A stretch of DNA of 64,000 nt from an uncultured bacterium (GTDB lineage Bacteria > Bacillota > Clostridia > Lachnospirales > Lachnospiraceae): positions 1 to 64,000 of the forward strand of contig CANSLJ010000003.1 of NCBI GenBank assembly GCA_947647735.1. The letters run 5' to 3'. Shown piece by piece: positions 1 to 64,000 of the stretch (the stretch's first letter is position 1; the number at the start of each line of letters is the position of its first letter). The position numbers and the translations under genes were made by a program. The notes under the pieces are model-generated. The model was not told the DNA's origin and searched no databases. It worked only from the letters and a program-made list of their open reading frames with translations.

Positions 1-1
1 T

Positions 2-244
2 TTGAAATATTCCCTAAGCAAAAATCCTCTGGAAAATTACGAGAACATGGATAAAGGAATTGAAAATAATAATTTCTTTTCCTGTGTTGCATTTAAATCG
101 ATTTTTCCAATTATAAAAGAATACTTAGACTCTATTTCTTGTGTGAAAGAAATAGAAAATGAGCGTATAATTCGATTTTTTAACGCTAAAAATGGATTGC
201 AGGAACCAAAGATGAACAAAAACAATATAGAATTTGGAGAATAG
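2..244 (+). CDS. Hypothetical protein, C-terminal part only
   Basis: An open frame enters from the left edge and stops at 242-244, giving about 80 residues, so the true start is probably outside the window. The visible part is rich in Lys, Asn, Ile and Phe, with no motif, signal peptide or membrane segment that I recognise. The DNA is markedly AT-rich, as in the next gene and unlike the GC-richer mobilization genes from 2078. Its stop lies a few bases before the start of the next gene, so the two are probably co-transcribed. Function unknown. Confidence 0.45.
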   Translation: MKYSLSKNPLENYENMDKGIENNNFFSCVAFKSIFPIIKEYLDSISCVKEIENERIIRFFNAKNGLQEPKMNKNNIEFGE

Positions 245-251
245 AATTTTG

Positions 252-1154
252 ATGGATGAATTTAAAAAAAAATTTACTTTGGGATTGAATTCAAATATCC
301 CCTATAAAGAATATGATGAATTTTTAAAAAAGTATAGGGATTATATTCATAGTGTTTATTTTTCGTTACCCATAGGCGATGAGTTTTCTACCAGACAAAT
401 TTATTCTGATGGGTTAAGAACAAAAGAGCAAATAATGAATTGGTGGGGACTTGTAGACACAATTAAATCTAATGATTTAAAAATGGAAGTGTGCATGAAT
501 GTTCCTGGTTTAAATGCGGAAAAGATAGATAATGCAATTGAGTTTATGCAGCAAAAATTGACTCCAGATGAGATTGTTTGTATTACTTCATATTATGCAA
601 AATTAAAGGAAGCTTTTCCAAATTCCAGATATATATATAGCTTTAATAATATAGTTCCGGATAAAAATAGAGATGGTTTGGAAGGTTTTGACGAGATTGT
701 TGTTGGAAAATCGTATTTACTTTCGGATGATAATAGAAAAAAATTGATAAATGAAGGATTCTCAATTAGACTTTTGTTAAATAATGGTTGTTTTTTTGAA
801 TGTGTACAGTGTAATGATATGTGTAGATATAAATTTGATAATGATTTATCAATATACGATATAGAGATGATGTATGCAAAACAGAGTTTTTGGCCTGAAG
901 AACTCAGAAAATTAATAAAAAAGATTGATTATTTGGATAAATTAAAGTTCAAATTATCTACACGTACTAAAAATTTAAAGGCACAAGAGATATGTTTGTC
1001 TTCGTATTTACAAGGTGAAAGTGTTGAAAAATATATTAAAAAAGATTTTATGCTATATTACATTTGGTGTGGATTGGGATATTTTGCTGACTATTACAAA
1101 AAGTTTGATTTCCATAGAATCAGAAATGTAAAAGTAGAAAATAATAGATTTTGA
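252..1154 (+). CDS. Hypothetical protein, possibly TIM-barrel/U32-like, with a Cys cluster
   Basis: This 300-residue protein starts at ATG 252, preceded by GGAG at 236-239; TTG 234 and TTG 249 are alternatives in the same frame. No signal peptide is seen. Near residues 180-200 there is a run CFFECVQCNDMC, four cysteines that could bind metal or a cluster. The order of segments, with a sentence like FDEIVVG followed by a Cys motif, loosely recalls U32 peptidase-like barrels, but the match is from memory and weak. The gene is AT-rich and follows the partial gene by a few bases. It lies inside the integrated element and may be cargo. Function not assigned. Confidence 0.5.
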   Translation: MDEFKKKFTLGLNSNIPYKEYDEFLKKYRDYIHSVYFSLPIGDEFSTRQIYSDGLRTKEQIMNWWGLVDTIKSNDLKMEVCMNVPGLNAEKIDNAIEFMQQKLTPDEIVCITSYYAKLKEAFPNSRYIYSFNNIVPDKNRDGLEGFDEIVVGKSYLLSDDNRKKLINEGFSIRLLLNNGCFFECVQCNDMCRYKFDNDLSIYDIEMMYAKQSFWPEELRKLIKKIDYLDKLKFKLSTRTKNLKAQEICLSSYLQGESVEKYIKKDFMLYYIWCGLGYFADYYKKFDFHRIRNVKVENNRF

Positions 1155-1423
1155 ATTGTTCTGTTAAAATAATTTTAAGTACCATTTTCCACGGTTCTTC
1201 CTCTGTTACAGATCCCTGCGTTGGTATTTTCTGGTAAATTTTGTGGGAAAACAGGCTTATGCATTCAGGATCTTTGATGCCCATGTCAGTTGGAAAAATA
1301 TGGAAAGCCTCGGTAAAGCAGAATGTTATGAAGGTTTGAAGTTTTTACTTTTAACGCAGTATTTAGTATAAACGCCCTTATTTCATTAGGTGTGGTCGTT
1401 TCCAGTGATTCGTGTCTTTTTTC
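1155..1423. other. Gene-free stretch with degenerate sequence
   Basis: About 270 bases with no ORF of useful length on either strand. Base composition changes here from very AT-rich to mixed. It looks like decayed sequence between the AT-rich genes and the mobilization block. No repeat, RNA or terminator could be made out. Confidence 0.4.
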
Positions 1424-1555
1424 TCATAATAGACTACAATCAGCTTGAACTTTGAAAAAAGTTTTCCAGATAGAAGTTTCTGCATACCCTAATCGTTTTG
1501 TTTCCGATAACATCCTGACAATTGTTTCATTAATAGTTACTTTGGGTTCTTTCAT
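1424..1555 (-). pseudogene. N-terminal fragment of a tyrosine-recombinase-like gene
   Basis: The minus-strand frame from ATG at 1555 encodes 43 residues beginning MKEPKVTINETIVRMLSE, with GAGAGG upstream as a ribosome site, then stops. The opening, a short helix with TKRLGYAETSIW, resembles the N-terminal SAM-like region of tyrosine recombinases found on clostridial insertion elements; this is from memory and uncertain. The catalytic domain is absent, so this is at most a fragment. It may be the scar of an earlier insertion next to the truncated umuC. Confidence 0.3.
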
Positions 1556-1646
1556 GACATTCTGCCTCTCTTTGTAATAGTCAGGGAAACTCCCCTTGCT
1601 AAGACAATTATTAAGAAATACATGAGGATTGTCATAAAACGGCAAT

Positions 1647-1967
1647 GTGCCTTACGAAAGTTGGAGACCAGGATATTATCCCGAATATTTTGTATGTATT
1701 CCGCATGGTGTATGGAGAAAAATAGATGTATATAAATACCGCTTTCTGACCGTTACGGATGTGACGGAAGAAATCTATGCGGCGGCCTGTAAGATATTCC
1801 ATGAACTGTGGGACAAAAGAACACCGCTGCGGCAGATTGGGATACATACTTCCAAAGTGGAAAGCGATGCCGAGAGGCAGTATAATCTTTTTGACCTCCA
1901 GAAATATGACAGACTGGGGGAGTTAAACTGGGCGGCGGACTGGATAAAGAGCGCCGCAGCGGGGTAA
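1647..1967 (+). pseudogene. C-terminal fragment of a Y-family DNA polymerase (UmuC/DinB-like)
   Basis: From about residue 24 of this 106-residue frame the sequence follows the little-finger and tail region of UmuC-type polymerases. It shows DVTEEIYAAACKIFHELWD, then RTPLRQIGIHTSKV and a QYNLFD tail. The palm and fingers domains with the catalytic carboxylates, which should supply about 300 residues upstream, are missing, and the first 20 residues do not look like the family. It is therefore a 5'-deleted remnant. Full-length umuC genes commonly sit before SRAP and relaxase genes in clostridial mobile elements, which fits the next genes. Confidence 0.7.
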
Positions 1968-2077
1968 CATTGGGGATAGATGTGGAGAGTGAGAAAGCAA
2001 GGAGTCTGTGAAACGGTCAGATCATGTCATGGCGGGGATATGGAGTATGACCTTGTTATAGAAATGGGGGATTAGAG

Positions 2078-2668
2078 ATGTGCGGTGTGTTTTATGTAGA
2101 CGATGATACCATGAGGGAGATAGAGAAGATTGCCCGTAAAATAGATGAAAAGCAGGCGGCATCAGGGGATGTGCATCCATCGAAGCCTGCGCTTATCCTG
2201 GGGGCAGGCTGGAAAGAAGCGGTTTCCGAAGTGCTAAAGTGGGGATATGAGGGATATGGGAAAAAGACGTTGATTTTCAACGCGAGAACGGAGACAGTAC
2301 AGGAGCGGCCGATGTTCAGAAAGGATTTTGAGGAGAGGCGGTGTCTGATCCCGGCGGATAAATTTTATGAATGGAAGCAGACCGGAGGGAAGAAGAAAGA
2401 GAAATATGAGTTTTCTGCGCCGGGAGGAATCCTGTATTTAGCGGGGATATATCATAAAAATCCGGCGGGGGACAGGTTTACGATCCTTACCCGTGAGGCA
2501 GAAGGGTGCATGGAGGGAGTGCATCACCGTATGCCGTTAATCCTGCACAGGGAGGATATGGAGAAGTGGCTGTTTTCAGGAGAAGAGGCGGTAAAACTGT
2601 TAAAGAGCCATTATGAGGAACTGGAGAAAAACAGGAAAGAGGAATTTCAGCAGATGAGTTTGTTTTAA
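2078..2668 (+). CDS. SOS response-associated peptidase (SRAP, YedK/HMCES family)
   Basis: A 196-residue SRAP protein. This family covalently captures abasic sites in single-stranded DNA through the amino-terminal cysteine exposed after Met removal. Family marks visible are MCG at the start (Cys2), FNARTET near residue 70, FYEWK near 105 and HHRMPLIL near 150, covering the Cys, Asn, Glu and His of the active site. Length is near the usual 190-230. The start at ATG 2078 has GGGGG upstream. It follows the umuC remnant, and the C-terminal MSLF recalls a clamp-binding tail, which is only a guess. In the element it probably protects single-stranded DNA during transfer or repair. Confidence 0.9.
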   Translation: MCGVFYVDDDTMREIEKIARKIDEKQAASGDVHPSKPALILGAGWKEAVSEVLKWGYEGYGKKTLIFNARTETVQERPMFRKDFEERRCLIPADKFYEWKQTGGKKKEKYEFSAPGGILYLAGIYHKNPAGDRFTILTREAEGCMEGVHHRMPLILHREDMEKWLFSGEEAVKLLKSHYEELEKNRKEEFQQMSLF

Positions 2669-2726
2669 ATTTGGGAAGAGTAGGAAAAGAGCGGTAATGA
2701 CGGGGAGGTGATGGAAGTATGCCGGG

Positions 2727-3704
2727 GTGACAAAGGAGCAGATTGCACGGGCGAAAGAGTGGGACCTGCTCTCTTATTTGCAGACGTATGAGCCGCAGGA
2801 ACTGCACAAATGCGGGGGAAGGGAATACAGTACCGTGACCCATGACAGTCTTAGAATCTCCAATGGAAGGTGGAACTGGCACAGCTGGGGGATTGGGGGC
2901 AAGACAGCACTTGACTACCTAGTCAGGGTGCGGGGAATGGACTTTGTTTCGGCGGTGGAGACGCTCTGCAGGGAACGGGGTGCGGATGCCCAGACGGCAT
3001 CTGAAATTCCTCTCAAAGAGAAACCGGCAAAGCCTTTTTTGCTGCCGCCGGAGAACCGGTGTGGGACGGCGGCGGTCTCCTATCTATTGGGCAGGGGAAT
3101 TGATGCGGAAGTGATCAGCAGGTGTATCGGTAAAGGGCTTCTGTATGAGAGCCGCGATTACCATAACTGTGTCTTTGTAGGAAAAGACAGTGCAGGGAAA
3201 GCGCGTTATGCCTTCCTGCGCGGAATATACGGCGCGTTTAAAAAGGATGTGGACGGGAGCGATAAACGTTACAGTTTTTCGTTCCCGTCTTCTGATAAGG
3301 ACAGCCCTTTTGTGGCTGTGGCGGAAAGTCCTGTTGATGCGCTCTCTGTAGCATCACTGTTAAAGATGCAGGGGGAGGACTGGACAAAGAACCACTATCT
3401 TTCTCTGGGCGGGACAGCGCCATGTGCATTGCTTACGTTTCTGCATGACCATCCGGCTGTGAGCTGCATCAGTTTATGCCTGGATAATGACGGGGCAGGG
3501 ATTTTGGGCATGGAGAAAATCCGAGAGGCGGTGCGGGAAGATGCGGAACTTTCCCGGCGCATCCGGGTAATCGCGAATAATCCGCCGCCCCTCGTATGTG
3601 GGAAGGATTACAACGAACTGCTGCAGCAGAAAGTGGCTGAGAGATATGAAGCAGAAAGCAGAGAAAAAGTAAGGACAGGGCATACCAGCGGCATGGAAAA
3701 ATAA
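2727..3704 (+). CDS. DUF3991 and Toprim domain protein
   Basis: A 325-residue protein starting at GTG 2727, which is forced because the frame has a stop at 2709-2711 and no other start between. The N-terminal third (about residues 5-90) has the DUF3991-type primase-like pattern with CGGREY and WNWHSWGIGGKTALDYL. The middle carries a Toprim fold with AESPVDALS and a CLDNDGAG acidic motif (about residues 190-260), as in DnaG-type primases. Such proteins accompany relaxases on clostridial integrative elements and are thought to act in replication or processing of the transferred strand. It lies 19 bases before the relaxase and is probably in one operon with it. Confidence 0.85.
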   Translation: MTKEQIARAKEWDLLSYLQTYEPQELHKCGGREYSTVTHDSLRISNGRWNWHSWGIGGKTALDYLVRVRGMDFVSAVETLCRERGADAQTASEIPLKEKPAKPFLLPPENRCGTAAVSYLLGRGIDAEVISRCIGKGLLYESRDYHNCVFVGKDSAGKARYAFLRGIYGAFKKDVDGSDKRYSFSFPSSDKDSPFVAVAESPVDALSVASLLKMQGEDWTKNHYLSLGGTAPCALLTFLHDHPAVSCISLCLDNDGAGILGMEKIREAVREDAELSRRIRVIANNPPPLVCGKDYNELLQQKVAERYEAESREKVRTGHTSGMEK

Positions 3705-3723
3705 ACGGAAGGAGGACGCGTAT

Positions 3724-5142
3724 ATGGCAGTTTCTGATCTGCTCCCACGGAAAGCGACGGGGAACAAGACACGGGGGCAGACGCTCAAGGAGCGTATAAA
3801 ATATGACCAGAAAGAGGAAAAGACAAAGGGCGGGGAACTGGTATCATCATACATGTGCTGCCCGGAGACCGCCGCCGAAGAATTTGAGATGAGCAAGCTC
3901 CTTTATGAAACGTCTACCGGACGGAGCCAGTCCCGGGAGCGGGACATTATTGCCTACCGCATCATCCAGTCCTTTAAGCCGGGGGAGATTACGCCGGAGG
4001 AAGCAAACAGGCTGGGGTATGAACTGGCTATGAAATTTACAAAAGGGAAGCATCAGTTTGTTGTATCGACTCATGTAGATAAAGCCCATATCCATAACCA
4101 TGTGGAATTTAACAGTACAAACTTGGAGTGCGACGGCAAGTTTAATAACTATAAAAATTCCTCCTTTGCCCTGCGCAGGCTCAACGACCAGATATGCAGG
4201 GAACATGGCTACTCTGTGATTGAAAATCCGGAAGCAGAAAGGAAAGGGCAACACAGTTCCCTGCGCTATCAGGAAAAAGCGGCGGCAAAACGCGGGCGGA
4301 GTTTCAAGGAGCGGCTGCGGCAGACGATTGACAGGGTGCTGCCTGAGAGCAGAGACTTTGAAGATTTTTTATCCCGCATGAGGGAAGAAGGATATGAAAT
4401 CAAACGGCGGGGAAAATCGTTGGAGTTCCGTGCACCGGGGCAGGAGAAATTTATGCGAAGCTTCCGTCTGGGGGAGGAATATATGGAGGAGGCGTTAAAG
4501 GAGCGGGCAGGAAAAATCAATACCAGAGCGATGACAAAAACAAAACGAAAGCCGGCGGTAAGGAATGTCAATCTCCTTGTGGATATCCAGGCAAAAATGC
4601 AGGCGGGGAAAGGAAAAGGCTATGAGCGGTGGGCGAAAGTTTTCAACCTGAAAGAAGCGGCAAAGACTTTAAATTTTCTTGTGGAAAATGGTGTCACTGA
4701 TTATGAGGAACTGATGGCGCGGGCTGAAGCTGCCGGGCAGAGATTTGACGCACTTTCTGTCCGCATCAAACAGCTTGAAGGATGCATGGCAGAGACTGCG
4801 CAGTTAAAAACACATATCATCAATTACTCCAAAACGCGGGAAGTCTATCAGGAATATAAGAAATCGCGCCACAAAAAAGAATACCTTGCAGAACATGCGG
4901 AGGAGATTAAAAAGCATGAGGCGGCAAAAGCAGCTTTTGATGACCTGGACGGAAAGCCAATACCAAAAGTGGCGAAACTTTCGGAAGAATATGCCGCACT
5001 CCTGGCTGAGAAAAAAGAGTGTTATGAGGAATATAAAACGGCGCGGAAAGAGATGATCGACTACCAGAGCGCAAAGCAGAATGTGGATACAATTTTAGGG
5101 TTTGAGCCGCGCGGAGCGGGGAAAAAAGAAACAGAGCGGTGA
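3724..5142 (+). CDS. Relaxase/mobilization nuclease (MobA/VirD2 type)
   Basis: A 472-residue relaxase, the enzyme that nicks oriT and leads the strand into a conjugation channel. The N-terminal relaxase domain (about residues 35-165) shows GGELVSSYMC, the TGR/RERDIIAYRIIQSF region and the metal-binding histidines in THVDKAHIHNHVEFNS, typical of Pfam Relaxase (PF03432). The C-terminal half is charged and predicted largely helical or coiled coil (about residues 270-460), as is usual. Start at ATG 3724 follows GGAGGACG. No MobC-like accessory gene and no VirD4, VirB4 or other type IV secretion gene is in the window, so the element looks mobilizable, or its transfer genes lie left of position 1. 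Confidence 0.9.
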   Translation: MAVSDLLPRKATGNKTRGQTLKERIKYDQKEEKTKGGELVSSYMCCPETAAEEFEMSKLLYETSTGRSQSRERDIIAYRIIQSFKPGEITPEEANRLGYELAMKFTKGKHQFVVSTHVDKAHIHNHVEFNSTNLECDGKFNNYKNSSFALRRLNDQICREHGYSVIENPEAERKGQHSSLRYQEKAAAKRGRSFKERLRQTIDRVLPESRDFEDFLSRMREEGYEIKRRGKSLEFRAPGQEKFMRSFRLGEEYMEEALKERAGKINTRAMTKTKRKPAVRNVNLLVDIQAKMQAGKGKGYERWAKVFNLKEAAKTLNFLVENGVTDYEELMARAEAAGQRFDALSVRIKQLEGCMAETAQLKTHIINYSKTREVYQEYKKSRHKKEYLAEHAEEIKKHEAAKAAFDDLDGKPIPKVAKLSEEYAALLAEKKECYEEYKTARKEMIDYQSAKQNVDTILGFEPRGAGKKETER

Positions 5143-5154
5143 CAGATAAGAGAA

Positions 5155-5202
5155 AGAGGAAAGCAGGAGGGAAATTCAGTCCTTTCTGCTTCCTCTTTTT
5201 TT
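5155..5202 (+). terminator. Rho-independent terminator after the relaxase
   Basis: AGAGGAAAGCAGGAGG pairs with the downstream CCTTTCTGCTTCCTCT across a short loop and is followed by a run of seven T. It sits 13 bases after the relaxase stop and would end the mobilization transcript. Confidence 0.85.
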
Positions 5203-5262
5203 ATTGCCTTTTCAGGGAATGGTGCTTATGGGATAAGAGATTATTTGTCGGAAAGCCGGGGA

Positions 5263-5345
5263 TTGGGGTGTCCCCAACAAGCATAGCGAGGTGACGTAAG
5301 GAGCCGGAGCGGGGATAACGATATTCGTAAAGAATATCGTTATCC
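5263..5345. other. Two perfect hairpins, possible oriT or transfer-associated region
   Basis: Two inverted repeats lie just after the relaxase terminator. TTGGGG-TGT-CCCCAA occupies 5263-5277. A perfect 14-base repeat, GGATAACGATATTC with a 5-base loop, occupies 5313-5345. Neither is followed by a T run, so neither looks like a terminator. Inverted repeats near a relaxase gene are what an oriT usually offers; assigning this as oriT is inference. Confidence 0.4.
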
Positions 5346-5484
5346 ATTGCTTGCCAGAGACATAATGATTTGAAAATCAGAAAAGGAATAAGGAGAGTAA
5401 GGCAGAAAAAGTATGAGATTAAAAAATTTAAGATAAAGGACATTGCTTCACAAGACAAAAAGAATTACATCAGGATTAAGAAAA

Positions 5485-5928
5485 TGCCGATTGTATTGTG
5501 AACGGTGCAGGAGTAGATTTGTCCACTTCTGAGGGATTTGTCTATACGAGCATTCAAAAAAATTTTAGATTTTGAGGAAAAATACGGTTTTCACAATATA
5601 TTCGGGTGGATTTTACCCTTACAAGACGCTGGAAGAATTTGGACCGTATTGGAGCAGACATATCTATGTGAATCGTTATATGGACGCTCCTAAATCTGTA
5701 TATAACGAGTTTTTGGGGCTTGTAAAGGGTAAGAACCATTTTGTTATCACAACAAACGTAGACCATTGCTTTTAGAAAGTCGGATTTGATAAAAAGCGGC
5801 TTTTCTACACACAGGAAAATTACGGACTGTTTTAATGCAACACACCTCGTGGTATAAATACTTGCGAGAATGAAGGAGCGTTGATTTGTATTGACAGCGA
5901 TATTGGCGAAGGCATAAAAAGTTGTTGA
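5485..5928 (+). pseudogene. Broken Sir2-family NAD-dependent deacetylase gene
   Basis: Two frames joined by a frameshift give Sir2-like sequence. The first (from about 5490) reads IVNGAGVDLSTSEGF, the NAD-binding GAGxGLSxxxGF motif of sirtuins. The second (from about 5572) reads YSGGFYPYKTLEEFGPYWSRHIY, then NRYMDAPKSVY and VITTNVDHCF, where TTNVDHC matches the TQNVDxL-type motif. After a TAG at 5773-5775 it continues with FDKKRLFYTQENYGLF and meets a second stop. The zinc-ribbon and C-terminal parts are missing. With a frameshift, two internal stops and no clear start, this is a dead gene, probably old cargo of the element. Confidence 0.75.
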
Positions 5929-6084
5929 ATAGCATAGGAGACGAAAAAATAGTTCACTTACTTTTTTGAGTTTGATTCTTAGCATATCAGATGTTGCAAA
6001 TTTTTAGTGAACAAAGTAGAATAATTAACTTACGGATAACAAAGCAGGGAAAGGAATTTTAAAAATTCTTTTCCCACATTGCTA

Positions 6085-7065
6085 TTAGGTAGTATCTCCT
6101 TTTTCAAATATCACTGGTATTCGTATATTTATGTTTTCGACAGGTTCTTTATTGATTTTTTTAATCAATATATCTACAACTGTTTTTGAAAACTTCTCAA
6201 ATTGCTGCATAATTGTGGTTATTTTTCGTTCTTGCATATTAGTTATATATGTGCCATCGTATGCGACAATTGCTAAATCATCAGGTACTTTTTTGTTTAA
6301 AGAGCTTGCTGCATTAAGAAAAGCTACAGCAGGGATATCAGCGCACATGACACCATCTATTTCAGGATAATATTCTAATATTGTCTGCGCCAAATTTTTA
6401 AAACCTAGAAAATCAAAAGTATTCCATTTAATTTCAACTTTTCGGGTCTTTATATTATTTTCATGAAGGATTCTTTCTAATTCTAAATGCCCCTGATAAG
6501 ATATGACATCATTTACCATTCCCTCATCACAAAGGTGCACAACATATTTACAATGGTTATTGATAAATTCCTGTGCGGCTAATCTACCACCTGTCTTATG
6601 GTCAGACACAACGAGAGGAATGTTATCATTAACAAAATAGTCCAACATAATAATTGGTTTGTTAAAGTTCTCATAGTATTCTTTTTCTATATTACTGACA
6701 GCCATGATGACACCATCAACCATATTTGATTCAAAGAACCGCATATATGCTTTTTCACGTTCAACATCACCTGCAGTACTGCATAACATCAGCTTATATC
6801 CCTTTTCATATAAATATTGTTCAATATGGTTGGCCAATGAAGAGAAGAAGGGATGTTTTATATTTGGAACTAATATAGCAATAATTCCAGCTTTTTGCTT
6901 AAACATTCCGCGCGCTAATTCATTTGGTATATAGTTTAATTCTTCCATCGCTTTTTCTATGCGCTCTTTTGTTTCCGGTGCAACATAGGCGGAATTGTTT
7001 AATACACGAGAAACTGTACATACTGCCACACCAGCTCTTTTTGCCACTTCTCGAATAGTAGACAA
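6085..7065 (-). CDS. LacI-family transcriptional regulator of the alpha-glucoside cluster
   Basis: A 326-residue LacI/GalR regulator. Residues 1-50 form the helix-turn-helix and hinge (TIREVAKRAGVAVCTVSRVLNNS, then YIPNELARGM), followed by a periplasmic-binding-protein-like sugar domain to the end. The start is a TTG at 7063-7065 with AGGGGGTG well placed before it. It is divergent from the first alpha-glucosidase. LacI-type palindromes (core GAAACACGTTTC) overlap both nearby catabolic promoters, so it most likely represses this cluster and is released by an alpha-glucoside or derivative. The effector cannot be read from the sequence. Confidence 0.9.
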   Translation of the reverse strand: MSTIREVAKRAGVAVCTVSRVLNNSAYVAPETKERIEKAMEELNYIPNELARGMFKQKAGIIAILVPNIKHPFFSSLANHIEQYLYEKGYKLMLCSTAGDVEREKAYMRFFESNMVDGVIMAVSNIEKEYYENFNKPIIMLDYFVNDNIPLVVSDHKTGGRLAAQEFINNHCKYVVHLCDEGMVNDVISYQGHLELERILHENNIKTRKVEIKWNTFDFLGFKNLAQTILEYYPEIDGVMCADIPAVAFLNAASSLNKKVPDDLAIVAYDGTYITNMQERKITTIMQQFEKFSKTVVDILIKKINKEPVENINIRIPVIFEKGDTT

Positions 7066-7106
7066 ATATATTCACCCCCTTTACTTTCCAGATACATATA
7101 TTTTAA

Positions 7107-7135
7107 ATTTTAGCACATGGTTTATTTTGTAACAA
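7107..7135 (-). promoter_or_regulatory. Promoter of the lacI-type gene
   Basis: On the minus strand, TTGTTA (7130-7135) and TAAAAT (7107-7112) are separated by 17 bases, pointing at the regulator. No copy of the GAAACACGTTTC palindrome lies in it, so autoregulation is not evident. Confidence 0.5.
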
Positions 7136-7184
7136 GTATTTTATCTTGCAATAGTGGAGAGTTTGCGAAGCTGGATTATACTCA

Positions 7185-7235
7185 TTGACATTAAAAACGG
7201 GCCATGTTACAATCAATATATGAAACACGTTTCAT
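7185..7235 (+). promoter_or_regulatory. Promoter and LacI-type operator of the first alpha-glucosidase
   Basis: A consensus sigma-A promoter, TTGACA (7185-7190), 17 bases, TACAAT (7208-7213), is followed by the palindrome ATGAAACACGTTTCAT (7220-7235) at the expected transcription start. An operator here would block initiation. The same core recurs twice at 9057-9102, which ties the two transcripts to one regulator, most simply the adjacent LacI protein. Confidence 0.85.
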
Positions 7236-7270
7236 TACGCGGCATATTTATTTTAGAAAGGAAAGGCGAT

Positions 7271-8947
7271 ATGGAAGAAAAAAAGTGGTGGAAAGAAGCG
7301 GTGATCTATGAAGTATATCCTAAGAGCTTCAAAGACAGCAATGGAGACGGAATTGGTGATATCAAAGGTATTACCAGCCAGCTCCCATACATTAAGGGGT
7401 TGGGGGCAAATACGATTTGGCTTTGCCCATGTTACAAATCTCCGTGGTCAGATAATGGCTATGATATTGCTGACTATTACCAAGTAGCACCAGAGGTGGG
7501 AGTTAATGAGGATTTGTATGAATTGATAGAAAAAGCCGGGGAGCTTGGTATAAAAGTACTCATGGATTTAGTTATGAATCATACATCTGATGAGCATGAA
7601 TGGTTTCAGAAAGCGTTGAGTGATCCTGACAGCCAATACAGAGATTACTATTTTTTCCGGGAAGGGGTTAATGGGCAGCCTCCGAATAATTGGCGTTCCT
7701 ATTTTGGAGGATCAGCGTGGGAACCTGTTCCGGGGGAGGAAAATATGTTTTATCTTCATGCCTTTACAAAAAAGATGCCGGATTTAAACTGGGATAATCC
7801 TGCTATGAGAAAAGAACTCTACAAAATGATTAACTGGTGGATTGATAAGGGCATAGGAGGGTTCAGGATAGATGCTATTTTGAATATCAAGAAAAATATG
7901 GTCTATGGTACGCTTGAAGCGGATGGAGATGATGGGCTGGTTGGCATTCAGAAATATATTATTAACCAGCCGGGAATTGGAGAATTGCTTTCAGAATTAA
8001 AAGCCCAGACATTTTCACGTTATGATATCATGACCGTTGCAGAGGCGGCTGTACCGGACGAACAGGTGGCAGAGTTTATTGGGCCTGATGGGTATTTCAA
8101 TATGAGTTTTGATTTTAGGGCGGCAGACATTGATGTTCCTGAATCGGGAGAATGGTATGAGCCGACAGACTGGACTGTTAATCAATTAAGAGATATTTTC
8201 TTAACAGTGCAGAAGGAAGTTCAAAATGCCGGATGGGGCGCTACATACTTAGAAAATCATGATCAGAATCGTTCTGTGAATAAATATCTGCCTGAATCTG
8301 ATATTAATGATATAACAAAGAAAATGTTAGGAACGATATTACTTGGATTCAGGGGAACACCTGTAATTTATCAGGGAGAAGAAATCGGAATGGAGAATAT
8401 CCGTCTGGATTCCATAGACCAGTATGCTGATGTCCAAACACATCACCAGTATCAGGAGGGTATTAAAGCGGGATTAGATGCACAATATGTTTTTAATACA
8501 GTTACCAAACGGAGCAGAGACAATTCACGGACTCCCATGCAGTGGAATAATTCTAAGAATGCGGGCTTTACTGATGGCACTTCCTGGTTTCCCGTGAACC
8601 CTGACTATGCAAAGATCAATGTGGAAACAGAATTACAATCAGATAATTCGATTTACGCTTACTATAAGGCTCTGATTCATTTGCGGACTGTGTCCCAATA
8701 TAAGGATACGCTTATTTATGGCAAGTTTGTTCCTATGTTTGATACTGTGGATAATGTCATAGCATATAAACGTCAGTTGGGTACACAGGAGATACAATTT
8801 ATAGTGAACTTTCAAAACAAAAGAATTGACTTGGACATAGATATAGAGCAGTTTAAGGTTTTGATGAGTAATTATGAAGCATTAGATTTGACAGGAGCAA
8901 AATTAGTGATGGAACCGTATCAGGCGGTTGTATTATCTAATTATTAA
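7271..8947 (+). CDS. GH13 alpha-glucosidase (oligo-1,6-glucosidase/maltase type)
   Basis: A 558-residue cytoplasmic glycoside hydrolase of family GH13, most like subfamily 31 alpha-glucosidases that split glucose from short alpha-glucans. The start is ATG 7271 with AGGAAAGG before it; a longer frame would begin inside the promoter. Visible marks are WWKEAVIYEVYPKSF at the N-terminus, NHTSDEHEWF, the nucleophile in GGFRIDA (Asp201), acid/base Glu258 in VAEAAV, Asp331 in LENHDQNRSV, and the RTPMQW region. The residue after the nucleophile is Ala rather than the Val associated with alpha-1,6 specificity in related enzymes, hinting at alpha-1,4 preference; this is inference. It has no signal peptide, so it acts on imported sugar. 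Confidence 0.9.
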   Translation: MEEKKWWKEAVIYEVYPKSFKDSNGDGIGDIKGITSQLPYIKGLGANTIWLCPCYKSPWSDNGYDIADYYQVAPEVGVNEDLYELIEKAGELGIKVLMDLVMNHTSDEHEWFQKALSDPDSQYRDYYFFREGVNGQPPNNWRSYFGGSAWEPVPGEENMFYLHAFTKKMPDLNWDNPAMRKELYKMINWWIDKGIGGFRIDAILNIKKNMVYGTLEADGDDGLVGIQKYIINQPGIGELLSELKAQTFSRYDIMTVAEAAVPDEQVAEFIGPDGYFNMSFDFRAADIDVPESGEWYEPTDWTVNQLRDIFLTVQKEVQNAGWGATYLENHDQNRSVNKYLPESDINDITKKMLGTILLGFRGTPVIYQGEEIGMENIRLDSIDQYADVQTHHQYQEGIKAGLDAQYVFNTVTKRSRDNSRTPMQWNNSKNAGFTDGTSWFPVNPDYAKINVETELQSDNSIYAYYKALIHLRTVSQYKDTLIYGKFVPMFDTVDNVIAYKRQLGTQEIQFIVNFQNKRIDLDIDIEQFKVLMSNYEALDLTGAKLVMEPYQAVVLSNY

Positions 8948-8982
8948 GATAATAGTGCTCAAATTGTGAAAAATGAAAAGAT

Positions 8983-9011
8983 GTAACAGTTCAGATTGTC
9001 TGAACTGTTAC
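8983..9011 (+). terminator. Perfect hairpin between alpha-glucosidase and binding-protein genes
   Basis: A perfect 13-base stem (GTAACAGTTCAGA with a TTG loop) lies 36 bases after the alpha-glucosidase stop. No strong T run follows, so it is a weak terminator or an mRNA-stabilising element. The next gene has its own promoter. Confidence 0.55.
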
Positions 9012-9051
9012 AATAAAATCGGAATTTATTGTCTAATATGATGAATGGAAC

Positions 9052-9102
9052 TTGACGAAACGTGTTTCATGTGTTATATTGCTGTACGAAGAAACACGTT
9101 TC
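9052..9102 (+). promoter_or_regulatory. Promoter of the sugar-import operon with two LacI-type operators
   Basis: TTGACG (9052-9057), a 17-base spacer and TATATT (9075-9080) form the promoter. One palindrome, GAAACGTGTTTC (9057-9068), sits in the spacer, and a second, GAAACACGTTTC (9091-9102), sits just after the expected start site. The centres are 34 bases apart, about three helical turns, so two repressor dimers could bind on one face. This predicts tighter control than at the single-operator promoter at 7185. Confidence 0.85.
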
Positions 9103-9130
9103 ATTCACTAAACTATTCTAGGAGGATAAC

Positions 9131-10609
9131 ATGAAAACAAAAAAACTATTATCACTTGTGTTGGTGGGGATAATGCTTGTATCAATGGGGACAATGTTGA
9201 CCGGCTGTGGGTCATCTTCCAAAGATTATGACATTTATCTTTATAACACAAAAACGGAAATTGCGGACAGCATTCAGGATTTATGCAGCAAGTATGAAGA
9301 AGAAACAGGTGTCAAAGTCAAAGTGTATACTTGTGGCACAGCCGAAGGGATGGAAACACTCCGTTCTGAAATGAATTCAAAAAATAAGCCGACTATTTTT
9401 TCAGTGAATCAGTCATCCTTTCAGGAGTGGTACGAGGGCAGATATGCCTGCTCATCAGATGATATCCAAAATCCAGACTTGAAAGCAATATATGAGTCAA
9501 TTCCTGATGAAATGAAGCTGGGGGATGGAACGGGAACAAGCTACGGTATTCCCTATAATGTTGAGGGATATGGTTTGATTGCTGATACTCGTATGATTTG
9601 TGACGTATTTAATCTTGAAAATGCAGAAAACTTTATTGAAGACTTCAGAAAGGCAGATTATCCAGAATTTGAGCAGATGGTTTTGGCCCTTGATGAATAT
9701 ATCAAAGGAAATGGCGGTGTTGATATTACTTTAAATGGCAATACATACACTACAGCCAGTGAAAGAACCGGTTTAACAGAAAACTTGAATGGTGTATTTG
9801 CTATTGCTGGTGCGGAAAAATGGACATACGCGAACCATTATGTAAATTATGCTTTAAGTGCTGTATTTCCTGACTACACTTCAACAGCTAATGCAACGGC
9901 AGAGCAGGTTCAGCAACTGAAAACACCCTTAGTGAAATTGGTCAAGGAATTAGATTTCCTGACAAATTATACTGCTGGTGCCAACGGGGCTGTTCCGCGT
10001 GGTGCAAATTACATTAATTCTACAGTAACGGGTTATGATCAGGCTGTACAGACTTTTTCCGAAGGGAAAGCTATGTTTATTAAGCAAGGCAACTGGATTT
10101 ATCAAAATGTAAGCTCTGTTGATGCGGAGAAGGCAGAAAATCTTACCATGCTGCCTATGAAAGTAGATTTGGAAAGCAGCGATATAGCGGAGAATGGTGT
10201 AAGCGTAGAGAAAATTAACAGTTCTGTACCAGAATTTGTTTCACAGTACTATCTTATTAATGCGAAGGCATCCGAAGAGGAAAAGGCAGCGGCTGAGGAT
10301 TTTCTGTTGTGGTTGAATACTTCGGAAACAGGAACAGATTTTATCATTAATAAGTTCGCGTTTGTTCCTTTTAATGCAGATAGTAGTGTAGAAATGGAAA
10401 ATCCGCTCGCAAATTCGCTGATCTGGTATATGCAGAATGATTCTGTGTTGGGAAATGACTTTGACGCCTTTCCCGAATCATGGGGGCTTAATACGATCGG
10501 AGCGTTTATCCAGGAAAAATTACTGACTGATGCAGAGGAATGGGATGAAAATTCCATAAATGAAGGTGTACAAAGCGCCCTTGACAGTTGGATAAACAGC
10601 ATAAAATAA
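9131..10609 (+). CDS. Sugar ABC transporter substrate-binding lipoprotein
   Basis: A 492-residue extracellular solute-binding protein (family 1, maltodextrin-type). It has a lysine-rich start, a hydrophobic core and a lipobox LTGC with Cys26 as lipidation site, so it is anchored outside the membrane. The rest is a typical two-lobe binding protein with conserved late features such as FLLWLNTSETG. AGGAGG precedes ATG 9131. It is the first gene of an operon with two permeases and an alpha-glucosidase, so the ligand is probably an alpha-glucoside such as a maltose-series sugar. The ligand itself cannot be read from the sequence. Confidence 0.88.
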   Translation: MKTKKLLSLVLVGIMLVSMGTMLTGCGSSSKDYDIYLYNTKTEIADSIQDLCSKYEEETGVKVKVYTCGTAEGMETLRSEMNSKNKPTIFSVNQSSFQEWYEGRYACSSDDIQNPDLKAIYESIPDEMKLGDGTGTSYGIPYNVEGYGLIADTRMICDVFNLENAENFIEDFRKADYPEFEQMVLALDEYIKGNGGVDITLNGNTYTTASERTGLTENLNGVFAIAGAEKWTYANHYVNYALSAVFPDYTSTANATAEQVQQLKTPLVKLVKELDFLTNYTAGANGAVPRGANYINSTVTGYDQAVQTFSEGKAMFIKQGNWIYQNVSSVDAEKAENLTMLPMKVDLESSDIAENGVSVEKINSSVPEFVSQYYLINAKASEEEKAAAEDFLLWLNTSETGTDFIINKFAFVPFNADSSVEMENPLANSLIWYMQNDSVLGNDFDAFPESWGLNTIGAFIQEKLLTDAEEWDENSINEGVQSALDSWINSIK

Positions 10610-10654
10610 TCATGCTCAATCATTGCTGGTCGAACATGTAGAAAAGAGGATAGT

Positions 10655-11551
10655 ATGAAGACATTTTATAAAAAGAAATTCTGGTTTATGGTATTACCGT
10701 CACTGGTTCTCTTTCTGATGGTTATCATAATTCCTTTTATGCAGGGTATTCTTTATTCCTTTACGGAATGGAGAGGTGCGTATTTTGTCGGTGGCGATCA
10801 TTGGTGGGATGCTCTGGTAGGCATGAAAAACTATGTATCTATTTTTACATCCGACAGCTTTTTAAAAGCATTGGGATATACTACCTTGTATGCTATTTTG
10901 GCAGTTGTTGTACAAAATGTTGTTAGTCTGATTTTAGCATTGATGATTAAAAAAATTCACACTGGCAAAGGGGCATTTCGTACAATTTATTTTTTGCCGT
11001 ATGTATTAGGGGCATTGGCGATGGGATATGTTTGGAAGTTTATTTTTGAGAACGTATTTTCTCAGATTCTATTTGGAACAGAGAGTTTCTTCCATATTGA
11101 ACTGCTGAATAACATGTTGCAAAGTCCGTGGAAAGCCTTGCTGGCATTTGCGATTGTAAGTACATGGCAGGTTGCCGGGTACTATCTGATCATTTATCTC
11201 AATGGCTTAAATAACATTTCGGAGGATATCTATGAAGCAGCAAGAATTGACGGTGCATCAGAGTGGTATCAGTTCTGGAAAATTACGATCCCGTTATTGA
11301 TGCCGTCATTTACGATTGTATTATTTATGTCTTTGGCAAGTAGTTTTAAAATGATGGACTTAAATGTATCACTTACAGAAGGTAATTTTGGAACAACAAT
11401 GATTTCTTATTTGATCTTGAAAACTGTACGGGAAAGTTCACCGCCAGAATATGGAATGGCACAGGCACAGGCTGTTATCTTCTTTATTATAGTTGCCACG
11501 ATTTCCGTTGCACAGGTTCTGGCAACAAAAAGTAAGGAGGTTGAAATGTAA
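10655..11551 (+). CDS. Sugar ABC transporter permease (MalF-like)
   Basis: A 298-residue membrane protein with about six hydrophobic segments. Its cytoplasmic EAA loop reads DIYEAARIDGASEWYQFWKITIPLLMP (about residues 190-215), the contact point for the ATPase. It is the MalF/UgpA-type half of a carbohydrate importer. It starts at ATG 10655 with GAGG upstream. Its stop TAA at 11549-11551 shares a base with the ATG of the next permease. No ATPase gene is present, so it likely uses a shared MsmK-like ATPase encoded elsewhere. Confidence 0.9.
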   Translation: MKTFYKKKFWFMVLPSLVLFLMVIIIPFMQGILYSFTEWRGAYFVGGDHWWDALVGMKNYVSIFTSDSFLKALGYTTLYAILAVVVQNVVSLILALMIKKIHTGKGAFRTIYFLPYVLGALAMGYVWKFIFENVFSQILFGTESFFHIELLNNMLQSPWKALLAFAIVSTWQVAGYYLIIYLNGLNNISEDIYEAARIDGASEWYQFWKITIPLLMPSFTIVLFMSLASSFKMMDLNVSLTEGNFGTTMISYLILKTVRESSPPEYGMAQAQAVIFFIIVATISVAQVLATKSKEVEM

Positions 11552-12387
11552 TGGCAGGAAAAGCGAAGTTGAAGCAAGGATTAATGATGTTTATACTTAT
11601 CATAATAGGAATTTCAACAGTATTTCCGATATACTTCCTGTTTGTCAATTCCTTTAAGAATCAGCAGGAAATTGTTGCATCTCCGATTAATTTACCTCGC
11701 AATTGGGATTTGAGCTACATAAAAAATGCAGCAGCGCAGATTAATCTGGTAGGCAGCCTTATACAAACCATATTGATTACAGCATTGGCGGTTACATTGA
11801 TTGTTGTAATATCATCCTTTACAGCATGGGCAATTGCCAGAAGGGATTCAAAAGCAGCAAATATCATTTTCCTGATGTTTACTTCTGCAATGTTAATACC
11901 GTTTCAGTCATTGATGTATCCATTAGTATCTTTTATGGATGGATTAGGTTTAAAGAACACTTTTGGACTGATTTTGATGTATGGCGGATTTGGACTTAGT
12001 ATGTCTGTGCTCTTGTATCGGGGATTTATTATGAGTATACCACAGTCTATGGAAGAGGCGGCCATGTTGGATGGAGCAAATATTTTTCAGATGTACCGTT
12101 ACATTTTAATGCCGTTGCTTAAACCTACAACGGTTACAGTTATAATGACGAATGCGGTATGGGTATGGAATGATTACCTGCTTCCGTTCTTGGTTGTTGG
12201 TAATAATGACAGAAAAACACTTACATTAAGTTTGTATTATGCCAAGAGCCTTTCAGGACAATACGGAAATCCATGGGAACTTATATTCCCCGCAGTTTTG
12301 CTGTGTGTAATCCCGATTATTATTATCTTCATCTTCCTGCAGAAAAATATTATTGAAGGAATAGCAGCAGGCGCCGTGAAGGGATAG
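11551..12387 (+). CDS. Sugar ABC transporter permease (MalG-like)
   Basis: A 278-residue MalG/UgpE-type permease with about six membrane segments. Its EAA loop is EEAAMLDGANIFQMYRYILMPLLKP (about residues 165-190), and the C-terminus IIEGIAAGAVKG is the usual tail of this subfamily. The ATG overlaps the stop of the preceding permease (TAATG), which indicates translational coupling and a one-to-one complex. The alpha-glucosidase gene follows after 6 bases. Confidence 0.9.
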   Translation: MAGKAKLKQGLMMFILIIIGISTVFPIYFLFVNSFKNQQEIVASPINLPRNWDLSYIKNAAAQINLVGSLIQTILITALAVTLIVVISSFTAWAIARRDSKAANIIFLMFTSAMLIPFQSLMYPLVSFMDGLGLKNTFGLILMYGGFGLSMSVLLYRGFIMSIPQSMEEAAMLDGANIFQMYRYILMPLLKPTTVTVIMTNAVWVWNDYLLPFLVVGNNDRKTLTLSLYYAKSLSGQYGNPWELIFPAVLLCVIPIIIIFIFLQKNIIEGIAAGAVKG

Positions 12388-12393
12388 AAGAAA

Positions 12394-14043
12394 ATGGAAA
12401 GAAAATGGTGGAAGGAAGCAGTTGTATATCAGATATATCCACGTAGTTTCTATGACAGTAATTGTGACGGAATTGGAGACTTGATGGGAATAGCAAAAAA
12501 AATCTCTTATTTGAAATCATTGGGAGTGAACGTATTATGGATTTGCCCTTTCTATCAGTCTCCAATGAAGGACAATGGCTATGATGTTTCTGATTACTAT
12601 GCGATTGATCCGCAGTATGGAACTATGGAGGATATGGACTATTTAATCCAAAGGGCAAAAGCTGAGAACATAAAAGTAATTTTGGATTTGGTATTAAATC
12701 ATACCTCAGATCAGCATTTGTGGTTTAAGCAGGCATGTGCAGATAAAAACAGTAAATACAGAGATTATTATATTTTTAAAGACAGCATAGATAATGCGGC
12801 TGATTTGAGAAATGTTTTTGGCGGAAGCACATGGACGCAGATTGCGGACGGAAGCTGGTATTTCCATACTTTTGCGGAAGAACAGCCTGATTTGAATTGG
12901 GATAATCCAGAGCTGAGACAGGAAATTTATAAAATGATAAATTGGTGGATTGATAAAGGAATTTCCGGATTCAGAATGGATGCAATCACATATATTAAGA
13001 AAAATTTTGATACTATTGAGAGCCAGTCAGATGGAAGGATTGATGTGTCGAAGTGTTGCCTTAATCAGCCGGGGATTGATGAGCTACTTCAGGAATTGAA
13101 AGAACAGACTTATGGCAGGGATGAATTTTTTATAGTTGCAGAGGCACCCGGGGTTTCAGAAGGTGATTTAGAAAGATATATAGGAGAAAACGGGCATTTT
13201 TCGGCAATTTTCGATTTTAGCTATACGGATATTGATATTTTCCCTGGCGGGGCATGGTCAGATCAAAGAAACTGGTCAATAGAAGAGTTTAAACAGAAGC
13301 TATTTAAAAATCAATACGCTGTACAGAAAATAGGATGGGCAGCGAACTATTTAGAAAATCATGACCAGCCTCGGAGTATTAATAAATATTTTAGCAAGGA
13401 TCAGTTGCTAAGCTATCATGAGAAAATGGCGAAAGCATTGGGAACATTGTTCTTTTTCCTGAAAGGGACACCATTTATCTATCAAGGAGAGGAGTTGGGA
13501 ATTGGGAATACAATATTCCGTGACATTTCTGAGGTAGATGATGTGAATTCTGTCGGGCAATATGCACGTTGCATAAGTGAAGGGTGTAGCCACGAAGCAG
13601 CTATGGAAGCTATAAACCGGAGAAGCCGGGATCATGCAAGGTTGCCTATGCAGTGGAATAATGAACAATATTATGGATTTTCAAAAGAAAAACCGTGGAT
13701 TGCCTGCAATCAAGTCTATACAGATATTTCTGTTGAACAGGAAACAAAGCAGGCAGACTCTGTATTAAATTACTATAAGCGTATGATACATCTGCGCCAG
13801 CGTTCAGAGTATTCTGATATCCTGATTTATGGAGATATTGCAGAAGTTGATACGTCAAATGAAAATGTAATTTGTTACAGGCGTTTTACGGGAAATAAGG
13901 AAATTTATGTTGCTGTTAATATGGGCGAGCAAAGCTGTAGCTTGAATTTAGAGGCTAATGAAATACTGCTCGGTAATTATGAAATGGGAAATAGAAAAAT
14001 GATACAGAATATCCGTGCGTATGAGGCTATCGTTTGGATATGA
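12394..14043 (+). CDS. Second GH13 alpha-glucosidase
   Basis: A 549-residue GH13 hydrolase, clearly a paralogue of the enzyme at 7271 (both begin with WWKEAV then YPRSF or YPKSF and share GIGDLMGI/GIGDIKGI). The catalytic set is complete: Asp196 in GFRMDA, Glu250 in VAEAPG and Asp324 in LENHDQPRS. It lacks a signal peptide, so hydrolysis is intracellular after import by the preceding permeases. As in the first enzyme, Ala follows the nucleophile, which suggests maltose-type rather than isomaltose-type substrates, although two paralogues in one regulon may divide linkages or chain lengths. It is the last gene of the operon and is followed by a terminator. Confidence 0.9.
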   Translation: MERKWWKEAVVYQIYPRSFYDSNCDGIGDLMGIAKKISYLKSLGVNVLWICPFYQSPMKDNGYDVSDYYAIDPQYGTMEDMDYLIQRAKAENIKVILDLVLNHTSDQHLWFKQACADKNSKYRDYYIFKDSIDNAADLRNVFGGSTWTQIADGSWYFHTFAEEQPDLNWDNPELRQEIYKMINWWIDKGISGFRMDAITYIKKNFDTIESQSDGRIDVSKCCLNQPGIDELLQELKEQTYGRDEFFIVAEAPGVSEGDLERYIGENGHFSAIFDFSYTDIDIFPGGAWSDQRNWSIEEFKQKLFKNQYAVQKIGWAANYLENHDQPRSINKYFSKDQLLSYHEKMAKALGTLFFFLKGTPFIYQGEELGIGNTIFRDISEVDDVNSVGQYARCISEGCSHEAAMEAINRRSRDHARLPMQWNNEQYYGFSKEKPWIACNQVYTDISVEQETKQADSVLNYYKRMIHLRQRSEYSDILIYGDIAEVDTSNENVICYRRFTGNKEIYVAVNMGEQSCSLNLEANEILLGNYEMGNRKMIQNIRAYEAIVWI

Positions 14044-14111
14044 CATAACTATAAACAACAGCTAGATAGCATCAGCGTTAAAGGTTTAATTAATCTGTAA
14101 ACAGCGAAAGT

Positions 14112-14158
14112 GAAAAGGGAGTCGGAAGGCAGGACTTTGCCTGAACGATTCTCTTTTC
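14112..14158 (+). terminator. Terminator after the alpha-glucoside operon
   Basis: GAAAAGGGAGTCG pairs, with G-U pairs, to CGATTCTCTTTTC, and an inner GGCA...TGCC hairpin fills the loop. It lies 69 bases after the alpha-glucosidase stop. Confidence 0.6.
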
Positions 14159-14186
14159 GTATATCATTACGGGAGGGCGATGGCAG

Positions 14187-14390
14187 GTGGAAGAGATCAG
14201 ATGCTCGAACCCAAGATGCAGACGGCGTATTCTTGAAAATGAGATAGTGGATTCAGAGTGGACAGTACTGGAAGCATTAATCTATCGCTGGGAAGTATTG
14301 TTGAAAGGTTATGTTCTTGATAAAGTATATCACATGGTTAGCGGCTATCGTAGTTTTTTCGGTAGAGGTAAAAAAATTAAATTGTTTTAA
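14187..14390 (+). CDS. Small hypothetical protein, possibly a remnant
   Basis: A 67-residue frame from GTG 14187 begins EEIRCSNPRCRRRILENEI. The opening resembles the first zinc-knuckle half of small Com-like or zinc-ribbon proteins of mobile elements, but the second CxxC is missing and the rest (VLDKVYHMVSGYRSFF) looks unrelated. It may be a truncated zinc-ribbon gene fused to other sequence. It runs convergent to the XRE regulator gene and overlaps its end by 14 bases. Real expression is uncertain. Confidence 0.3.
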   Translation: MEEIRCSNPRCRRRILENEIVDSEWTVLEALIYRWEVLLKGYVLDKVYHMVSGYRSFFGRGKKIKLF

Positions 14391-14724
14391 TATGTCCCGC
14401 AGCCAGTAATGATTCAGCAGTTGCTTTCAGAATTACTAATGCTGTATCATCGCATTTGACAAATAGATTGACTAAATCACAGAATACAGGAGCATTTTCA
14501 CCGTATTCTGTGAAAATGCAACGATCAGCAGATATATCCAGGACTCTGCAAATGTGGTAAAATGTTTTTAAGCTTGGTGTGCATCTGCCGCGTTCGAGAT
14601 CTTTTTGGTAAGAGAGAGAATATCCCATAAGGAGAGCACAGGCTTCCTGGGTGAGTTGTTTTTTCTTTCGTGCAGTCTTTATGGTTTTGCTGAAATAGCG
14701 CGCATCGTTTTGGGTTAGGGACAT
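14377..14724 (-). CDS. XRE-family transcriptional regulator
   Basis: A 115-residue protein with an N-terminal Cro/CI-type helix-turn-helix (about residues 10-65: FSKTIKTARKKKQLTQEACA, then GYSLSYQKDLERGRCTPSLKTFYHICRVLDI) and a short C-terminal helical part that could make dimers. The start ATG has AAAGGAG at good spacing. The inverted repeat GTAGAATACCAGACTAC lies over its expected transcription start (14741-14760), so it probably represses itself. In this position it may control functions of the element. Confidence 0.85.
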   Translation of the reverse strand: MSLTQNDARYFSKTIKTARKKKQLTQEACALLMGYSLSYQKDLERGRCTPSLKTFYHICRVLDISADRCIFTEYGENAPVFCDLVNLFVKCDDTALVILKATAESLLAAGHIKTI

Positions 14725-14740
14725 AGTGTTATTCTCCTTT

Positions 14741-14789
14741 GGTAGTCTGGTATTCTACTTATATATCCCTGAATTTGGGGCTTTTGTAA
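14741..14789 (-). promoter_or_regulatory. Promoter and likely operator of the XRE gene
   Basis: On the minus strand TTACAA (14784-14789), an 18-base spacer and TATATA (14760-14765) are followed by the GTAG...CTAC palindrome at 14742-14759 near the start site. A near copy of that palindrome occurs again at 14981-15000. Confidence 0.5.
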
Positions 14790-14980
14790 CATCTTTTGAA
14801 AATATTATATATAAGATGAGAAGAAAAGTGAATAAATATAGGGAAAGCAACCGGGAGAAAAAGAATAAGATTTATTTATATGATAGTAAAAAGCAGTAAA
14901 TTGGTTTATAAAATAGGAATTTTTGGAGAAGTAATGTTAAAAAAACTGAATATATAATAAGAGCAGAGTGTTCCTGTAAT

Positions 14981-15000
14981 GGTAGTCTGGCAAACTACTT
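14981..15000 (+). repeat. Second copy of the 20-base GGTAGTCTGG box
   Basis: The box GGTAGTCTGGCAAACTACTT matches the one at 14741-14760 at 17 of 20 positions and is exactly 240 bases away in the same orientation. Both copies contain a GTAG...CTAC palindrome. It is probably a second binding site of the XRE regulator. The stretch between the copies (14761-14980) is AT-rich with no gene that I can support. Confidence 0.55.
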
Positions 15001-15020
15001 TTCCGCCAAAAGAATGATAG

Positions 15021-15063
15021 AGGATGTTTTCATCTGGGATTTCAGATGAGAATGTCCTTTTTT
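15021..15063 (+). terminator. Strong hairpin with T run upstream of the HTH gene
   Basis: AGGATGTTTTCATCTG pairs with CAGATGAGAATGTCCT around a 6-base loop, followed by six T. There is no plus-strand gene just before it, so it may act on a transcript started near 14950, as an attenuator for the gene at 15221, or be left from a lost gene. Confidence 0.7.
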
Positions 15064-15220
15064 GATGGGAAAATGCCAAAAGAGACTGCTTTAGAATTTT
15101 ATATAGGAAAAAGAATGAAATTTAAGGATTTATAAAAAAGATTGGGAAATAGTGACAGGAAATGGCACTATTCCATTTTACGATTTTAGTAGTTGATATT
15201 TATTGAGGAAGGAGGGAAGT

Positions 15221-15550
15221 GTGAGTACGGCGGAACGCAGGAGCGAAATCATCAGCATCTTGTTGCTCAGGCGGCATGTAACAGCAAGTGAATTGTCTTG
15301 TGAGTTAGATGTTGCTGTCCGTACCATTAAAAGGGATATTCAGATTTTGTCCTTTCAGTACCCTATCTATACGAAGCCTGGAGTGGCCGGAGGGGTTTTT
15401 ATAGCAGACTATTATAATCCCCACTTAAATTCGCTGACGCATTCGGAACTTGAAACTCTGCAGGAATTATATGAGGAAGCTGAGGGGAGGAACAGGGAAA
15501 TGCTTTTACAGATCATACATAAGTATGGACCAGGCAGATTGGAAAAATAA
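15221..15550 (+). CDS. Small DeoR/HTH_11-type DNA-binding protein
   Basis: A 109-residue protein starting at GTG 15221, with AGGAAGGAGGG right before it; a longer frame would translate that ribosome site. Residues about 1-60 form a winged helix of the HTH_11/DeoR kind (ERRSEIISILLLRRHVTASE, then DVAVRTIKRDIQILS). It lacks the WYL or sugar-phosphate sensing domain that normally follows, and a short helical end (LTHSELETLQELYEE) remains. It is either a DNA-binding-only regulator or a truncated WYL regulator. Its position before the recombination module suggests a role in element control, which is not shown. Confidence 0.7.
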   Translation: MSTAERRSEIISILLLRRHVTASELSCELDVAVRTIKRDIQILSFQYPIYTKPGVAGGVFIADYYNPHLNSLTHSELETLQELYEEAEGRNREMLLQIIHKYGPGRLEK

Positions 15551-16385
15551 ATTTGCTGTTCTGCTAAAGCATATAACTGTCGGACTTCATGCAACAGGTG
15601 AGGGCAGTTATGTGTTTTACAGGATGACAATCTCTTTGTACTTTGACAAATAACAGGGGACTTTCTCTTTGTTCATAACCAGTATTCAAGTTTCTCTATC
15701 TGTGCGGGGCTGCGAAAACAGCAAGCGGCCCAGGCACGGGCGCGATGACTGCCTGCGGGTGCAGACAGGGCGGAAAGAAAGTTTTTCTGTCCCGGCTCTG
15801 ATATTCCCGTCAAACAAGATGACATCAAAGGCACGAGCGGCAACCCGCAGGGCCTGTGACCGGCGCATGGCAGCGCCGGAACCGCCATGAGCCGCCAGTA
15901 TAAGGAGAACCAGCATATTCCCGTACCGCAGGGTGAAAGGGGGATACTGAGGGCATGGCCTGGGCAGCTTAGTCACCTGCCGCCACCTGCTGTTGGTATC
16001 ATGGCGCTTATGGAGCCGTAAGCGGCTTGGATATTCCCGTGCCGGGGGTGAGCAGCAGGGCGGTCCCGCCGCCTGACAGTACGGCACAAGCATGAAGTAT
16101 TTTGAGATTTAGCGGAACCTGCGGCGGATGATGTGGGATGTTTAAAAAGAGATTCTGCATATCCGGCGGAGTGTTCCTTTTAAGGGTAGGGCATTGAAAA
16201 TGGGTAGCATTGACTGTTACTGGATATAAGACCTGATACTATAAGGTTTTATGCTGTTTGAGGTCAGCATGCATTTGTGGTATCAGGTGTTGTATTCCGC
16301 AGCAGGAGTATGGCAGGAAATACATCAATCTAAGGACAGGATATATCATAAACAACAAAATATGAAACAGAGAGGAGTATTTGAA
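15551..16385. other. Long gene-free region with three spaced ATATTCCCGT copies
   Basis: About 830 bases without a convincing gene. The middle (15710-16130) is much more GC-rich than its flanks. It holds a 10-base word ATATTCCCGT at 15801-15810, 15915-15924 and 16031-16040, spaced about 115 bases. Short frames exist, for example 44 codons from ATG 15887, but without ribosome sites. It could be decayed transfer-gene sequence or a structured control region. Confidence 0.4.
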
Positions 16386-16856
16386 ATGGGGTTTTGTAAA
16401 AAGTGTGGTTCAGAGTTAAAGGGGAATGCGGAAGTATGTCCGGTTTGCGGAGCTGTGCAGGATAAGAACAGCAAAAAGAAGAAAGCAGTGTTTGGAGAGA
16501 AAGTTTCTCAGGAGTTTGATGAAGAAGATATACAGGAAAATAAAGTGGCGGCGGTATTGGCATATCTGGGGATTTTGATAGTCGTGCCGCTGTTTCTGTC
16601 AAAGGATTCTAAATTTGCACGGTTCCATGCAGGGCAGGGGCTGGCAGTCCTATTGGCTTCAATCGGGTATCAGATGGCAGTCGGAGTGATGACAAGTGTG
16701 CTTACGGTGTTGTCATGGCGGTTCTATTATCTTACGGGGATTATGAGAATAGCAGGTGCGGCGTTCATGGTGCTTTCGGCAATGGGGATTATGAATGCTG
16801 TGAATGGAGAGGCAAGGGAGCTGCCGGTTATAGGAAAGTGGAAGTTATTGAAATGA
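16386..16856 (+). CDS. Zinc-ribbon membrane protein (DUF4870-like)
   Basis: A 156-residue protein. The start ATG 16386 has GAGAGGAG upstream. Residues 4-22 form a zinc ribbon with two CxxC pairs (FCKKCGSEL and VCPVCGAVQ), followed by a charged linker. Residues about 55-145 hold three or four membrane segments (KVAAVLAYLGILIVVPLFL, ARFHAGQGLAVLLASIGY and so on), where RFHAGQGL is the DUF4870/Tic20-like signature. The role of this family is unknown. It sits between the regulator and the recombination module of the element. Confidence 0.75.
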   Translation: MGFCKKCGSELKGNAEVCPVCGAVQDKNSKKKKAVFGEKVSQEFDEEDIQENKVAAVLAYLGILIVVPLFLSKDSKFARFHAGQGLAVLLASIGYQMAVGVMTSVLTVLSWRFYYLTGIMRIAGAAFMVLSAMGIMNAVNGEARELPVIGKWKLLK

Positions 16857-16905
16857 GGCGTGAAAGGAAATATTTGGTTATCGGACAACCCTATTAAAAA
16901 ATATA

Positions 16906-17205
16906 ATGATAGAAAGACAGGTTAAGGACAAAGGTATGAAATTAACAGGGGAAATGCTGGATGAAATGGCATCGGTGGATGTTCGGGATGTGGATATCAA
17001 CACTCTGACGGATTTAAGGGAGATAAAGATAGATACCAAAAAGCCGGTTGCACAGAAACTGGAATCTTTTGCAGAGCAGACTAATAATGTATATATTCAT
17101 CGAATAGGTGATTATATAGTAAAGGTCCGTTTCCAAAAGGAGGGACCGACTATTGATGATAAGATGGAAGAATATTTGAGGCGGCTTGCAGAGGTACATA
17201 TTTAG
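16906..17205 (+). CDS. DUF6870-like small protein
   Basis: A 99-residue soluble protein, acidic and without Cys. The pattern DEMASVDVRDVDINTLTDL followed by IGDYIVKVRFQKEG and a C-terminal EEYLRRLAEV matches, from memory, the DUF6870 family found just before serine recombinases in clostridial integrative elements. ATG 16936, with AAAGG close upstream, is an alternative start that would give 89 residues. It is followed by a hairpin terminator and the recombinase triplet. It may be an accessory of excision, which is inference. Confidence 0.65.
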   Translation: MIERQVKDKGMKLTGEMLDEMASVDVRDVDINTLTDLREIKIDTKKPVAQKLESFAEQTNNVYIHRIGDYIVKVRFQKEGPTIDDKMEEYLRRLAEVHI

Positions 17206-17243
17206 AATATCTCAAATAATAAACAAAATTTACTATTTTATCC

Positions 17244-17312
17244 TTGAAAGAACGAAAGAGTTATGTTAATTTAAAGTCAGGACTAAATCTATATGGAAAT
17301 CCTGGCTTTTTA
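17244..17312 (+). promoter_or_regulatory. Probable promoter and hairpin before the recombinase operon
   Basis: TTGAAA (17244-17249), 17 bases, TAATTT (17267-17272) could start the recombinase transcript. Directly after it AAAGTCAGGA (17273-17282) pairs with TCCTGGCTTT (17300-17309), followed by T residues, a terminator shape that would end transcription from upstream. A transcript begun at about 17279 would start inside the stem and escape it. Confidence 0.45.
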
Positions 17313-17344
17313 TAAACTAATAAAAAAAGTCAGGAGTGATATAA

Positions 17345-19051
17345 TTGAAAGAAAAAACTTTTCTTGCGGCTATGTATCTGCGTCTTTCAAGAGATGATAT
17401 TGCGGATGGAAAACGCAAAGGCATTGGAGAGAGTGTAGAGAAAAGCAATATAAATGGCGGAACTCTGGTAAGAACTGAAAGCAACAGTATCGGAAACCAG
17501 AGGGAGCTGATCAAAGCTTTTATCAGAGAGCAGCCGGACATAGAGCTGTACGATATCTATGTGGACGACGGCTTTTCAGGAAGTAATTTCGACAGACCAG
17601 ATTTCAAGAGAATGATAAGCGATATTGAAGCGGGCAGGGTAAACTGTGTGATTGTGAAAGACCTGTCCCGTTTTGGGCGCGATTATATTGAGTCCGGGAG
17701 ATATATTCAAAAAATCTTCCCGGCTCTTTCTGTGCGCTTTATAGCGCTTACGGACCATTATGACAGTGCATCGGCTGATATGGGAGAAAGTTCTATCGTA
17801 CTGCCGGTCAAAAACTTCATCAACGATTCTTACTGTCGTGATATTTCAACAAAAGTAAAAAGCCAGCTTGCCATAAAGCGTAAAAACGGGGAATGTATAG
17901 CGCCCTTTGCGGTTTATGGGTATATGAAGTCGCCGGAGGATAAGAACCAGTTGGTGGTGGACGAATATGCGGCGGAGGTTGTGAGGAAAATTTTCAGTTG
18001 GAAGATAGAAGGATTGTCGTTTAATGCGATAGCAAAGCGGCTGAATGATTTGTATATCCTTCCGCCGAAGGAGTATAAACAATCAAAGGGGCTGAATTAT
18101 ACCTGTGGGTTTCCGAGTAATGCCGGTTCGGGATGGAGCTGTGTGGCTGTCAAAAGGATTTTAACAAATGAAACTTATTTAGGGCATCTTATACAGGGGA
18201 AGACAGAAAAGATAAACTATAAAGTCAAAAAAAGTGTGGAGAAGCCAAAAGAGGAATGGATCAGAGTAGAGAATGCTCATGAAGCGATTATATCTGAGAG
18301 TGATTTTCAGACAGCACAGCGTTTGTTAAAGACGGATGGACGGATCTGTACGAAAAGCGGAGAAATAAATCCGTTTGCCGGGCTGCTTTTCTGCGGTGAC
18401 TGCGGGGAACAGATGGTTCGGCGCGTAATATCCCAGGGAAATTACAAAAGGATTTTTTATATCTGTTCTACTAAAAACCGGGGAGACGGATGCAGCCGCC
18501 ACAGTATAGAGGAAGGTACTTTGAAGGAACTTGTGACAGCAGCGGTGCGGGAATATGCGAATGGATTTCTCGCACAGGAAAAGCTGTTTACGCAGATAGA
18601 TAAATATGATGCAAACTTTGAAGCTGTATTGGGAGTGAGCAGTGAGGTCGCAAGATTAAGGGAAGAGGGGCAGAAATATGAGCGTCTCTGCACCGGACTT
18701 TACGATGATTTAAAGCAGAAAGTTATCACAAAGGAAGAATTCGAACGTTTCCATAAGGAATTTAGTCAAAAGGCGGAAGAATTTGACCGGATGAGAAAAA
18801 AGCAAGAAAAGATGATGGAAGAAATGTTTCGTACAGGTATCGCTTCTGCCGGAAAACTTGCTGTTTTTAAGAAATCGATGGAATTAGAGGAAATAGACAG
18901 ATATACTCTCGCAAGCATGGTAAAGCGTATTGTGGTTTTTGAGGGGAAGCGTATTGAGCTGGAATTCAATTTTTATGACCAATACAGGATTATGTCAGAA
19001 TGCAATGCTGTGTTCAGCGAAAAAATATCTGTTGCGGAAAGGAGTGCATGA
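17345..19051 (+). CDS. Large serine recombinase 1 of 3
   Basis: A 568-residue large serine recombinase. It starts at TTG 17345 with AGGAG 8 bases before. The resolvase domain (about residues 6-160) has catalytic Ser15 in YLRLSRDD and the conserved VNCVIVKDLSRFGRDYIE. A recombinase domain (about 190-310) with PPKEYKQSKG and ETYLGHLIQGK follows, then a zinc ribbon (CGDCGEQM, about 355-360) and a coiled-coil region (about 420-520). Such enzymes integrate and excise elements without high homology. Its stop overlaps the next gene's first ATG (ATGA). With the next two it forms a coupled triplet. Confidence 0.93.
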   Translation: MKEKTFLAAMYLRLSRDDIADGKRKGIGESVEKSNINGGTLVRTESNSIGNQRELIKAFIREQPDIELYDIYVDDGFSGSNFDRPDFKRMISDIEAGRVNCVIVKDLSRFGRDYIESGRYIQKIFPALSVRFIALTDHYDSASADMGESSIVLPVKNFINDSYCRDISTKVKSQLAIKRKNGECIAPFAVYGYMKSPEDKNQLVVDEYAAEVVRKIFSWKIEGLSFNAIAKRLNDLYILPPKEYKQSKGLNYTCGFPSNAGSGWSCVAVKRILTNETYLGHLIQGKTEKINYKVKKSVEKPKEEWIRVENAHEAIISESDFQTAQRLLKTDGRICTKSGEINPFAGLLFCGDCGEQMVRRVISQGNYKRIFYICSTKNRGDGCSRHSIEEGTLKELVTAAVREYANGFLAQEKLFTQIDKYDANFEAVLGVSSEVARLREEGQKYERLCTGLYDDLKQKVITKEEFERFHKEFSQKAEEFDRMRKKQEKMMEEMFRTGIASAGKLAVFKKSMELEEIDRYTLASMVKRIVVFEGKRIELEFNFYDQYRIMSECNAVFSEKISVAERSA

Positions 19052-19053
19052 CA

Positions 19054-20763
19054 ATGGGGAGAAAATCAAAACGGCTTTGTGCACTCGCAGGCACTTCAAA
19101 AAGTGTCTCTGTAACGGAGGAACATTATAAAGCAGGCGTTTATGCAAGGCTGTCGGTAAACAAAGAAGAAAAAAATGAATCCATTGACACACAGGTGGAG
19201 ATTGCAGAGGAATTTGTAAGGAACTGGAATGACAATCATGCTGAAAAAATAAGGATTGCCGGATATTATAAAGATTTAGGTAAAACAGGAGTAAACTTTG
19301 AGCGTGATGCATTTAAAAGACTGATGCAGGATGTTCGTTTAGGAGAGATTAATTGTATCATTGTAAAGGATTTGTCCCGTTTCGGAAGAAATTATCTGGA
19401 GGCAGGGAGTTATATTGAGAAGGTTCTTCCTTTTTTCGGTGTTCGTTTTATTGCCGTAACAGACGGGTATGATACAGGAGCAGGAGGCAGAAATAACAGG
19501 CAGGAGACAGATGGCATTTCGCTGGAAATTAAAAATCTGGTAAACGATATGTATGCGAAGGATATTTCAGTGAAAGCCCGTGCGTCTTTGGAACAACGAA
19601 GGAAAGAGGGTTCTTATGTCGGAGGACCGCCGCCCTATGGCTACCTGGCTGTAAAAGAAGGGAAAATCAGGAAACTTATTCCGGATGAAAAAACGGCGGG
19701 GATTGTCAGGGCGATTTTTGTTAAGTTTGTGGAAACAAAGAGTTATAAAGAGGTGGCAGATGCCCTTAACAGACAGAGAATCAATCCGCCGTCGATTTAC
19801 CGAAAAAGCGGGAAAGTATTTTGCCCTGCCGATACACCGTATAAAGGCTGGGATAAGGCTTATATGGAAGTAATGCTGGGGAATGAAACATACATAGGCA
19901 GACTGGCTCAGGGAAAGACAAGCATATCAGCACAGAAAGAACGAAAATGGAATGCGAAAGAGGAATGGATTGTTAAAGAAAATACGCATGAGCCGCTGAT
20001 AGAAGCGAGGCTTTTTGAGGAAGCAAAAATAATCAGTCAGGAAATTCATAATAAATGGAAGAACTGTAAGCATCATGCGGAAGAGTATCCGGTTCCGGAG
20101 AATGTTTTTGAGGATGTGCTGTTTTGCGGTGTATGCGGACGGAAAATGACAAGGCATAGTCATGTGAGAGAGCATGCCGGAGGAAAGAAAAAAAGGGCTG
20201 AGGAATATCTATGCTTAAATTCGGGAAGTACAAAGATTGAAAAATGCCCGTCCTACAATTTTATCCAAAAGAATACGCTGGCGGAGATTCTGTTTTCTGT
20301 ATTGGAGATGGAGTTTTCCATGTGTTTAAAGAAACGGAGGGAATACGAGAGGAAAGGGCAGGAAATGATTGCCTCAAAGAAAAAGGAATTGGAACAAAAA
20401 TTAAATGCTGTGCAGAGAAACAGGGAAAAGGCAGGAAAACAGGATAGTGAGGCATACGTGGCATACAGGACAGGCAGGCTGTCGTTTCAAGAATTGACTG
20501 CCGGCAGGCAACAGAGGGAAGAAAGACAACAGGAGTTTTTGCTGCTTGAGGCAGAGCTTCAGAAAGAAATTGCTGCGATAGAGCAGAGGGAAAAGATATT
20601 TTTAGAATCTGTGAAAGCGCTTGTAAAGCTTAAGAAGAACAAAGTATTCACAAAGGAACTTGTGAATGCCTTGATTGAAAAAATCTATGTCTATCCGGGG
20701 AAGCGTGTGGAAGTAGTATTTGCGTTCAGGGAAACGTGGAAAAAGACGGGGGCCGCAGTATGA
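19054..20763 (+). CDS. Large serine recombinase 2 of 3
   Basis: A 569-residue large serine recombinase. ATG 19054 is chosen because GGAG (19041-19044) is 9 bases away; ATG 19048, overlapping the previous stop, is possible. Catalytic Ser34 lies in VYARLSVNK, with INCIIVKDLSRFGRNYLE further on. The recombinase domain and zinc ribbon (CGVCGRKM) are present, and a long charged coiled coil fills about residues 415-530. It has an N-terminal extension of about 20 residues relative to its two neighbours. The three proteins are paralogous but clearly diverged, so they probably do different jobs in one reaction. Confidence 0.93.
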   Translation: MGRKSKRLCALAGTSKSVSVTEEHYKAGVYARLSVNKEEKNESIDTQVEIAEEFVRNWNDNHAEKIRIAGYYKDLGKTGVNFERDAFKRLMQDVRLGEINCIIVKDLSRFGRNYLEAGSYIEKVLPFFGVRFIAVTDGYDTGAGGRNNRQETDGISLEIKNLVNDMYAKDISVKARASLEQRRKEGSYVGGPPPYGYLAVKEGKIRKLIPDEKTAGIVRAIFVKFVETKSYKEVADALNRQRINPPSIYRKSGKVFCPADTPYKGWDKAYMEVMLGNETYIGRLAQGKTSISAQKERKWNAKEEWIVKENTHEPLIEARLFEEAKIISQEIHNKWKNCKHHAEEYPVPENVFEDVLFCGVCGRKMTRHSHVREHAGGKKKRAEEYLCLNSGSTKIEKCPSYNFIQKNTLAEILFSVLEMEFSMCLKKRREYERKGQEMIASKKKELEQKLNAVQRNREKAGKQDSEAYVAYRTGRLSFQELTAGRQQREERQQEFLLLEAELQKEIAAIEQREKIFLESVKALVKLKKNKVFTKELVNALIEKIYVYPGKRVEVVFAFRETWKKTGAAV

Positions 20764-22331
20764 AAGAAAAAGGGCATGTTGCAATTTATCTCCGGCTGTC
20801 TTTGGAAGATAAACAATCAGGAGAAACGGATATACATGGTGAAAGTAACAGTATTACCAGCCAGCGGAAAATGCTTCTGGATTTCATTCAAAAAGATGAA
20901 GAGCTTTCGGGGCGGAAGATTTTAGAATTTTGCGATGATGGTGTATCGGGTACAAGCATGAACAGGCCGGGGATGCAGGAACTGCTGAAAAAAGTGAAGG
21001 AAGGGGAAATAAGCTGTATTCTGGTAAAAGATATGTCCCGCTTTGCCAGAGATTATATTGAGCTGGGGACTTATCTGAATGAGATATTTCCTTTTATGAA
21101 AGTCCGGTTTATCTCTGTAAATGATCACTATGACAGCAGGGAACATGGGGGAAGTACAATAGCTATTGATACCGCCTTTCGGACGTTGCTTTATGATTTG
21201 TATAGTAAGGACCTGTCGGTCAAAGTCAAAGCTGCTTTTCAGACAAAACGTGCGAACGGGGAGTATATTACGGGGGAAATTCCTTTAGGATATGAGAGGA
21301 GCCGCGAAAAGAAGAACGCCGTAGTAATCAATGAAAAGGAAGCGGATATTGTAAGATATATTTTTACTTTGGCAACGAAAGGTATGGGAAGTATGCAGAT
21401 TGCGAGGAGGCTGGTGGAGGAAAAAGTGCCGACGCCGATGCAGCTTCATCATCCGGACAGAAAGGCAGGGAATAAAAATTATAACTGGAGTGATAAGACA
21501 ATACGGCGTATTTTAAACAATCGCTTTTATCTTGGAGAAATGGTATATGGGAAAACTGCCCGGGATGTTGTTGGAAAGGGCGGGAAGGCTGTTGCCAGAG
21601 AAAAGTGGAAGGTTATTCCGGGCCATCATGAACCAATCATTACGCCGGAAGTTTTTGCCGGTGTGAACAGGACTTTTACAAAACGTTCTCCTAATAATAT
21701 GAGGAAAAAGTATCCTCTGATTGGTAAAGTCTATTGTGGAGGCTGCGGATATGCTATGAGTTACAGCGGAAGTACGAAGAAATGTAAGACACACAATTTG
21801 CGCTGTGCAAAATATACTGTGCTTCAGATACCGGAGTGCTGTACTTACTTTAATGCGCTTTTACTGGAAGAGCTTGTGCTGAAAGAATTGTATGAGGAGC
21901 TGAAAAGACGGGGAGATTTCATAAAACAGCGGGAAATTCTGGAAAAGTCTTTGGAGGAATCTGTAACCGGGTTGAAAAGGGTATGCAGGGAGTGTCAGGA
22001 AAGCTGTCTGGAACTTGACAGGAGAAAAAACAGTATTTATACACAGTATGTGGCAGGAAAGATAAAAGCAGAGGAATACCGTAAGCAGGCAGATCAGATA
22101 GATAAGCAGATAGCAGAGGTTTCCGGGCGTCAGGAGAAGGCAGAGAAACGGTATGAGATTGAGATGGAGAAGAAGCAAAAGGATAAAAATGATATGGAAC
22201 AGATTATAAGATTTTCACAGTTGGAAGAACTGACACAGGAAGCGGTTGATGTCTTTATTAAGAAAGTGACATTATATCAAAATAAAAAGGTAGATATTGA
22301 GTGGAATTACAGTGAAAGCAGTGCCTGTTAA
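20760..22331 (+). CDS. Large serine recombinase 3 of 3
   Basis: A 523-residue large serine recombinase. ATG 20760 overlaps the stop of the previous gene (ATGA), with GGGGG upstream. Catalytic Ser14 is in YLRLSLED. Other conserved parts are ISCILVKDMSRFARDYIE, a recombinase domain with RRILNNRFYLGEMVYGK and a zinc ribbon (CGGCGYAM), then a coiled coil. It is the last gene before the element end, as expected for an integrase next to its attachment site: the chromosomal peptidase fragment begins about 145 bases later. Confidence 0.93.
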   Translation: MKEKGHVAIYLRLSLEDKQSGETDIHGESNSITSQRKMLLDFIQKDEELSGRKILEFCDDGVSGTSMNRPGMQELLKKVKEGEISCILVKDMSRFARDYIELGTYLNEIFPFMKVRFISVNDHYDSREHGGSTIAIDTAFRTLLYDLYSKDLSVKVKAAFQTKRANGEYITGEIPLGYERSREKKNAVVINEKEADIVRYIFTLATKGMGSMQIARRLVEEKVPTPMQLHHPDRKAGNKNYNWSDKTIRRILNNRFYLGEMVYGKTARDVVGKGGKAVAREKWKVIPGHHEPIITPEVFAGVNRTFTKRSPNNMRKKYPLIGKVYCGGCGYAMSYSGSTKKCKTHNLRCAKYTVLQIPECCTYFNALLLEELVLKELYEELKRRGDFIKQREILEKSLEESVTGLKRVCRECQESCLELDRRKNSIYTQYVAGKIKAEEYRKQADQIDKQIAEVSGRQEKAEKRYEIEMEKKQKDKNDMEQIIRFSQLEELTQEAVDVFIKKVTLYQNKKVDIEWNYSESSAC

Positions 22332-22360
22332 GACGAAAAACGGGGTGAAATTTTATTATG

Positions 22361-22407
22361 GCATTAGTGTAACATGAATTTTACCATATTTAGCATTATT
22401 GTAACAT
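22361..22407 (+). repeat. Pair of 15-base direct repeats near the element end
   Basis: GCATTAGTGTAACAT (22361-22375) and GCATTATTGTAACAT (22393-22407) differ at one position and start 32 bases apart, roughly three helical turns. They lie between the third recombinase gene and the junction with the chromosomal gene, so they may be recombinase binding sites. Confidence 0.5.
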
Positions 22408-22469
22408 TAGCCTTATGAATTTATGGGATTTTTGAAAAAAATTATTTCAAAAAAATATGTTTTTTCCTT

Positions 22470-22482
22470 GACGTAAGAGGGG
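22470..22482 (+). other. Right junction of the integrated element
   Basis: The M23 peptidase frame is open from GAG at 22477-22479 but meets TAA at 22474-22476 just upstream, and the sequence before it has the AT-rich character of the element. The junction should lie within a few bases of 22477. Serine recombinases use a 2-base crossover, so no long target duplication is expected. Confidence 0.6.
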
Positions 22483-22974
22483 CACGATATGATGGGGCAG
22501 ATCGGTACGCCGATCATCGCAGTGGAGTCCGGTTATGTGGAGGCGCTGGGCTGGAATCAGTACGGCGGCTGGCGTATCGGTATTCGCAGCTTTGATAAAA
22601 AACGTTATTATTATTATGCGCACCTGCGGCAGAACTATCCCTATGCGGAGGACCTGAAAGAAGGAGATATCGTCACGGCGGGAGACGTGATCGGTTATAT
22701 GGGGCATACCGGCTACAGCGCGACGGAGAATGTCAATAATATAGAAACAGTGCATCTGCATTTCGGGCTGGAGCTTGTGTTTGACGAGTCCCAGAAGGAG
22801 AGCAATAACGAGATCTGGATCAACTGTTATGAGCTGGTGAAATTCCTTTCCAGAAACCGCAGCGAGGTATACAAAGTCGAAGGGACAAAGGAGTGGAAAC
22901 GGGTGACAGATATCAAACTGCCGGAGGTAGAGGAGGCTAACCAAAATTATAAATCGAAAATCTTGACAGAATAG
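22477..22974 (+). pseudogene. 3' part of an M23 peptidase gene, cut by the element
   Basis: The frame reads EGHDMMGQIGTPIIAVESG and continues to a stop at 22974, about 165 residues. This is the LytM/M23 metallopeptidase core, an enzyme that cuts peptidoglycan cross-links. The first motif HxxxD is broken: the Asp of GHDMM is present, but the His three to four residues before it would lie just left of the junction and is missing. The later YYYYAHL and the HLHFGL (HxH) zinc ligands are intact. The N-terminal part, with any signal peptide, is not in the window. Without the first zinc ligand and export signal the product should be inactive, unless excision restores the gene. Confidence 0.8.
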
Positions 22975-23029
22975 TGCGGGGGTTGTATTTTGAAAAGAAT
23001 AATTTGTCTGAAAGGATATTTTTTAGGTG

Positions 23030-23908
23030 ATGAAAAAGAAACATAACCTTGCATATAAAGTCTCTGCTGTCAGTATCGCAGTGAATCTGATCCTGTCATT
23101 GTTAAAGCTGCTGGCAGGTATTTTTGCCTCCTCCGGCGCAATGATCTCGGATGCGGTGCATTCGGCATCGGATGTGTTCAGCACGGTCATCGTGATCGTG
23201 GGGATCGCCATGTCGCGGAAAAAATCGGATGCGGACCATCAGTACGGGCATGAGCGGATGGAATGCATGGCGTCTCTTCTGCTGGCAGTGGTTTTAGCAC
23301 TTACCGGTTTGGGTATCGGTATGGAGGGGATACGGAAGATCGCTGGGGGAAATTATGGCGATCTCGTGGTGCCGGGGGCGCTTGCGCTGGCAGCGGCGGT
23401 GGTGTCCATTCTGGTGAAGGAATGGATGTACTGGTTTACGAGGGCGGCGGCAAAGAAGACTGGCTCCGGCGCGCTGATGGCGGATGCCTGGCATCATCGT
23501 TCCGATGCCCTTTCTTCCGTGGGCGCCTTTATCGGTATTCTTGGCGCCAGAATGGGTTATCCGGTGCTGGATGCGGTTGCCAGCGTGGTGATCTGTCTGT
23601 TTATTGAAAAGGCGGCTTTCGATATCTGCAGGGACGCGATGGATAAGATGGTGGATAAATCCTGTCCGGATGAGCTGGTGGATCAGATGAAGGAGGTTGT
23701 GCGGAAGGAAGAAGGCGTGATAGGTATCGATGATATGAAGACGCGGCTCTTCGGGGATAAGATTTATGTGGATGTGGAGTTTTCAGCGGATGGGAGGAAG
23801 TCGCTGGAGGAGAGCCATGATATTGCGGAACGGGTGCATGCGGCGATCGAGAGAGAGTTTCCGGCGGTGAAACATTGTATGGTGCATGTGAATCCCTATC
23901 ATGGGTAG
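23030..23908 (+). CDS. Cation diffusion facilitator family transporter
   Basis: A 292-residue CDF protein that exports divalent metal in exchange for protons. ATG 23030 is preferred to the GTG just before it. Six membrane segments (about residues 8-205) carry the transport site in two of them: Asp41, His44 and Asp48 in SDAVHSASD, and the HHRSD motif in segment V. The HxxxD form is usual in zinc-type members, so zinc is the best guess. The C-terminal domain (about 210-292) is the ferredoxin-like dimer part, ending HVNPYHG. It appears to be a single gene beside the broken peptidase gene. Confidence 0.92.
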   Translation: MKKKHNLAYKVSAVSIAVNLILSLLKLLAGIFASSGAMISDAVHSASDVFSTVIVIVGIAMSRKKSDADHQYGHERMECMASLLLAVVLALTGLGIGMEGIRKIAGGNYGDLVVPGALALAAAVVSILVKEWMYWFTRAAAKKTGSGALMADAWHHRSDALSSVGAFIGILGARMGYPVLDAVASVVICLFIEKAAFDICRDAMDKMVDKSCPDELVDQMKEVVRKEEGVIGIDDMKTRLFGDKIYVDVEFSADGRKSLEESHDIAERVHAAIEREFPAVKHCMVHVNPYHG

Positions 23909-24014
23909 GGGGACTATATCTCCTTTTGCGGCTGGTTGTGGTATGGAGAAATGAGATAGTGTCCGGGAGATAAACAAAAAAAGATATGACTGGTGTTTTT
24001 GGGGATTACATGGT

Positions 24015-24509
24015 ATGATAAATGGGATGAAAAAAGATGCGAGAGATGCCTTACCGGTTATTTTGAGTAGAGTGAAACAGGATATCAGACAGCACGGTGC
24101 CGGGATATTGGCAGTCGTGGTGTTGTATTTTGTGATGCATGGGCTGTTTGGTGCGTTTTGTCCCTCGGTGATCGTGACAGGATTTCCCTGTCCGGGATGC
24201 GGGATGACGCGGGCGGTGCTGTGTCTGCTCAGAGGGGAGTTTGGCAGATCCTGGGCATTGAATCCGGCGGCAGGGCTCTGGGGGCTCTGGGCTCTCTGGT
24301 TCGCCTTCGAGAGATATGTCAGGGGAAGAAGGAGCAGGGGGCTTATCTGGGCGCTTTCGGGGATCGCGGTGTTTATGATCGTGACTTATCTTGTCAGGAT
24401 GGCAAGGTTTTTCCCGGATAGGCCGCCTTATACGTATACGGGAAACAATCTGTTTGCGAGGATCATACCGGGATACAGAGAGATGATCAGGCATCTGCTG
24501 GGCAGATAA
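24015..24509 (+). CDS. DUF2752 membrane protein
   Basis: A 164-residue protein with three or four membrane segments. The family signature FPCPGCGMTRAV sits in the first half, with two cysteines spaced CPGC, followed by a LNPAAGLWGLWALWFAFERY segment. DUF2752 proteins are found in many Bacillota and Bacteroidota next to small membrane proteins, and their function is unknown. The next gene, a Gln/Tyr-rich membrane protein, follows after 52 bases in the same direction and may be linked. Confidence 0.85.
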   Translation: MINGMKKDARDALPVILSRVKQDIRQHGAGILAVVVLYFVMHGLFGAFCPSVIVTGFPCPGCGMTRAVLCLLRGEFGRSWALNPAAGLWGLWALWFAFERYVRGRRSRGLIWALSGIAVFMIVTYLVRMARFFPDRPPYTYTGNNLFARIIPGYREMIRHLLGR

Positions 24510-24561
24510 AATAGTGTGAAGGCCATCATAAAAGAAACGTTAAGGAAAAAGGAGACAGGAA

Positions 24562-25206
24562 ATGGATAGTTGGAACAGTAACCAGAATAATAACCAGGAA
24601 CCGGATATGTCCGTGAGCGGTCAGTTCAGCGGCAATCCTTATCAGGATCAGAATACAGCAGGCAGTTACAGCCAGCAGGATACGGCAAACAGTTACGGCC
24701 AGCCGCAGGATACGGCGAATAATTACGGGCAGCAGAATGCATCGGATCCTTATGGCCAGACACAGAACACGGCGGGCGGATATAATCAGTCTCAGAACAT
24801 GACAGGCGGATATAATCAGGCGCAGAACACGGCTGGCAGCTATAATCAGTCCCAGAATACGGCGGGAGCTTACGGCTACAATCAGCAGGGGCAGAATAAT
24901 TATGCCTACGGCCAGCCCTATGCCAACTATAACCAGAGCCCTTATCAGGGACCGGGCTTTACACCGACGGAAATGGAAGAGCCGGTGGGCGTGGGCGAAT
25001 GGACAGGACTTCTGGCACTGGCGACATTTGTGCCCTGTATCGGCGTGATCCTGATGCTCGTCTGGGCTTTCGGCAATACGGAAAAAAAGAGCAAGTCGAA
25101 TTTCTGTAAGGCGTTTTTGATCATCTGGCTGATCAAGCTGGCGTTATCTGCCATCATGTTTATTATATGGGGCGCTTCTTTCGCGGCAATGATCAGCGAC
25201 TTCTAA
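24562..25206 (+). CDS. Gln/Asn/Tyr-repeat protein with C-terminal membrane segments
   Basis: A 214-residue protein with two parts. Residues 1-140 are low-complexity and rich in Gln, Asn, Tyr, Gly, Ser and Thr, without hydrophobic stretches. They include decapeptide repeats of the form YNQSQNTAGG and resemble prion-like disordered regions. Residues about 145-214 hold two membrane segments separated by a basic loop (WAFGNTEKKSKSNFCKAF), like the small CD225/TM2-style domains common in Bacillota. The start ATG 24562 has AAAGGAG upstream. The disordered part is probably cytoplasmic and could bind partners or condense at the membrane, which is inference. Confidence 0.75.
   Translation: MDSWNSNQNNNQEPDMSVSGQFSGNPYQDQNTAGSYSQQDTANSYGQPQDTANNYGQQNASDPYGQTQNTAGGYNQSQNMTGGYNQAQNTAGSYNQSQNTAGAYGYNQQGQNNYAYGQPYANYNQSPYQGPGFTPTEMEEPVGVGEWTGLLALATFVPCIGVILMLVWAFGNTEKKSKSNFCKAFLIIWLIKLALSAIMFIIWGASFAAMISDF
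24751..24870 (+). repeat. Four tandem 30-base coding repeats
   Basis: Units of 30 bases at 24751, 24781, 24811 and 24841 each encode a decapeptide of the form Y-G/N-Q-x-Q-N-T/M-A/T-G-x. Degenerate related units (24 to 39 bases) lie before them from about 24650. Such arrays change copy number easily by slippage. Confidence 0.85.
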
Positions 25207-25237
25207 AACCGGCGGGTTAAGCGGGGCTGCGGACGAT

Positions 25238-26104
25238 TCAGCGCCCGCAGATCCAGCGTCCCGATGCGCCACAGGGCAGAACGAGGGAACTCTTTGTCAC
25301 GGGAAGCCCGATCTCATCGGCCTCCACGCGGCCGCCGAACCGGTTTGTGAAAACAGTATTCAACATATAGGAAAGCACGGCGGGCTGCAGGCCCGTTGTG
25401 TAGGAATTCAGTAACACAAAAAGAGGTCTGTCTGATAAAATTTCTGACACTCGTGTCAGAAATGGAAAGATGCTTTCTTCCATTTTCCAGACTTCACCAC
25501 CAGGACCTCTGCCATAAGAAGGAGGATCCATGATAACGGCATCATAATGGTTGCCACGGCGGATCTCCCGTTCTACGAATTTTACGCAGTCATCTACCAG
25601 CCAGCGGATAGGCGCATCGGAAAGGCCGGAGGATGCTGCGTTTTCTTTTGCCCAGTTTACCATTCCCTTTGAGGCGTCCACATGGGTGACGGATGCGCCC
25701 GCTTTTGTAGCGGAAACCGTGGCACCGCCGGTATAGGCGAAGAGGTTCAGTACTTTGATGGGACGGCCGGCATTTTGGATCAATTCGGAAAACCAGTCCC
25801 AGTTTACCGCCTGTTCCGGAAAAAGCCCGGTATGCTTGAAGCTGAAAGGCTTTAGGTGGAAGGTCAGGTCTTTGTATTGAATGCTCCATTCCTCCGGCAG
25901 ATTGAAAAATTCCCATTCACCGCCGCCTTTGCTGCTTCTGTGGTAATGGGCGTTTTTCTTTTTCCAGCCGCTGTGTGTTTTCGGCGTATTCCAGATTACC
26001 TGAGGATCCGGCCGTACAAGGATGTATTTTCCCCAACGTTCCAGCTTTTCTCCCGAAGAGGTGTCAATGACTTCATAATTTTTCCAGTTTTCGGCTATCC
26101 ACAT
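25238..26104 (-). CDS. Class I SAM-dependent methyltransferase (RlmI/RlmK-like)
   Basis: A 288-residue methyltransferase. After an N-terminal beta-rich part (about residues 1-90) comes the Rossmann fold with motif I LNLFAYTGGATVSA (about 118-131), the acidic end of strand 2 in THVDASKGMVNWAKEN, and motif IV MDPPSYGRG (about 194-202). DPPSYG is typical of enzymes methylating bases in 23S rRNA (RlmI/RlmK, PF10672). The PUA domain of RlmI is absent, so the exact target is open. It is transcribed opposite to its neighbours from the promoter at 26233-26262. Confidence 0.85.
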   Translation of the reverse strand: MWIAENWKNYEVIDTSSGEKLERWGKYILVRPDPQVIWNTPKTHSGWKKKNAHYHRSSKGGGEWEFFNLPEEWSIQYKDLTFHLKPFSFKHTGLFPEQAVNWDWFSELIQNAGRPIKVLNLFAYTGGATVSATKAGASVTHVDASKGMVNWAKENAASSGLSDAPIRWLVDDCVKFVEREIRRGNHYDAVIMDPPSYGRGPGGEVWKMEESIFPFLTRVSEILSDRPLFVLLNSYTTGLQPAVLSYMLNTVFTNRFGGRVEADEIGLPVTKSSLVLPCGASGRWICGR

Positions 26105-26232
26105 AGAAGATGTTCCTTTCTTTGCGGCTTGCAGGTCCGAACGTTCGTGACATGCAGCCGCTTGTTTTATATGTATGTAATATTATATCATGCATACTCG
26201 CAAACCTGCGCTTTGTTTTTTCTTTTGCGGTT

Positions 26233-26262
26233 ATTATATCAGTAAGTTCGGGAAATTGGCAA
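26233..26262 (-). promoter_or_regulatory. Promoter of the methyltransferase gene
   Basis: On the minus strand TTGCCA (26257-26262), 18 bases, TATAAT (26233-26238) with an extended TGA before the -10. A second extended -10 (TGATATAAT, 26182-26190) lies closer to the gene. Confidence 0.6.
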
Positions 26263-26313
26263 TCGGAGTTTAGGTGATCTCTGTAGAAAAATGAAGAATT
26301 TTGTAGTTTAATG

Positions 26314-26341
26314 TTACAAATATGCTTCTTACAAGGATAAT
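26314..26341 (+). promoter_or_regulatory. Possible promoter of the eight-gene operon
   Basis: TTACAA (26314-26319), a 16-base spacer and GATAAT (26336-26341) lie 45 bases before the ATG of the MBL-fold gene. It is the best candidate in the 280-base divergent region but only moderately like consensus. Confidence 0.35.
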
Positions 26342-26385
26342 AAAATGAAGGTTAAGAATACATTTATCTGACTGGGGGATGACAG

Positions 26386-27762
26386 ATGGCATATACATTT
26401 TATGGATGTTTATCCAGGGAAATAGAAGAGGACGGCGGAAAACAGAGGACAGGTCTGGAGTTTGAAGTGGTAGGAACGGATAAGTTGAATTTTTTTCTGG
26501 GAATAGGAAACAGGGAACAGGCCGTTTCGGAAAGACATGAAGCAGTGTTTCAGTTGTTTCAGGAGTATGGTCTTTCGCATAAACGATTCAGGGAGGTGAA
26601 AGGCAAGTATCTGGGGGAGACCGGTTTTCAGGTGCTTAGCGTCTATTTTGACACACTGGATTATGCAAGATATCGATACGGGAACTGGTACAAAATTTGT
26701 TTCTCCCAGGTTCCATCGGAATTGAGCGGCGGAGTATATGATTGCTCTATCTGTGACTGGGGGGACGAAGATGATGCGAAGATAAATTCATATTGCAGTA
26801 TTGATATACTGCCGGAGGAACAGGCCGGCATGCTTAAAGAACTATATCGTCCCTATATTCCGGAGGAGAGCCGCATCCGGAAGACAGACAGGGTAGGTGC
26901 GATCGATGCAGGAACGGACTTTCTGGCTGTGCGGTTTTTGTATGTGGGAGCGGCTTTGTGTGTTTTGCTTTTAGATACTATAGGAAACAAAACAGCGTTT
27001 TTTGATCTGGGGACGAAGGTTTCGAATGTGTCGGAACTGCGCGCTCAATATTCGGCTGCGGAACAGGCGCGGGGAGAACTCCTTGCAGATTTAAGGGCTA
27101 TCAATGCTGCCAACCAGGCAACCATATTTATTTCCCACTGGCATAATGATCATACGAATGCGATCGGGAAACTCAAAAAAATGCCCGGGGGTCTGCAGAA
27201 TCTGGCAGGGAATACGGAGTGGTATGTTCCGGAATCCGATCTGCCAAGTTTTACGACAGTACAAAATGTAATACTTCCGGCGTCATTTTATATATGGGAG
27301 GAAGGGACAACACAGGCGCCCGTAGATATCGCCGGTAATCCCGGAATACAGGCCGGAAAGATCAATCTGCTGAATGATACTTATCCGCATCACCAGGGCG
27401 TTTATGTCAGGGTGACACTGCACAGCGGAAAACAGGTATTGCTTTCCGGGGATACTACTTATCAGGGGCTTCCGAGAGAGATCAGGACAAATGACGGTTA
27501 TGGTTATGACTGTCTGCAGATCTGCCATCATGGAGGAGATTATTATCTGCGGCCGGCAGATCAGGATGAATCAACGGCAAGAAGCTATATTCCAACGCCA
27601 AAAAGAGGCGCGGTGGCAGTATATTCTGCTGACGGAAGAACCTATGGACATCCTGATGAATTTTTCGTAGGGCACTACCATACAAAAGGGTATGCCGCAA
27701 ATAATGAATGGATGCTTCATTTGGGGGCAGCCAGAGGCGGTTACAGATGGGATTTTATGTAA
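26386..27762 (+). CDS. MBL-fold metallo-hydrolase, first gene of the eight-gene operon
   Basis: A 458-residue protein. The C-terminal two thirds are a metallo-beta-lactamase fold: HWHNDH (residues 251-256) is the HxHxDH metal motif, LSGDTTY supplies the bridging Asp, and CHHGGDYY and YGHPDEFF supply later histidines. The last two recall the ComEC-type MBL domain, but there are no membrane channel segments. The first 170 residues are an extra domain I do not recognise. No signal peptide is seen, so it should be cytoplasmic. It lies 21 bases before the DUF6603-like gene. It could cleave a nucleotide or nucleic acid, or process another substrate; nothing here decides which. Confidence 0.8.
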   Translation: MAYTFYGCLSREIEEDGGKQRTGLEFEVVGTDKLNFFLGIGNREQAVSERHEAVFQLFQEYGLSHKRFREVKGKYLGETGFQVLSVYFDTLDYARYRYGNWYKICFSQVPSELSGGVYDCSICDWGDEDDAKINSYCSIDILPEEQAGMLKELYRPYIPEESRIRKTDRVGAIDAGTDFLAVRFLYVGAALCVLLLDTIGNKTAFFDLGTKVSNVSELRAQYSAAEQARGELLADLRAINAANQATIFISHWHNDHTNAIGKLKKMPGGLQNLAGNTEWYVPESDLPSFTTVQNVILPASFYIWEEGTTQAPVDIAGNPGIQAGKINLLNDTYPHHQGVYVRVTLHSGKQVLLSGDTTYQGLPREIRTNDGYGYDCLQICHHGGDYYLRPADQDESTARSYIPTPKRGAVAVYSADGRTYGHPDEFFVGHYHTKGYAANNEWMLHLGAARGGYRWDFM

Positions 27763-27783
27763 TAGCGCAGCACCGGAAAGGGT

Positions 27784-30700
27784 ATGAGGATTAGAAATAT
27801 GGATATTGGCCTGATCGTCGAAAAAGTAAAAGAAAATATGCAGGGGAATCGTTTTATATTGAGCGACGAGACTGTGGGAATCCCTTATATGATGGTATTA
27901 TTCCATGGATATGTGGAAGGAAAAACGTCGCTGGAACTGAATGGATTTACGTATCTGTATGAAAATAATATTCTGAAAATAAGCGGAACGGGAACCTTTC
28001 CGGACAGAGGGGACTGCCTTGTAGAACTGGCGTTCTTGAATGACGAAAATGACATCCTGCAGGTTGAGATGCCGCAGCAGTATCTTCTGCCTGCGTTTTC
28101 GGAACTGCAGTTATCCTGCCACTGCGTTTATGAGCGGGAAACATGGCAGGTCACGTTTGAACGTCATGGTACGTTTTCTGCTGCCGACCTGCTCTCAGCC
28201 GGCATTACCTACCTCGGGATCTCGCTGCCGCCCTCCTGTTTCGGAGAGAAAGGAGATATCACCGATATACGTTTCCGATTCGAGCTTCCCTTTGAGGAAA
28301 CCGGGGAAGGAAATGACGTATTTATCAATTACAACAGGAAGAAATATCTGTCGCTTTGTCTTGAGACGGATATGCGGCTGGATCTGTCAGGGATTTTTGA
28401 GAATGGAGATCAGGTAGGGCTTGGCATTCGATCTTTTCAGGTGGAAAAGTTTGGTGACCGGTACGGTTTTTCCTTCACGGGAAATATGAAGATATGGGAA
28501 TTTGAAGTTCCGTTTATGATCCGGTATGGCAGCAGATCTCTGACGCTCTCAACGTTAAAGGATGAAAAAAGTTTACTAACTATTCCTTCTGTAAATGATC
28601 TGGGAAAGATCGTAGGACTGGATGATCTGCATCTGCCGGAGAGCCTCAGCAGTCTGACTGCCTTCACTTGTGAAACGATCTCTCTGTCTGTCTCAGAAGA
28701 CTTAAAACGCCTTCTTTCTTTTTCAGTGGTAGTTGTCAATAAAAATGTCTGGCAGATCGCACAGAGTCCTGATATACATATAACGGATCTGACAGTCGGG
28801 TTTACGAAAAATGCCTGGGGAAGCGAGATCTCTATCAGCGGAAAACTGGATATTGCAGGCTGGGCGCTGGTTCTGGCGGCGGCATATCATACACAGGATG
28901 GCTGGGTTTTCAGAACATTTATCTCTCCGGAGGTTATGCCTGCGGAGGAAGGCGAGACAAAAATGAATCTGAGCGGCCTGTTTGATAAACTCTGTGATTT
29001 TCTGGGATTTGGGAAAATTCCTTTTCCGCTGCCGGATCTGGAGATCATAGGCGCTATGGCATCTTATTCTCTTTTGACAAAACAATTTTCCACCCATATG
29101 GAGATCGGGAAGATGGCATGCGATTTCCAGTACCTTTTTGCACCATCAAAATCGTATCATCTGCATTTGAGCGTCGGTTATGAACTTTCATTGTCTATGC
29201 TTCCGATCGTGGGAGAGGATCTGCATCTGCTGGATCATATTGCGATAACGGACATTAGTCTGGAGTCAGATCCGGAGAGTACGATACTGTATCTGAACGT
29301 TGCGGGGGAAAAGTTGAAGCTGGAACTTGCCGGAGGGAAAGAAAAGGGCAGAGAAAATCTGCTGCCAGGGGAGACGGATGGTGTGGATGGCGGTGAATAT
29401 CCTGTATATGCCGCCGGGGAGGAGGGAATGAAGCTTCTCTGGTTCCGTCTCGAAAAACATTTTTCTGTTTTTACGATCCACAGGATAGGGATCGGCTTTG
29501 ATGGAAAGAAGATCTCCTTTGCATTCGATGCAGAGCTTACGGCATGTGCGTTCCAGCTTGCCATGGAAGGGCTGGCGATCTTGGCGGAAGTGTCGGAAAG
29601 ACCGGGAATCTCGTTTGATCTCTCCGGCCTGTCCATTGGATATGAGAATCCTTCTTTTGCGATCAGCGGCGGTTTCAGGCATTCGGTCCGGGATAAGGTT
29701 TCTTCCTATGACGGGTCGCTGCTGGTAAAAACAAAAGGGATCTCTGTTTTCATAGCAGGCTCTTATTCGGAAGGTTCTTTTTTGGCATATGGCATGTTGA
29801 AAGCAAAGATCGGCGGGCCGCCGGCTTTTTCAATCACAGGACTGGCAGTGGGATTTGGCTTTAACAAATATCTGCGGCTTCCGGATATAGAAAAAGTGGA
29901 GGAGTTTCCGCTGGTCGCAGCGGCGGTGAAACCGGATTTTTCCGCAGGGCAGCTTTTAGAGGGGTTAAGAGATAGTACAACCACATTAGCCGGTCAGAAT
30001 TTTCTGGCCGCCGGCATCCGTTTTGATTCTTTCGGGATGGCGCATTCTTTTGCCTTGCTTACAGTTTCTTTCGGGCAGCATCTGGAAATAGCTCTTTTGG
30101 GCATTTGTGAAATGACAGCGCCGCCGATGGAAGGAGCAGGGGAGAAGATTCATCCTGTGGCAAAGGCAAAACTGGCTTTGAAGGCGGCACTTTTGCCGGA
30201 ATCCGGTGTATTTTCGGTGCAGGCACAGTTGATGTCGGATTCTTATATTCTTTCCGAAGCCTGTAAACTGACCGGCGGTTTTGCCTGCTGTATCTGGTTC
30301 GGCGGAGAACATAAGGACGATTTTGTGATCACGCTGGGCGGTTACCGGAAAGGCTACCGGAAACCGGAACATTATCCGGATGTGCCCAGGCTGGGATTTT
30401 GCTGGAATGTGACAAAGGAACTTACGCTGAGCGGCGAGATGTATTTTGCTCTGACCCCTTCAATGCTGTGTGCCGGCGGAAGGCTGGAGGCGGTTTTTGT
30501 AATGGGGGCGCTGAGAGCATGGTTTACGGCTTATGCGGATTTTGAGATGGGATGGAAACCGTTTTGTTATGACATTTGCATCGGGATAAGTCTGGGCGCA
30601 TCCATTACGCTTGATCTGTGGCTGTTTTCCAAAACGTTTACACTCGAGATGGCAGTGGACCTGCATATCTGGGGACCTGAATTTCACGGCAGGGCAAAAA

Positions 30701-31554
30701 TAACGTGGTGGGTGATATCCTTTACGATCTCCTTTGCAGCCGGACAGGAAGGGCAGAAGGTTATCGGCTGGAATGAGGTGAAGCAGACCTTTTTACAGGG
30801 AAATAAAGAGCAGGACAGGGCAGCGGGGAACGTAGAGGAAAACAGTATTGTCTCCGTTCATGCGGCAGAAGGTGTGATCGGTAAAGCCGGGGGAGAAGAT
30901 GAGGAGGTAGAGGTCCTTCATGCCGATACGATAAAGCTGAATGTGGAATCGCTTATCCCCGGCGCCTCGGTATCTTTAAACCATAAGGAAGTCACGGAGC
31001 CGGCAAAGATCAGAGGGCAGGAAACGCTGGGCGTATATCCCATGGGAGAAAATGTAGTGCTGGAATCCCGCATGGATATCTCTGTAAAGCGGGAAAAGGA
31101 AGAAGAACCGATCATATATCAGACAGAAGAGATCAAACGCAATCTTCCGAAGGCATTGTGGGCAACCCAGAAAAAGAAGACAGGTGCGGGAGAGAACGCT
31201 GAGGAGATGATAAAAGATGTTCCGGTGGGTATTTCGATCAGTTTTGCATCGGAAGATTTTCCGATGTTCCCGGCAGAAAAGTTTCTGACACTGGATATGC
31301 TTTCAGAATATGAAAAGATAGAAAAGAAATTCCGTTTTGTCTCTGCGCTGGTTTGGGATATAACAGGAGATGATACGGATTTTGCCGTATTTCAGAATAC
31401 GGCGGAAAAAATTCCGGACAGGGTGGGCGCTTTCATGAAAGAGATGGAAGGATTCGGGTTTGGTTTTGATATGGTTCCGGATCTGACGATCATGTCAGAA
31501 AATGCGGCGAATCTCTTCGATGAAGAATTTTGGCTGGGACAACATGTGGGATGA
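27784..31554 (+). CDS. Giant DUF6603-like protein of 1256 residues
   Basis: A very long beta-rich protein without signal peptide or clear membrane segments. Many stretches have the alternating pattern of amphipathic strands and repeat loosely: a phrase of a GI/IG turn, F-x-G-K and a strand recurs through residues 150-1000. The segment GGPPAFSITGLAVGFG (about residue 677) followed by LRLPDIEKVEEFPLVAA closely matches my memory of DUF6603, a domain known only from large proteins of unknown role. The last 230 residues are charged and linker-like. It is followed after 15 bases by the next operon gene. It may build a large scaffold or tube-like beta-solenoid, which is speculation. Confidence 0.6.
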   Translation: MRIRNMDIGLIVEKVKENMQGNRFILSDETVGIPYMMVLFHGYVEGKTSLELNGFTYLYENNILKISGTGTFPDRGDCLVELAFLNDENDILQVEMPQQYLLPAFSELQLSCHCVYERETWQVTFERHGTFSAADLLSAGITYLGISLPPSCFGEKGDITDIRFRFELPFEETGEGNDVFINYNRKKYLSLCLETDMRLDLSGIFENGDQVGLGIRSFQVEKFGDRYGFSFTGNMKIWEFEVPFMIRYGSRSLTLSTLKDEKSLLTIPSVNDLGKIVGLDDLHLPESLSSLTAFTCETISLSVSEDLKRLLSFSVVVVNKNVWQIAQSPDIHITDLTVGFTKNAWGSEISISGKLDIAGWALVLAAAYHTQDGWVFRTFISPEVMPAEEGETKMNLSGLFDKLCDFLGFGKIPFPLPDLEIIGAMASYSLLTKQFSTHMEIGKMACDFQYLFAPSKSYHLHLSVGYELSLSMLPIVGEDLHLLDHIAITDISLESDPESTILYLNVAGEKLKLELAGGKEKGRENLLPGETDGVDGGEYPVYAAGEEGMKLLWFRLEKHFSVFTIHRIGIGFDGKKISFAFDAELTACAFQLAMEGLAILAEVSERPGISFDLSGLSIGYENPSFAISGGFRHSVRDKVSSYDGSLLVKTKGISVFIAGSYSEGSFLAYGMLKAKIGGPPAFSITGLAVGFGFNKYLRLPDIEKVEEFPLVAAAVKPDFSAGQLLEGLRDSTTTLAGQNFLAAGIRFDSFGMAHSFALLTVSFGQHLEIALLGICEMTAPPMEGAGEKIHPVAKAKLALKAALLPESGVFSVQAQLMSDSYILSEACKLTGGFACCIWFGGEHKDDFVITLGGYRKGYRKPEHYPDVPRLGFCWNVTKELTLSGEMYFALTPSMLCAGGRLEAVFVMGALRAWFTAYADFEMGWKPFCYDICIGISLGASITLDLWLFSKTFTLEMAVDLHIWGPEFHGRAKITWWVISFTISFAAGQEGQKVIGWNEVKQTFLQGNKEQDRAAGNVEENSIVSVHAAEGVIGKAGGEDEEVEVLHADTIKLNVESLIPGASVSLNHKEVTEPAKIRGQETLGVYPMGENVVLESRMDISVKREKEEEPIIYQTEEIKRNLPKALWATQKKKTGAGENAEEMIKDVPVGISISFASEDFPMFPAEKFLTLDMLSEYEKIEKKFRFVSALVWDITGDDTDFAVFQNTAEKIPDRVGAFMKEMEGFGFGFDMVPDLTIMSENAANLFDEEFWLGQHVG

Positions 31555-31569
31555 TAGGAGGATGCGGCT

Positions 31570-32862
31570 ATGGGTGAGTATATTGAGTTCAGGGAAGAGG
31601 GAGAAGACTATGGGATGAAGTTTATTGAAAAGATAGAACCTTCTCTTGGCAGCGGAAAGATTTCAGTGGAAGCGACGCAGCATGTGCAGATCACAAAGCC
31701 GGGGGGAGAGGTCGTAAGGGATGAGCTGAAAGCATCAAAAGAATTTCTGGTTGCATCCCGGGCTTTTACACTGGATGTTTCGGATGTCTATTCGGTCTCG
31801 CCGGCTGAAAACGCCTGTGGAAATTTTGCCAATGAGCTTCCTCATATTACGTTGTGCAAAAGAACGCTTCCCTGGGAATATAAAGGCTCGTTTGGGGAAC
31901 CGTGGCTTGCGCTGCTGCCTCTGGCGGAAGGGGAATGTGAAGAGAGGGATATGACGATCGCTGAGCTGAAACAGAAGAAAGAGGATATCTATTTTCCGGT
32001 TTCGGCCCAGCCTGCAGTGTATCTGGAAAAAGACTCTGATCTGTGCCATGTGATCGATCTGGACAAAGCATTATTCCAGAATATTGCACCCCGCAGAGTG
32101 GAGCGGTCTTTACTGACCCATGGAAAATTTCTGAATTTATTGCAGAAGACGGACGAGACGGTCAGGCTGGATGGATATTTCTCAACGGTAGTGGGAGGAA
32201 GATTTGTGCCCACCGCAGATACGGATGCCGTGAAAAGCACGATCCACCTTGTTTCCATGCTGGGATATGATGAGCCGGAAAAACTTTCGACGGATCATGC
32301 CAGGGTAAGGCTTGTTTCTCTGTATCGCTGGAGTGTTTTTTCCAAAGGGGATGAGGAGGCCGGATTCGTTTCTCTGATGGAAGGACTGCAGTGCGATGTG
32401 CTCAGGATAGATAAGGATAACACGCTGCTGCAGCATGGTTATGTGCCGAGGCGCCATCTGTTTAGAAGCGGAGAGAGTACGGTTTCCCTGTACCGGGGAC
32501 CGCTTTTGCCTTTCCGGAAGGAGGGAGAACAGGCCGCCGCAAAAAAGATACCCGTCACATCGGACGGAGCTTTGATCTTTGATCAGGAGAAAGCGCTTTT
32601 TGACGCATCCTACAGTGCGGCATGGCAGATGGGGAGGCTTCTGACGCTGAAAAATAAAGCGGTTGCCGCAGCAATCGTGAAGTGGCGCAAACGTGTGGAG
32701 GAGCTTTTGTTAAAACGGGCCGCTTCCGATTTTATGGATGGAAAGATGAAGCAGGATTATTCTTCAAGGAATCTGGCGGAAAAAGCAATGAGACATATGC
32801 TGTGTCAGTTTGAAAAGGATCAGGAAGAGGATGAAGCAAAAGGGAGAGGGGAAAAGGAGTGA
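31570..32862 (+). CDS. Hypothetical protein of the DUF6603/Hint operon (430 aa)
   Basis: A 430-residue soluble protein, with no signal peptide and no Cys-rich or catalytic motif that I can identify. The N-terminal 70 residues look beta-stranded (FIEKIEPSLGSGKISVEATQ). Late in the protein ASYSAAWQMGRLLTLKNKAVAAAIVKWRKR (about residues 338-367) forms strong helices; a similar AAWQLGRLLAL phrase occurs, from memory, in unannotated proteins of actinobacterial clusters that also carry DUF6603. The C-terminus is highly charged. It begins 15 bases after the giant gene and ends 3 bases before the next, so it is probably part of the same complex. Confidence 0.65.
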   Translation: MGEYIEFREEGEDYGMKFIEKIEPSLGSGKISVEATQHVQITKPGGEVVRDELKASKEFLVASRAFTLDVSDVYSVSPAENACGNFANELPHITLCKRTLPWEYKGSFGEPWLALLPLAEGECEERDMTIAELKQKKEDIYFPVSAQPAVYLEKDSDLCHVIDLDKALFQNIAPRRVERSLLTHGKFLNLLQKTDETVRLDGYFSTVVGGRFVPTADTDAVKSTIHLVSMLGYDEPEKLSTDHARVRLVSLYRWSVFSKGDEEAGFVSLMEGLQCDVLRIDKDNTLLQHGYVPRRHLFRSGESTVSLYRGPLLPFRKEGEQAAAKKIPVTSDGALIFDQEKALFDASYSAAWQMGRLLTLKNKAVAAAIVKWRKRVEELLLKRAASDFMDGKMKQDYSSRNLAEKAMRHMLCQFEKDQEEDEAKGRGEKE

Positions 32863-32865
32863 CCG

Positions 32866-33720
32866 ATGAAAAGATGGAAGAATGATCTTAATGTGACCGA
32901 GGCGTTTTGTACTTTCGCTTTGAAGAATCGGCTGAAGGAAAACGATCCTCTTTTTGCGCCTTTCTATCCGGAGGAGATCGCAGATTGGATCGCGGAGCTG
33001 AAGCTGTTAAAGGGAGTGCCGCTCTCCTGCCTTGCGGGGGATGAGATGCAGCTGCCGCCGGAAAGCATCCGGTTCTTTTATGTGGATGAAAGCTGGACCG
33101 CGCAGATGATAAACGGTGCGCTCAGCATCGGGACGCATTGTACCAAGGCGGAGCGGATCAACAATCTGTTTGTGGAGACTGTCAGGACTCTGGGGAAAAG
33201 AAATATCCGTTGTCCCAGAAAAAACGGTATTCATGAAAATCAGATGCAGTTTTACAGGGAGAAAAGAACAGAACCGACGGAGGCTGTATTGACCGGATTT
33301 CTGATGCGCTCCCGGCTGGTAAAGCTCTGGAAGGGACTTGAGAGCAGCGCCGTTGATCGAAATGGAGCGAAGCTTGACATTCTGCGTATGGATCAGTTAT
33401 CAGGAGAGATCATGATCTGTATTTATCAGGGGGAGATCGCCGGGCTGCAGGTCAAAGAACCAAAGGAGGGACTTCGGTTCGGTGCCCATGAAAACAACAG
33501 GGTGATCCGTGTGCGTGATGTGAAGCCCGGAAATGAGGGCGCCATACTTTCCGGGAAGACGGTACAGATCACCGCCAATGAGCAGGGGAGGGCGGATATT
33601 CTGGAGCTTGCCGGAGCGCTTGGAGAGATACTGGAGACAGATCGGGTGAGTTCGGCAGAATTGGCTATGGAACTGATCGTTGCGCCGGGACTGGCAGAGT
33701 TTCAGAGGGAGGGGGAATAA
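32866..33720 (+). CDS. Hypothetical protein with LPPESIRFF motif (284 aa)
   Basis: A 284-residue soluble protein. Residues 63-77 read LPPESIRFFYVDESW, followed by a segment ending in NGALSIG (about 83-89). I remember this pair of phrases from large unannotated operon proteins in other bacteria, but no named family. The C-terminal part is a mix of strands with a Gly-rich turn near 230. It starts 3 bases after the previous stop and its own stop touches the ATG of the next gene, so expression must be coupled. Function unknown. Confidence 0.65.
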   Translation: MKRWKNDLNVTEAFCTFALKNRLKENDPLFAPFYPEEIADWIAELKLLKGVPLSCLAGDEMQLPPESIRFFYVDESWTAQMINGALSIGTHCTKAERINNLFVETVRTLGKRNIRCPRKNGIHENQMQFYREKRTEPTEAVLTGFLMRSRLVKLWKGLESSAVDRNGAKLDILRMDQLSGEIMICIYQGEIAGLQVKEPKEGLRFGAHENNRVIRVRDVKPGNEGAILSGKTVQITANEQGRADILELAGALGEILETDRVSSAELAMELIVAPGLAEFQREGE

Positions 33721-36700
33721 ATGGGAGAGAAGCCATTGATCGTACCATTTCAAATGGAAGCTTATGTGACAAATAACAAAAATACACCCGATAAGAACTG
33801 TGCGCAGATTTCCCCGGATTATACAAAGGTGGAGTATACTTCGTATCTGGGAGGAAAAATGGAACCTGCGCCGTTCACGGCGCCTTCGCCGCTGCGGGCC
33901 GGTGTTCATCTGCATTTTATCCTGCCGGTATGTTTCAGGCGTGCCGTGCAGAAAGAAAGCGAAGCAGGTTATTCCTGGGACTATGCAAGTGCTCCGGACA
34001 GGTGGGTGGTGACAAGGATGGTCCTCCACGGAGATAAGAAACTGTCCCATAAGAGTTTTATAGTGGAGAGTAATTATATAGGGCTTGATAACAGCGGCAG
34101 TGTGGCGATACCCTATCTTTCTGACACAGATGTCAGTCATCGGTTTCTGGGGAGAAGTTATGAATATCAGGAAAAGAGAGATGATACAGAGGGCACTTAT
34201 CTGGATAAACTGACTGCGATGGGTGCGGGAGATCCGTACTTTGCGGCCTATTACCCAAACTGTCATAGTGTGTTCGGCTTTTACGATGATATGTCGGGAG
34301 TGGAAGAAGAAAGCGATGTCAGCTATTTTGTATGTGGGTACTTTTCGGATGCATCCCAGGATCCCCTTTATCAGGCTTCTCCGGAAACATTTCCGGGTCT
34401 TGCGGAAGAACTGGGATTTATGGTGGAGGATAAAACCTTTTGTGCGGATCAGTGTGTATTATTTGGGGAAGTGTGCGATCTTCGATGGAAAGGATATTCG
34501 GCGGACTATCCCAGCGGGAGGCCGGAGGGGGAGATAAACTGCGGCATCGGCAATACTTCGGCGGAGGTGCTGTCGGCTGTGATCAGCCGCGCCGGCAACA
34601 CACCGGATGGGGCGGATATGGAACGTCTCTTTAATGCGCTTCAGTATGAGCTGGCGGATGAACTGGAAGAGATAGACGGCATAGCCCGAGTGGAAGATGC
34701 CATTCATGCGCAGACCTTTGCCCGAAAGGAGGGCGGAAAGGCCTGGAATCTGGCGTTTCGTGACAGTGATGCGGAGGCGCTGCCCGAAGGAGCGGGACAG
34801 CTTCTTGCCGCATTAAATAGGGTGACGCGGCAGTTTTATAGAAAACAGGATACACTTTCCTTTTGGCAGGATGGGGCCTATGCGGCCTGGTATTCTTATA
34901 TGCTCCGCTATGAGGGGGATGATACTTCGTCCCCGGAGAAGGAAAGTATGCGGAAGGAGATCTTCAGGATCTGCCGGGAAGTGATCCCTCAAATACAGAA
35001 AGAGGCGGTCCGGTTGAAGGAAGAGATGGACGGAGCTTATAAGGTATTAGGCAGGGTCCTTGCAGGAACGGGTATCGCAGTGGAAGAGGAGCCGGAGGAA
35101 AACTATCTGGAGCCGAAGGAACCTGTGCTGCTGCTCTACGGGGACGGCGTGAGGAGAAATTATGCGTTTACCGATGAGGGGAGTATTCTGTGCCAGTCAT
35201 TGCCCGTGACGGAACTTTCCGGCGGGGGAAAGACGCTGCAAAAGGCGGATATTTCAAAATATGCAGGAGAAATCCCGAAGATCCTTCCCGGTTTTGCGGA
35301 ACTGTTTGTTCAGGCAATGTGTCTGGACAAAAAAATAGTGGAAACGATAGGAAGTATAGAAAATATACCGGAATTGGCCTGCGACAGAAGTGGTGTGTCA
35401 GAACTTGCGGGACGGGAGTTTGTCCAGTCCTGGCTGACTTTTTTCATTGAATGGAAGGTCAGTTTTTACCCGTCCCGCACACTTACGGGGGAGGCCGACG
35501 ATTCCATGCGGTTCTGGAAGTTTGACGGTCTGGATTATGATGACCCGGAACCGGCCAGAGAGAAAGCAGTAGTCTATTCCGGAAGAAATATGATCACGCC
35601 GCATGCACTCCTTCAATTTGAATATGTGGCAAAGAAGTATCTTTCCGGAGGCGGAGAATTGGAGGAGGAGGTAGTGAGAGCGCTGGAGCAGGTGAAGAAA
35701 CTGCCTGTTTTGTCGCAAAACCTGGATGGCCTGAACCAGCAGTTTTTATCCCGCAGACAGACTTTGCAGGCTCCGGTTATCGGAAATGAAAGCGATAAGG
35801 AGCTGACCGAAGCGCTTCTGCAGGTCCTGCCGCCATCTATGGAGAAGGGAGCAGTAAATGATGTTCTGCCGTTTTTCCCGCTGCGGGCAGGTCATATGCA
35901 TCTGGAAAAGGTCAATGTGATCAGTACCTTCGGGGGTGTGCAGAATGTGTTTGCGGAGGGAATGAATCCGGTATATTCCGAAGTGATGGGAGAATACAGG
36001 GATGCACAGCAAAACAGGGATTACGGACTGCTCCGTCCAAGAATCATGGGAGGCGCGAGATTCCATTTCGATTTTGTGACGGCAAAGGATGATACACTGC
36101 CGGCCGCACCCGTGCCGGAAACAACACCGGTCTGCGGGATCATTCTGCCGGAGCTGCTGAACGGAAGGCTGGCACTGTATTCGGCTGAAGGAAGCTACTA
36201 TGGCAGTCTTAAAACCGTCTACCGCAGCGGAAAACGGAAGGCAGCCTGGATCTCTGTACCGGACAGGCCGGAAGCGGGTTTTGAAGACACCGTATTTGAG
36301 GATGAACATTTTAAAGATATCATCCGCTGTCTGCTGGAGGATTCTGAAAAGGGTGGGACAGCATATACGGATCTGTTCATGCTCATACAGGAATTGCTGG
36401 ATAAGGCGCTGCCTGCCGGTATGGACCTGGGAGAGGAACTTTCCTGTATCTGGGGAAGGCCGCTGGCTGTCTCTCAGTGCAGGGTGTCATTGGAGAGGAA
36501 AGGTGCGCTGGCATATTCGCAGCTTGCATCGGATTATGGAACATATAAGGATCTGTCTGTGGGGAAAGTGGCGTTTCCGCTGATGGTGGGGGATATGGAA
36601 CGGTCTCTGTCAGGAATCGTGGGATATTTTGAGGGGCATGATCACAAAAAGTTTTATCCGGCTTATCATTCTACAGCCTTTGCGTCGGATTATATCCGAT

Positions 36701-37092
36701 TTGGTGAAAATACCATGTTGCAGGTAAACGGTGAGGAAAAAATACTGACAGTGATCTCGGAAATAGGGAATGAACTCTGTTTTCAGACCGGGATACTGCC
36801 TGTTTCCCGCTACAGGCTGCATGGAGCCCATACCCGCGGTGCCGGTAAGGTCAGACTTTGTTTTGAGGCTGACAGTGTCGTGTGTATGCCAAAGACCCCT
36901 GGTATTCCGGTTCCGGCGGTGAATGCCGGGGAAGTATGGTATTTTGAGTATATGGACAGACAGGCACAGGGGGAGAAAAACAAAAAGGCCCGGGTCGGAG
37001 ATAATGGTGATCTGTTTCAGGAAGAAAAGGCGATCATCTGTGACGGTTATCTGGTACTGGAAAAAGAAGAGGAGAAAGAGGAGAGGGAATAA
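33721..37092 (+). CDS. Giant hypothetical protein of the DUF6603/Hint operon (1123 aa)
   Basis: A 1123-residue soluble protein without signal peptide. Near the N-terminus GVHLHFILP (residues 61-69) and DRWVVTRM (about 94-101) form a pair that recurs, from memory, in large uncharacterised bacterial proteins written as GVHLHWALP...NRWLVTR. The middle (about 390-460) is helical and charged. LRPRIMGGARFHFDFVTAKDD (about 760-780) and later segments are beta-rich. No enzymatic motif could be assigned. Its ATG follows the previous stop with no gap and the next gene starts one base after its stop, so it is made in fixed ratio with its neighbours. Probably a structural subunit. Confidence 0.65.
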   Translation: MGEKPLIVPFQMEAYVTNNKNTPDKNCAQISPDYTKVEYTSYLGGKMEPAPFTAPSPLRAGVHLHFILPVCFRRAVQKESEAGYSWDYASAPDRWVVTRMVLHGDKKLSHKSFIVESNYIGLDNSGSVAIPYLSDTDVSHRFLGRSYEYQEKRDDTEGTYLDKLTAMGAGDPYFAAYYPNCHSVFGFYDDMSGVEEESDVSYFVCGYFSDASQDPLYQASPETFPGLAEELGFMVEDKTFCADQCVLFGEVCDLRWKGYSADYPSGRPEGEINCGIGNTSAEVLSAVISRAGNTPDGADMERLFNALQYELADELEEIDGIARVEDAIHAQTFARKEGGKAWNLAFRDSDAEALPEGAGQLLAALNRVTRQFYRKQDTLSFWQDGAYAAWYSYMLRYEGDDTSSPEKESMRKEIFRICREVIPQIQKEAVRLKEEMDGAYKVLGRVLAGTGIAVEEEPEENYLEPKEPVLLLYGDGVRRNYAFTDEGSILCQSLPVTELSGGGKTLQKADISKYAGEIPKILPGFAELFVQAMCLDKKIVETIGSIENIPELACDRSGVSELAGREFVQSWLTFFIEWKVSFYPSRTLTGEADDSMRFWKFDGLDYDDPEPAREKAVVYSGRNMITPHALLQFEYVAKKYLSGGGELEEEVVRALEQVKKLPVLSQNLDGLNQQFLSRRQTLQAPVIGNESDKELTEALLQVLPPSMEKGAVNDVLPFFPLRAGHMHLEKVNVISTFGGVQNVFAEGMNPVYSEVMGEYRDAQQNRDYGLLRPRIMGGARFHFDFVTAKDDTLPAAPVPETTPVCGIILPELLNGRLALYSAEGSYYGSLKTVYRSGKRKAAWISVPDRPEAGFEDTVFEDEHFKDIIRCLLEDSEKGGTAYTDLFMLIQELLDKALPAGMDLGEELSCIWGRPLAVSQCRVSLERKGALAYSQLASDYGTYKDLSVGKVAFPLMVGDMERSLSGIVGYFEGHDHKKFYPAYHSTAFASDYIRFGENTMLQVNGEEKILTVISEIGNELCFQTGILPVSRYRLHGAHTRGAGKVRLCFEADSVVCMPKTPGIPVPAVNAGEVWYFEYMDRQAQGEKNKKARVGDNGDLFQEEKAIICDGYLVLEKEEEKEERE

Positions 37093-37093
37093 A

Positions 37094-38707
37094 ATGTCAT
37101 ATATTTATGTAAAGGCGATGCCGAATTATATTCCTATTACCACAAAGGGCAGTATTCATTACTGCAATCTGGAATTTATCATTTATAAATCGGAACTTTC
37201 GCCCAAGTTGAACAATCGGATCAAAGACTATGAGGTGATGGAGAAGGAGATCAAAAAGGGACCTGAGGTCACTATTTCCGCCAGGACAGCGCTGCCTGAC
37301 AGCATAGATTCCGGAGATGCTCTCTGTATAACAAATGACATTCCCGCTTCCGGATATGCCTGTCATTATCCGGAGGGGTGGGGATGCACCCAGACAAGCG
37401 GCAATGGCAGGCTTACTTTTGTCATCAGTGCTCCCATCAGCGGCGGGGAAAGCTTTGAGGCGGCAGTGATCAGGATAAGCGGGTTCTGGACGACCGCCCA
37501 GGAGGGGGCATGCGCCCTGCGGGTCAGTGTTAAAAATTTCCAGTCGTATATTCCGGATGCGGAGGATTCCGAATTTACGGTGGTACTGTCCAAAAAATAT
37601 AATCTGGAGATTCAGAATTTTACAGCAAATTCGCTGACAGGAAAGTTTTTTTACCGCCGTGATCTTCCGGTCTTATTCCGCTGGGATGTGGTCTGCGATG
37701 TGGATACGCCGCTGATGCTGCTGGAGGACGGAATCTTAGTCAGTGCGATACAGGAATTTTCAGGGGAGAAACTGCTTGAAACAAGGGAGAGCGGAGATCA
37801 TACCTATACTTTGAAAATGGTACTGCCGGCCGGGGAAAAAACAGAAAATATTGTGATAAGAGATACCAGATGGAGAGAACTGGAAGCACCGGCTGGATTG
37901 ACGCCTGACTTTTCACTGCAGGGGCGTTTTTTGGCCTGGCAGAAAAAGATATATCTGTTTTATAGCGGTCAGATCTATCGGTCTGCGATAAGCAAAGACC
38001 ATGTTTGGTCAGAATGGGAGAAAGTCTGTGAATATGACGGTGATGTCATATATCCCGCGGTCACGGAACTGGCGGTGGCGGGGGATATGCTCTGTCTGGC
38101 CGGTGGAACAAAAAGCGACAGTGAAAAATTGTTTTATTCTACCTATGATCTGAAGAAAGGAGGAAAATGGACAGATTATGATATGCAGCAGGACAGGGAA
38201 CTTACAGGGGGGAATATAGCCTGTGATGCGTCCGGCTCGGGATGGATCGTGTATGCAAAATGGAAGGGAGACTATATCGTATTTCTGGAGTATGATCCGG
38301 AGACACAGGGCTTTCTTGGGAGATACGGACTGAAGATCCCGGGGATGAAATATGCGGAGCTCGGTATCAGAAAAAAGAAACTATATCTGGCGGCGGTAAC
38401 GGAAGAAGAGATCCTGATAAAACAGTTGCAAAAGGGCGATACCTGCTTTTCTGATATCGGGACGATAGGAGCGGAGGAAAGCCCGGCATGGATGCGATGG
38501 GTGGAAGGCGGCAGCGATATGTTCTTGTGGACGGATAAAGGGCTGTACCAGGAGGGCAAATGGGATATAGCAGATCATTTTCAGCCGCCCTGCCGGAAAG
38601 GAACATATCCCTGGTGCGGAGGGATCGGCAAAAAGCTGGTCAGCCTGTTGGCAGGAGAAGAAAAAACAGGTGATATGCAGGCATGGGAAACAGATGTTTT
38701 ACAGTAA
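37094..38707 (+). CDS. Hypothetical protein with propeller-like C-terminal half (537 aa)
   Basis: A 537-residue protein starting at ATG 37094, one base after the previous stop, with a run of AGGAG-like bases just upstream. A longer frame to 36923 would overlap the previous gene and is rejected. Residues 1-230 are beta-rich, with SGFWTTAQEGACALRV and similar strands. Residues about 265-530 contain repeated blade-like units of the kind GKKIYLFYSGQIYRS, DHVWSEWEKV and GGSDMFLWTDKGLYQEGKW, suggesting a beta-propeller of the lectin or sialidase-like type. No Asp-box is complete. It may be a recognition or capping module. Confidence 0.65.
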   Translation: MSYIYVKAMPNYIPITTKGSIHYCNLEFIIYKSELSPKLNNRIKDYEVMEKEIKKGPEVTISARTALPDSIDSGDALCITNDIPASGYACHYPEGWGCTQTSGNGRLTFVISAPISGGESFEAAVIRISGFWTTAQEGACALRVSVKNFQSYIPDAEDSEFTVVLSKKYNLEIQNFTANSLTGKFFYRRDLPVLFRWDVVCDVDTPLMLLEDGILVSAIQEFSGEKLLETRESGDHTYTLKMVLPAGEKTENIVIRDTRWRELEAPAGLTPDFSLQGRFLAWQKKIYLFYSGQIYRSAISKDHVWSEWEKVCEYDGDVIYPAVTELAVAGDMLCLAGGTKSDSEKLFYSTYDLKKGGKWTDYDMQQDRELTGGNIACDASGSGWIVYAKWKGDYIVFLEYDPETQGFLGRYGLKIPGMKYAELGIRKKKLYLAAVTEEEILIKQLQKGDTCFSDIGTIGAEESPAWMRWVEGGSDMFLWTDKGLYQEGKWDIADHFQPPCRKGTYPWCGGIGKKLVSLLAGEEKTGDMQAWETDVLQ

Positions 38708-38735
38708 AGATGAAGGAAAAAACGGAGGAAGCAAA

Positions 38736-39410
38736 ATGGAGAGAGCACAACTGGAAGATATTATTGCGACAAAGAATGCGCCGCTTGTGGTGGAAGAGGG
38801 ATGTTCGGAAAAGTACAGAAGAGTGGTGATAAAGGAAGAAGGATATGTGATCGTGATGCCGGGGGCTTTTCTGGAAATGGAGGAACTGGTCATTCATGAA
38901 CAGAATCCGGAATATGATATTGTGGCGAAGGGAAGTGACGGAGAGGACGGAGGTCCGGGGGAAGATGGAACGGATGCTTCCGATGGAGGCGAGATCGAGG
39001 TGATCATCGGTGCGCTGTCCAACAATATAAAGGTCTTAAACTGCGGCGGCAACGGAGGTGACGGCGGTTTTGGCGGAAAGGGAGGAGATGGCGGAAACGG
39101 ATTTTGTAATGGCAAAGGCGCTCCCGGCGGCGTTGGAGGAGATGGGGGAGATGGGGGAAACGGCGGAAGAGGACCGCATCTGACCCTGAAATATTTTTCA
39201 TCAGATCCTGTCAGGATCGAGGAGATGTACTGTGCAGGCCGGGGCGGAGAGGGCGGTGCGCCGGGCCAGGGTGGAAAAGGCGGCAGAGACGGTAATGCCG
39301 ATACATATGCACAGAGCGGGAAACCGGGACAAAGAGGATCAAACGGAGAACCGGGAGAAAAAGGCAGTATAGATATCATCAAACTGGATACTTATGAAGC
39401 AGAACAATAG
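38736..39410 (+). CDS. Glycine-rich collagen-like protein
   Basis: A 224-residue protein starting at ATG 38736, with GGAGG upstream. Residues 1-65 look globular (PLVVEEGCSEKYRRVVIKEE). Residues about 66-210 are very rich in Gly with Asp, Asn, Pro and Lys, in G-G-x and G-x-x patterns such as GGNGGDGGFGGKGGDGG and PGQRGSNGEPGEKGS, broken by one beta-like insert (HLTLKYFSSDPVRIEE). Such sequence can form polyglycine II bundles, as in some phage tail-fibre tips and spore-coat proteins, or collagen-like helices. It may be a fibrous tip or connector of the assembly; this is inference. The DNA is correspondingly repetitive. Confidence 0.75.
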   Translation: MERAQLEDIIATKNAPLVVEEGCSEKYRRVVIKEEGYVIVMPGAFLEMEELVIHEQNPEYDIVAKGSDGEDGGPGEDGTDASDGGEIEVIIGALSNNIKVLNCGGNGGDGGFGGKGGDGGNGFCNGKGAPGGVGGDGGDGGNGGRGPHLTLKYFSSDPVRIEEMYCAGRGGEGGAPGQGGKGGRDGNADTYAQSGKPGQRGSNGEPGEKGSIDIIKLDTYEAEQ

Positions 39411-39432
39411 AGAACAAAGGAGAATAGAACAG

Positions 39433-41148
39433 ATGAAAAGCGGAGAAAGCAGATACTATAAATATAGTTTTTTGAATACTGGAGATGAAGAGAAACTGAT
39501 CGCGGGATGGGGCGGAGAGAGTGCGATCAGGAGAAAATACCCTGCGGTCTGGACTGCGATCCAGAACACGAAAGAATATGAGCATGAAGTGAAAAAAGCA
39601 CGGGGAAATACAATACAGGAGATTGAGGGGAACTTGAAGGTCAGTGCACCCAGTTTTCAGGAGGAAGAGAATAAAAAGAACAGCAGGGAAAATGAAAAGA
39701 ACGGTCTGTCATCCGTTATACAATTAGACCTGGAGGACGGAACTTATATATCGGATCCGGCATCCGGCAGGGATGATGAACCGGTATCGAAAAAATGGCC
39801 GGCAGCCATTCTGGCAGGAAGTATTGATAATCTGACGGACGGTTACGGCGTTGCCTCCTACACAAAGGTACTGCGGGACATTAATTCCGCGGAAGCACAG
39901 ATGGTCACGGATGCGCTTTATGATGGGACGGATTTTGCGAGAAAACGGGTGAGGGCATATACCCATTATTCCGGGACGGATTTTAACGGGGTTCTGCACA
40001 GTGCGGAATGTGCTGTGGACAATCCGAATTTCACGGATGATGAAGGGGATGTATTTGTCAGGGATATTTCAGTCAGTGCCCCCCATTCCGACCATGCGAA
40101 TAACCCGATCAAAATGCTCTATGACCGGGAAGCGTTCAGCGGAGAGGCGATCGATTACAGCTATAAGAATGTCAGGGATGATGCTGATCAGAAGGTTAAG
40201 ACATGTATTCCCCTAAAGATGCAGATAGGATTTAAGGAGGAAGTTTCCATAGCGGATTCCGTTTTGGATACGGATCATTCTTTCAAGCCCAGTATAACAT
40301 TCGGGGATCCGCCAAAGAAACATGTGGTGTATAACAGAGAATGGGATGTGATTAAAAAGGCGTTTACAGTGAACGGAAAGATACTTACCATTGATTTTTC
40401 AAAAATAAGTGACAAGGATGACTGGAACTATCCGATGCTGATGGCAAATTATACGTCGGGTTCCTACGAAGTGGGGCGGACTGTAGACTTGCATGCAACT
40501 TTTCACCTCAATATAAAATGGGGAGAGATTCCGACCAAAGTGCCCATTTCTCTTGTTTCCTGCGATCATGCACCGGAAGGTTTTCATTTTTATCATGCCG
40601 ACAACAGCTATTCGGTTTATATTCCGAAGATCAATATCCGGTGGGGATGTTTTGGGGAAGGAACGCTGATCACAATGGCGGACGGCAGCAGAAAGCCTGT
40701 GGAACTGATCCGGCAGGGTGATGTGCTGTTTACTACCTCCGGCCCTCTGGAAGTGCGGGAAGTTTATGCGGGAAGGGAGGCGACCCTGCTCCACATCTGT
40801 ACGGAGGGAGGAAAAACGCTTAAGGTAACCCATACCCATCCGGTCGTACTGGAAGGCGGAAAAACGATCCGGGCAAGATATATGCGTCCCGGTTATCGCG
40901 TTATGTCCGGAGACGGAAAGACGGACAGGGTGAGATGGGTCTATGAATGCGCCTACGGCAATATGGTATACAATTTTGAGTTTTCCGACGGGAAAGAACA
41001 TGTGGTGGAAGCGGACGGGATCCTTGCGGGGGATTTTGTTGCACAGAATGCGGTAAGGGCAGAAACGGCCCGCAGGCAGCTTTATACTCCTCAGGTGCAG
41101 TCGCTGGCAGAGCAGTTTATAGCAATGCATGATGCAGGCAGGATATGA
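39433..41148 (+). CDS. Protein with C-terminal Hint (intein-like) autoprocessing domain
   Basis: A 571-residue protein. ATG 39433 with AAAGGAG at good spacing is preferred over ATG 39394, which overlaps the previous gene without a ribosome site. Residues 1-400 are an unknown mixed domain. Residues 406-539 are a Hint domain as in inteins and hedgehog proteins: nucleophile Cys406 in GCFGEGTLITMADGSRKPVE, the block-B VTHTHPVV and the end VEADGILAGDFVAQN with Asn539. The remaining 32 residues, rich in Gln and Ala, are not a toxin. The domain could cut itself at Cys406 or Asn539, releasing a peptide or joining the upstream part to another molecule. It is the last gene of the operon. Confidence 0.8.
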   Translation: MKSGESRYYKYSFLNTGDEEKLIAGWGGESAIRRKYPAVWTAIQNTKEYEHEVKKARGNTIQEIEGNLKVSAPSFQEEENKKNSRENEKNGLSSVIQLDLEDGTYISDPASGRDDEPVSKKWPAAILAGSIDNLTDGYGVASYTKVLRDINSAEAQMVTDALYDGTDFARKRVRAYTHYSGTDFNGVLHSAECAVDNPNFTDDEGDVFVRDISVSAPHSDHANNPIKMLYDREAFSGEAIDYSYKNVRDDADQKVKTCIPLKMQIGFKEEVSIADSVLDTDHSFKPSITFGDPPKKHVVYNREWDVIKKAFTVNGKILTIDFSKISDKDDWNYPMLMANYTSGSYEVGRTVDLHATFHLNIKWGEIPTKVPISLVSCDHAPEGFHFYHADNSYSVYIPKINIRWGCFGEGTLITMADGSRKPVELIRQGDVLFTTSGPLEVREVYAGREATLLHICTEGGKTLKVTHTHPVVLEGGKTIRARYMRPGYRVMSGDGKTDRVRWVYECAYGNMVYNFEFSDGKEHVVEADGILAGDFVAQNAVRAETARRQLYTPQVQSLAEQFIAMHDAGRI

Positions 41149-41192
41149 TGAGAGGAGAAGAGCGGGATGAAAGAAGATTTTTGTTTCCGCAT

Positions 41193-41281
41193 TTGCAGAG
41201 CCTGCACTTTTGTGGTATTATCGTATCATACCAATAAAGAATGATCGGATGAGCATTTGGAAGAGAAACACCAAATGCTCA
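41193..41281 (+). promoter_or_regulatory. Promoter and leader hairpin of the two-component operon
   Basis: TTGCAG (41193-41198), 17 bases, TATTAT (41216-41221) form a good promoter. In the leader, TGAGCATTTGG (41250-41260) pairs perfectly with CCAAATGCTCA (41271-41281) around 10 bases, without a T run. The hairpin could protect the mRNA or bind a regulator. Confidence 0.65.
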
Positions 41282-41333
41282 TTTCCGAATAAAAGGCATA
41301 TATTTCAGGGCGCCGGAAAGCTTGGAGATCATG

Positions 41334-43151
41334 ATGAAAAAGAAAAGAACACTGCGGACGGAAATCACTATATTGACAGTCATGACATCTCTATGCACAT
41401 TGTTTCTGGCCTGCGTGGCGATCCTCTATGTCTTTTTCTCTTTTTTTTATGAAAATACGCAGGAAGACATCCAATATGTGCTGCAGAATACAAGTCTGCA
41501 GCTGCAGTCTTATATCCAGTTTATAGAGGACGGAGCCGTGTCGATCCGGCATAACGTGATGCTGGATGATTTCTTTGATCAGGAGGAGTACGATAAGCGC
41601 GTGGCGGAGGAACAGCTCTCTTACTGCATGAAGCTGTTTTCGGACCGCAATACCATCAACCGTCAGCTCCCCTTTGTTGTCAGTGTCTATCTTTTTAACA
41701 ATCAGGACGATTATGTATATGAGCGCTACTATGCGTCCACCGTGGATTTCCAGAAGCTGGAAGTGCAGAAATACTTAGCGCTGCATGAACGGTTCAAAGA
41801 ACAGGAACTCCAGTATAAAACATATACCGATGCGGAGGATATCAACCTCTGTTTCAGGATTTATGATGACAGTATGCAGGAGCGGGGGATCTGCATCGTG
41901 GAGATCAGCAGCGAGGCCATAGAGATGGTGCTGGGTGAGATGGCTTCCTTTAAAAACGGAGCGTGGCTGATACTGGACAGCGATAAGGAGGTACTGAAGG
42001 CTTACGGAGAAGAGGATACGATAGAAAGTCTGCGGGCAGTCGGGAATGACTGGCAGGGAAAGAAGGTCATTGAACAGTCTGACATGCTGGGATATGTAAA
42101 TTCCTTCGATTTCGGGATATGCCTGGCGGTGGCTGCAGGAAGGGAAAACATATTTGCCCTGCTGGAGCCGACGGTGCTCATATTGGGGCTTGTCTTTATC
42201 CTTGTGCTGGCGCTGACAGTCTTTGTGGCGTTCAGTACAAGTTATCGTTTTACGAAGCCGGTGTCCGGCCTGAGCGAGAGCATCAAAGCCTTTGGCGATC
42301 AGAATTTTGATGTCAGGATGGGAGATTCATCCATTCAGGAATTTCACGATATCGGTGTGGTATTCAATGAGATGGCGGATCATATGAAGTATCTGATCAC
42401 GCAGGTGTATGAGAAGGAGATCCTTGCGGCCCGGCTGCAGGTGAAATATCTGCAGGCTCAGATCAATCCTCATTTTCAGTTTAATGTATTGGCCATGCTG
42501 GGGCTGAAGGCAAAAATGGCGGGAAATGAGGAACTGTATGAAGGACTTCAAGCGTTTTCCGGGCTGGTGCAGGGGAAGATATTCCGCGAGGGAGAGATCC
42601 TGATCAGGGTCTCGGAGGAGCTGCAGATCGTACAGTTTTATTTATATCTTCAGCACAGCCGTTTTCAGGACAAAATCTCCTATGAAATACAGATTGACGA
42701 TGAAGAAATTAACCGGGACCTGATCCCGCGCCTGCTGATAGAGCCGCTTGTGGAAAATGCGGTATCCCATGGGCTGGAGCCCAAGCCGGATAGGGGCAGG
42801 GTAAAGGTGGCATTGTGGGAATGTGAAGAGCAGGGGAGAAAGATGCTTCATATATGTGTGGAAGATGACGGCGTCGGGTTTGAGCCGGGGGACCTGGAGC
42901 TGCATAGGACAGATGAGAATACAGTGGAAATGCAGGATGGGGATGTCCGGCGGGAGGAAAACAGGGAAGAGGCGATCCGGAATATCCATACCCACACAGG
43001 ACTGGCAAATACGCGCAGCCTGCTGGAAATTATATATGGAAGCAGTTTCAGCATGAATATACAGGGGAAAAAGGGAGAAGGAACAAAGATTGAGATTATC
43101 CTTCCCGCAGATAAGGGTGAAAAAGATGTGGAAAGTGATGGCGGCAGATGA
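41334..43151 (+). CDS. YesM-type sensor histidine kinase
   Basis: A 605-residue membrane kinase. ATG 41334 is chosen for spacing from GGAG (41324-41327); ATG 41331 is possible. A membrane segment at about residues 10-40, an extracellular sensor region to about 275 and a second segment (about 275-303) precede a HAMP linker. The His_kinase (PF06580) domain has INPHFQFNVL with phospho-acceptor His380, then the ATP domain with IEPLVENAVSHGL (N box), EDDGVGF and the GLANTRSLL segment. Such kinases sense sugars or glycans outside and feed an AraC-type regulator. The response-regulator gene starts 26 bases before its stop. Confidence 0.92.
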   Translation: MKKKRTLRTEITILTVMTSLCTLFLACVAILYVFFSFFYENTQEDIQYVLQNTSLQLQSYIQFIEDGAVSIRHNVMLDDFFDQEEYDKRVAEEQLSYCMKLFSDRNTINRQLPFVVSVYLFNNQDDYVYERYYASTVDFQKLEVQKYLALHERFKEQELQYKTYTDAEDINLCFRIYDDSMQERGICIVEISSEAIEMVLGEMASFKNGAWLILDSDKEVLKAYGEEDTIESLRAVGNDWQGKKVIEQSDMLGYVNSFDFGICLAVAAGRENIFALLEPTVLILGLVFILVLALTVFVAFSTSYRFTKPVSGLSESIKAFGDQNFDVRMGDSSIQEFHDIGVVFNEMADHMKYLITQVYEKEILAARLQVKYLQAQINPHFQFNVLAMLGLKAKMAGNEELYEGLQAFSGLVQGKIFREGEILIRVSEELQIVQFYLYLQHSRFQDKISYEIQIDDEEINRDLIPRLLIEPLVENAVSHGLEPKPDRGRVKVALWECEEQGRKMLHICVEDDGVGFEPGDLELHRTDENTVEMQDGDVRREENREEAIRNIHTHTGLANTRSLLEIIYGSSFSMNIQGKKGEGTKIEIILPADKGEKDVESDGGR

Positions 43152-43881
43152 CGAAGCATATATCAGGGAAGCGCTCTATAAGCTGATCTCATGGGAGAAG
43201 ATGGACTGCAGGCTCTGCGCGGTGTGCGGCAACGGAAGGGAACTGCTCATGAAGATGGAGGAGGAACGTCCCGATATCATCATTACGGATATCAGGATGC
43301 CGGTGATGGACGGCCTGGAGGTATGCCGGTATGTGTATGAGACCTGTCCGGAAACGCAGGTTATACTGCTGACGGCCTATTCGGAATTCGAGTATGCGAA
43401 AAAGGCGGTCAGCTACGGCGCCTGTGAATATGTGCTGAAGGTATCAGTTTTGGAAGAACTGCCGAAGGCTGTACAGAAGGCGGTTGAAAAGTTAAGGCGG
43501 TCTCATGAGGAAACTGCTGGTAAAAATGCAGGGACGGAGACCATGGTAACCTTATACAAACAGGTGGAGCAGTATATAGAGCAAAATTATACGAAGAGAA
43601 TATCGCTGGATGAGATAGCAGGTGACCTCCATGCGAACAGAAGCTATCTGAGCAGATTGTATAAGGAAAAAACGGGAATGAACCTGTTTGATGTGATTCT
43701 GAAAAAACGGATCGAAGCGGCAAAGGATCTTCTGTTAAATACAGAGATGAAAACATATGAGATATCGGATGCGGTGGGATTCGACAACGCCGGTTACTTT
43801 TCAAAGGTGTTCAAGAAACAGACCGGTGTCTCACCGAAGGAGTTCAGAAATGGGAAGAGAAACGGCATGGAAGAAGCATAG
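43126..43881 (+). CDS. YesN-type response regulator with AraC DNA-binding domain
   Basis: A 251-residue response regulator. The receiver domain (about 1-120) has Asp8-Asp9 in MAADDEA, phospho-acceptor Asp55 in ITDIRMPVMDG and the conserved LLTAYSEFEYAKKA. The C-terminal AraC domain (about 145-245) has two helix-turn-helix units, ending with the signature GFDNAGYFSKVFKKQTGVSPKEFR. It starts at ATG 43126 with AAGGGTG before it, inside the kinase gene. Partner of the kinase; the likely targets are its own operon and the sugar operon at 45457, where repeated AAACAGTAAA boxes occur. Confidence 0.92.
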   Translation: MWKVMAADDEAYIREALYKLISWEKMDCRLCAVCGNGRELLMKMEEERPDIIITDIRMPVMDGLEVCRYVYETCPETQVILLTAYSEFEYAKKAVSYGACEYVLKVSVLEELPKAVQKAVEKLRRSHEETAGKNAGTETMVTLYKQVEQYIEQNYTKRISLDEIAGDLHANRSYLSRLYKEKTGMNLFDVILKKRIEAAKDLLLNTEMKTYEISDAVGFDNAGYFSKVFKKQTGVSPKEFRNGKRNGMEEA

Positions 43882-45151
43882 AAGGGTATGGACCGCAGGC
43901 ATACTGCTGGCACTGGTTTGTTTATTCGCAGGCTGCGGTAAGGCGTCAGAAGATAAAGTGACTATTACCATGGTACATGGATGGGGCGGCATAGAGGCCG
44001 ACCATGCGGCCATGCGGAAAATATATGAGGAATTTCAGGTGGAGAACCCGGATATTGAATTAAGGCTTATCTCCATGCCGGGCAGGGAGGAAATGCTCCG
44101 TAAAGTGGAGGATATGATCATGGTGGGGGATATTCCTGATATTGTGAATTTTGAGGGAATGGGGTATAACCAGACTTATGATTTTATGGTCAGGAATGAT
44201 ATGCTGATAGATGTGATGCCCTATCTGGCGGAGGATGAGGAACTGGCATCCAGCATACCGGGGTCGAACCTGAATGCCTGGACGACAGAGGACGGGGAAC
44301 TGTACAATGTGGCGGCAGTGTTATCCCTCAGCGGCGGATACTGGTATAATGAGGAGATTCTGGAGCAGGCAGGGATCGATGAACTGCCCGGGACATGGGA
44401 TGGGTTCATGGAAATGTGTGGAAAAATAGAGAGATGGTCAGAGGCCGAAGGAGCAGGGGTAAAGCCGCACAAGGTTACTTCGGAGGGGTATCTGTACTTT
44501 GCGGACCATATTCTTGCAGACTTTGAGGGCGGGCTGAACTGGTCAGTACAGGAGCACAAGGTGATTGTGGATGACGATGATATGGAACGGGTGCTGGAAC
44601 AGCTGCAGGAGATTTATTCATATTCCTCGCCGGATGAAGTAAACTATACTTACCGGGATGAGACGAGCCTGTTCAATGATGGAAAAATAGCGATCTACAT
44701 TAATGGTGTCTGGGGAGCTCCCATGATCCGGGAGGATCTGCATGTAAAATACGCACTTCTGCCCAGTGCATCCGGGACAGCGGTATCCTGCGAGTCGGCG
44801 TGTATGGGATATGTGCTGGGGAAGAGCGGTGCGGCAAAAAAAGAGGAAGCATCCGTGAGATTTTTGAAATATATGCTGAGCGAAGAGGTACAGACCAGAA
44901 TACTGGAGGAGACGGAGCAGATTCCGGCGAATCCGCAGGTGCCGCTGGCAAATTACAGCGCAGAAAAACCCAGAATGTATCAGGCGGCGTCACTTGTCCT
45001 GAATGCGGAAAGAAAGCTTGATACGCCGGAAAATATGTGGGGAGTGGAGCAGAAGGAAAAATTCACGGACAATATCATGGAAGTGCTGGAGGGAAGGATG
45101 CCGGCGGGGCGCCTGATAGAGTATTTACAGAATGACAGCGGGAAAACATAG
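43850..45151 (+). CDS. Solute-binding lipoprotein linked to the two-component system
   Basis: A 433-residue family 1 extracellular binding protein. ATG 43850 is chosen: AAGGAG lies 7 bases before it, and it is followed by a signal sequence with lipobox LFAGC and Cys29. It overlaps the end of the regulator gene by 32 bases in another frame. Sequence such as HGWGGIEADHAAMRKIYEEFQ and GDIPDIVNFEGMGYNQ is typical of oligosaccharide binders. There is no permease directly after it; a terminator follows. It could deliver ligand to the kinase sensor domain or serve the permeases at 46925 as a second binding protein. The overlap of three genes suggests the former. Confidence 0.88.
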   Translation: MGRETAWKKHRRVWTAGILLALVCLFAGCGKASEDKVTITMVHGWGGIEADHAAMRKIYEEFQVENPDIELRLISMPGREEMLRKVEDMIMVGDIPDIVNFEGMGYNQTYDFMVRNDMLIDVMPYLAEDEELASSIPGSNLNAWTTEDGELYNVAAVLSLSGGYWYNEEILEQAGIDELPGTWDGFMEMCGKIERWSEAEGAGVKPHKVTSEGYLYFADHILADFEGGLNWSVQEHKVIVDDDDMERVLEQLQEIYSYSSPDEVNYTYRDETSLFNDGKIAIYINGVWGAPMIREDLHVKYALLPSASGTAVSCESACMGYVLGKSGAAKKEEASVRFLKYMLSEEVQTRILEETEQIPANPQVPLANYSAEKPRMYQAASLVLNAERKLDTPENMWGVEQKEKFTDNIMEVLEGRMPAGRLIEYLQNDSGKT

Positions 45152-45192
45152 AATAGTGTGATGCTATATAAGCAGAAGGTACAATAGAGCAG

Positions 45193-45240
45193 TACCGCAG
45201 AAGCAGCAAGACCAGACGCAGCTTCTGCGGTATTTTATTT
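45193..45240 (+). terminator. Terminator after the sensing operon
   Basis: A perfect 12-base stem, TACCGCAGAAGC with GCTTCTGCGGTA, is followed by TTTTATTT. It ends the kinase-regulator-lipoprotein transcript. Confidence 0.88.
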
Positions 45241-45293
45241 ATGGGAAAGTGCCCTGGAAGAAATTGTGCAAAATATTGAGGAGAGGTAAATGC

Positions 45294-45400
45294 TTTACTG
45301 TTTTTTGTGGAGAAACAGTAAATAAAATGCAGATAAAGACAAATGAAAACCATTCGAATTGCACAAAAATAAAAGTAAAATAGTCTTGTAAAACAGTAAA
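45294..45400 (+). promoter_or_regulatory. Promoter region with repeated AAACAGTAAA boxes
   Basis: The word AAACAGTAAA occurs at 45313-45322 and 45391-45400, and inverted as TTTACTGTTT at 45294-45303. A weak promoter TTGCAC (45359-45364), 16 bases, TAGTCT (45381-45386) lies between them. The boxes fit binding sites for an activator such as the AraC-type regulator encoded upstream; this assignment is inference. Confidence 0.45.
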
Positions 45401-45456
45401 GTGCACAGAAAAAGGAAAACACAGTGCAGAGATATGGTATAAAGGAGGAAAAAAGT

Positions 45457-46818
45457 ATGAAAAAAAGAGCAGTAAGCATTTTTATGGCTGCTGTATTATG
45501 CGCGGCTATGCTGACGGGCTGCGGCGGAAGCAGTGAAGATGCGCCGGCAGAGGCAGATACCGGCAGCAAAACAGAGGAGGCAGCCGACGCAGGGCAGGAA
45601 GCAGTTCAGGACGAGGCTTCCGGAGATAAAGAAGTGCTGGAATTTTATCATGGCTATTATCAGGATGAGAGTGAATGGGCGGCAGCGCAGGCAATGAGAG
45701 ATATTTATGATGCATTCGCAGAAGCTCATGCAGATGGAAACGTGGAATTTAAACCTATCGCTGTGGAAAACAGGGATGAGATCGTGAGCGCACAGGTGGC
45801 CGGCGGAAACTTCCCGGATATCGTGGATCTGGGAGATGCGGGCGCGTCCTTGTCAGCAATACAGCAGGGGCTGATATACGATCTGAAACCCTATATTGAT
45901 GAGAACGGCTTACAGGATGCGGTAGGTGTAAACTATACACAGCATGATGTGGACGGCCATATTTATCTGGTACATGATCAGATCGAGAGCCGGGGAATCT
46001 GGTACAATGCGGATGTGCTTGAAAAAGCAGGCGTATCTGCGGATGCGCTGAACGACTGGACATCTTATGGAGAGGCAATGGCAAAGATCCGTGCATTAAA
46101 TGACGGCAGTTACGGATATATTGCAGGACAGGGTTCCAGCAAGATGGTAAACGCTGTACTGGCTTCCACGGAGGCAGGAAGAGAAATGATCGCATCCGAA
46201 CTGACGGTAGATACCATCAATTCGGAAGAGTTTGCAGAAGCGTTTAAGACAGTGGCAAAGCTGGATCAGGAAAACGGTTCTGAGCATACAACAGATGATA
46301 ATGGAAATCTGATGGCTGAGTTTAATACAAACGGCACGGTGGGCGTATTGTTCAACGGTGTGTGGAATGCCAGCGGTATCGACGAATCTCTTGCAGAAGC
46401 GATAGAGCCTGCCCTTTTCCCCGGAGATGTGGCTATTGCATCAGCGGGCGGCGGCCTGGCAGTGGCAAACGGCATGAGCGAGGAGAAAACAGCACTGGCG
46501 CTTGAGTTCATCAAATATATGACCAGCGCGGAAGTACAGGAAAAGATCTTTACAGATGTACAGGCAAATCCCTGTAATGTGACATTGGATCTCAATGCAC
46601 TGGCGGAAAGCAGCGGTAACAGCATCACCATGAAACTGGCGGAGGCATGCTCTCAGGTAAACAATGCAGGCACAGTTGTGATCGATATGAACTATTCCTG
46701 GGGGGCTGACGTAAACGGCGCAATCATCAATGCGCTGATGGAATGTGCAGTATCCGGAACAGATATTGACGCAAGGTTCGAACAGCTCCAGAAAGAACTG
46801 ATCGCTCTGATCGGATAA
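45457..46818 (+). CDS. Sugar ABC transporter substrate-binding lipoprotein
   Basis: A 453-residue binding protein. ATG 45457 has AAAGGAGG before it. The signal peptide ends in lipobox LTGC with Cys22, followed by an acidic Gly/Ser/Glu-rich tether (to about residue 55) that lifts the domain from the membrane. The binding domain follows with FYHGYYQDESEWAAAQAMRD and late QEKIFTDVQANP features. It is the first gene of an operon with two permeases, an alpha-L-fucosidase and an oxidoreductase, so fucosylated glycans are plausible ligands. A terminator-like hairpin right after it would raise its level over the permeases. Confidence 0.9.
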   Translation: MKKRAVSIFMAAVLCAAMLTGCGGSSEDAPAEADTGSKTEEAADAGQEAVQDEASGDKEVLEFYHGYYQDESEWAAAQAMRDIYDAFAEAHADGNVEFKPIAVENRDEIVSAQVAGGNFPDIVDLGDAGASLSAIQQGLIYDLKPYIDENGLQDAVGVNYTQHDVDGHIYLVHDQIESRGIWYNADVLEKAGVSADALNDWTSYGEAMAKIRALNDGSYGYIAGQGSSKMVNAVLASTEAGREMIASELTVDTINSEEFAEAFKTVAKLDQENGSEHTTDDNGNLMAEFNTNGTVGVLFNGVWNASGIDESLAEAIEPALFPGDVAIASAGGGLAVANGMSEEKTALALEFIKYMTSAEVQEKIFTDVQANPCNVTLDLNALAESSGNSITMKLAEACSQVNNAGTVVIDMNYSWGADVNGAIINALMECAVSGTDIDARFEQLQKELIALIG

Positions 46819-46832
46819 ACGGGGTGTTTTCT

Positions 46833-46867
46833 GAAGGGGAAGGAGCGGTTTCCTTTCCCTTCTTTTT
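46833..46867 (+). terminator. Attenuating terminator between binding protein and permeases
   Basis: GAAGGGGAAGG pairs with CCTTTCCCTTC around an 8-base loop, followed by TTTTT. Incomplete termination here would give excess binding protein over permease, a common arrangement in such operons. Confidence 0.75.
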
Positions 46868-46924
46868 AGCATAAAGACGCTCGCGAAGCGTGCGTCGGCT
46901 GCTTAAGTAATGGGGGTGTTCATA

Positions 46925-47878
46925 TTGACAGAAGTAAAAGAAAAGAAAAAGAATAAAAGCAGGCTGAAAAGAAGACGTTCGGGTTTTATCCTCCTGTTTC
47001 TGGCGCCGACGATGGCGGCATTTTGTATTTTTTATCTTTATCCGATCATCACGGTGTTTGTCACATCATTCTGTAGATGGGATTATACCAATATCACGTC
47101 TCCGGAGTTTTTTGGCTTTTCGGATATGTGGAATAATTATGACTATATTTTTCATACTTATCCATATTTTTGGGAGGCACTTCGGAATTCATCGATATGG
47201 GCGCTGCTGGGCGTGATCCTGCAGATTCCGATCGCAGCGGTCATTGCCCTTGCTTTATCCAGAAAGGTAAGGGGCATCCGGATCATCCGCAATATCTACA
47301 TTATTCCGAATATGATCTCCACGGCGGCGATGGGCATCATATTCCTGCAGCTTTATAATCCTTCCTACGGAATCGTCAACCAGGTCATCCGTATTTTTAA
47401 CAAAGACTTTACGGATAATATCCTGTTATTAAAGGGCCCGGCATTTATCGCAATGACCGCGGCGTACATATTTTTTACAGGGACAACGACATTGATGATC
47501 CTCGGAAATATCATGGCGGTGCCGGAGGAGGTCAGGGAAGCTGCTATGCTGGACGGAGCCAGCGGGCTGAGGCAGGACTGGTATGTCACGATCCCTATGA
47601 TCAAAGGAACACTGCGTACCGTTTCCGTTCTTGCGGCAACATCGGGTTTCCTTCTGTACAACGAGGTATATTTTCTGACAAAGGGCGCGGCAGGGACTTA
47701 CAGTATCAGTTATGTGATCCGTGAACTGGCGATCACCAGTCCGAGGACGCAGTTCGGCAGGGCAAATTCTGTTGCGGTGATCCAGATCCTGGCGGGGATG
47801 GTCATCATTGTGGCGGTGAATCTGCTCTACAGTGTTTCCCTGAAAAAGAAAGAGGGCCGGGGAGGTGAGGCGTTATGA
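46925..47878 (+). CDS. Sugar ABC transporter permease (MalF-like)
   Basis: A 317-residue permease. TTG 46925 is preferred because GGGGGTG stands 5 bases before it; an ATG at 46910 lacks a ribosome site. A basic cytoplasmic start (KEKKKNKSRLKRRR) leads into six membrane segments. The EAA loop reads VREAAMLDGASGLRQDWYVTIPMIKG (about residues 205-230). It pairs with the next permease, whose ATG overlaps its stop (ATGA). No ATPase gene is nearby, so a shared ATPase is expected. Confidence 0.9.
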   Translation: MTEVKEKKKNKSRLKRRRSGFILLFLAPTMAAFCIFYLYPIITVFVTSFCRWDYTNITSPEFFGFSDMWNNYDYIFHTYPYFWEALRNSSIWALLGVILQIPIAAVIALALSRKVRGIRIIRNIYIIPNMISTAAMGIIFLQLYNPSYGIVNQVIRIFNKDFTDNILLLKGPAFIAMTAAYIFFTGTTTLMILGNIMAVPEEVREAAMLDGASGLRQDWYVTIPMIKGTLRTVSVLAATSGFLLYNEVYFLTKGAAGTYSISYVIRELAITSPRTQFGRANSVAVIQILAGMVIIVAVNLLYSVSLKKKEGRGGEAL

Positions 47879-48732
47879 AGCATACAAACAATAAAACGAA
47901 AAGTGTAAAAAGTTTATCAGGGGGAACACGTATTTTTACCTATATCTGCCTGGCGTGGGCTCTTATCGTCTCGCTGGTTCCCATTGTGTGGCTCGTATTG
48001 TCGAGCCTGAAAAAGGACCCTCTGGCTAGACCGGGATTTCAGCTCCCGGAATCCATCTATCTGCAGGGATATATTTCAACATTCCGTGACCTGCATGTCA
48101 TGCGGTATTTCGGGAACAGCATGTTCATAGCCGGTGTGTCCGTTCTGATCAGTGTGGTCATGATATCCATGTCTGCCTACGTGGTTGCGCGGATGGAATT
48201 TAAAGGGAAAAAGATAGTAAATATCATGCTGTATTCCACGATGTTTATTCCGGCGACAGCTCTGACTTATCCGGTGTATAATCTGATCAATAACCTGCAC
48301 CTGTATGATACGCGGGCGGCGCTGATCCTGATCTATTCCTGCAGCGGGATCGCGGTGAGTTTTTTTGTGATAAAAAATTATTACGATAATATACCCCGGG
48401 ATCTGGAGGAGGCGGCAAGGATCGACGGATGCGGTTATGTGCAGACCTGGGTAAAGGTCATTTTTCCGATCGCAAGGCCCGGGATCATGACGGCGGCAGT
48501 TCTGGCCTTTTTGAATAACTGGAATGAATATTACTGGGCATCCCTTGTGCTGATCAACCGGGATAAACTGACGGTTCCGGCGCTGCTTTCCACGTTTACG
48601 ACTTCCTTTAATACGAATTACAACGGATTGTTTTCGGCGATGGTGATCATCATCCTGCCGCCGGTTCTGTTGTATTGTATTTTCAGTAAATTCTTTATTG
48701 AGGCGCTGTCCGGCGGTGCGGTGAAGGGTTAG
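47875..48732 (+). CDS. Sugar ABC transporter permease (MalG-like)
   Basis: A 285-residue permease with six membrane segments. Its EAA loop is LEEAARIDGCGYVQTWVKVIFPIARP (about residues 178-203), and the C-terminal EALSGGAVKG is usual for this subfamily. Its start overlaps the stop of the partner permease (ATGA at 47875), so translation is coupled. The alpha-L-fucosidase gene follows after 31 bases. Confidence 0.9.
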   Translation: MKHTNNKTKSVKSLSGGTRIFTYICLAWALIVSLVPIVWLVLSSLKKDPLARPGFQLPESIYLQGYISTFRDLHVMRYFGNSMFIAGVSVLISVVMISMSAYVVARMEFKGKKIVNIMLYSTMFIPATALTYPVYNLINNLHLYDTRAALILIYSCSGIAVSFFVIKNYYDNIPRDLEEAARIDGCGYVQTWVKVIFPIARPGIMTAAVLAFLNNWNEYYWASLVLINRDKLTVPALLSTFTTSFNTNYNGLFSAMVIIILPPVLLYCIFSKFFIEALSGGAVKG

Positions 48733-48763
48733 ACCCGGCAGAAAAAACAGGGAGGAAGAAGAT

Positions 48764-50071
48764 ATGAATGAGGAAATAAGAGAGAGAACAAAATGGTTTA
48801 TGGATGCGAGGTTCGGCATGTTCATTCACTGGGGGCTCTATGCCATCCCTGCCTGCGGGGAATGGGTGATGTCGGAAAAAGAAATGACGGTGGAAGAATA
48901 CCGGACTTATTTTGAGCAGTTTGATCCCTGCGATTATGATCCGAAAAAATGGGCGGCGCTGGCGAAAGAGGCGGGCATGCAGTATGTTGTTCTGACGGCA
49001 AAACATCATGACGGATTCTGCCTGTTCGATTCAAAGCTGACCGATTACAAGTCGGTAAATACAAAAGCCGGGAGAGACCTGGTGCGGGAGTTTACGGATG
49101 CCTGCCGGGAGGCCGGATTAAAGGTCGGATTGTATTATTCCATCATTGACTGGCATCACCCGGATTTTCCGAAATACGGCGACCGTCAGCATCCGATGCG
49201 GAACAACGAGGCATATAAGGATGAAAAGATAGATTTTGACCGGTATCTGGAATATATGCACGGGCAGGTAAAGGAACTGGTGACAGGCTATGGGAAGCTG
49301 GATCTTCTGTGGTTTGATTTTTCTTACGACGACATGGCCGGCGAAAAATGGAAAGCTTCGGAATTGGTGGAGATGGTGCGGTCCTATCAGCCGGAGGTGA
49401 TCATCGATAACCGGCTGGAAGGCGCTGGAGATAATCACGGGAGTATCGCAACAGAGCATCCGCTGCCTTACAGCGGCGATTTTGCAAGCCCGGAACAGAT
49501 CATTCCGCCGGAGGGCGTCTGCAATGAAAAGGGGGAACCGATTCCCTGGGAATTGTGTGCGACAATGAACAATCACTGGGGGTACTGCAATTTTGACCAC
49601 CAGTATAAAACGCCTAAGATGCTGATCCGCAAACTGGTGGAATGCGTCAGCAAGGGCGGAAATATGATGTTGAACGTGGGACCGGATGCCAGGGGGAACA
49701 TACCGGAGGAAAGCGTAAAGATTTTAAAAGAGATAGGCGCCTGGATGGCGAAGAACAAAGAGAGCATTTACGGATGCGGAATCTCTGAACTGCCGAAGCC
49801 GGAATGGGGACGCTATACGCAGAAAGGCGGTACCATATATGCGCATGTGTATGAAGAGCCGCTTGGCGCCCTGCCCCTTTATGGTATCGGGCCGGACAGA
49901 CTGGAGGACGTCACCTATCTGGCGGACGGCAGCGCGGTGAACCGGGGGGAGGCATGGAATACGGTTCTCTATCGGGAAACGGCCTTTGTCTCTTTTGGGG
50001 AAGATCCGGTGTTCACCTATCCGCTGCCGGATGAGACGGATACGGTGTTGAAGATCCGGGTGAGGAAGTGA
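48764..50071 (+). CDS. GH29 alpha-L-fucosidase
   Basis: A 435-residue family GH29 enzyme that releases L-fucose from alpha-linked ends by a retaining mechanism. Marks are RFGMFIHWGLYAIP near the N-terminus, YVVLTAKHHDGFCLFDS, VGLYYSIIDWHHPDF, the nucleophile in LLWFDFSYDD (Asp185) and NMMLNVGPDARGNI. There is no signal peptide, so it works on fucosides already imported by the permeases before it. The C-terminal 90 residues form the usual beta-sandwich. GGAGG precedes ATG 48764. The acid/base Glu is not conserved enough across the family to name. Confidence 0.93.
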   Translation: MNEEIRERTKWFMDARFGMFIHWGLYAIPACGEWVMSEKEMTVEEYRTYFEQFDPCDYDPKKWAALAKEAGMQYVVLTAKHHDGFCLFDSKLTDYKSVNTKAGRDLVREFTDACREAGLKVGLYYSIIDWHHPDFPKYGDRQHPMRNNEAYKDEKIDFDRYLEYMHGQVKELVTGYGKLDLLWFDFSYDDMAGEKWKASELVEMVRSYQPEVIIDNRLEGAGDNHGSIATEHPLPYSGDFASPEQIIPPEGVCNEKGEPIPWELCATMNNHWGYCNFDHQYKTPKMLIRKLVECVSKGGNMMLNVGPDARGNIPEESVKILKEIGAWMAKNKESIYGCGISELPKPEWGRYTQKGGTIYAHVYEEPLGALPLYGIGPDRLEDVTYLADGSAVNRGEAWNTVLYRETAFVSFGEDPVFTYPLPDETDTVLKIRVRK

Positions 50072-50188
50072 CGGGAATCGTAGTTATTCTGCATATGATG
50101 TGCGTAAGCAGGGGCAAAATGCAGGTATCAGAGGGCAGTAGAAAAAAACAGCCGGATTTCAGGGCGTGATATGGATAGGGGGCAGAAT

Positions 50189-51475
50189 ATGCGTCAGGTG
50201 ACAGGAATTTTGATTGGAGCGGGATTAAGAGGCAGGAAGGCATATGCGGCCTACGCGCTGGCATATCCTTCGGCGTTTCGGATCATAGCCGCGGCGGAGC
50301 CGGATCCCGTAAGACGGCGGGCAATGGCTGAGGAGCACGGCATACCGGAGGAATATTGTTTTGAGGATTATAAAGAAGTCCTGAGCAGAGAGCGCTTTGC
50401 CGACTGCGTGCTTGTATGTACACAGGATCATCAGCATTTTGAGCCCGTGATGACGGCATTACAGAAGGGATATCATGTATTATGTGAGAAACCGATGTCT
50501 CCGGACAGAAAAGAGATGCTGCTGATGGAAAAGGCGGCGCTGGAAAATCGGAGAATTTTATCGGTCTGCCATGTGCTCAGATATTCTCCGTTTTTCAGGA
50601 GGATTAAAAAGCTGCTGGATGAGGGGCGGATCGGAGAACTGGTCAATATCAGGCATACGGAGCATGTGGGATTCTGGCATTTTGCCCACAGTTTTGTGAG
50701 GGGAAACTGGCGCAATGACAAGGAGGCCTGTCCGGTGATCATGGCGAAATGCTGTCATGACATGGATATCCTGCTGTGGCTGGCGGGGAGCCCCTGCCGG
50801 AAGATACAATCCTTCGGGGAATTGTCCTTTTTCCGGCAGGAAAACGCGCCGGAGGATGCGCCCGGATTCTGTATGGAAAACTGTGCCCATGCGGGAGAGT
50901 GCCCCTATTATGCACCGCGGTTTTATCTGGAGCATCCGAAGGCGGAGGAAGATCATCTTGTCTATGCAGTGAGTGAGGAAATTTCGGCTGGGAAGGTCCT
51001 GGAACAGCTCTCCTCGGGACCTTACGGCAGATGTGTTTTTCATTGTGATAACAATGTCTGCGACAATCAGATCGTCAATATAGAGTTTGAGAACGGCGTG
51101 CGTGCCGATTTCACAATGTCTGCCTTTTCAAAGGATTGTTTCCGGGAGATCCTGCTGATGGGAACAAAGGGGCAGATCCGGGGCAATATGGAGAAGGCAG
51201 AGATTATCGTGGATGATTTTGTGTGCGGGGATTCGGAGCATATAAAGATCCATACGCCGAAGGGCGGACACAGCGGAAGCGACATGGCGATGATGCAGGA
51301 GTTTATCGGGCTGGTGAGCAGAGACGGGAACGGAAAAAGTATGACAGATGTGTCAGTTTCCGTGGACAGCCATCTGATGGCGCTGGCGGCGGAGGAGTCA
51401 AGGCTGAGCGGTGAGGTTGTGGATTTTAAGTCGTTCAGAGCGGGTTCTGATGGGAAAAGGAGTATTTCAGATTGA
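50189..51475 (+). CDS. Gfo/Idh/MocA-family oxidoreductase
   Basis: A 428-residue NAD(P)-dependent dehydrogenase-like protein. ATG 50189 is chosen because GGGGG lies just upstream; ATG 50171 is in frame but poorly placed. The Rossmann fold begins with GILIGAGLRGRKAY, the substrate-binding lysine is in LCEKPMSPD, and the second domain has CCHDMDILLWLAG. A Cys/His patch in the middle (CMENCAHAGECPYYAP) is found in a subgroup of this family. It follows the alpha-L-fucosidase and may oxidise a released sugar or act on a glycoside by an NAD-dependent route; neither is shown. Confidence 0.88.
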   Translation: MRQVTGILIGAGLRGRKAYAAYALAYPSAFRIIAAAEPDPVRRRAMAEEHGIPEEYCFEDYKEVLSRERFADCVLVCTQDHQHFEPVMTALQKGYHVLCEKPMSPDRKEMLLMEKAALENRRILSVCHVLRYSPFFRRIKKLLDEGRIGELVNIRHTEHVGFWHFAHSFVRGNWRNDKEACPVIMAKCCHDMDILLWLAGSPCRKIQSFGELSFFRQENAPEDAPGFCMENCAHAGECPYYAPRFYLEHPKAEEDHLVYAVSEEISAGKVLEQLSSGPYGRCVFHCDNNVCDNQIVNIEFENGVRADFTMSAFSKDCFREILLMGTKGQIRGNMEKAEIIVDDFVCGDSEHIKIHTPKGGHSGSDMAMMQEFIGLVSRDGNGKSMTDVSVSVDSHLMALAAEESRLSGEVVDFKSFRAGSDGKRSISD

Positions 51476-51540
51476 ATAGACATCGCCGGGGCATATGTAT
51501 TTAAGAGAAGATGCGGCGGGGGAAAGGGAGATAAAACAGC

Positions 51541-52344
51541 ATGGAACTGACGGAATTGTGCCGGGGGATCGGACTGGCGGAGGAGGCGGAGGCCATGCTC
51601 TGCCTGTTGGAGAAAAGTGACAAGGACTATGATGTCCTGCGCACATTATATCAAAGGGACAGAGAAGGATTTTATCGGAAGATCTATCAGCGGGATGAGC
51701 CGGAGAAGCTGCTTCTATATTATTACAGCAGGTTTGCCTGTGATGCTTATGAGGCATATCGGGAGAGGGAAATCGGGGATGGGATTTATTTTGATACGTT
51801 CCGGGATATCGCCATCTGGTGCGGGGAATATTTTCGCAGGACGGGAAAATATGGACTCGGCAGTTATGTGAGGGACTGGTTCTGGCGCGGGTTCGAGATA
51901 AAGCTGTTAAGACTTGGCAGGCTGGAATTTGAGGAGATGGAGGCAGAGGAGGAGATACAGGGGGAGAGTCTTCGGATTGGGAAAGGGGAACCGGTGATCA
52001 GTATTCACATTCCGGAAGGGGAGCCTTTGAGGGAGCAGGCCTGCCGGGAGTCCATCGAAGAGGCATACCGGCGGTATGGAAGGGAACGCCGGTATTTTTG
52101 TCATTCCTGGCTTCTGTTTCCGGGACTTAAGGAAATCCTGCCTGAGGATTCTAATATTCTCAGATTTCAGAAATTGTTTGATATCGTAAAGATGGATTTC
52201 AGGGAACGGGAAGCGGAGCAGAGGATTTTTGGTGCTGTTTTTTCCCGGCCGGCGGATTATCCGGAGGAGACTTCGCTTCAGCGGCAGGCAAAGCGGTATC
52301 TGCTGTCAGGGAGAAGCCTGGGAAACGGCTGGGGGATTTTTTAG
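51541..52344 (+). CDS. Acyltransferase-domain protein (NAT_N / GNAT-like C-terminal)
   Basis: A 267-residue soluble protein. The N-terminal helical half contains YYYSRFACDAYEAYRE and TFRDIAIWCGEYFRRTGKYGL. The C-terminal half has ISIHIPEGEPLREQACRESIEEAY and CHSWLLFPGLKEILPEDSNILRFQKLF. The second set matches, from memory, the GNAT-like C-terminal domain (PF18164) of proteins listed as acyltransferase-domain proteins in Lachnospiraceae. No substrate is known. It starts 65 bases after the oxidoreductase with GGGAG upstream. It ends directly before the secA promoter, whose -35 begins at the base after its stop. Confidence 0.7.
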   Translation: MELTELCRGIGLAEEAEAMLCLLEKSDKDYDVLRTLYQRDREGFYRKIYQRDEPEKLLLYYYSRFACDAYEAYREREIGDGIYFDTFRDIAIWCGEYFRRTGKYGLGSYVRDWFWRGFEIKLLRLGRLEFEEMEAEEEIQGESLRIGKGEPVISIHIPEGEPLREQACRESIEEAYRRYGRERRYFCHSWLLFPGLKEILPEDSNILRFQKLFDIVKMDFREREAEQRIFGAVFSRPADYPEETSLQRQAKRYLLSGRSLGNGWGIF

Positions 52345-52373
52345 TTGAACCTCCGGCTGTTTTCTGCTATAAT
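52345..52373 (+). promoter_or_regulatory. Consensus promoter of secA
   Basis: TTGAAC (52345-52350), 17 bases, TATAAT (52368-52373), followed by a leader of about 110 bases to the secA start. It is the best promoter match in the window. Confidence 0.88.
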
Positions 52374-52491
52374 ACTTTAATCTGGGTCTAGTACGCCTGT
52401 TTATCGATGGTACAGGGATGCCCGCGGAAGCATGCGTGCATCGGAAAGCGTATGAGGAGGATAGCAGGTTACAGTTAAACGGAGGCAAAGC

Positions 52492-55056
52492 ATGAATGTG
52501 ATCAACAAAGTCTTTGGCACACACAGCCAGAGAGAACTGAAGCGGATCATGCCCATTGTGGACAAGATAGAGTCCCTGCGTAATGATATGATGGACATGG
52601 ACGATGAGCAGTTAAAGGGTAAGACAAAGGAGTTTAAGAAGAGACTGGAAGAGGGTGAGACGCTGGATGATATCCTGCCGGAGGCATTTGCCACGGTGCG
52701 GGAAGCGGCAAGGCGCGTACTGAATATGGAGCCCTACCGGGTACAGCTGATCGGCGGTATCATTCTGCATCAGGGACGCATTGCTGAGATGCGTACCGGT
52801 GAAGGTAAGACTCTTGTTTCCACACTGCCGGCTTATCTGAACGCACTGGAAGGAAAAGGCGTGCATATCGTAACGGTAAACGATTATCTGGCAAACCGTG
52901 ACCGCGAGTGGATGGGACAGGTACACGAATTCCTGGGGCTTACCGTGGGCGTTGTCCTGAATCAGATGAAGAACGACGAGAGACGGGAAGCTTATAACTG
53001 CGATATTACCTATGTGACAAACAACGAACTGGGATTTGACTATCTGCGTGACAATATGGTCATCTACAAGGAGCAGCTCGTGCAGAGAGGCCTCCACTAC
53101 GCCATTATCGACGAGGTGGACTCGGTGCTGGTGGATGAAGCCAGAACGCCCCTGATCATTTCGGGACAGAGCGGAAAATCCACAAAGCTCTATGAAGCCT
53201 GCGATATTCTTGCAAGGCAGATGCAGCGCGGCGCGGATATGGAAGAGATGTCAAAGATGGACTTCATCATGGGCATTCAGCGGGAGGAGAGCGGCGACTT
53301 TATCGTGAATGAAAAGGATAAGGTCGTGGTGCTGACGGAAGCCGGCGTGAAGCGCGTGGAGCAGTTCTTCAATCTGGAGAACCTTGCTGATTCCGAGAAT
53401 CTGGAGATTCAGCATAACATGGACCTTGCGCTGCGTGCTAATAACCTGATGTTCCGTGATAAGGACTATGTGGTGAAGGACGATCAGGTGTTGATCGTAG
53501 ATGAGTTTACGGGACGTATCATGCCGGGCAGGCGGTATTCGGACGGCCTGCATCAGGCCATCGAGGCGAAGGAGCATGTGAAAGTAAAGAGGGAGAGCAA
53601 GACCCTTGCAACCATCACGTTCCAGAACTTCTTTAATAAATTCGAGAAAAAGTCCGGTATGACCGGTACGGCGCTGACGGAGGAGAAGGAGTTCAGGGAG
53701 ATCTACGGCATGGACGTTATCGAAATCCCGACAAATAAACCGGTAGTCAGAAAGGACTATCAGGACAGCGTTTATAAAACAAGAAAAGAAAAGTTAAAAG
53801 CAATCTGTGATGCGGTGGAAGAATGCCATGCAAGACAGCAGCCGGTGCTGGTGGGTACGATCACCATCGAGGCGTCGGAGGAGCTCAGCAGTATGCTGCG
53901 CAAACGGGGCATTCCTCATAATGTGCTGAATGCGAAGTTCCATGAGCAGGAGGCGGAGATCGTAGCGGATGCCGGCGTTCACGGAGCCGTGACCATCGCT
54001 ACCAATATGGCGGGCCGTGGTACGGATATCAAGCTGGACGAGGAAGCTAGAGAAGCCGGCGGACTGATGATCATCGGTACGGAGCGGCATGAGTCCAGGC
54101 GTATCGATAATCAGCTCCGAGGCCGTTCCGGCCGTCAGGGCGATCCCGGTGCATCCCGGTTCTATATCTCACTGGAGGATGACCTGATGCGTCTGTTCGG
54201 TTCCGAGCGGATGATCACTATGTTTAATGCACTGGGCATTCCGGAGGGGCAGGAGATCGAGCACAGTTCTCTGACCAAGGCGATCGAATCCGCCCAGAAG
54301 AAGATCGAGGGCAACAACTTCGGCATCAGAAAGAACTTGCTGGAATATGACCAGGTGATGAACGAGCAGCGTGAGATCATCTATGAGGAGAGGCTCCGGG
54401 TATTAAACGGTGAGAGCATGCGGGATGTGATCTACAAGATGATCACGGATATCGCGGAAAACTGCGTGGACATGGCGATCGGTGACGATAATAATACGGA
54501 GAAATGGGACTTTAACGAATTGAACTCCCTGCTGATCCCGATCATTCCGGTGGATCCGGTTACAGAGGAGCGGCTCTCCAAACCCAGCAGGGATAATCTG
54601 AAACAGCAGTTAAAGGGCGAGGCAGTGAAGCTTTATGAAGCCAAAGAGGCGGAGTTCCCCAATACGGAACAGATCCGTGAGCTGGAGCGCGTGATCCTGT
54701 TGAAAGTGATCGACAGAAAGTGGATGGCGCATATCGACGATATGGACCAGCTCCGTCAGGGCGCGGGCCTGCAGGCTTACGGCCAGAGAGATCCGCTGGT
54801 GGAATACAAGATGGCAGGCTATTCCATGTTTGATGAGATGACGCAGAATATCAAGGACGATACCGTGCGGCTTCTGATGCATGTCAAGGTGGAAGAAAAG
54901 GTAGAGCGTGAGCAGGTTGCAAAGGTGACAGGCACGAACAAGGATGATACGCTGGCGAAGACTCCCGTGAAGAGAGCGGCGGCGAAGATCTATCCGAATG
55001 ATCCCTGTCCCTGCGGAAGCGGCAAGAAGTATAAGAATTGTTGCGGACGGCGGTAA
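52492..55056 (+). CDS. secA: Preprotein translocase ATPase SecA
   Basis: An 854-residue SecA, the ATPase that drives unfolded proteins through SecYEG. Motifs in order: Walker [14 protein letters not shown] (about residues 98-110), [16 protein letters not shown], the DEVDS helicase box, the preprotein cross-linking region after [40 protein letters not shown] and [12 protein letters not shown] in the second motor domain, and the zinc-binding tail with [15 protein letters not shown]. Length and tail are normal. AAACGGAGG precedes ATG 52492. The release factor 2 gene follows after about 130 bases, an order common in Bacillota. Confidence 0.97.
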
Positions 55057-55105
55057 ATTAGTTGTTAAAACGTAAAGAATTTGAACTGAATAAAGTGAGG
55101 TTAAT

Positions 55106-55138
55106 ATGGGAACCGATGCAGACAGCATTGCAGCGTAA
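55106..55138 (+). CDS. Possible 10-codon leader peptide before prfB
   Basis: ATG 55106 opens a ten-codon frame (MGTDADSIAA) ending TAA at 55136, with GTGAGG before it. GTGAGGTTA just upstream of it can pair with TAACTTCAC just after it, so the tiny frame sits inside a hairpin loop. This could be a translation-sensing leader or chance. Confidence 0.2.
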   Translation: MGTDADSIAA

Positions 55139-55185
55139 CTTCACTGACACTCAGTTACTTAAAAATATAAGGTGGTGATTTGTTA

Positions 55186-56305
55186 ATGGTAGAACTGGAT
55201 AATATGAAGCAGGAACTCCTTGCTTACGAGACACCTTTAGCGGAAGTAAGGGATTCACTTTAACCTCGCTGACAGAGAGAAGCGGATTGAAGAATTGGAA
55301 ATGGAGATGCAGGCGCCCGGCTTCTGGGATGATCCTGAGATTTCCAACAAAAAGGTGATCGAATCCAAGCAGTTAAAGAATATCGTGGACACGATGAACG
55401 GGCTGTCCCAGCAGTATGAGGACATCCTGACTTTGATCGAGATGGGTTACGAGGAGGAAGATGCGGAGCTGGTATCGGAGATACAGCAGGAGCTGCAGGA
55501 CTTTATCCGCACCTTTGAGAACGTGCGCATCAGCACGCTGCTGGACGGCGAGTACGACAAGAACAATGCGATCCTGAAGTTGAATGCGGGCGCCGGCGGC
55601 ACGGAAAGCTGTGACTGGTGCAGCATGCTCTATCGTATGTATACGAGATGGGCGGAGAAGAAGGGCTATCAGATCGAGACGCTGGATATGCTGGACGGAG
55701 ATGAGGCGGGCATTAAGTCCGTGACTTTCCAGATCAACGGTGAGAATGCCTACGGCTATCTGAAATCGGAAAAAGGCGTGCATCGTCTTGTGCGGATCTC
55801 TCCTTTTAATGCTCAGGGCAAGAGGCAGACTTCCTTTGTTTCACTGGATGTGATGCCGGATATCGAGGAGGATCTGGATATCGAAGTAAAAGATGAGGAT
55901 ATCAGGATCGATACCTATCGAAGCAGCGGTGCCGGCGGACAGCATATCAATAAGACGTCCTCGGCGATCCGTATCACGCATTTTCCGACGGGCATTGTCG
56001 TGACCTGCCAGAATGAGAGGAGCCAGTTCCAGAATAAGGATAAGGCGATGCAGATGCTGAAGGCAAAGCTCTATATGCTGAAGCAGGAGGAGAATGCGGA
56101 TAAGCTTTCGGATATCCGCGGCGATGTCAAGGAGATCGGCTGGGGTAACCAGATCCGTTCCTATGTGATGCAGCCCTATAAGCTGGTGAAGGATCTGCGG
56201 ACGGAGGAAGAGACGGGCAACGTGGATGCCGTGATGGACGGCGCGCTGGATCCCTTTATCAATGCGTACCTGAAATGGATCCACAGGCCGGTGCAGGAAG
56301 CATAA
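55186..56305 (+). CDS. prfB: Peptide chain release factor 2, with programmed +1 frameshift
   Basis: RF2 releases proteins at UGA and UAA. The coding sequence is in two frames: 25 codons from ATG 55186 (MVELDNMKQELLAYETPLAE) to CTT 55258, then TAA at 55261. Slipping one base to AAC at 55262 continues for 347 codons to 56305, giving 372 residues, the usual size. The SPF recognition motif (VRISPFNAQGKR) and catalytic GGQ (GAGGQHINKTSSAIR) are present. The slip site CTT-TAA-C has AGGGA upstream as the internal Shine-Dalgarno. The stop is UAA rather than the customary UGA. The ATG follows GGTGGTGA. Confidence 0.93.
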
Positions 56306-56403
56306 AGGGCAGTAAAATAGTAATATTTATGAGTTTTGACAGGGGCGGGCGGCTGTGCCGGCCCCTTGATACGGGATTGATGTCCGTGTGATCAGGAGAG
56401 TTT

Positions 56404-56943
56404 ATGCACTTTAGAAGCCGGAGAGGAAACAGAAGAACCATTACGTTATTGTGGGTTCTGTGTACGATATGTACTCTTTTCTCAAGAATCTGCTTTGATA
56501 ATACGCAGGCGGATTCTTCTTTGGCGTATGCGGATATTGTATTTGACATTGATGCAGCAGGTACGGAATTGGTATCTGACAGCAGCGCTGCTGTATCCGG
56601 CAGTATTGCTGCAGTGCATCCGTATCAGGCACCTATAGTCTGCATTGACGGTACGATAAAAGAAACCGCTCTGCGTTCGGCCCCCAAAGGCGTTTCCGCA
56701 CAGCAGGCATATGTTTCAGAAAGTTCTGTTCAGGGAAGTACAGCATTTATTCCCAGAAAAACGGCACAGCGGATCAATCCCCGCGGTACATTCAGCAATG
56801 CATCCGGTATTTTGCCGGAAGGGATTTTTTCAGATACATTTTTTTCCGGGCGGTCAGCCCGTTCTTCTGACGGAATCTGCGAAATTATCAGCAATACCGT
56901 CATCTTACGATATATCCACAGACAGGATGGAGAAAAAGCATAA
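56404..56943 (+). CDS. Hypothetical membrane-anchored or secreted protein (179 aa)
   Basis: A 179-residue protein starting at ATG 56404 with AGGAG upstream. An Arg-rich start (MHFRSRRGNRRTITLL) and a hydrophobic stretch to about residue 30 look like a signal anchor. The rest is polar, rich in Ser, Ala, Ile and Gly, without a domain that I recognise and with few strong secondary-structure signals. It follows prfB in the same direction after about 100 bases that include a GC-rich stem near 56340-56370. Function unknown. Confidence 0.5.
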   Translation: MHFRSRRGNRRTITLLWVLCTICTLFSRICFDNTQADSSLAYADIVFDIDAAGTELVSDSSAAVSGSIAAVHPYQAPIVCIDGTIKETALRSAPKGVSAQQAYVSESSVQGSTAFIPRKTAQRINPRGTFSNASGILPEGIFSDTFFSGRSARSSDGICEIISNTVILRYIHRQDGEKA

Positions 56944-57001
56944 TTCCTTTACATCCATAAACATGATAACTGTAAAATGATTCAGAGAGGCCCGCACGCT
57001 G

Positions 57002-57103
57002 TTGAGCATGGGTTTATTTTGGTATGCAGTAAAGGCGGAAAGCCGGCTGCAGGATCCGGAGATCAGCCGTGTCGGGCAGATGGACGTGAAGGGAGAAGAA
57101 TAA
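57002..57103 (+). CDS. Possible 33-residue small protein
   Basis: From TTG 57002 (or ATG 57008) a short frame encodes MSMGLFWYAVKAESRLQDPE and on to a stop at 57103, with AGAGAGG upstream. It ends one base before the ATG of the next small ORF, as in coupled genes. Reality is uncertain; it may be the tail of a lost gene. Confidence 0.3.
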   Translation: MSMGLFWYAVKAESRLQDPEISRVGQMDVKGEE

Positions 57104-57104
57104 C

Positions 57105-57248
57105 ATGAATATCGGATATATCCTCATTTTTATTTTGGAGGCAGTGACAGGCGTGGCATCTACGCTGTACCTTTTTGTTTCACTGTTTGTTGTTTTGGGA
57201 CAGAAAATATACCGGAAAGCAAAGTATGGGATTTCAATGTACGACTAA
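57105..57248 (+). CDS. Small single-span membrane protein (47 aa)
   Basis: ATG 57105 with GGGAG upstream opens 47 codons. Residues about 4-33 are one strong membrane helix (YILIFILEAVTGVASTLYLF and on), followed by a basic, Tyr-rich tail (QKIYRKAKYGISMYD). It is followed by a terminator at 57289, which supports a real transcription unit ending here. I do not recognise a family. Such small proteins often assist a larger membrane complex, but no partner is next to it. Confidence 0.5.
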   Translation: MNIGYILIFILEAVTGVASTLYLFVSLFVVLGQKIYRKAKYGISMYD

Positions 57249-57288
57249 GGACTGGCAGATAAATAAGATCACGTATATTATATAGGAT

Positions 57289-57335
57289 AAGCCGCATCAT
57301 TTTAACGGAAAGCGTTAGAGGGTGCGGCTTTATAA
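57289..57335 (+). terminator. Terminator after the small membrane ORF
   Basis: AAGCCGCA (57289-57296) pairs with TGCGGCTT (57323-57330), with an inner AACG...CGTT hairpin in the loop. TATAAA follows rather than a pure T run. Confidence 0.65.
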
Positions 57336-57406
57336 ATTCGTAGGAATGTGAACAAAATGGTAATGTACTGCATCATATTATAAATAAACAGAAAAGGACA
57401 TGCGGT

Positions 57407-58903
57407 ATGGGAGAAAATATAAAAAAGGGATTTACAGTGATAGGAATCATCCTGCTGGTATTTTGCAGTTTTTTCGGATGGTATACGTATGAGACGGAGT
57501 ATAAGATCACATTTTTAGGAAGAGAAGAATCCGCGGATGACAGAACTGCTGTCATCTTTCAGATGCGCGGGGAACCCGGCGGAATTTCGGGGACCGGGAC
57601 GACGAACGGGCGGATTATCGTAAAGAGGGATGAGGAGGAGATCAAAACGATAGATTTCCAGCGGAGAAACGGAGGAAAAGCGCTGTCAGAGGATAACTGG
57701 ATCGTTGACTTTTATCCTGCTGGTGTGGAAATCTTATTGTGGGGCGATGAGGATGATCTGCCGGAGCAGCCATATGTAATATTTTACAGTGGAGCGGAGC
57801 AGTTTGAAGGTTACAGTGAGGAGGAGATCGTTGCGGAGGTCACAGCACGCTATGATGGTGAAGTGTCCTATCTGGGGAAAGAGAGTGATAAATACAGTTT
57901 TCAGGCGGACGGGTTTACATTTTTTGTAAATAATGATCTGTGGATGACAGATGACTATGAGGAGTCCTGTTATGGTTATCTGGCACAGCAGTTTTCCTAT
58001 GACCATAACCGGATCACAGAGTTTGAAAAGAGCGAGGATGAGAAGGGAAACATGATATATATTCCGATCGTGAGTTTTCACGGCAGAGGAGCGGGGGAAG
58101 CGGAAGCTTTCAGCAACGCCTGTTGTGATCTCGTCGAAGGGCTGCAGGCGGCTGTGGGATTTGAGAAGATCGGCTATTTTTCGGAGGAAAGCAGGCGCTA
58201 TTTTGATATAACGCCATATCTGGAAAACTATGACAGAATGGAATTTTATAATGCGGTATACCAGAGCATAGAGAGGGATTCGCTGGAAGTGTGGCAGTAT
58301 GAGCAGGAGAGAAAGGATAAAGGAGGCGCGGAATCTTCGGCGGAGGAATCTGCCATGCAGGTCTTGGAGGAGATGCCCGGGGAGTGGAAAAATTATGAGG
58401 CGGATTGCTTCTACCGGAAAAAGGACGGAACAGAACTTCGGATGGTGGGTGTGGACCGGGCGGCGGGAAGCAGTTATTACGCGTTTTTAGAAGCGGAAAA
58501 CGGAGTCAACACTTCTGTTGTGAGCTATGATCCATATCTGGGGAACGGGGGATATGCGAGATGGATCGACTTTCTGGAGGACGAGAAGACAGGCTTTTCC
58601 TGCCTCGCCTACAGCGGCGGAAGCCTTGGTTCGCTTTACCGGACGGAGGACGGCGGGAGGAGCTTTCAGGAGATCACTTATCCCTCTGCGGAGATCAAAT
58701 TGCCGGATGGGAGCCTGTACAATCCTTTTATCATGCCGGATAAGATATGGGAGGAAGGCGGAAAACTGTATATGATGGCAGGACAGGGGCCGGATGGCGA
58801 TTATTATGAGGACGGCTCATGGGTTTACGGGCTGTATGAGTCGGAGGATGCAGGAAAAAACTGGCGTTATACGGGGACTGTGGAAGGGGAGGATTATCGG
58901 TAG
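57407..58903 (+). CDS. Membrane-anchored protein with BNR-type repeats (498 aa)
   Basis: A 498-residue protein. AAAGGA precedes ATG 57407. An N-terminal membrane segment (about residues 9-28, VIGIILLVFCSFFGWYTY) anchors it, with the rest presumably outside. Residues about 30-300 are a mixed domain that I cannot name. From about 340 there are propeller-like repeats with two Asp-box motifs, TEDGGRSFQEI (about 413) and SEDAGKNWRYTG (about 479), as in sialidase-like BNR repeats. The catalytic residues of sialidases are not evident, so binding rather than cleavage is likely. It is convergent with the DUF975 pair, 12 bases apart. Confidence 0.7.
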   Translation: MGENIKKGFTVIGIILLVFCSFFGWYTYETEYKITFLGREESADDRTAVIFQMRGEPGGISGTGTTNGRIIVKRDEEEIKTIDFQRRNGGKALSEDNWIVDFYPAGVEILLWGDEDDLPEQPYVIFYSGAEQFEGYSEEEIVAEVTARYDGEVSYLGKESDKYSFQADGFTFFVNNDLWMTDDYEESCYGYLAQQFSYDHNRITEFEKSEDEKGNMIYIPIVSFHGRGAGEAEAFSNACCDLVEGLQAAVGFEKIGYFSEESRRYFDITPYLENYDRMEFYNAVYQSIERDSLEVWQYEQERKDKGGAESSAEESAMQVLEEMPGEWKNYEADCFYRKKDGTELRMVGVDRAAGSSYYAFLEAENGVNTSVVSYDPYLGNGGYARWIDFLEDEKTGFSCLAYSGGSLGSLYRTEDGGRSFQEITYPSAEIKLPDGSLYNPFIMPDKIWEEGGKLYMMAGQGPDGDYYEDGSWVYGLYESEDAGKNWRYTGTVEGEDYR

Positions 58904-58915
58904 GGCAGGCATATC

Positions 58916-59662
58916 CTAATCCTTTCCGGCACTGCTGTTCTGATTTGTGATCAGGTCCAGATAAAATTTGGCGTTCACCATATAAGTAAAAGGCGCTATC
59001 CAAAAAGTACCGATGTTACAGGTGCATATGCCGCCGATCAAAAAGAACAGATAAAGGCGGAGGTGAATAAAAAGCAGGCGTTTTTTATGCCCCTGCATGA
59101 GCAGGCGGCTGTTTTTCAGTAATTGTTTCACAGGACAGGAAGGAAAATCGAGCATCAGAAAATACGCCTGGCTGTAAATCAGTTTTAGTATGATTGCCAA
59201 AGCGATAGCCGGCACATGAGTGAACAGCCGTACCATGAAAGGCATTGCCTTCGACGAGGCGGCATACCAGTTAGATAATATATCGTAGGGGATCATCGGT
59301 ACAGTGGTGACAGCCGCCATAAAAGCAGCCAGTAAGAAGCTGCTTTTTGCCTGTTTGGAGAAAGCGTGGAATATATCGCTGACAGAGAAGGACTGGTTAC
59401 AGTGAACTTTTAAAGTGACGTAATGAAGACCGATCTGCAGCATCCCTAAAAGCGAGCCGAACAATACAGTAAGGAGAAGGCTTAAGGCATATCGGGGGAT
59501 AAATGGTTTTATAAAACGAAGATAAGGGCGGGATGAAGCCAGCAGGACTATGACACGAAGGACAAGAAAAATAACGGTGATACCGATGAGCCGCCCGGTT
59601 ACAGGCTTCATTTGTTTTTTGGCGGAAGATTTCAGTTGGGAATATGTCATATACGGGTACAT
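58916..59662 (-). CDS. DUF975 family membrane protein, copy 2 of a tandem pair
   Basis: A 248-residue protein with about five membrane segments. It begins MYPYMTYSQLKSSAKKQMKP, and the second half has YFLMLDFPSCPVKQLLKNSRLLMQGHKKRL, the DUF975 signature. AAAGGAG precedes the ATG. It is a clear paralogue of the next gene upstream (59706-60494), sharing LMLDFPSC, the SRLLM.GHK phrase and the end FYLDL. DUF975 function is unknown; it is a common integral membrane family of Bacillota. The pair is likely one operon. Confidence 0.85.
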   Translation of the reverse strand: MYPYMTYSQLKSSAKKQMKPVTGRLIGITVIFLVLRVIVLLASSRPYLRFIKPFIPRYALSLLLTVLFGSLLGMLQIGLHYVTLKVHCNQSFSVSDIFHAFSKQAKSSFLLAAFMAAVTTVPMIPYDILSNWYAASSKAMPFMVRLFTHVPAIALAIILKLIYSQAYFLMLDFPSCPVKQLLKNSRLLMQGHKKRLLFIHLRLYLFFLIGGICTCNIGTFWIAPFTYMVNAKFYLDLITNQNSSAGKD

Positions 59663-59705
59663 AATCTGCTCCTTTTTTGTTAAATCATGGAAGATACCGG
59701 CAAAA

Positions 59706-60494
59706 TCATCTTCTCCGCTTCGTCACCAGATCCAGATAAAATTCCGTCTGTACGGCGCACATGAAAGGGAATATCCAGAGTATACCGATCCCGCATGTTA
59801 TGATACAGAGCAAAAGAAGAGGGATAAAACATACATTAATATAGAAAAGCCGCCCTTTATGTCCGTGCATCAAAAGCCTGCTTTTCTGAAACAGTTCTTT
59901 TACGGAACAGGAGGGAAAATCCAGCATCAGGTAATAGACCTGGGCGAAAATGAGTTCCAGCATTGTCGTGAGGATCAGCGCCGGGGTATAGCTGAGCAGC
60001 GAGATCGACAAAAGGTTCATCATCTCAGGCGGCATAGCGACGGCGGAGGCGTCAAGTCCGGAAGCGATAGCGGCTGCACTGAATGATTCGGCCTCGATAC
60101 TGAAGCGCATAAAGAAGATATAAGCCGGCATCGTGGGGATCACGGAGATCAGAGACATGATGAAGGAAACCCCGAGACATGTCTTCGTCTGGTTTGTGAA
60201 GGCATAAAACATGTCGCCGGTGGAGATTGGGCGATTGCAGTAAAGTTTCAAAAACAGATAACAGACACCGGCTGTGAGCATGCCTGCCAGTGTGTGGCCG
60301 AGTACAGAGGACAGAAAATAGAAAACCATCTGCAGGGCAAAGGAGTTCGGGAAAAAGGCGGAGACAGAGGAAATCTGGCTGATGACAAGGGAAAGCCCGA
60401 GCTGGGCGGCGGTTACACCGATGAGTTTCCCCATAACGGGCGTCATGCGCGCTCTGGCGGAAGTCTTCAGTTGCGGGTAGGTCATATATGGCAT
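59706..60494 (-). CDS. DUF975 family membrane protein, copy 1 of a tandem pair
   Basis: A 262-residue membrane protein starting MPYMTYPQLKTSARARMTPV, with AAAGGAG before the ATG. It contains YYLMLDFPSCSVKELFQKSRLLMHGHKGRL and ends FYLDLVTKRRR. It differs from its tandem copy by a longer loop (about residues 135-160, rich in Ala and Ser) between membrane segments. The two genes are 43 bases apart and should be co-transcribed, perhaps forming a heteromer. No substrate is known. Confidence 0.85.
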   Translation of the reverse strand: MPYMTYPQLKTSARARMTPVMGKLIGVTAAQLGLSLVISQISSVSAFFPNSFALQMVFYFLSSVLGHTLAGMLTAGVCYLFLKLYCNRPISTGDMFYAFTNQTKTCLGVSFIMSLISVIPTMPAYIFFMRFSIEAESFSAAAIASGLDASAVAMPPEMMNLLSISLLSYTPALILTTMLELIFAQVYYLMLDFPSCSVKELFQKSRLLMHGHKGRLFYINVCFIPLLLLCIITCGIGILWIFPFMCAVQTEFYLDLVTKRRR

Positions 60495-60630
60495 GGCAGA
60501 ATGCTCCTTTATTGCTCTTTTGTGTGAGACGGTTTAGAAACCTTTCATTTTCTACTTTACCACTTTTCGGAGATTTATGCTATACAAAGATAGGAACCCT
60601 GAAAGAGAGTATCGTAAGATGTACATAAGG

Positions 60631-60660
60631 AAAGCCGGAGGTTTGAGATCTCCGGCTTTT
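60631..60660. terminator. Hairpin upstream of the tyrosine recombinase
   Basis: AAAGCCGGAG pairs perfectly with CTCCGGCTTT around a 10-base loop, with flanking A and T runs that could terminate transcription on both strands. Its target transcript is unclear, as it lies between divergent genes. Confidence 0.6.
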
Positions 60661-60822
60661 AGTGTCGTAAAGAACCATATTCTGCGACATATAAATGTCT
60701 TCTTTTCCAATAACATTATACTCATTTTTAACAGGATTTGCAATACATGTGAAAAAAAATTTTGCTTAACCGGGCGGACTTCTTCCGATAAAATGAGGAA
60801 AACAAAAGAAGGAGGCATTGTA

Positions 60823-61773
60823 ATGTTGGAACAGAAGGAAGGATACGATCAGTCATTTGCTTATTATTGCGACAGCTGGCTTGCATCTAATGGCGGCAGC
60901 CTGAAGGTATCAAGCCTGAACAGGTATGAAAATGATATCAAAAATCATATCAAACCGTTTTTTGGTGAGAAACTGCCATCAGATATCACTTCGGAGGAAG
61001 TGGATTCTTTTTCCAGAATGCTTTTGCAGCAGCAGGGGCTTTCACCGAAGACAGTCCGCAATATTCTGGCATTATTTCATTCCGTTTTTGTATTTATACG
61101 AAAACGGACACAGTGGAATCTGCGGGAGCCGGAGATCATTTACCCCAAGGAAAGACGGAAGGCGGTGCGGGTACTTGACGAAAAGGAGGAGGAACGGTTC
61201 ATGAGGTTTCTCGTCCGGGAAATGGATATCTGTAAATTTGCGGTGTATATGGCGCTGCGGACGGGGATGCGGATCGGGGAGATATGTGCCCTGAGATGGC
61301 TGGATATTTCATTTGACGCGCGCACGATCTCCATCTGTCATACGGCACAGAGGATCAGAAACACAGAGGAGGGGGCCGGCACAAAAACAAAGATCATGAT
61401 AGGGCCGCCGAAAAGCGAGAGTTCCTGCCGGATGATTCCGCTTATGCCGGATATGGCGGCTTTGTGCATGCGGTTTTGTACTTCGGAAACCGGTGCTTTT
61501 GTGCTCACGGGCACCGGGCAGTGTATGGATCCCCGGAAGCTTCAGCGGAGGCTGAAAGCGTATACCGAAAAATGCGGTATAAAGGAAGTGCATTTCCATA
61601 CACTGAGGCATACTTTTGCCACAAGATGCATAGAGGCGGGATTCGATATGAAAACATTGAGTGAAATTCTCGGGCATTCCAATATCGGCATCACCATGAA
61701 TCTTTATGTGCATCCTAATATGGATTCAAAAAGAGAGAATATGAGTCGGCTGAAAACAATTTTTCAAATTTAA
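60823..61773 (+). CDS. Tyrosine recombinase/integrase
   Basis: A 316-residue tyrosine recombinase. ATG 60823 follows GAAGGAGG; a longer frame to 60577 would include the hairpin region and is rejected. Residues about 10-105 form the SAM-like core-binding domain. The catalytic set is Arg150 (RTGMRIGE), His259-x-x-Arg262 (FHTLRHTFA), His285 (LGHSN) and nucleophile Tyr295 (LYVHPN). No cargo, excisionase or attachment repeat is obvious around it. It may be a stand-alone chromosomal recombinase, for instance one acting on an invertible promoter, or a relic of an old element. It is preceded by a 330-base divergent region. Confidence 0.9.
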   Translation: MLEQKEGYDQSFAYYCDSWLASNGGSLKVSSLNRYENDIKNHIKPFFGEKLPSDITSEEVDSFSRMLLQQQGLSPKTVRNILALFHSVFVFIRKRTQWNLREPEIIYPKERRKAVRVLDEKEEERFMRFLVREMDICKFAVYMALRTGMRIGEICALRWLDISFDARTISICHTAQRIRNTEEGAGTKTKIMIGPPKSESSCRMIPLMPDMAALCMRFCTSETGAFVLTGTGQCMDPRKLQRRLKAYTEKCGIKEVHFHTLRHTFATRCIEAGFDMKTLSEILGHSNIGITMNLYVHPNMDSKRENMSRLKTIFQI

Positions 61774-61925
61774 TGTAATTTTTGGTGAAGATGCATCCCC
61801 TTCTTGCCGGTAACGTTTTTATTTGAACAGTGGAAAAAGTTGAAAAATTATGGTAAGATAGACCGGAGATTCAGAAAGGGACTGCTTTGTGGATACAAAG
61901 GAAATAAAAACGGAAAGGTAATTTT

Positions 61926-64000
61926 ATGGATATCAACGTAAAGATCGCAAAAGAACTACAGGTACAGAAATGGCAGGTGGAAGCGGCGGTTAAGCTGATC
62001 GACGAGGGAAATACGATCCCTTTCATTTCGAGATACAGAAAAGAGGCTACCGGCTCCCTGAACGATGAGGAACTGAGAAATTTATATGAACGGTTAAATT
62101 ATCTGCGGGCGCTGGAGGAAAAGAAGGAGCAGGTGCTGGGCAGCATTGAAGAGCAGGGGATGCTGACGGAGGAACTGAAAGAAAAGATCCTTGCGGCGGA
62201 GACCCAGGTACTGGTGGATGATCTGTACCGCCCCTACAGGCCGAAACGGAAGACGAGAGCCAGCGTGGCGAAGGAAAAGGGACTGGAGCCTCTTGCTCTG
62301 TATATCAAGCTGCAGAGCGCAAAGGCGCCTCTGGAGAGGGAAGCGGAAAAATATATTGACGGGGAAAAGGGCGTGGCAACGGCGCAGGAAGCTTTGCAGG
62401 GAGCGATGGACATTCTGGCGGAGGCGGTTTCCGATGAGGCGGACTACCGGACCTTTATCCGGAACCTGACCATGCGGGAAGGCAGCCTTGTCAGCGAGGC
62501 GAAAGATCCGAAGGCGGAGAGCGTCTATGAGATGTACTACGCTTATGAGGAGCCTTTGAAAAAAGTGGCGGGGCACAGGGTGCTTGCGCTGAACAGAGGG
62601 GAAAAGGAAAAGATACTGACCGTAAAGGTGCAGGCGCCGGAGGAGGAGATCATCCGGTATCTGGAGAAAATGACTATATTGGTCAATAATGAATATACAA
62701 CGCCGGTCTTAAAAGAAGTGGCACAGGACAGCTATCATCGTCTGATCCAGCCCGTCATCGAACGGGAGATCAGAAACGAGCTGACAGAGAGGGCGGAGGA
62801 CGGCGCGATCAATGTGTTCGGGAAGAATCTGGAGCAGCTTCTGATGCAGCCGCCCATCGCAGGAAAGGTAGTGCTGGGCTGGGACCCGGCGTTCCGTACC
62901 GGCTGTAAGCTGGCGGTGGTGGACGAGACGGGCAAGGTACTGGACACGAAAGTGATCTATCCCACACCGCCCCAGAATAAAGTGGCGGAGGCCAAAACAG
63001 AATTAAAAAAGCTGATCAAGAAGTACAATATTTCCCTGATCTCCGTGGGGAACGGCACGGCGTCCAGGGAGTCCGAGCAGATCATCGTGGATCTTTTGAA
63101 AGAGTTGAGCACGCCGGTGCAGTATGTGATCGTCAACGAGGCGGGCGCTTCGGTCTACTCGGCGAGCAAGCTTGCCACCGAGGAATTCCCGGAGTTCGAT
63201 GTGGGGCAGAGGAGCGCGGCTTCCATCGCAAGACGGCTTCAGGATCCGCTGGCGGAGCTTGTAAAGATCGAGCCGAAGTCCATCGGCGTGGGACAGTATC
63301 AGCATGACATGAACCAGAAGAAACTGGGAGAGGCACTGACCGGCGTGGTGGAATCGGCGGTGAATAAGGTGGGCGTTGATCTGAATACGGCTTCTGCGCC
63401 GCTGCTGGAGTATATCTCCGGTATCTCAAAAACGCTGGCAAAAAATATCGTGGCATACCGGGAGGAAAACGGCAGATTTGTCTCCCGGAAACAGTTGTTG
63501 AAGGTTTCTAAATTAGGACCGAAGGCTTTTGAGCAGTGCGCCGGATTTATGCGGATCACGGACGGGGAGAATCCGCTGGACGCCACCAGCGTCCATCCGG
63601 AATCTTATGAGGCGGCGGAAAAGCTGATGGAGAAGCTGGGGCTGACCATGGAGGATGTGCGCATGCTCCAGAAGGAGGCGAAAGCCGGCGGGAAAAAAGC
63701 GGCGGGGCTTTCCAGAAAGATAAAGGATAAAAAGAAGCTGGCACAGGAGCTCGGCATCGGGGAACTGACGCTGGAGGATATCGTGAAGGAGCTGGAGAAA
63801 CCGGCGAGGGATCCGAGGGAGGATATGCCTGCGCCTATTTTAAGAAGCGATGTGCTGGATCTGGAGGATTTAAAGCCGGGGATGATCCTGAAAGGCACTG
63901 TGCGCAATATCGTGGACTTCGGCGCTTTTGTGGACATCGGCGTCCATCAGGACGGGCTGGTGCATATTTCCCAGATGACAGACCGGTTTATCAAACATCC
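61926..64000 (+). CDS. tex: Tex-like S1 RNA-binding protein, cut by the window end
   Basis: The frame from ATG 61926 stays open to the right edge, about 691 codons, with GGAAAGG before it. It begins MDINVKIAKELQVQKWQVEA, followed by the Tex N-terminal helical region with TIPFISRYRKEATGSL. A YqgF-like RNase H domain (about residues 318-450) includes GWDPAFRTGCKLAVVDETG. A helix-hairpin-helix region has ISGISKTLAKNIVAYREENGRF. The S1 domain starts near residue 655 with LKPGMILKGTVRNIVDFGAFVDIG. The C-terminal end of S1 is outside. Tex proteins bind nucleic acid and affect transcription; the exact role in this group is not settled. Confidence 0.95.
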   Translation, partial: MDINVKIAKELQVQKWQVEAAVKLIDEGNTIPFISRYRKEATGSLNDEELRNLYERLNYLRALEEKKEQVLGSIEEQGMLTEELKEKILAAETQVLVDDLYRPYRPKRKTRASVAKEKGLEPLALYIKLQSAKAPLEREAEKYIDGEKGVATAQEALQGAMDILAEAVSDEADYRTFIRNLTMREGSLVSEAKDPKAESVYEMYYAYEEPLKKVAGHRVLALNRGEKEKILTVKVQAPEEEIIRYLEKMTILVNNEYTTPVLKEVAQDSYHRLIQPVIEREIRNELTERAEDGAINVFGKNLEQLLMQPPIAGKVVLGWDPAFRTGCKLAVVDETGKVLDTKVIYPTPPQNKVAEAKTELKKLIKKYNISLISVGNGTASRESEQIIVDLLKELSTPVQYVIVNEAGASVYSASKLATEEFPEFDVGQRSAASIARRLQDPLAELVKIEPKSIGVGQYQHDMNQKKLGEALTGVVESAVNKVGVDLNTASAPLLEYISGISKTLAKNIVAYREENGRFVSRKQLLKVSKLGPKAFEQCAGFMRITDGENPLDATSVHPESYEAAEKLMEKLGLTMEDVRMLQKEAKAGGKKAAGLSRKIKDKKKLAQELGIGELTLEDIVKELEKPARDPREDMPAPILRSDVLDLEDLKPGMILKGTVRNIVDFGAFVDIGVHQDGLVHISQMTDRFIKH

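Follow-up and report, generated by a model that had tools for sequence, protein, structure and literature searches.

INTRODUCTION

Eight genes, named A to H here, follow one another between positions 26386 and 41148 of the stretch of DNA analyzed in this study (the window: 64,000 nucleotides from an uncultured bacterium of the Lachnospiraceae). A preliminary description of the window proposed that they encode one assembly and that the set may be a widespread but undescribed system. The locus thus raises the questions of which of the eight genes belong together, how they came to stand side by side, and what the proteins might do.

RESULTS

Organization and domain content of the operon

The features are listed below with their coordinates in the window; cluster counts refer to the 46 clusters described in the following section.

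25238..26104, minus strand: flanking gene outside the system, SAM-dependent methyltransferase (PF10672, E value 8.5e-15); marks the insertion site
26386..27762, plus strand: gene A, MBL-fold metallohydrolase of 458 aa; occupies an optional enzyme slot before B
27784..31554, plus strand: gene B, DUF6603 protein of 1256 aa (PF20248); core, 45 of 46 clusters
31570..32862, plus strand: gene C, protein of 430 aa with no named family; core, present in all 46 clusters, one chain with D in 16 of them
32866..33720, plus strand: gene D, protein of 284 aa with an LPPESIRFF motif and no named family; core, 46 of 46 clusters
33721..37092, plus strand: gene E, protein of 1123 aa with a GVHLHFILP motif and no named family; core, 45 of 46 clusters
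37094..38707, plus strand: gene F, protein of 537 aa with no named domain in the window; defined by its position after E
38736..39410, plus strand: gene G, glycine-rich protein of 224 aa; a separate gene in the window
39394..41148, plus strand: gene H, protein of 584 aa with a C-terminal Hint domain from residue 418 (PF14623, E value 1.1e-6)

All eight open reading frames lie on the plus strand and contain no internal stops, and together they encode 4,896 residues, in agreement with the eight co-directional genes and about 4,900 residues of the preliminary description. The lengths of F and G correspond to starts taken at 37094 and 38736. The successive junctions from A to H measure 21, 15, 3, 0, 1, 28, and −17 bases; the range of 0 to 28 bases given earlier is thus right for six junctions, whereas G and H overlap by 17 bases. 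The counts of regulatory sites do not support a single transcript for the operon, because promoter-like sites were at background (15, with 18.5 expected) and terminator-like sites exceeded it (22 versus 12.9, sd 3.6), some of the latter lying inside genes, on the plus strand.

The preliminary description envisaged a profile search with each protein. In this search, Pfam and NCBIfam named A (weakly), B, and H and assigned no family to C, D, E, F, or G (best E value 0.47, for C). The MBL-fold, DUF6603, and Hint assignments proposed before are therefore upheld by the metal motifs of A, the B match at 6e-124, and the C terminus of H, and the proteins of 430, 284, 1123, and 537 aa do lack a named family in these databases. 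Among the PHROGs, A matched a metal-dependent hydrolase family (E value 0.0049) and H an uncharacterized family, aligned to the first part of the Hint region (1e-4); the other six proteins scored 0.037 or worse. No transposase was recognized among the eight genes by Pfam, and a simple hydropathy scan gave no clear signal peptide in the eight proteins, both as first described. The same scan found two 19-residue stretches above 1.6, one in A (2.06, near residue 177) and one in B (1.68, near residue 930).

Occurrence of the B-C-D-E core

B was found in 4 of 61 genomes (that of the window and 60 relatives); the three carriers besides that of the window have C, D, and E adjoining it. The 14 control genomes gave no B. 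A pattern-based scan of an 84,980-species collection with an alignment of B gave 18 loci, most of which have C, D, and E beside B, and the cultured strain Blautia schinkii DSM 10518 carries the cluster. Reverse recruitment with E covered plasmids (Paenibacillus, Streptomyces, and Embleya) and whole genomes. With the center genome counted, E was carried by 7 of 247 genomes sampled from the phylum to which an Aquimarina genome belongs; the corresponding figures were 3 of 247 for the phylum of a Terriglobia genome, 9 of 349 for that of a Rubrivivax genome, 1 of 348 for the window's phylum, and 6 of 348 for the window's family. We reject a housekeeping operon on this carriage of 1 to 9 genomes per sample of 247 to 349.

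Pieces of about 3 to 38 kb around the matches were taken, and all stop-to-stop frames of 60 or more codons were scored. This yielded 46 clusters from six phyla (Bacillota, Bacteroidota, Actinomycetota, Pseudomonadota, Acidobacteriota, and Fibrobacterota), of which all 46 contain C and D, while B and E are each present in 45. G054, G001, and G006 were each counted once, and two further Streptomyces clavuligerus records were dropped, being taken as the same locus as L030. Outside the count stand the Streptomyces europaeiscabiei locus discussed below (L134) and a second cluster of Embleya NBC_00896 (L135), in which MBL-B-C-D-E is recognized. The result holds in both directions of recruitment: all 19 clusters to which B led, among them that of the window, have C and D, and 18 have E; of the 27 recruited through E, 26 have B and all 27 have C and D. 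The missing E is explained by a contig end (L025), and the missing B is that of Paenibacillus sonchi. The order B-C-D-E on one strand is kept in 42 of the 46 clusters, C and D form one chain in 16, and the two clusters of G133 have E in front. Proteins of other clusters are only about 22 to 36% identical to those of the window, and the order is kept all the same.

The recurrence of the set in 46 clusters means that the arrangement goes beyond chance. Single, scattered homologues, which the preliminary description named as the refuting outcome, were looked for and not found, and the co-occurrence in distant genomes that it asked about extends across the six phyla. Actinobacterial clusters, which it mentioned, do exist, and the phrases it listed as recurring (GVHLHWALP, LPPESIRFF, and AAWQLGRLLAL) are indeed conserved motifs. 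Its view of all eight genes as a unit applies, as far as conservation goes, to B to E and fails for the MBL, glycine-rich, and Hint genes, which are optional. B-C-D-E is thus the core, and the eight genes are unequally essential.

Residues conserved in at least 90% of the members of B to E are mostly Gly, Pro, or aromatic, as in structural proteins. Polar residues are also kept in C (Glu, His, and Asp) and D (Glu, Arg, Asp, and Ser), and on account of these C and D may have a catalytic role.

Gain of the operon as one block

The four core subunits are co-inherited. Their tree distances, compared without a control gene, correlate with Pearson coefficients from 0.72 (B-D) to 0.92 (C-E) over 946 to 1035 pairs. 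The E tree mixes phyla: G1527, from the window's family, groups with two Bacteroidota, G1489 groups with the Bacteroidota genome G116, and Fibrobacter falls inside the Lachnospiraceae.

Empty and occupied sites were found within the window's genus. In G003, G005, and the main locus of G006, secA lies near the methyltransferase gene and the operon is absent; in G001, the operon lies between these two genes. When G001 is compared with G003 and G006, the flanks are similar up to a point about 140 bases short of A and again from about 60 bases beyond H, so that the insert of about 14.4 kb contains nothing but the operon. G005 has a shorter interval, and its match is confined to the secA side. G006 carries its operon about 100 kb from there, next to a methyltransferase fragment of 98 residues, and keeps the intact gene at the old place. 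These sites indicate that the operon was gained as one block.

Around the operon, the window also has a gene for cation efflux and, between 17345 and 22331, serine recombinase genes. Histidine kinase, AraC-type regulator, and solute-binding genes follow downstream, and a peptide matching the SecA N terminus starts at 52492. We rejected the downstream two-component and ABC genes as part of the system because the gene after H differs between genomes, being a histidine kinase gene in the window, secA in G001, and a response regulator gene in G006.

The DUF6603 protein B

B is a clear member of PF20248 (E value 6.3e-124; 414.7 bits, with a cut-off of 27), matching positions 2 to 483 of the 502 in the profile. 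The family itself has no function assigned, and in the window the fixed partners C, D, and E differ from B in having no Pfam or NCBIfam family at all. In the AlphaFold2 model (mean pLDDT of 66.2, with the blocks of model residues 201 to 530 at 73 to 95 and one exception at 57), residues 411 to 1256 are predicted to form a long amphipathic antiparallel beta-meander. Hydrophobic and polar residues alternate clearly in 24 of the 33 strands examined, a count made without a control protein.

In Foldseek, the top matches of this model were ApoB100, LptD, ushers, and porins, with TM scores to the query of at most 0.20. VIA-align gave an rmsd of 8.7 to 13 Å across about 270 residues for most of the top rows and 6.4 Å across 232 residues for an LptD core. 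The model is a long antiparallel amphipathic meander, as in ApoB100, LptD, and porins, but no close superposition was obtained, B of the window has no clear signal peptide, and B occurs in phyla of both Gram-positive and Gram-negative bacteria.

The enzyme slot upstream of B

An MBL-fold protein is defined by HxHxDH with downstream Asp and His metal ligands. A scores 17.6 bits against PF00753, below the cut-off of 22.7, but carries the motifs HWHNDH at 251, SGDTTY at 354, and CHHGG at 380. Three occupants of the same slot elsewhere scored 28.6 and 34.3 bits, which pass, and 21.6. An MBL-type protein stands beside B in 13 of the 46 clusters, and the profile used finds none in the other 33; this profile was built from 10 of its own 13 matches, so that just three of them are independent finds. 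Eleven of the 13 frames overlap the B frame or lie at most 90 bases from it, one (Defluviitaleaceae) being on the opposite strand; the Embleya frame is separated from B by about 1.1 kb, and that of G820 runs into masked bases.

MBL-type proteins upstream of B occur in Bacillota, Actinomycetota, Bacteroidota, and Pseudomonadota. None of the five non-Bacillota proteins compared matched the window's MBL profile, which suggests that the slot may hold unrelated recruits. Other occupants are a C70 peptidase (L120) and a DUF4135 protein (L070).

The genes downstream of E

The F-position proteins of 15 clusters have, outside the nearest relatives, only 13 to 17% identity to that of the window when aligned; with so little shared sequence among distant members, F is a position and not a proven family. 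Ten of these proteins were scanned with Pfam, giving Kelch in three (Terriglobia, Taibaiella, and Mucilaginibacter), PLAT in one (Streptomyces clavuligerus), F5/8-type-C in one (Embleya), and no domain in five, including that of the window. A BNR/sortilin-type protein follows E in G484 (L089). Judged by the Kelch, PLAT, and F5/8-type-C proteins in the same position elsewhere, F is probably a binding subunit. By a crude scan, just 3 of 19 F-position or next-door proteins look secreted.

An H-type protein is present in 12 of the 46 clusters and absent in 34. H of the window scores 29 bits against the Vint/Hint profile PF14623 (cut-off 27) and is thus a Hint protein. Among ten H proteins, G is a separate gene in two (the window and Blautia schinkii), is fused N-terminally to H in L011, L013, and L017, and was not seen with the other five. 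In polymorphic toxin systems, HINT sits just before the C-terminal toxin domain, according to Zhang et al. (2012; PMC3482391). The locus resembles these systems in its Hint domain, its propeller and fibre-like parts, and its exchangeable pieces. However, all ten H proteins, examined by eye, have a WGC(F/Y) block and a last AQN that is followed by only 27 to 38 residues, and no toxin domain was recognized by Pfam in the eight genes.

DISCUSSION

We consider it fairly probable that B to E are the obligate core of an undescribed multi-protein apparatus that spreads as one gene block. From the C-D fusions and the co-inheritance of the subunits, we infer that B to E assemble physically. Several observations count against the apparatus: gene C of G006 is split into two open reading frames, in Paenibacillus sonchi B is missing and E is broken, the S. 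europaeiscabiei locus is laid out similarly but with C recognized only weakly and D and E not at all, and no export route is seen in the proteins of the window. The patchy distribution, the mobility, and the conserved core with exchangeable ends suggest an accessory function by which the host interacts or competes with other organisms, toward which the cluster is probably used.

In the apparatus that we propose, B would provide the scaffold, a large amphipathic beta-sheet with possible contact to lipid or a membrane, and C and D (sometimes one chain), together with E, would complete this scaffold. The F-position protein would bind a target or ligand, A would be the enzymatic part, a zinc hydrolase, and G and H would form an optional glycine-rich appendage that processes itself through Hint. 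In other lineages, the enzyme and tip slots are filled by other genes, for phospholipase D, a cysteine protease, S74, or BNR proteins. Put more ambitiously, and only tentatively, this could be a new class of machine with a four-subunit scaffold, a lipid-contacting giant, and swappable hydrolases and receptor-binding or self-processing tips, exchanged among six phyla and acting on other cells without being related to any secretion system, contractile injection system, or known toxin.

Three other functions each have some support, although none of them explains the fixed quartet. An intracellular defense against phages or plasmids, in which the giant core would sense the invader and the MBL or PLD hydrolase would be the effector, seems rather unlikely to us. 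Such a role would suit the patchy, mobile cluster and its exchangeable hydrolases, and a restriction-modification locus lies upstream of the cluster in G1536 (L118); in Streptomyces NBC_01276, genes annotated as CHAT and as a CATRA conflict system precede B by about 5 and 9 kb. However, none of the eight proteins matches a PADLOC-DB 2.0.0 model at an E value of 1, and Pfam and NCBIfam recognize no ATPase or nucleotidyltransferase domain in them.

The amphipathic meander of B and its Foldseek matches to ApoB100, LptD, ushers, and porins are consistent with the handling of lipid or another hydrophobic cargo, B being an ApoB-like or beta-barrel-like sheet in a cluster that makes or carries a lipid product; we likewise give this a low probability. 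PLAT in the F position of S. clavuligerus points the same way, as do PLD-like genes near four clusters (L107/L020; L100, its relative, at some 3.7 kb upstream of B; L027, at some 2.5 kb beyond E; and L026, an annotated fragment). In G749, the MBL gene is preceded by FabA-like and ketoacyl-synthase genes according to Pfam, and G820 has the same layout of open reading frames. Nevertheless, the structural matches are at the level of class, given the TM scores and mostly large rmsd values above, and the recurrent ketoacyl-synthase group comprises three genomes, in one of which the gene is apparently a housekeeping one. A general link with fatty-acid synthesis genes was not accepted, as Pfam supports it in one genome, G749.

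Collar and S74 are Pfam families of the collar and tail-fiber tip modules of phages and injection systems. Collar proteins lie 4 to 9 kb from the core in three genomes (L085, L088, and L121), S74-type proteins stand beside both G133 clusters (L072, and L088 just below the cut-off), and baseplate-V and DUF4280 genes occur about 9 to 13 kb from the Paenibacillus polymyxa cluster. A degenerate or unusual derivative of a phage tail or contractile injection system, with F, G, and H as its tail-fiber parts, is nonetheless very unlikely. As the preliminary description noted for phage structural genes, no sheath, tube, or baseplate PHROG is found among the eight genes, which sets them apart from phage tails, tailocins, and eCIS, and none of these families is among the Pfam matches listed for the part of the other clusters' neighbors that was scanned. 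C-D has no viral fold match. A phage remnant was also rejected, since neither E nor B has relatives in IMG/VR contigs and E has none in 50,697 phage records. Radical SAM and BspA-type LRR proteins are further neighbors of the core. The weakest alternative, a collection of genes without a joint machine that is held together by co-transfer alone, would account for movement as a block but is most improbable in view of the order kept at about 22 to 36% identity, the C-D fusions, and the near-perfect co-occurrence.

DUF6603 or PF20248 is named nowhere in the literature searched, and phrase searches gave no description recognizable as this cluster; with the spread over six phyla, this supports the original notion of a widespread but undescribed system. 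A quartet that stays together over six phyla, is transferred as a block, and lacks functional annotation suggests that a whole class of apparatus has been annotated as separate hypothetical proteins. The orphan Pfam family DUF6603 thereby gains a set of partners in C, D, and E, and cultured carriers such as B. schinkii make the question of their function testable.

Genes flanking and following the core

In four Bacteroidota genomes, the core genes (B-C-D-E) are followed or flanked by paralogous proteins whose family is unknown (fetched loci L102:2485-5740, L103:2735-4780, and L068:3246-4424). Signal peptides seem to be present in three proteins encoded at the position of gene F, which follows E, or next door (L020:7805-9628, L078:16679-19321, and L105:4100-6235; crude scan, n = 19), in contrast to the rest of the system. 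In a pseudomonadotal genome (G749), FabA-like and ketoacyl-synthase genes, as assigned by Pfam, lie upstream of the MBL hydrolase gene (L079:1654-3463), and the ORF layout of another genome, G820 (L082), is the same as in this region. The cluster of genome G1536 has a restriction-modification locus upstream (L118:12187-19511), which is Type ISP/Eco57I-like by Pfam and also has two genes resembling C5 methyltransferases; a single gene, encoding 573 aa and matching no Pfam family, lies between this locus and the cluster.

Recombinases and the insertion site

In the window, serine recombinase genes in tandem (17345-22331; two confirmed by Pfam, the third similar-looking) precede the operon at a distance of about 4 kb.

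On a Streptomyces europaeiscabiei plasmid, a cluster matches the system in layout and is strongly diverged in sequence (L134:10729-22774); DUF6603 was recognized, C weakly, and no other part of the cluster was recognized. Two tyrosine recombinases are located immediately upstream of it.

Within the genus of the window, the content between the methyltransferase gene (window 25238-26104, minus strand) and secA (peptide start at 52492) is variable (L008, L126, L127, L128, and L131). This interval holds the operon together with a two-component/ABC block in the window, the operon in G001, and neither in G003, G005, and G006; in G007, a two-component/ABC-type block adjoins the methyltransferase gene. 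In G006, gene C of the displaced operon is split into two reading frames (L007:7432-8379 and L007:8509-8766), which reflects either decay or an assembly error. A second, truncated copy of the methyltransferase gene adjoins this operon (gene copies of G006 at L007:14131-14592 and L131:9614-10477) and is possibly a trace of the movement of the operon block.
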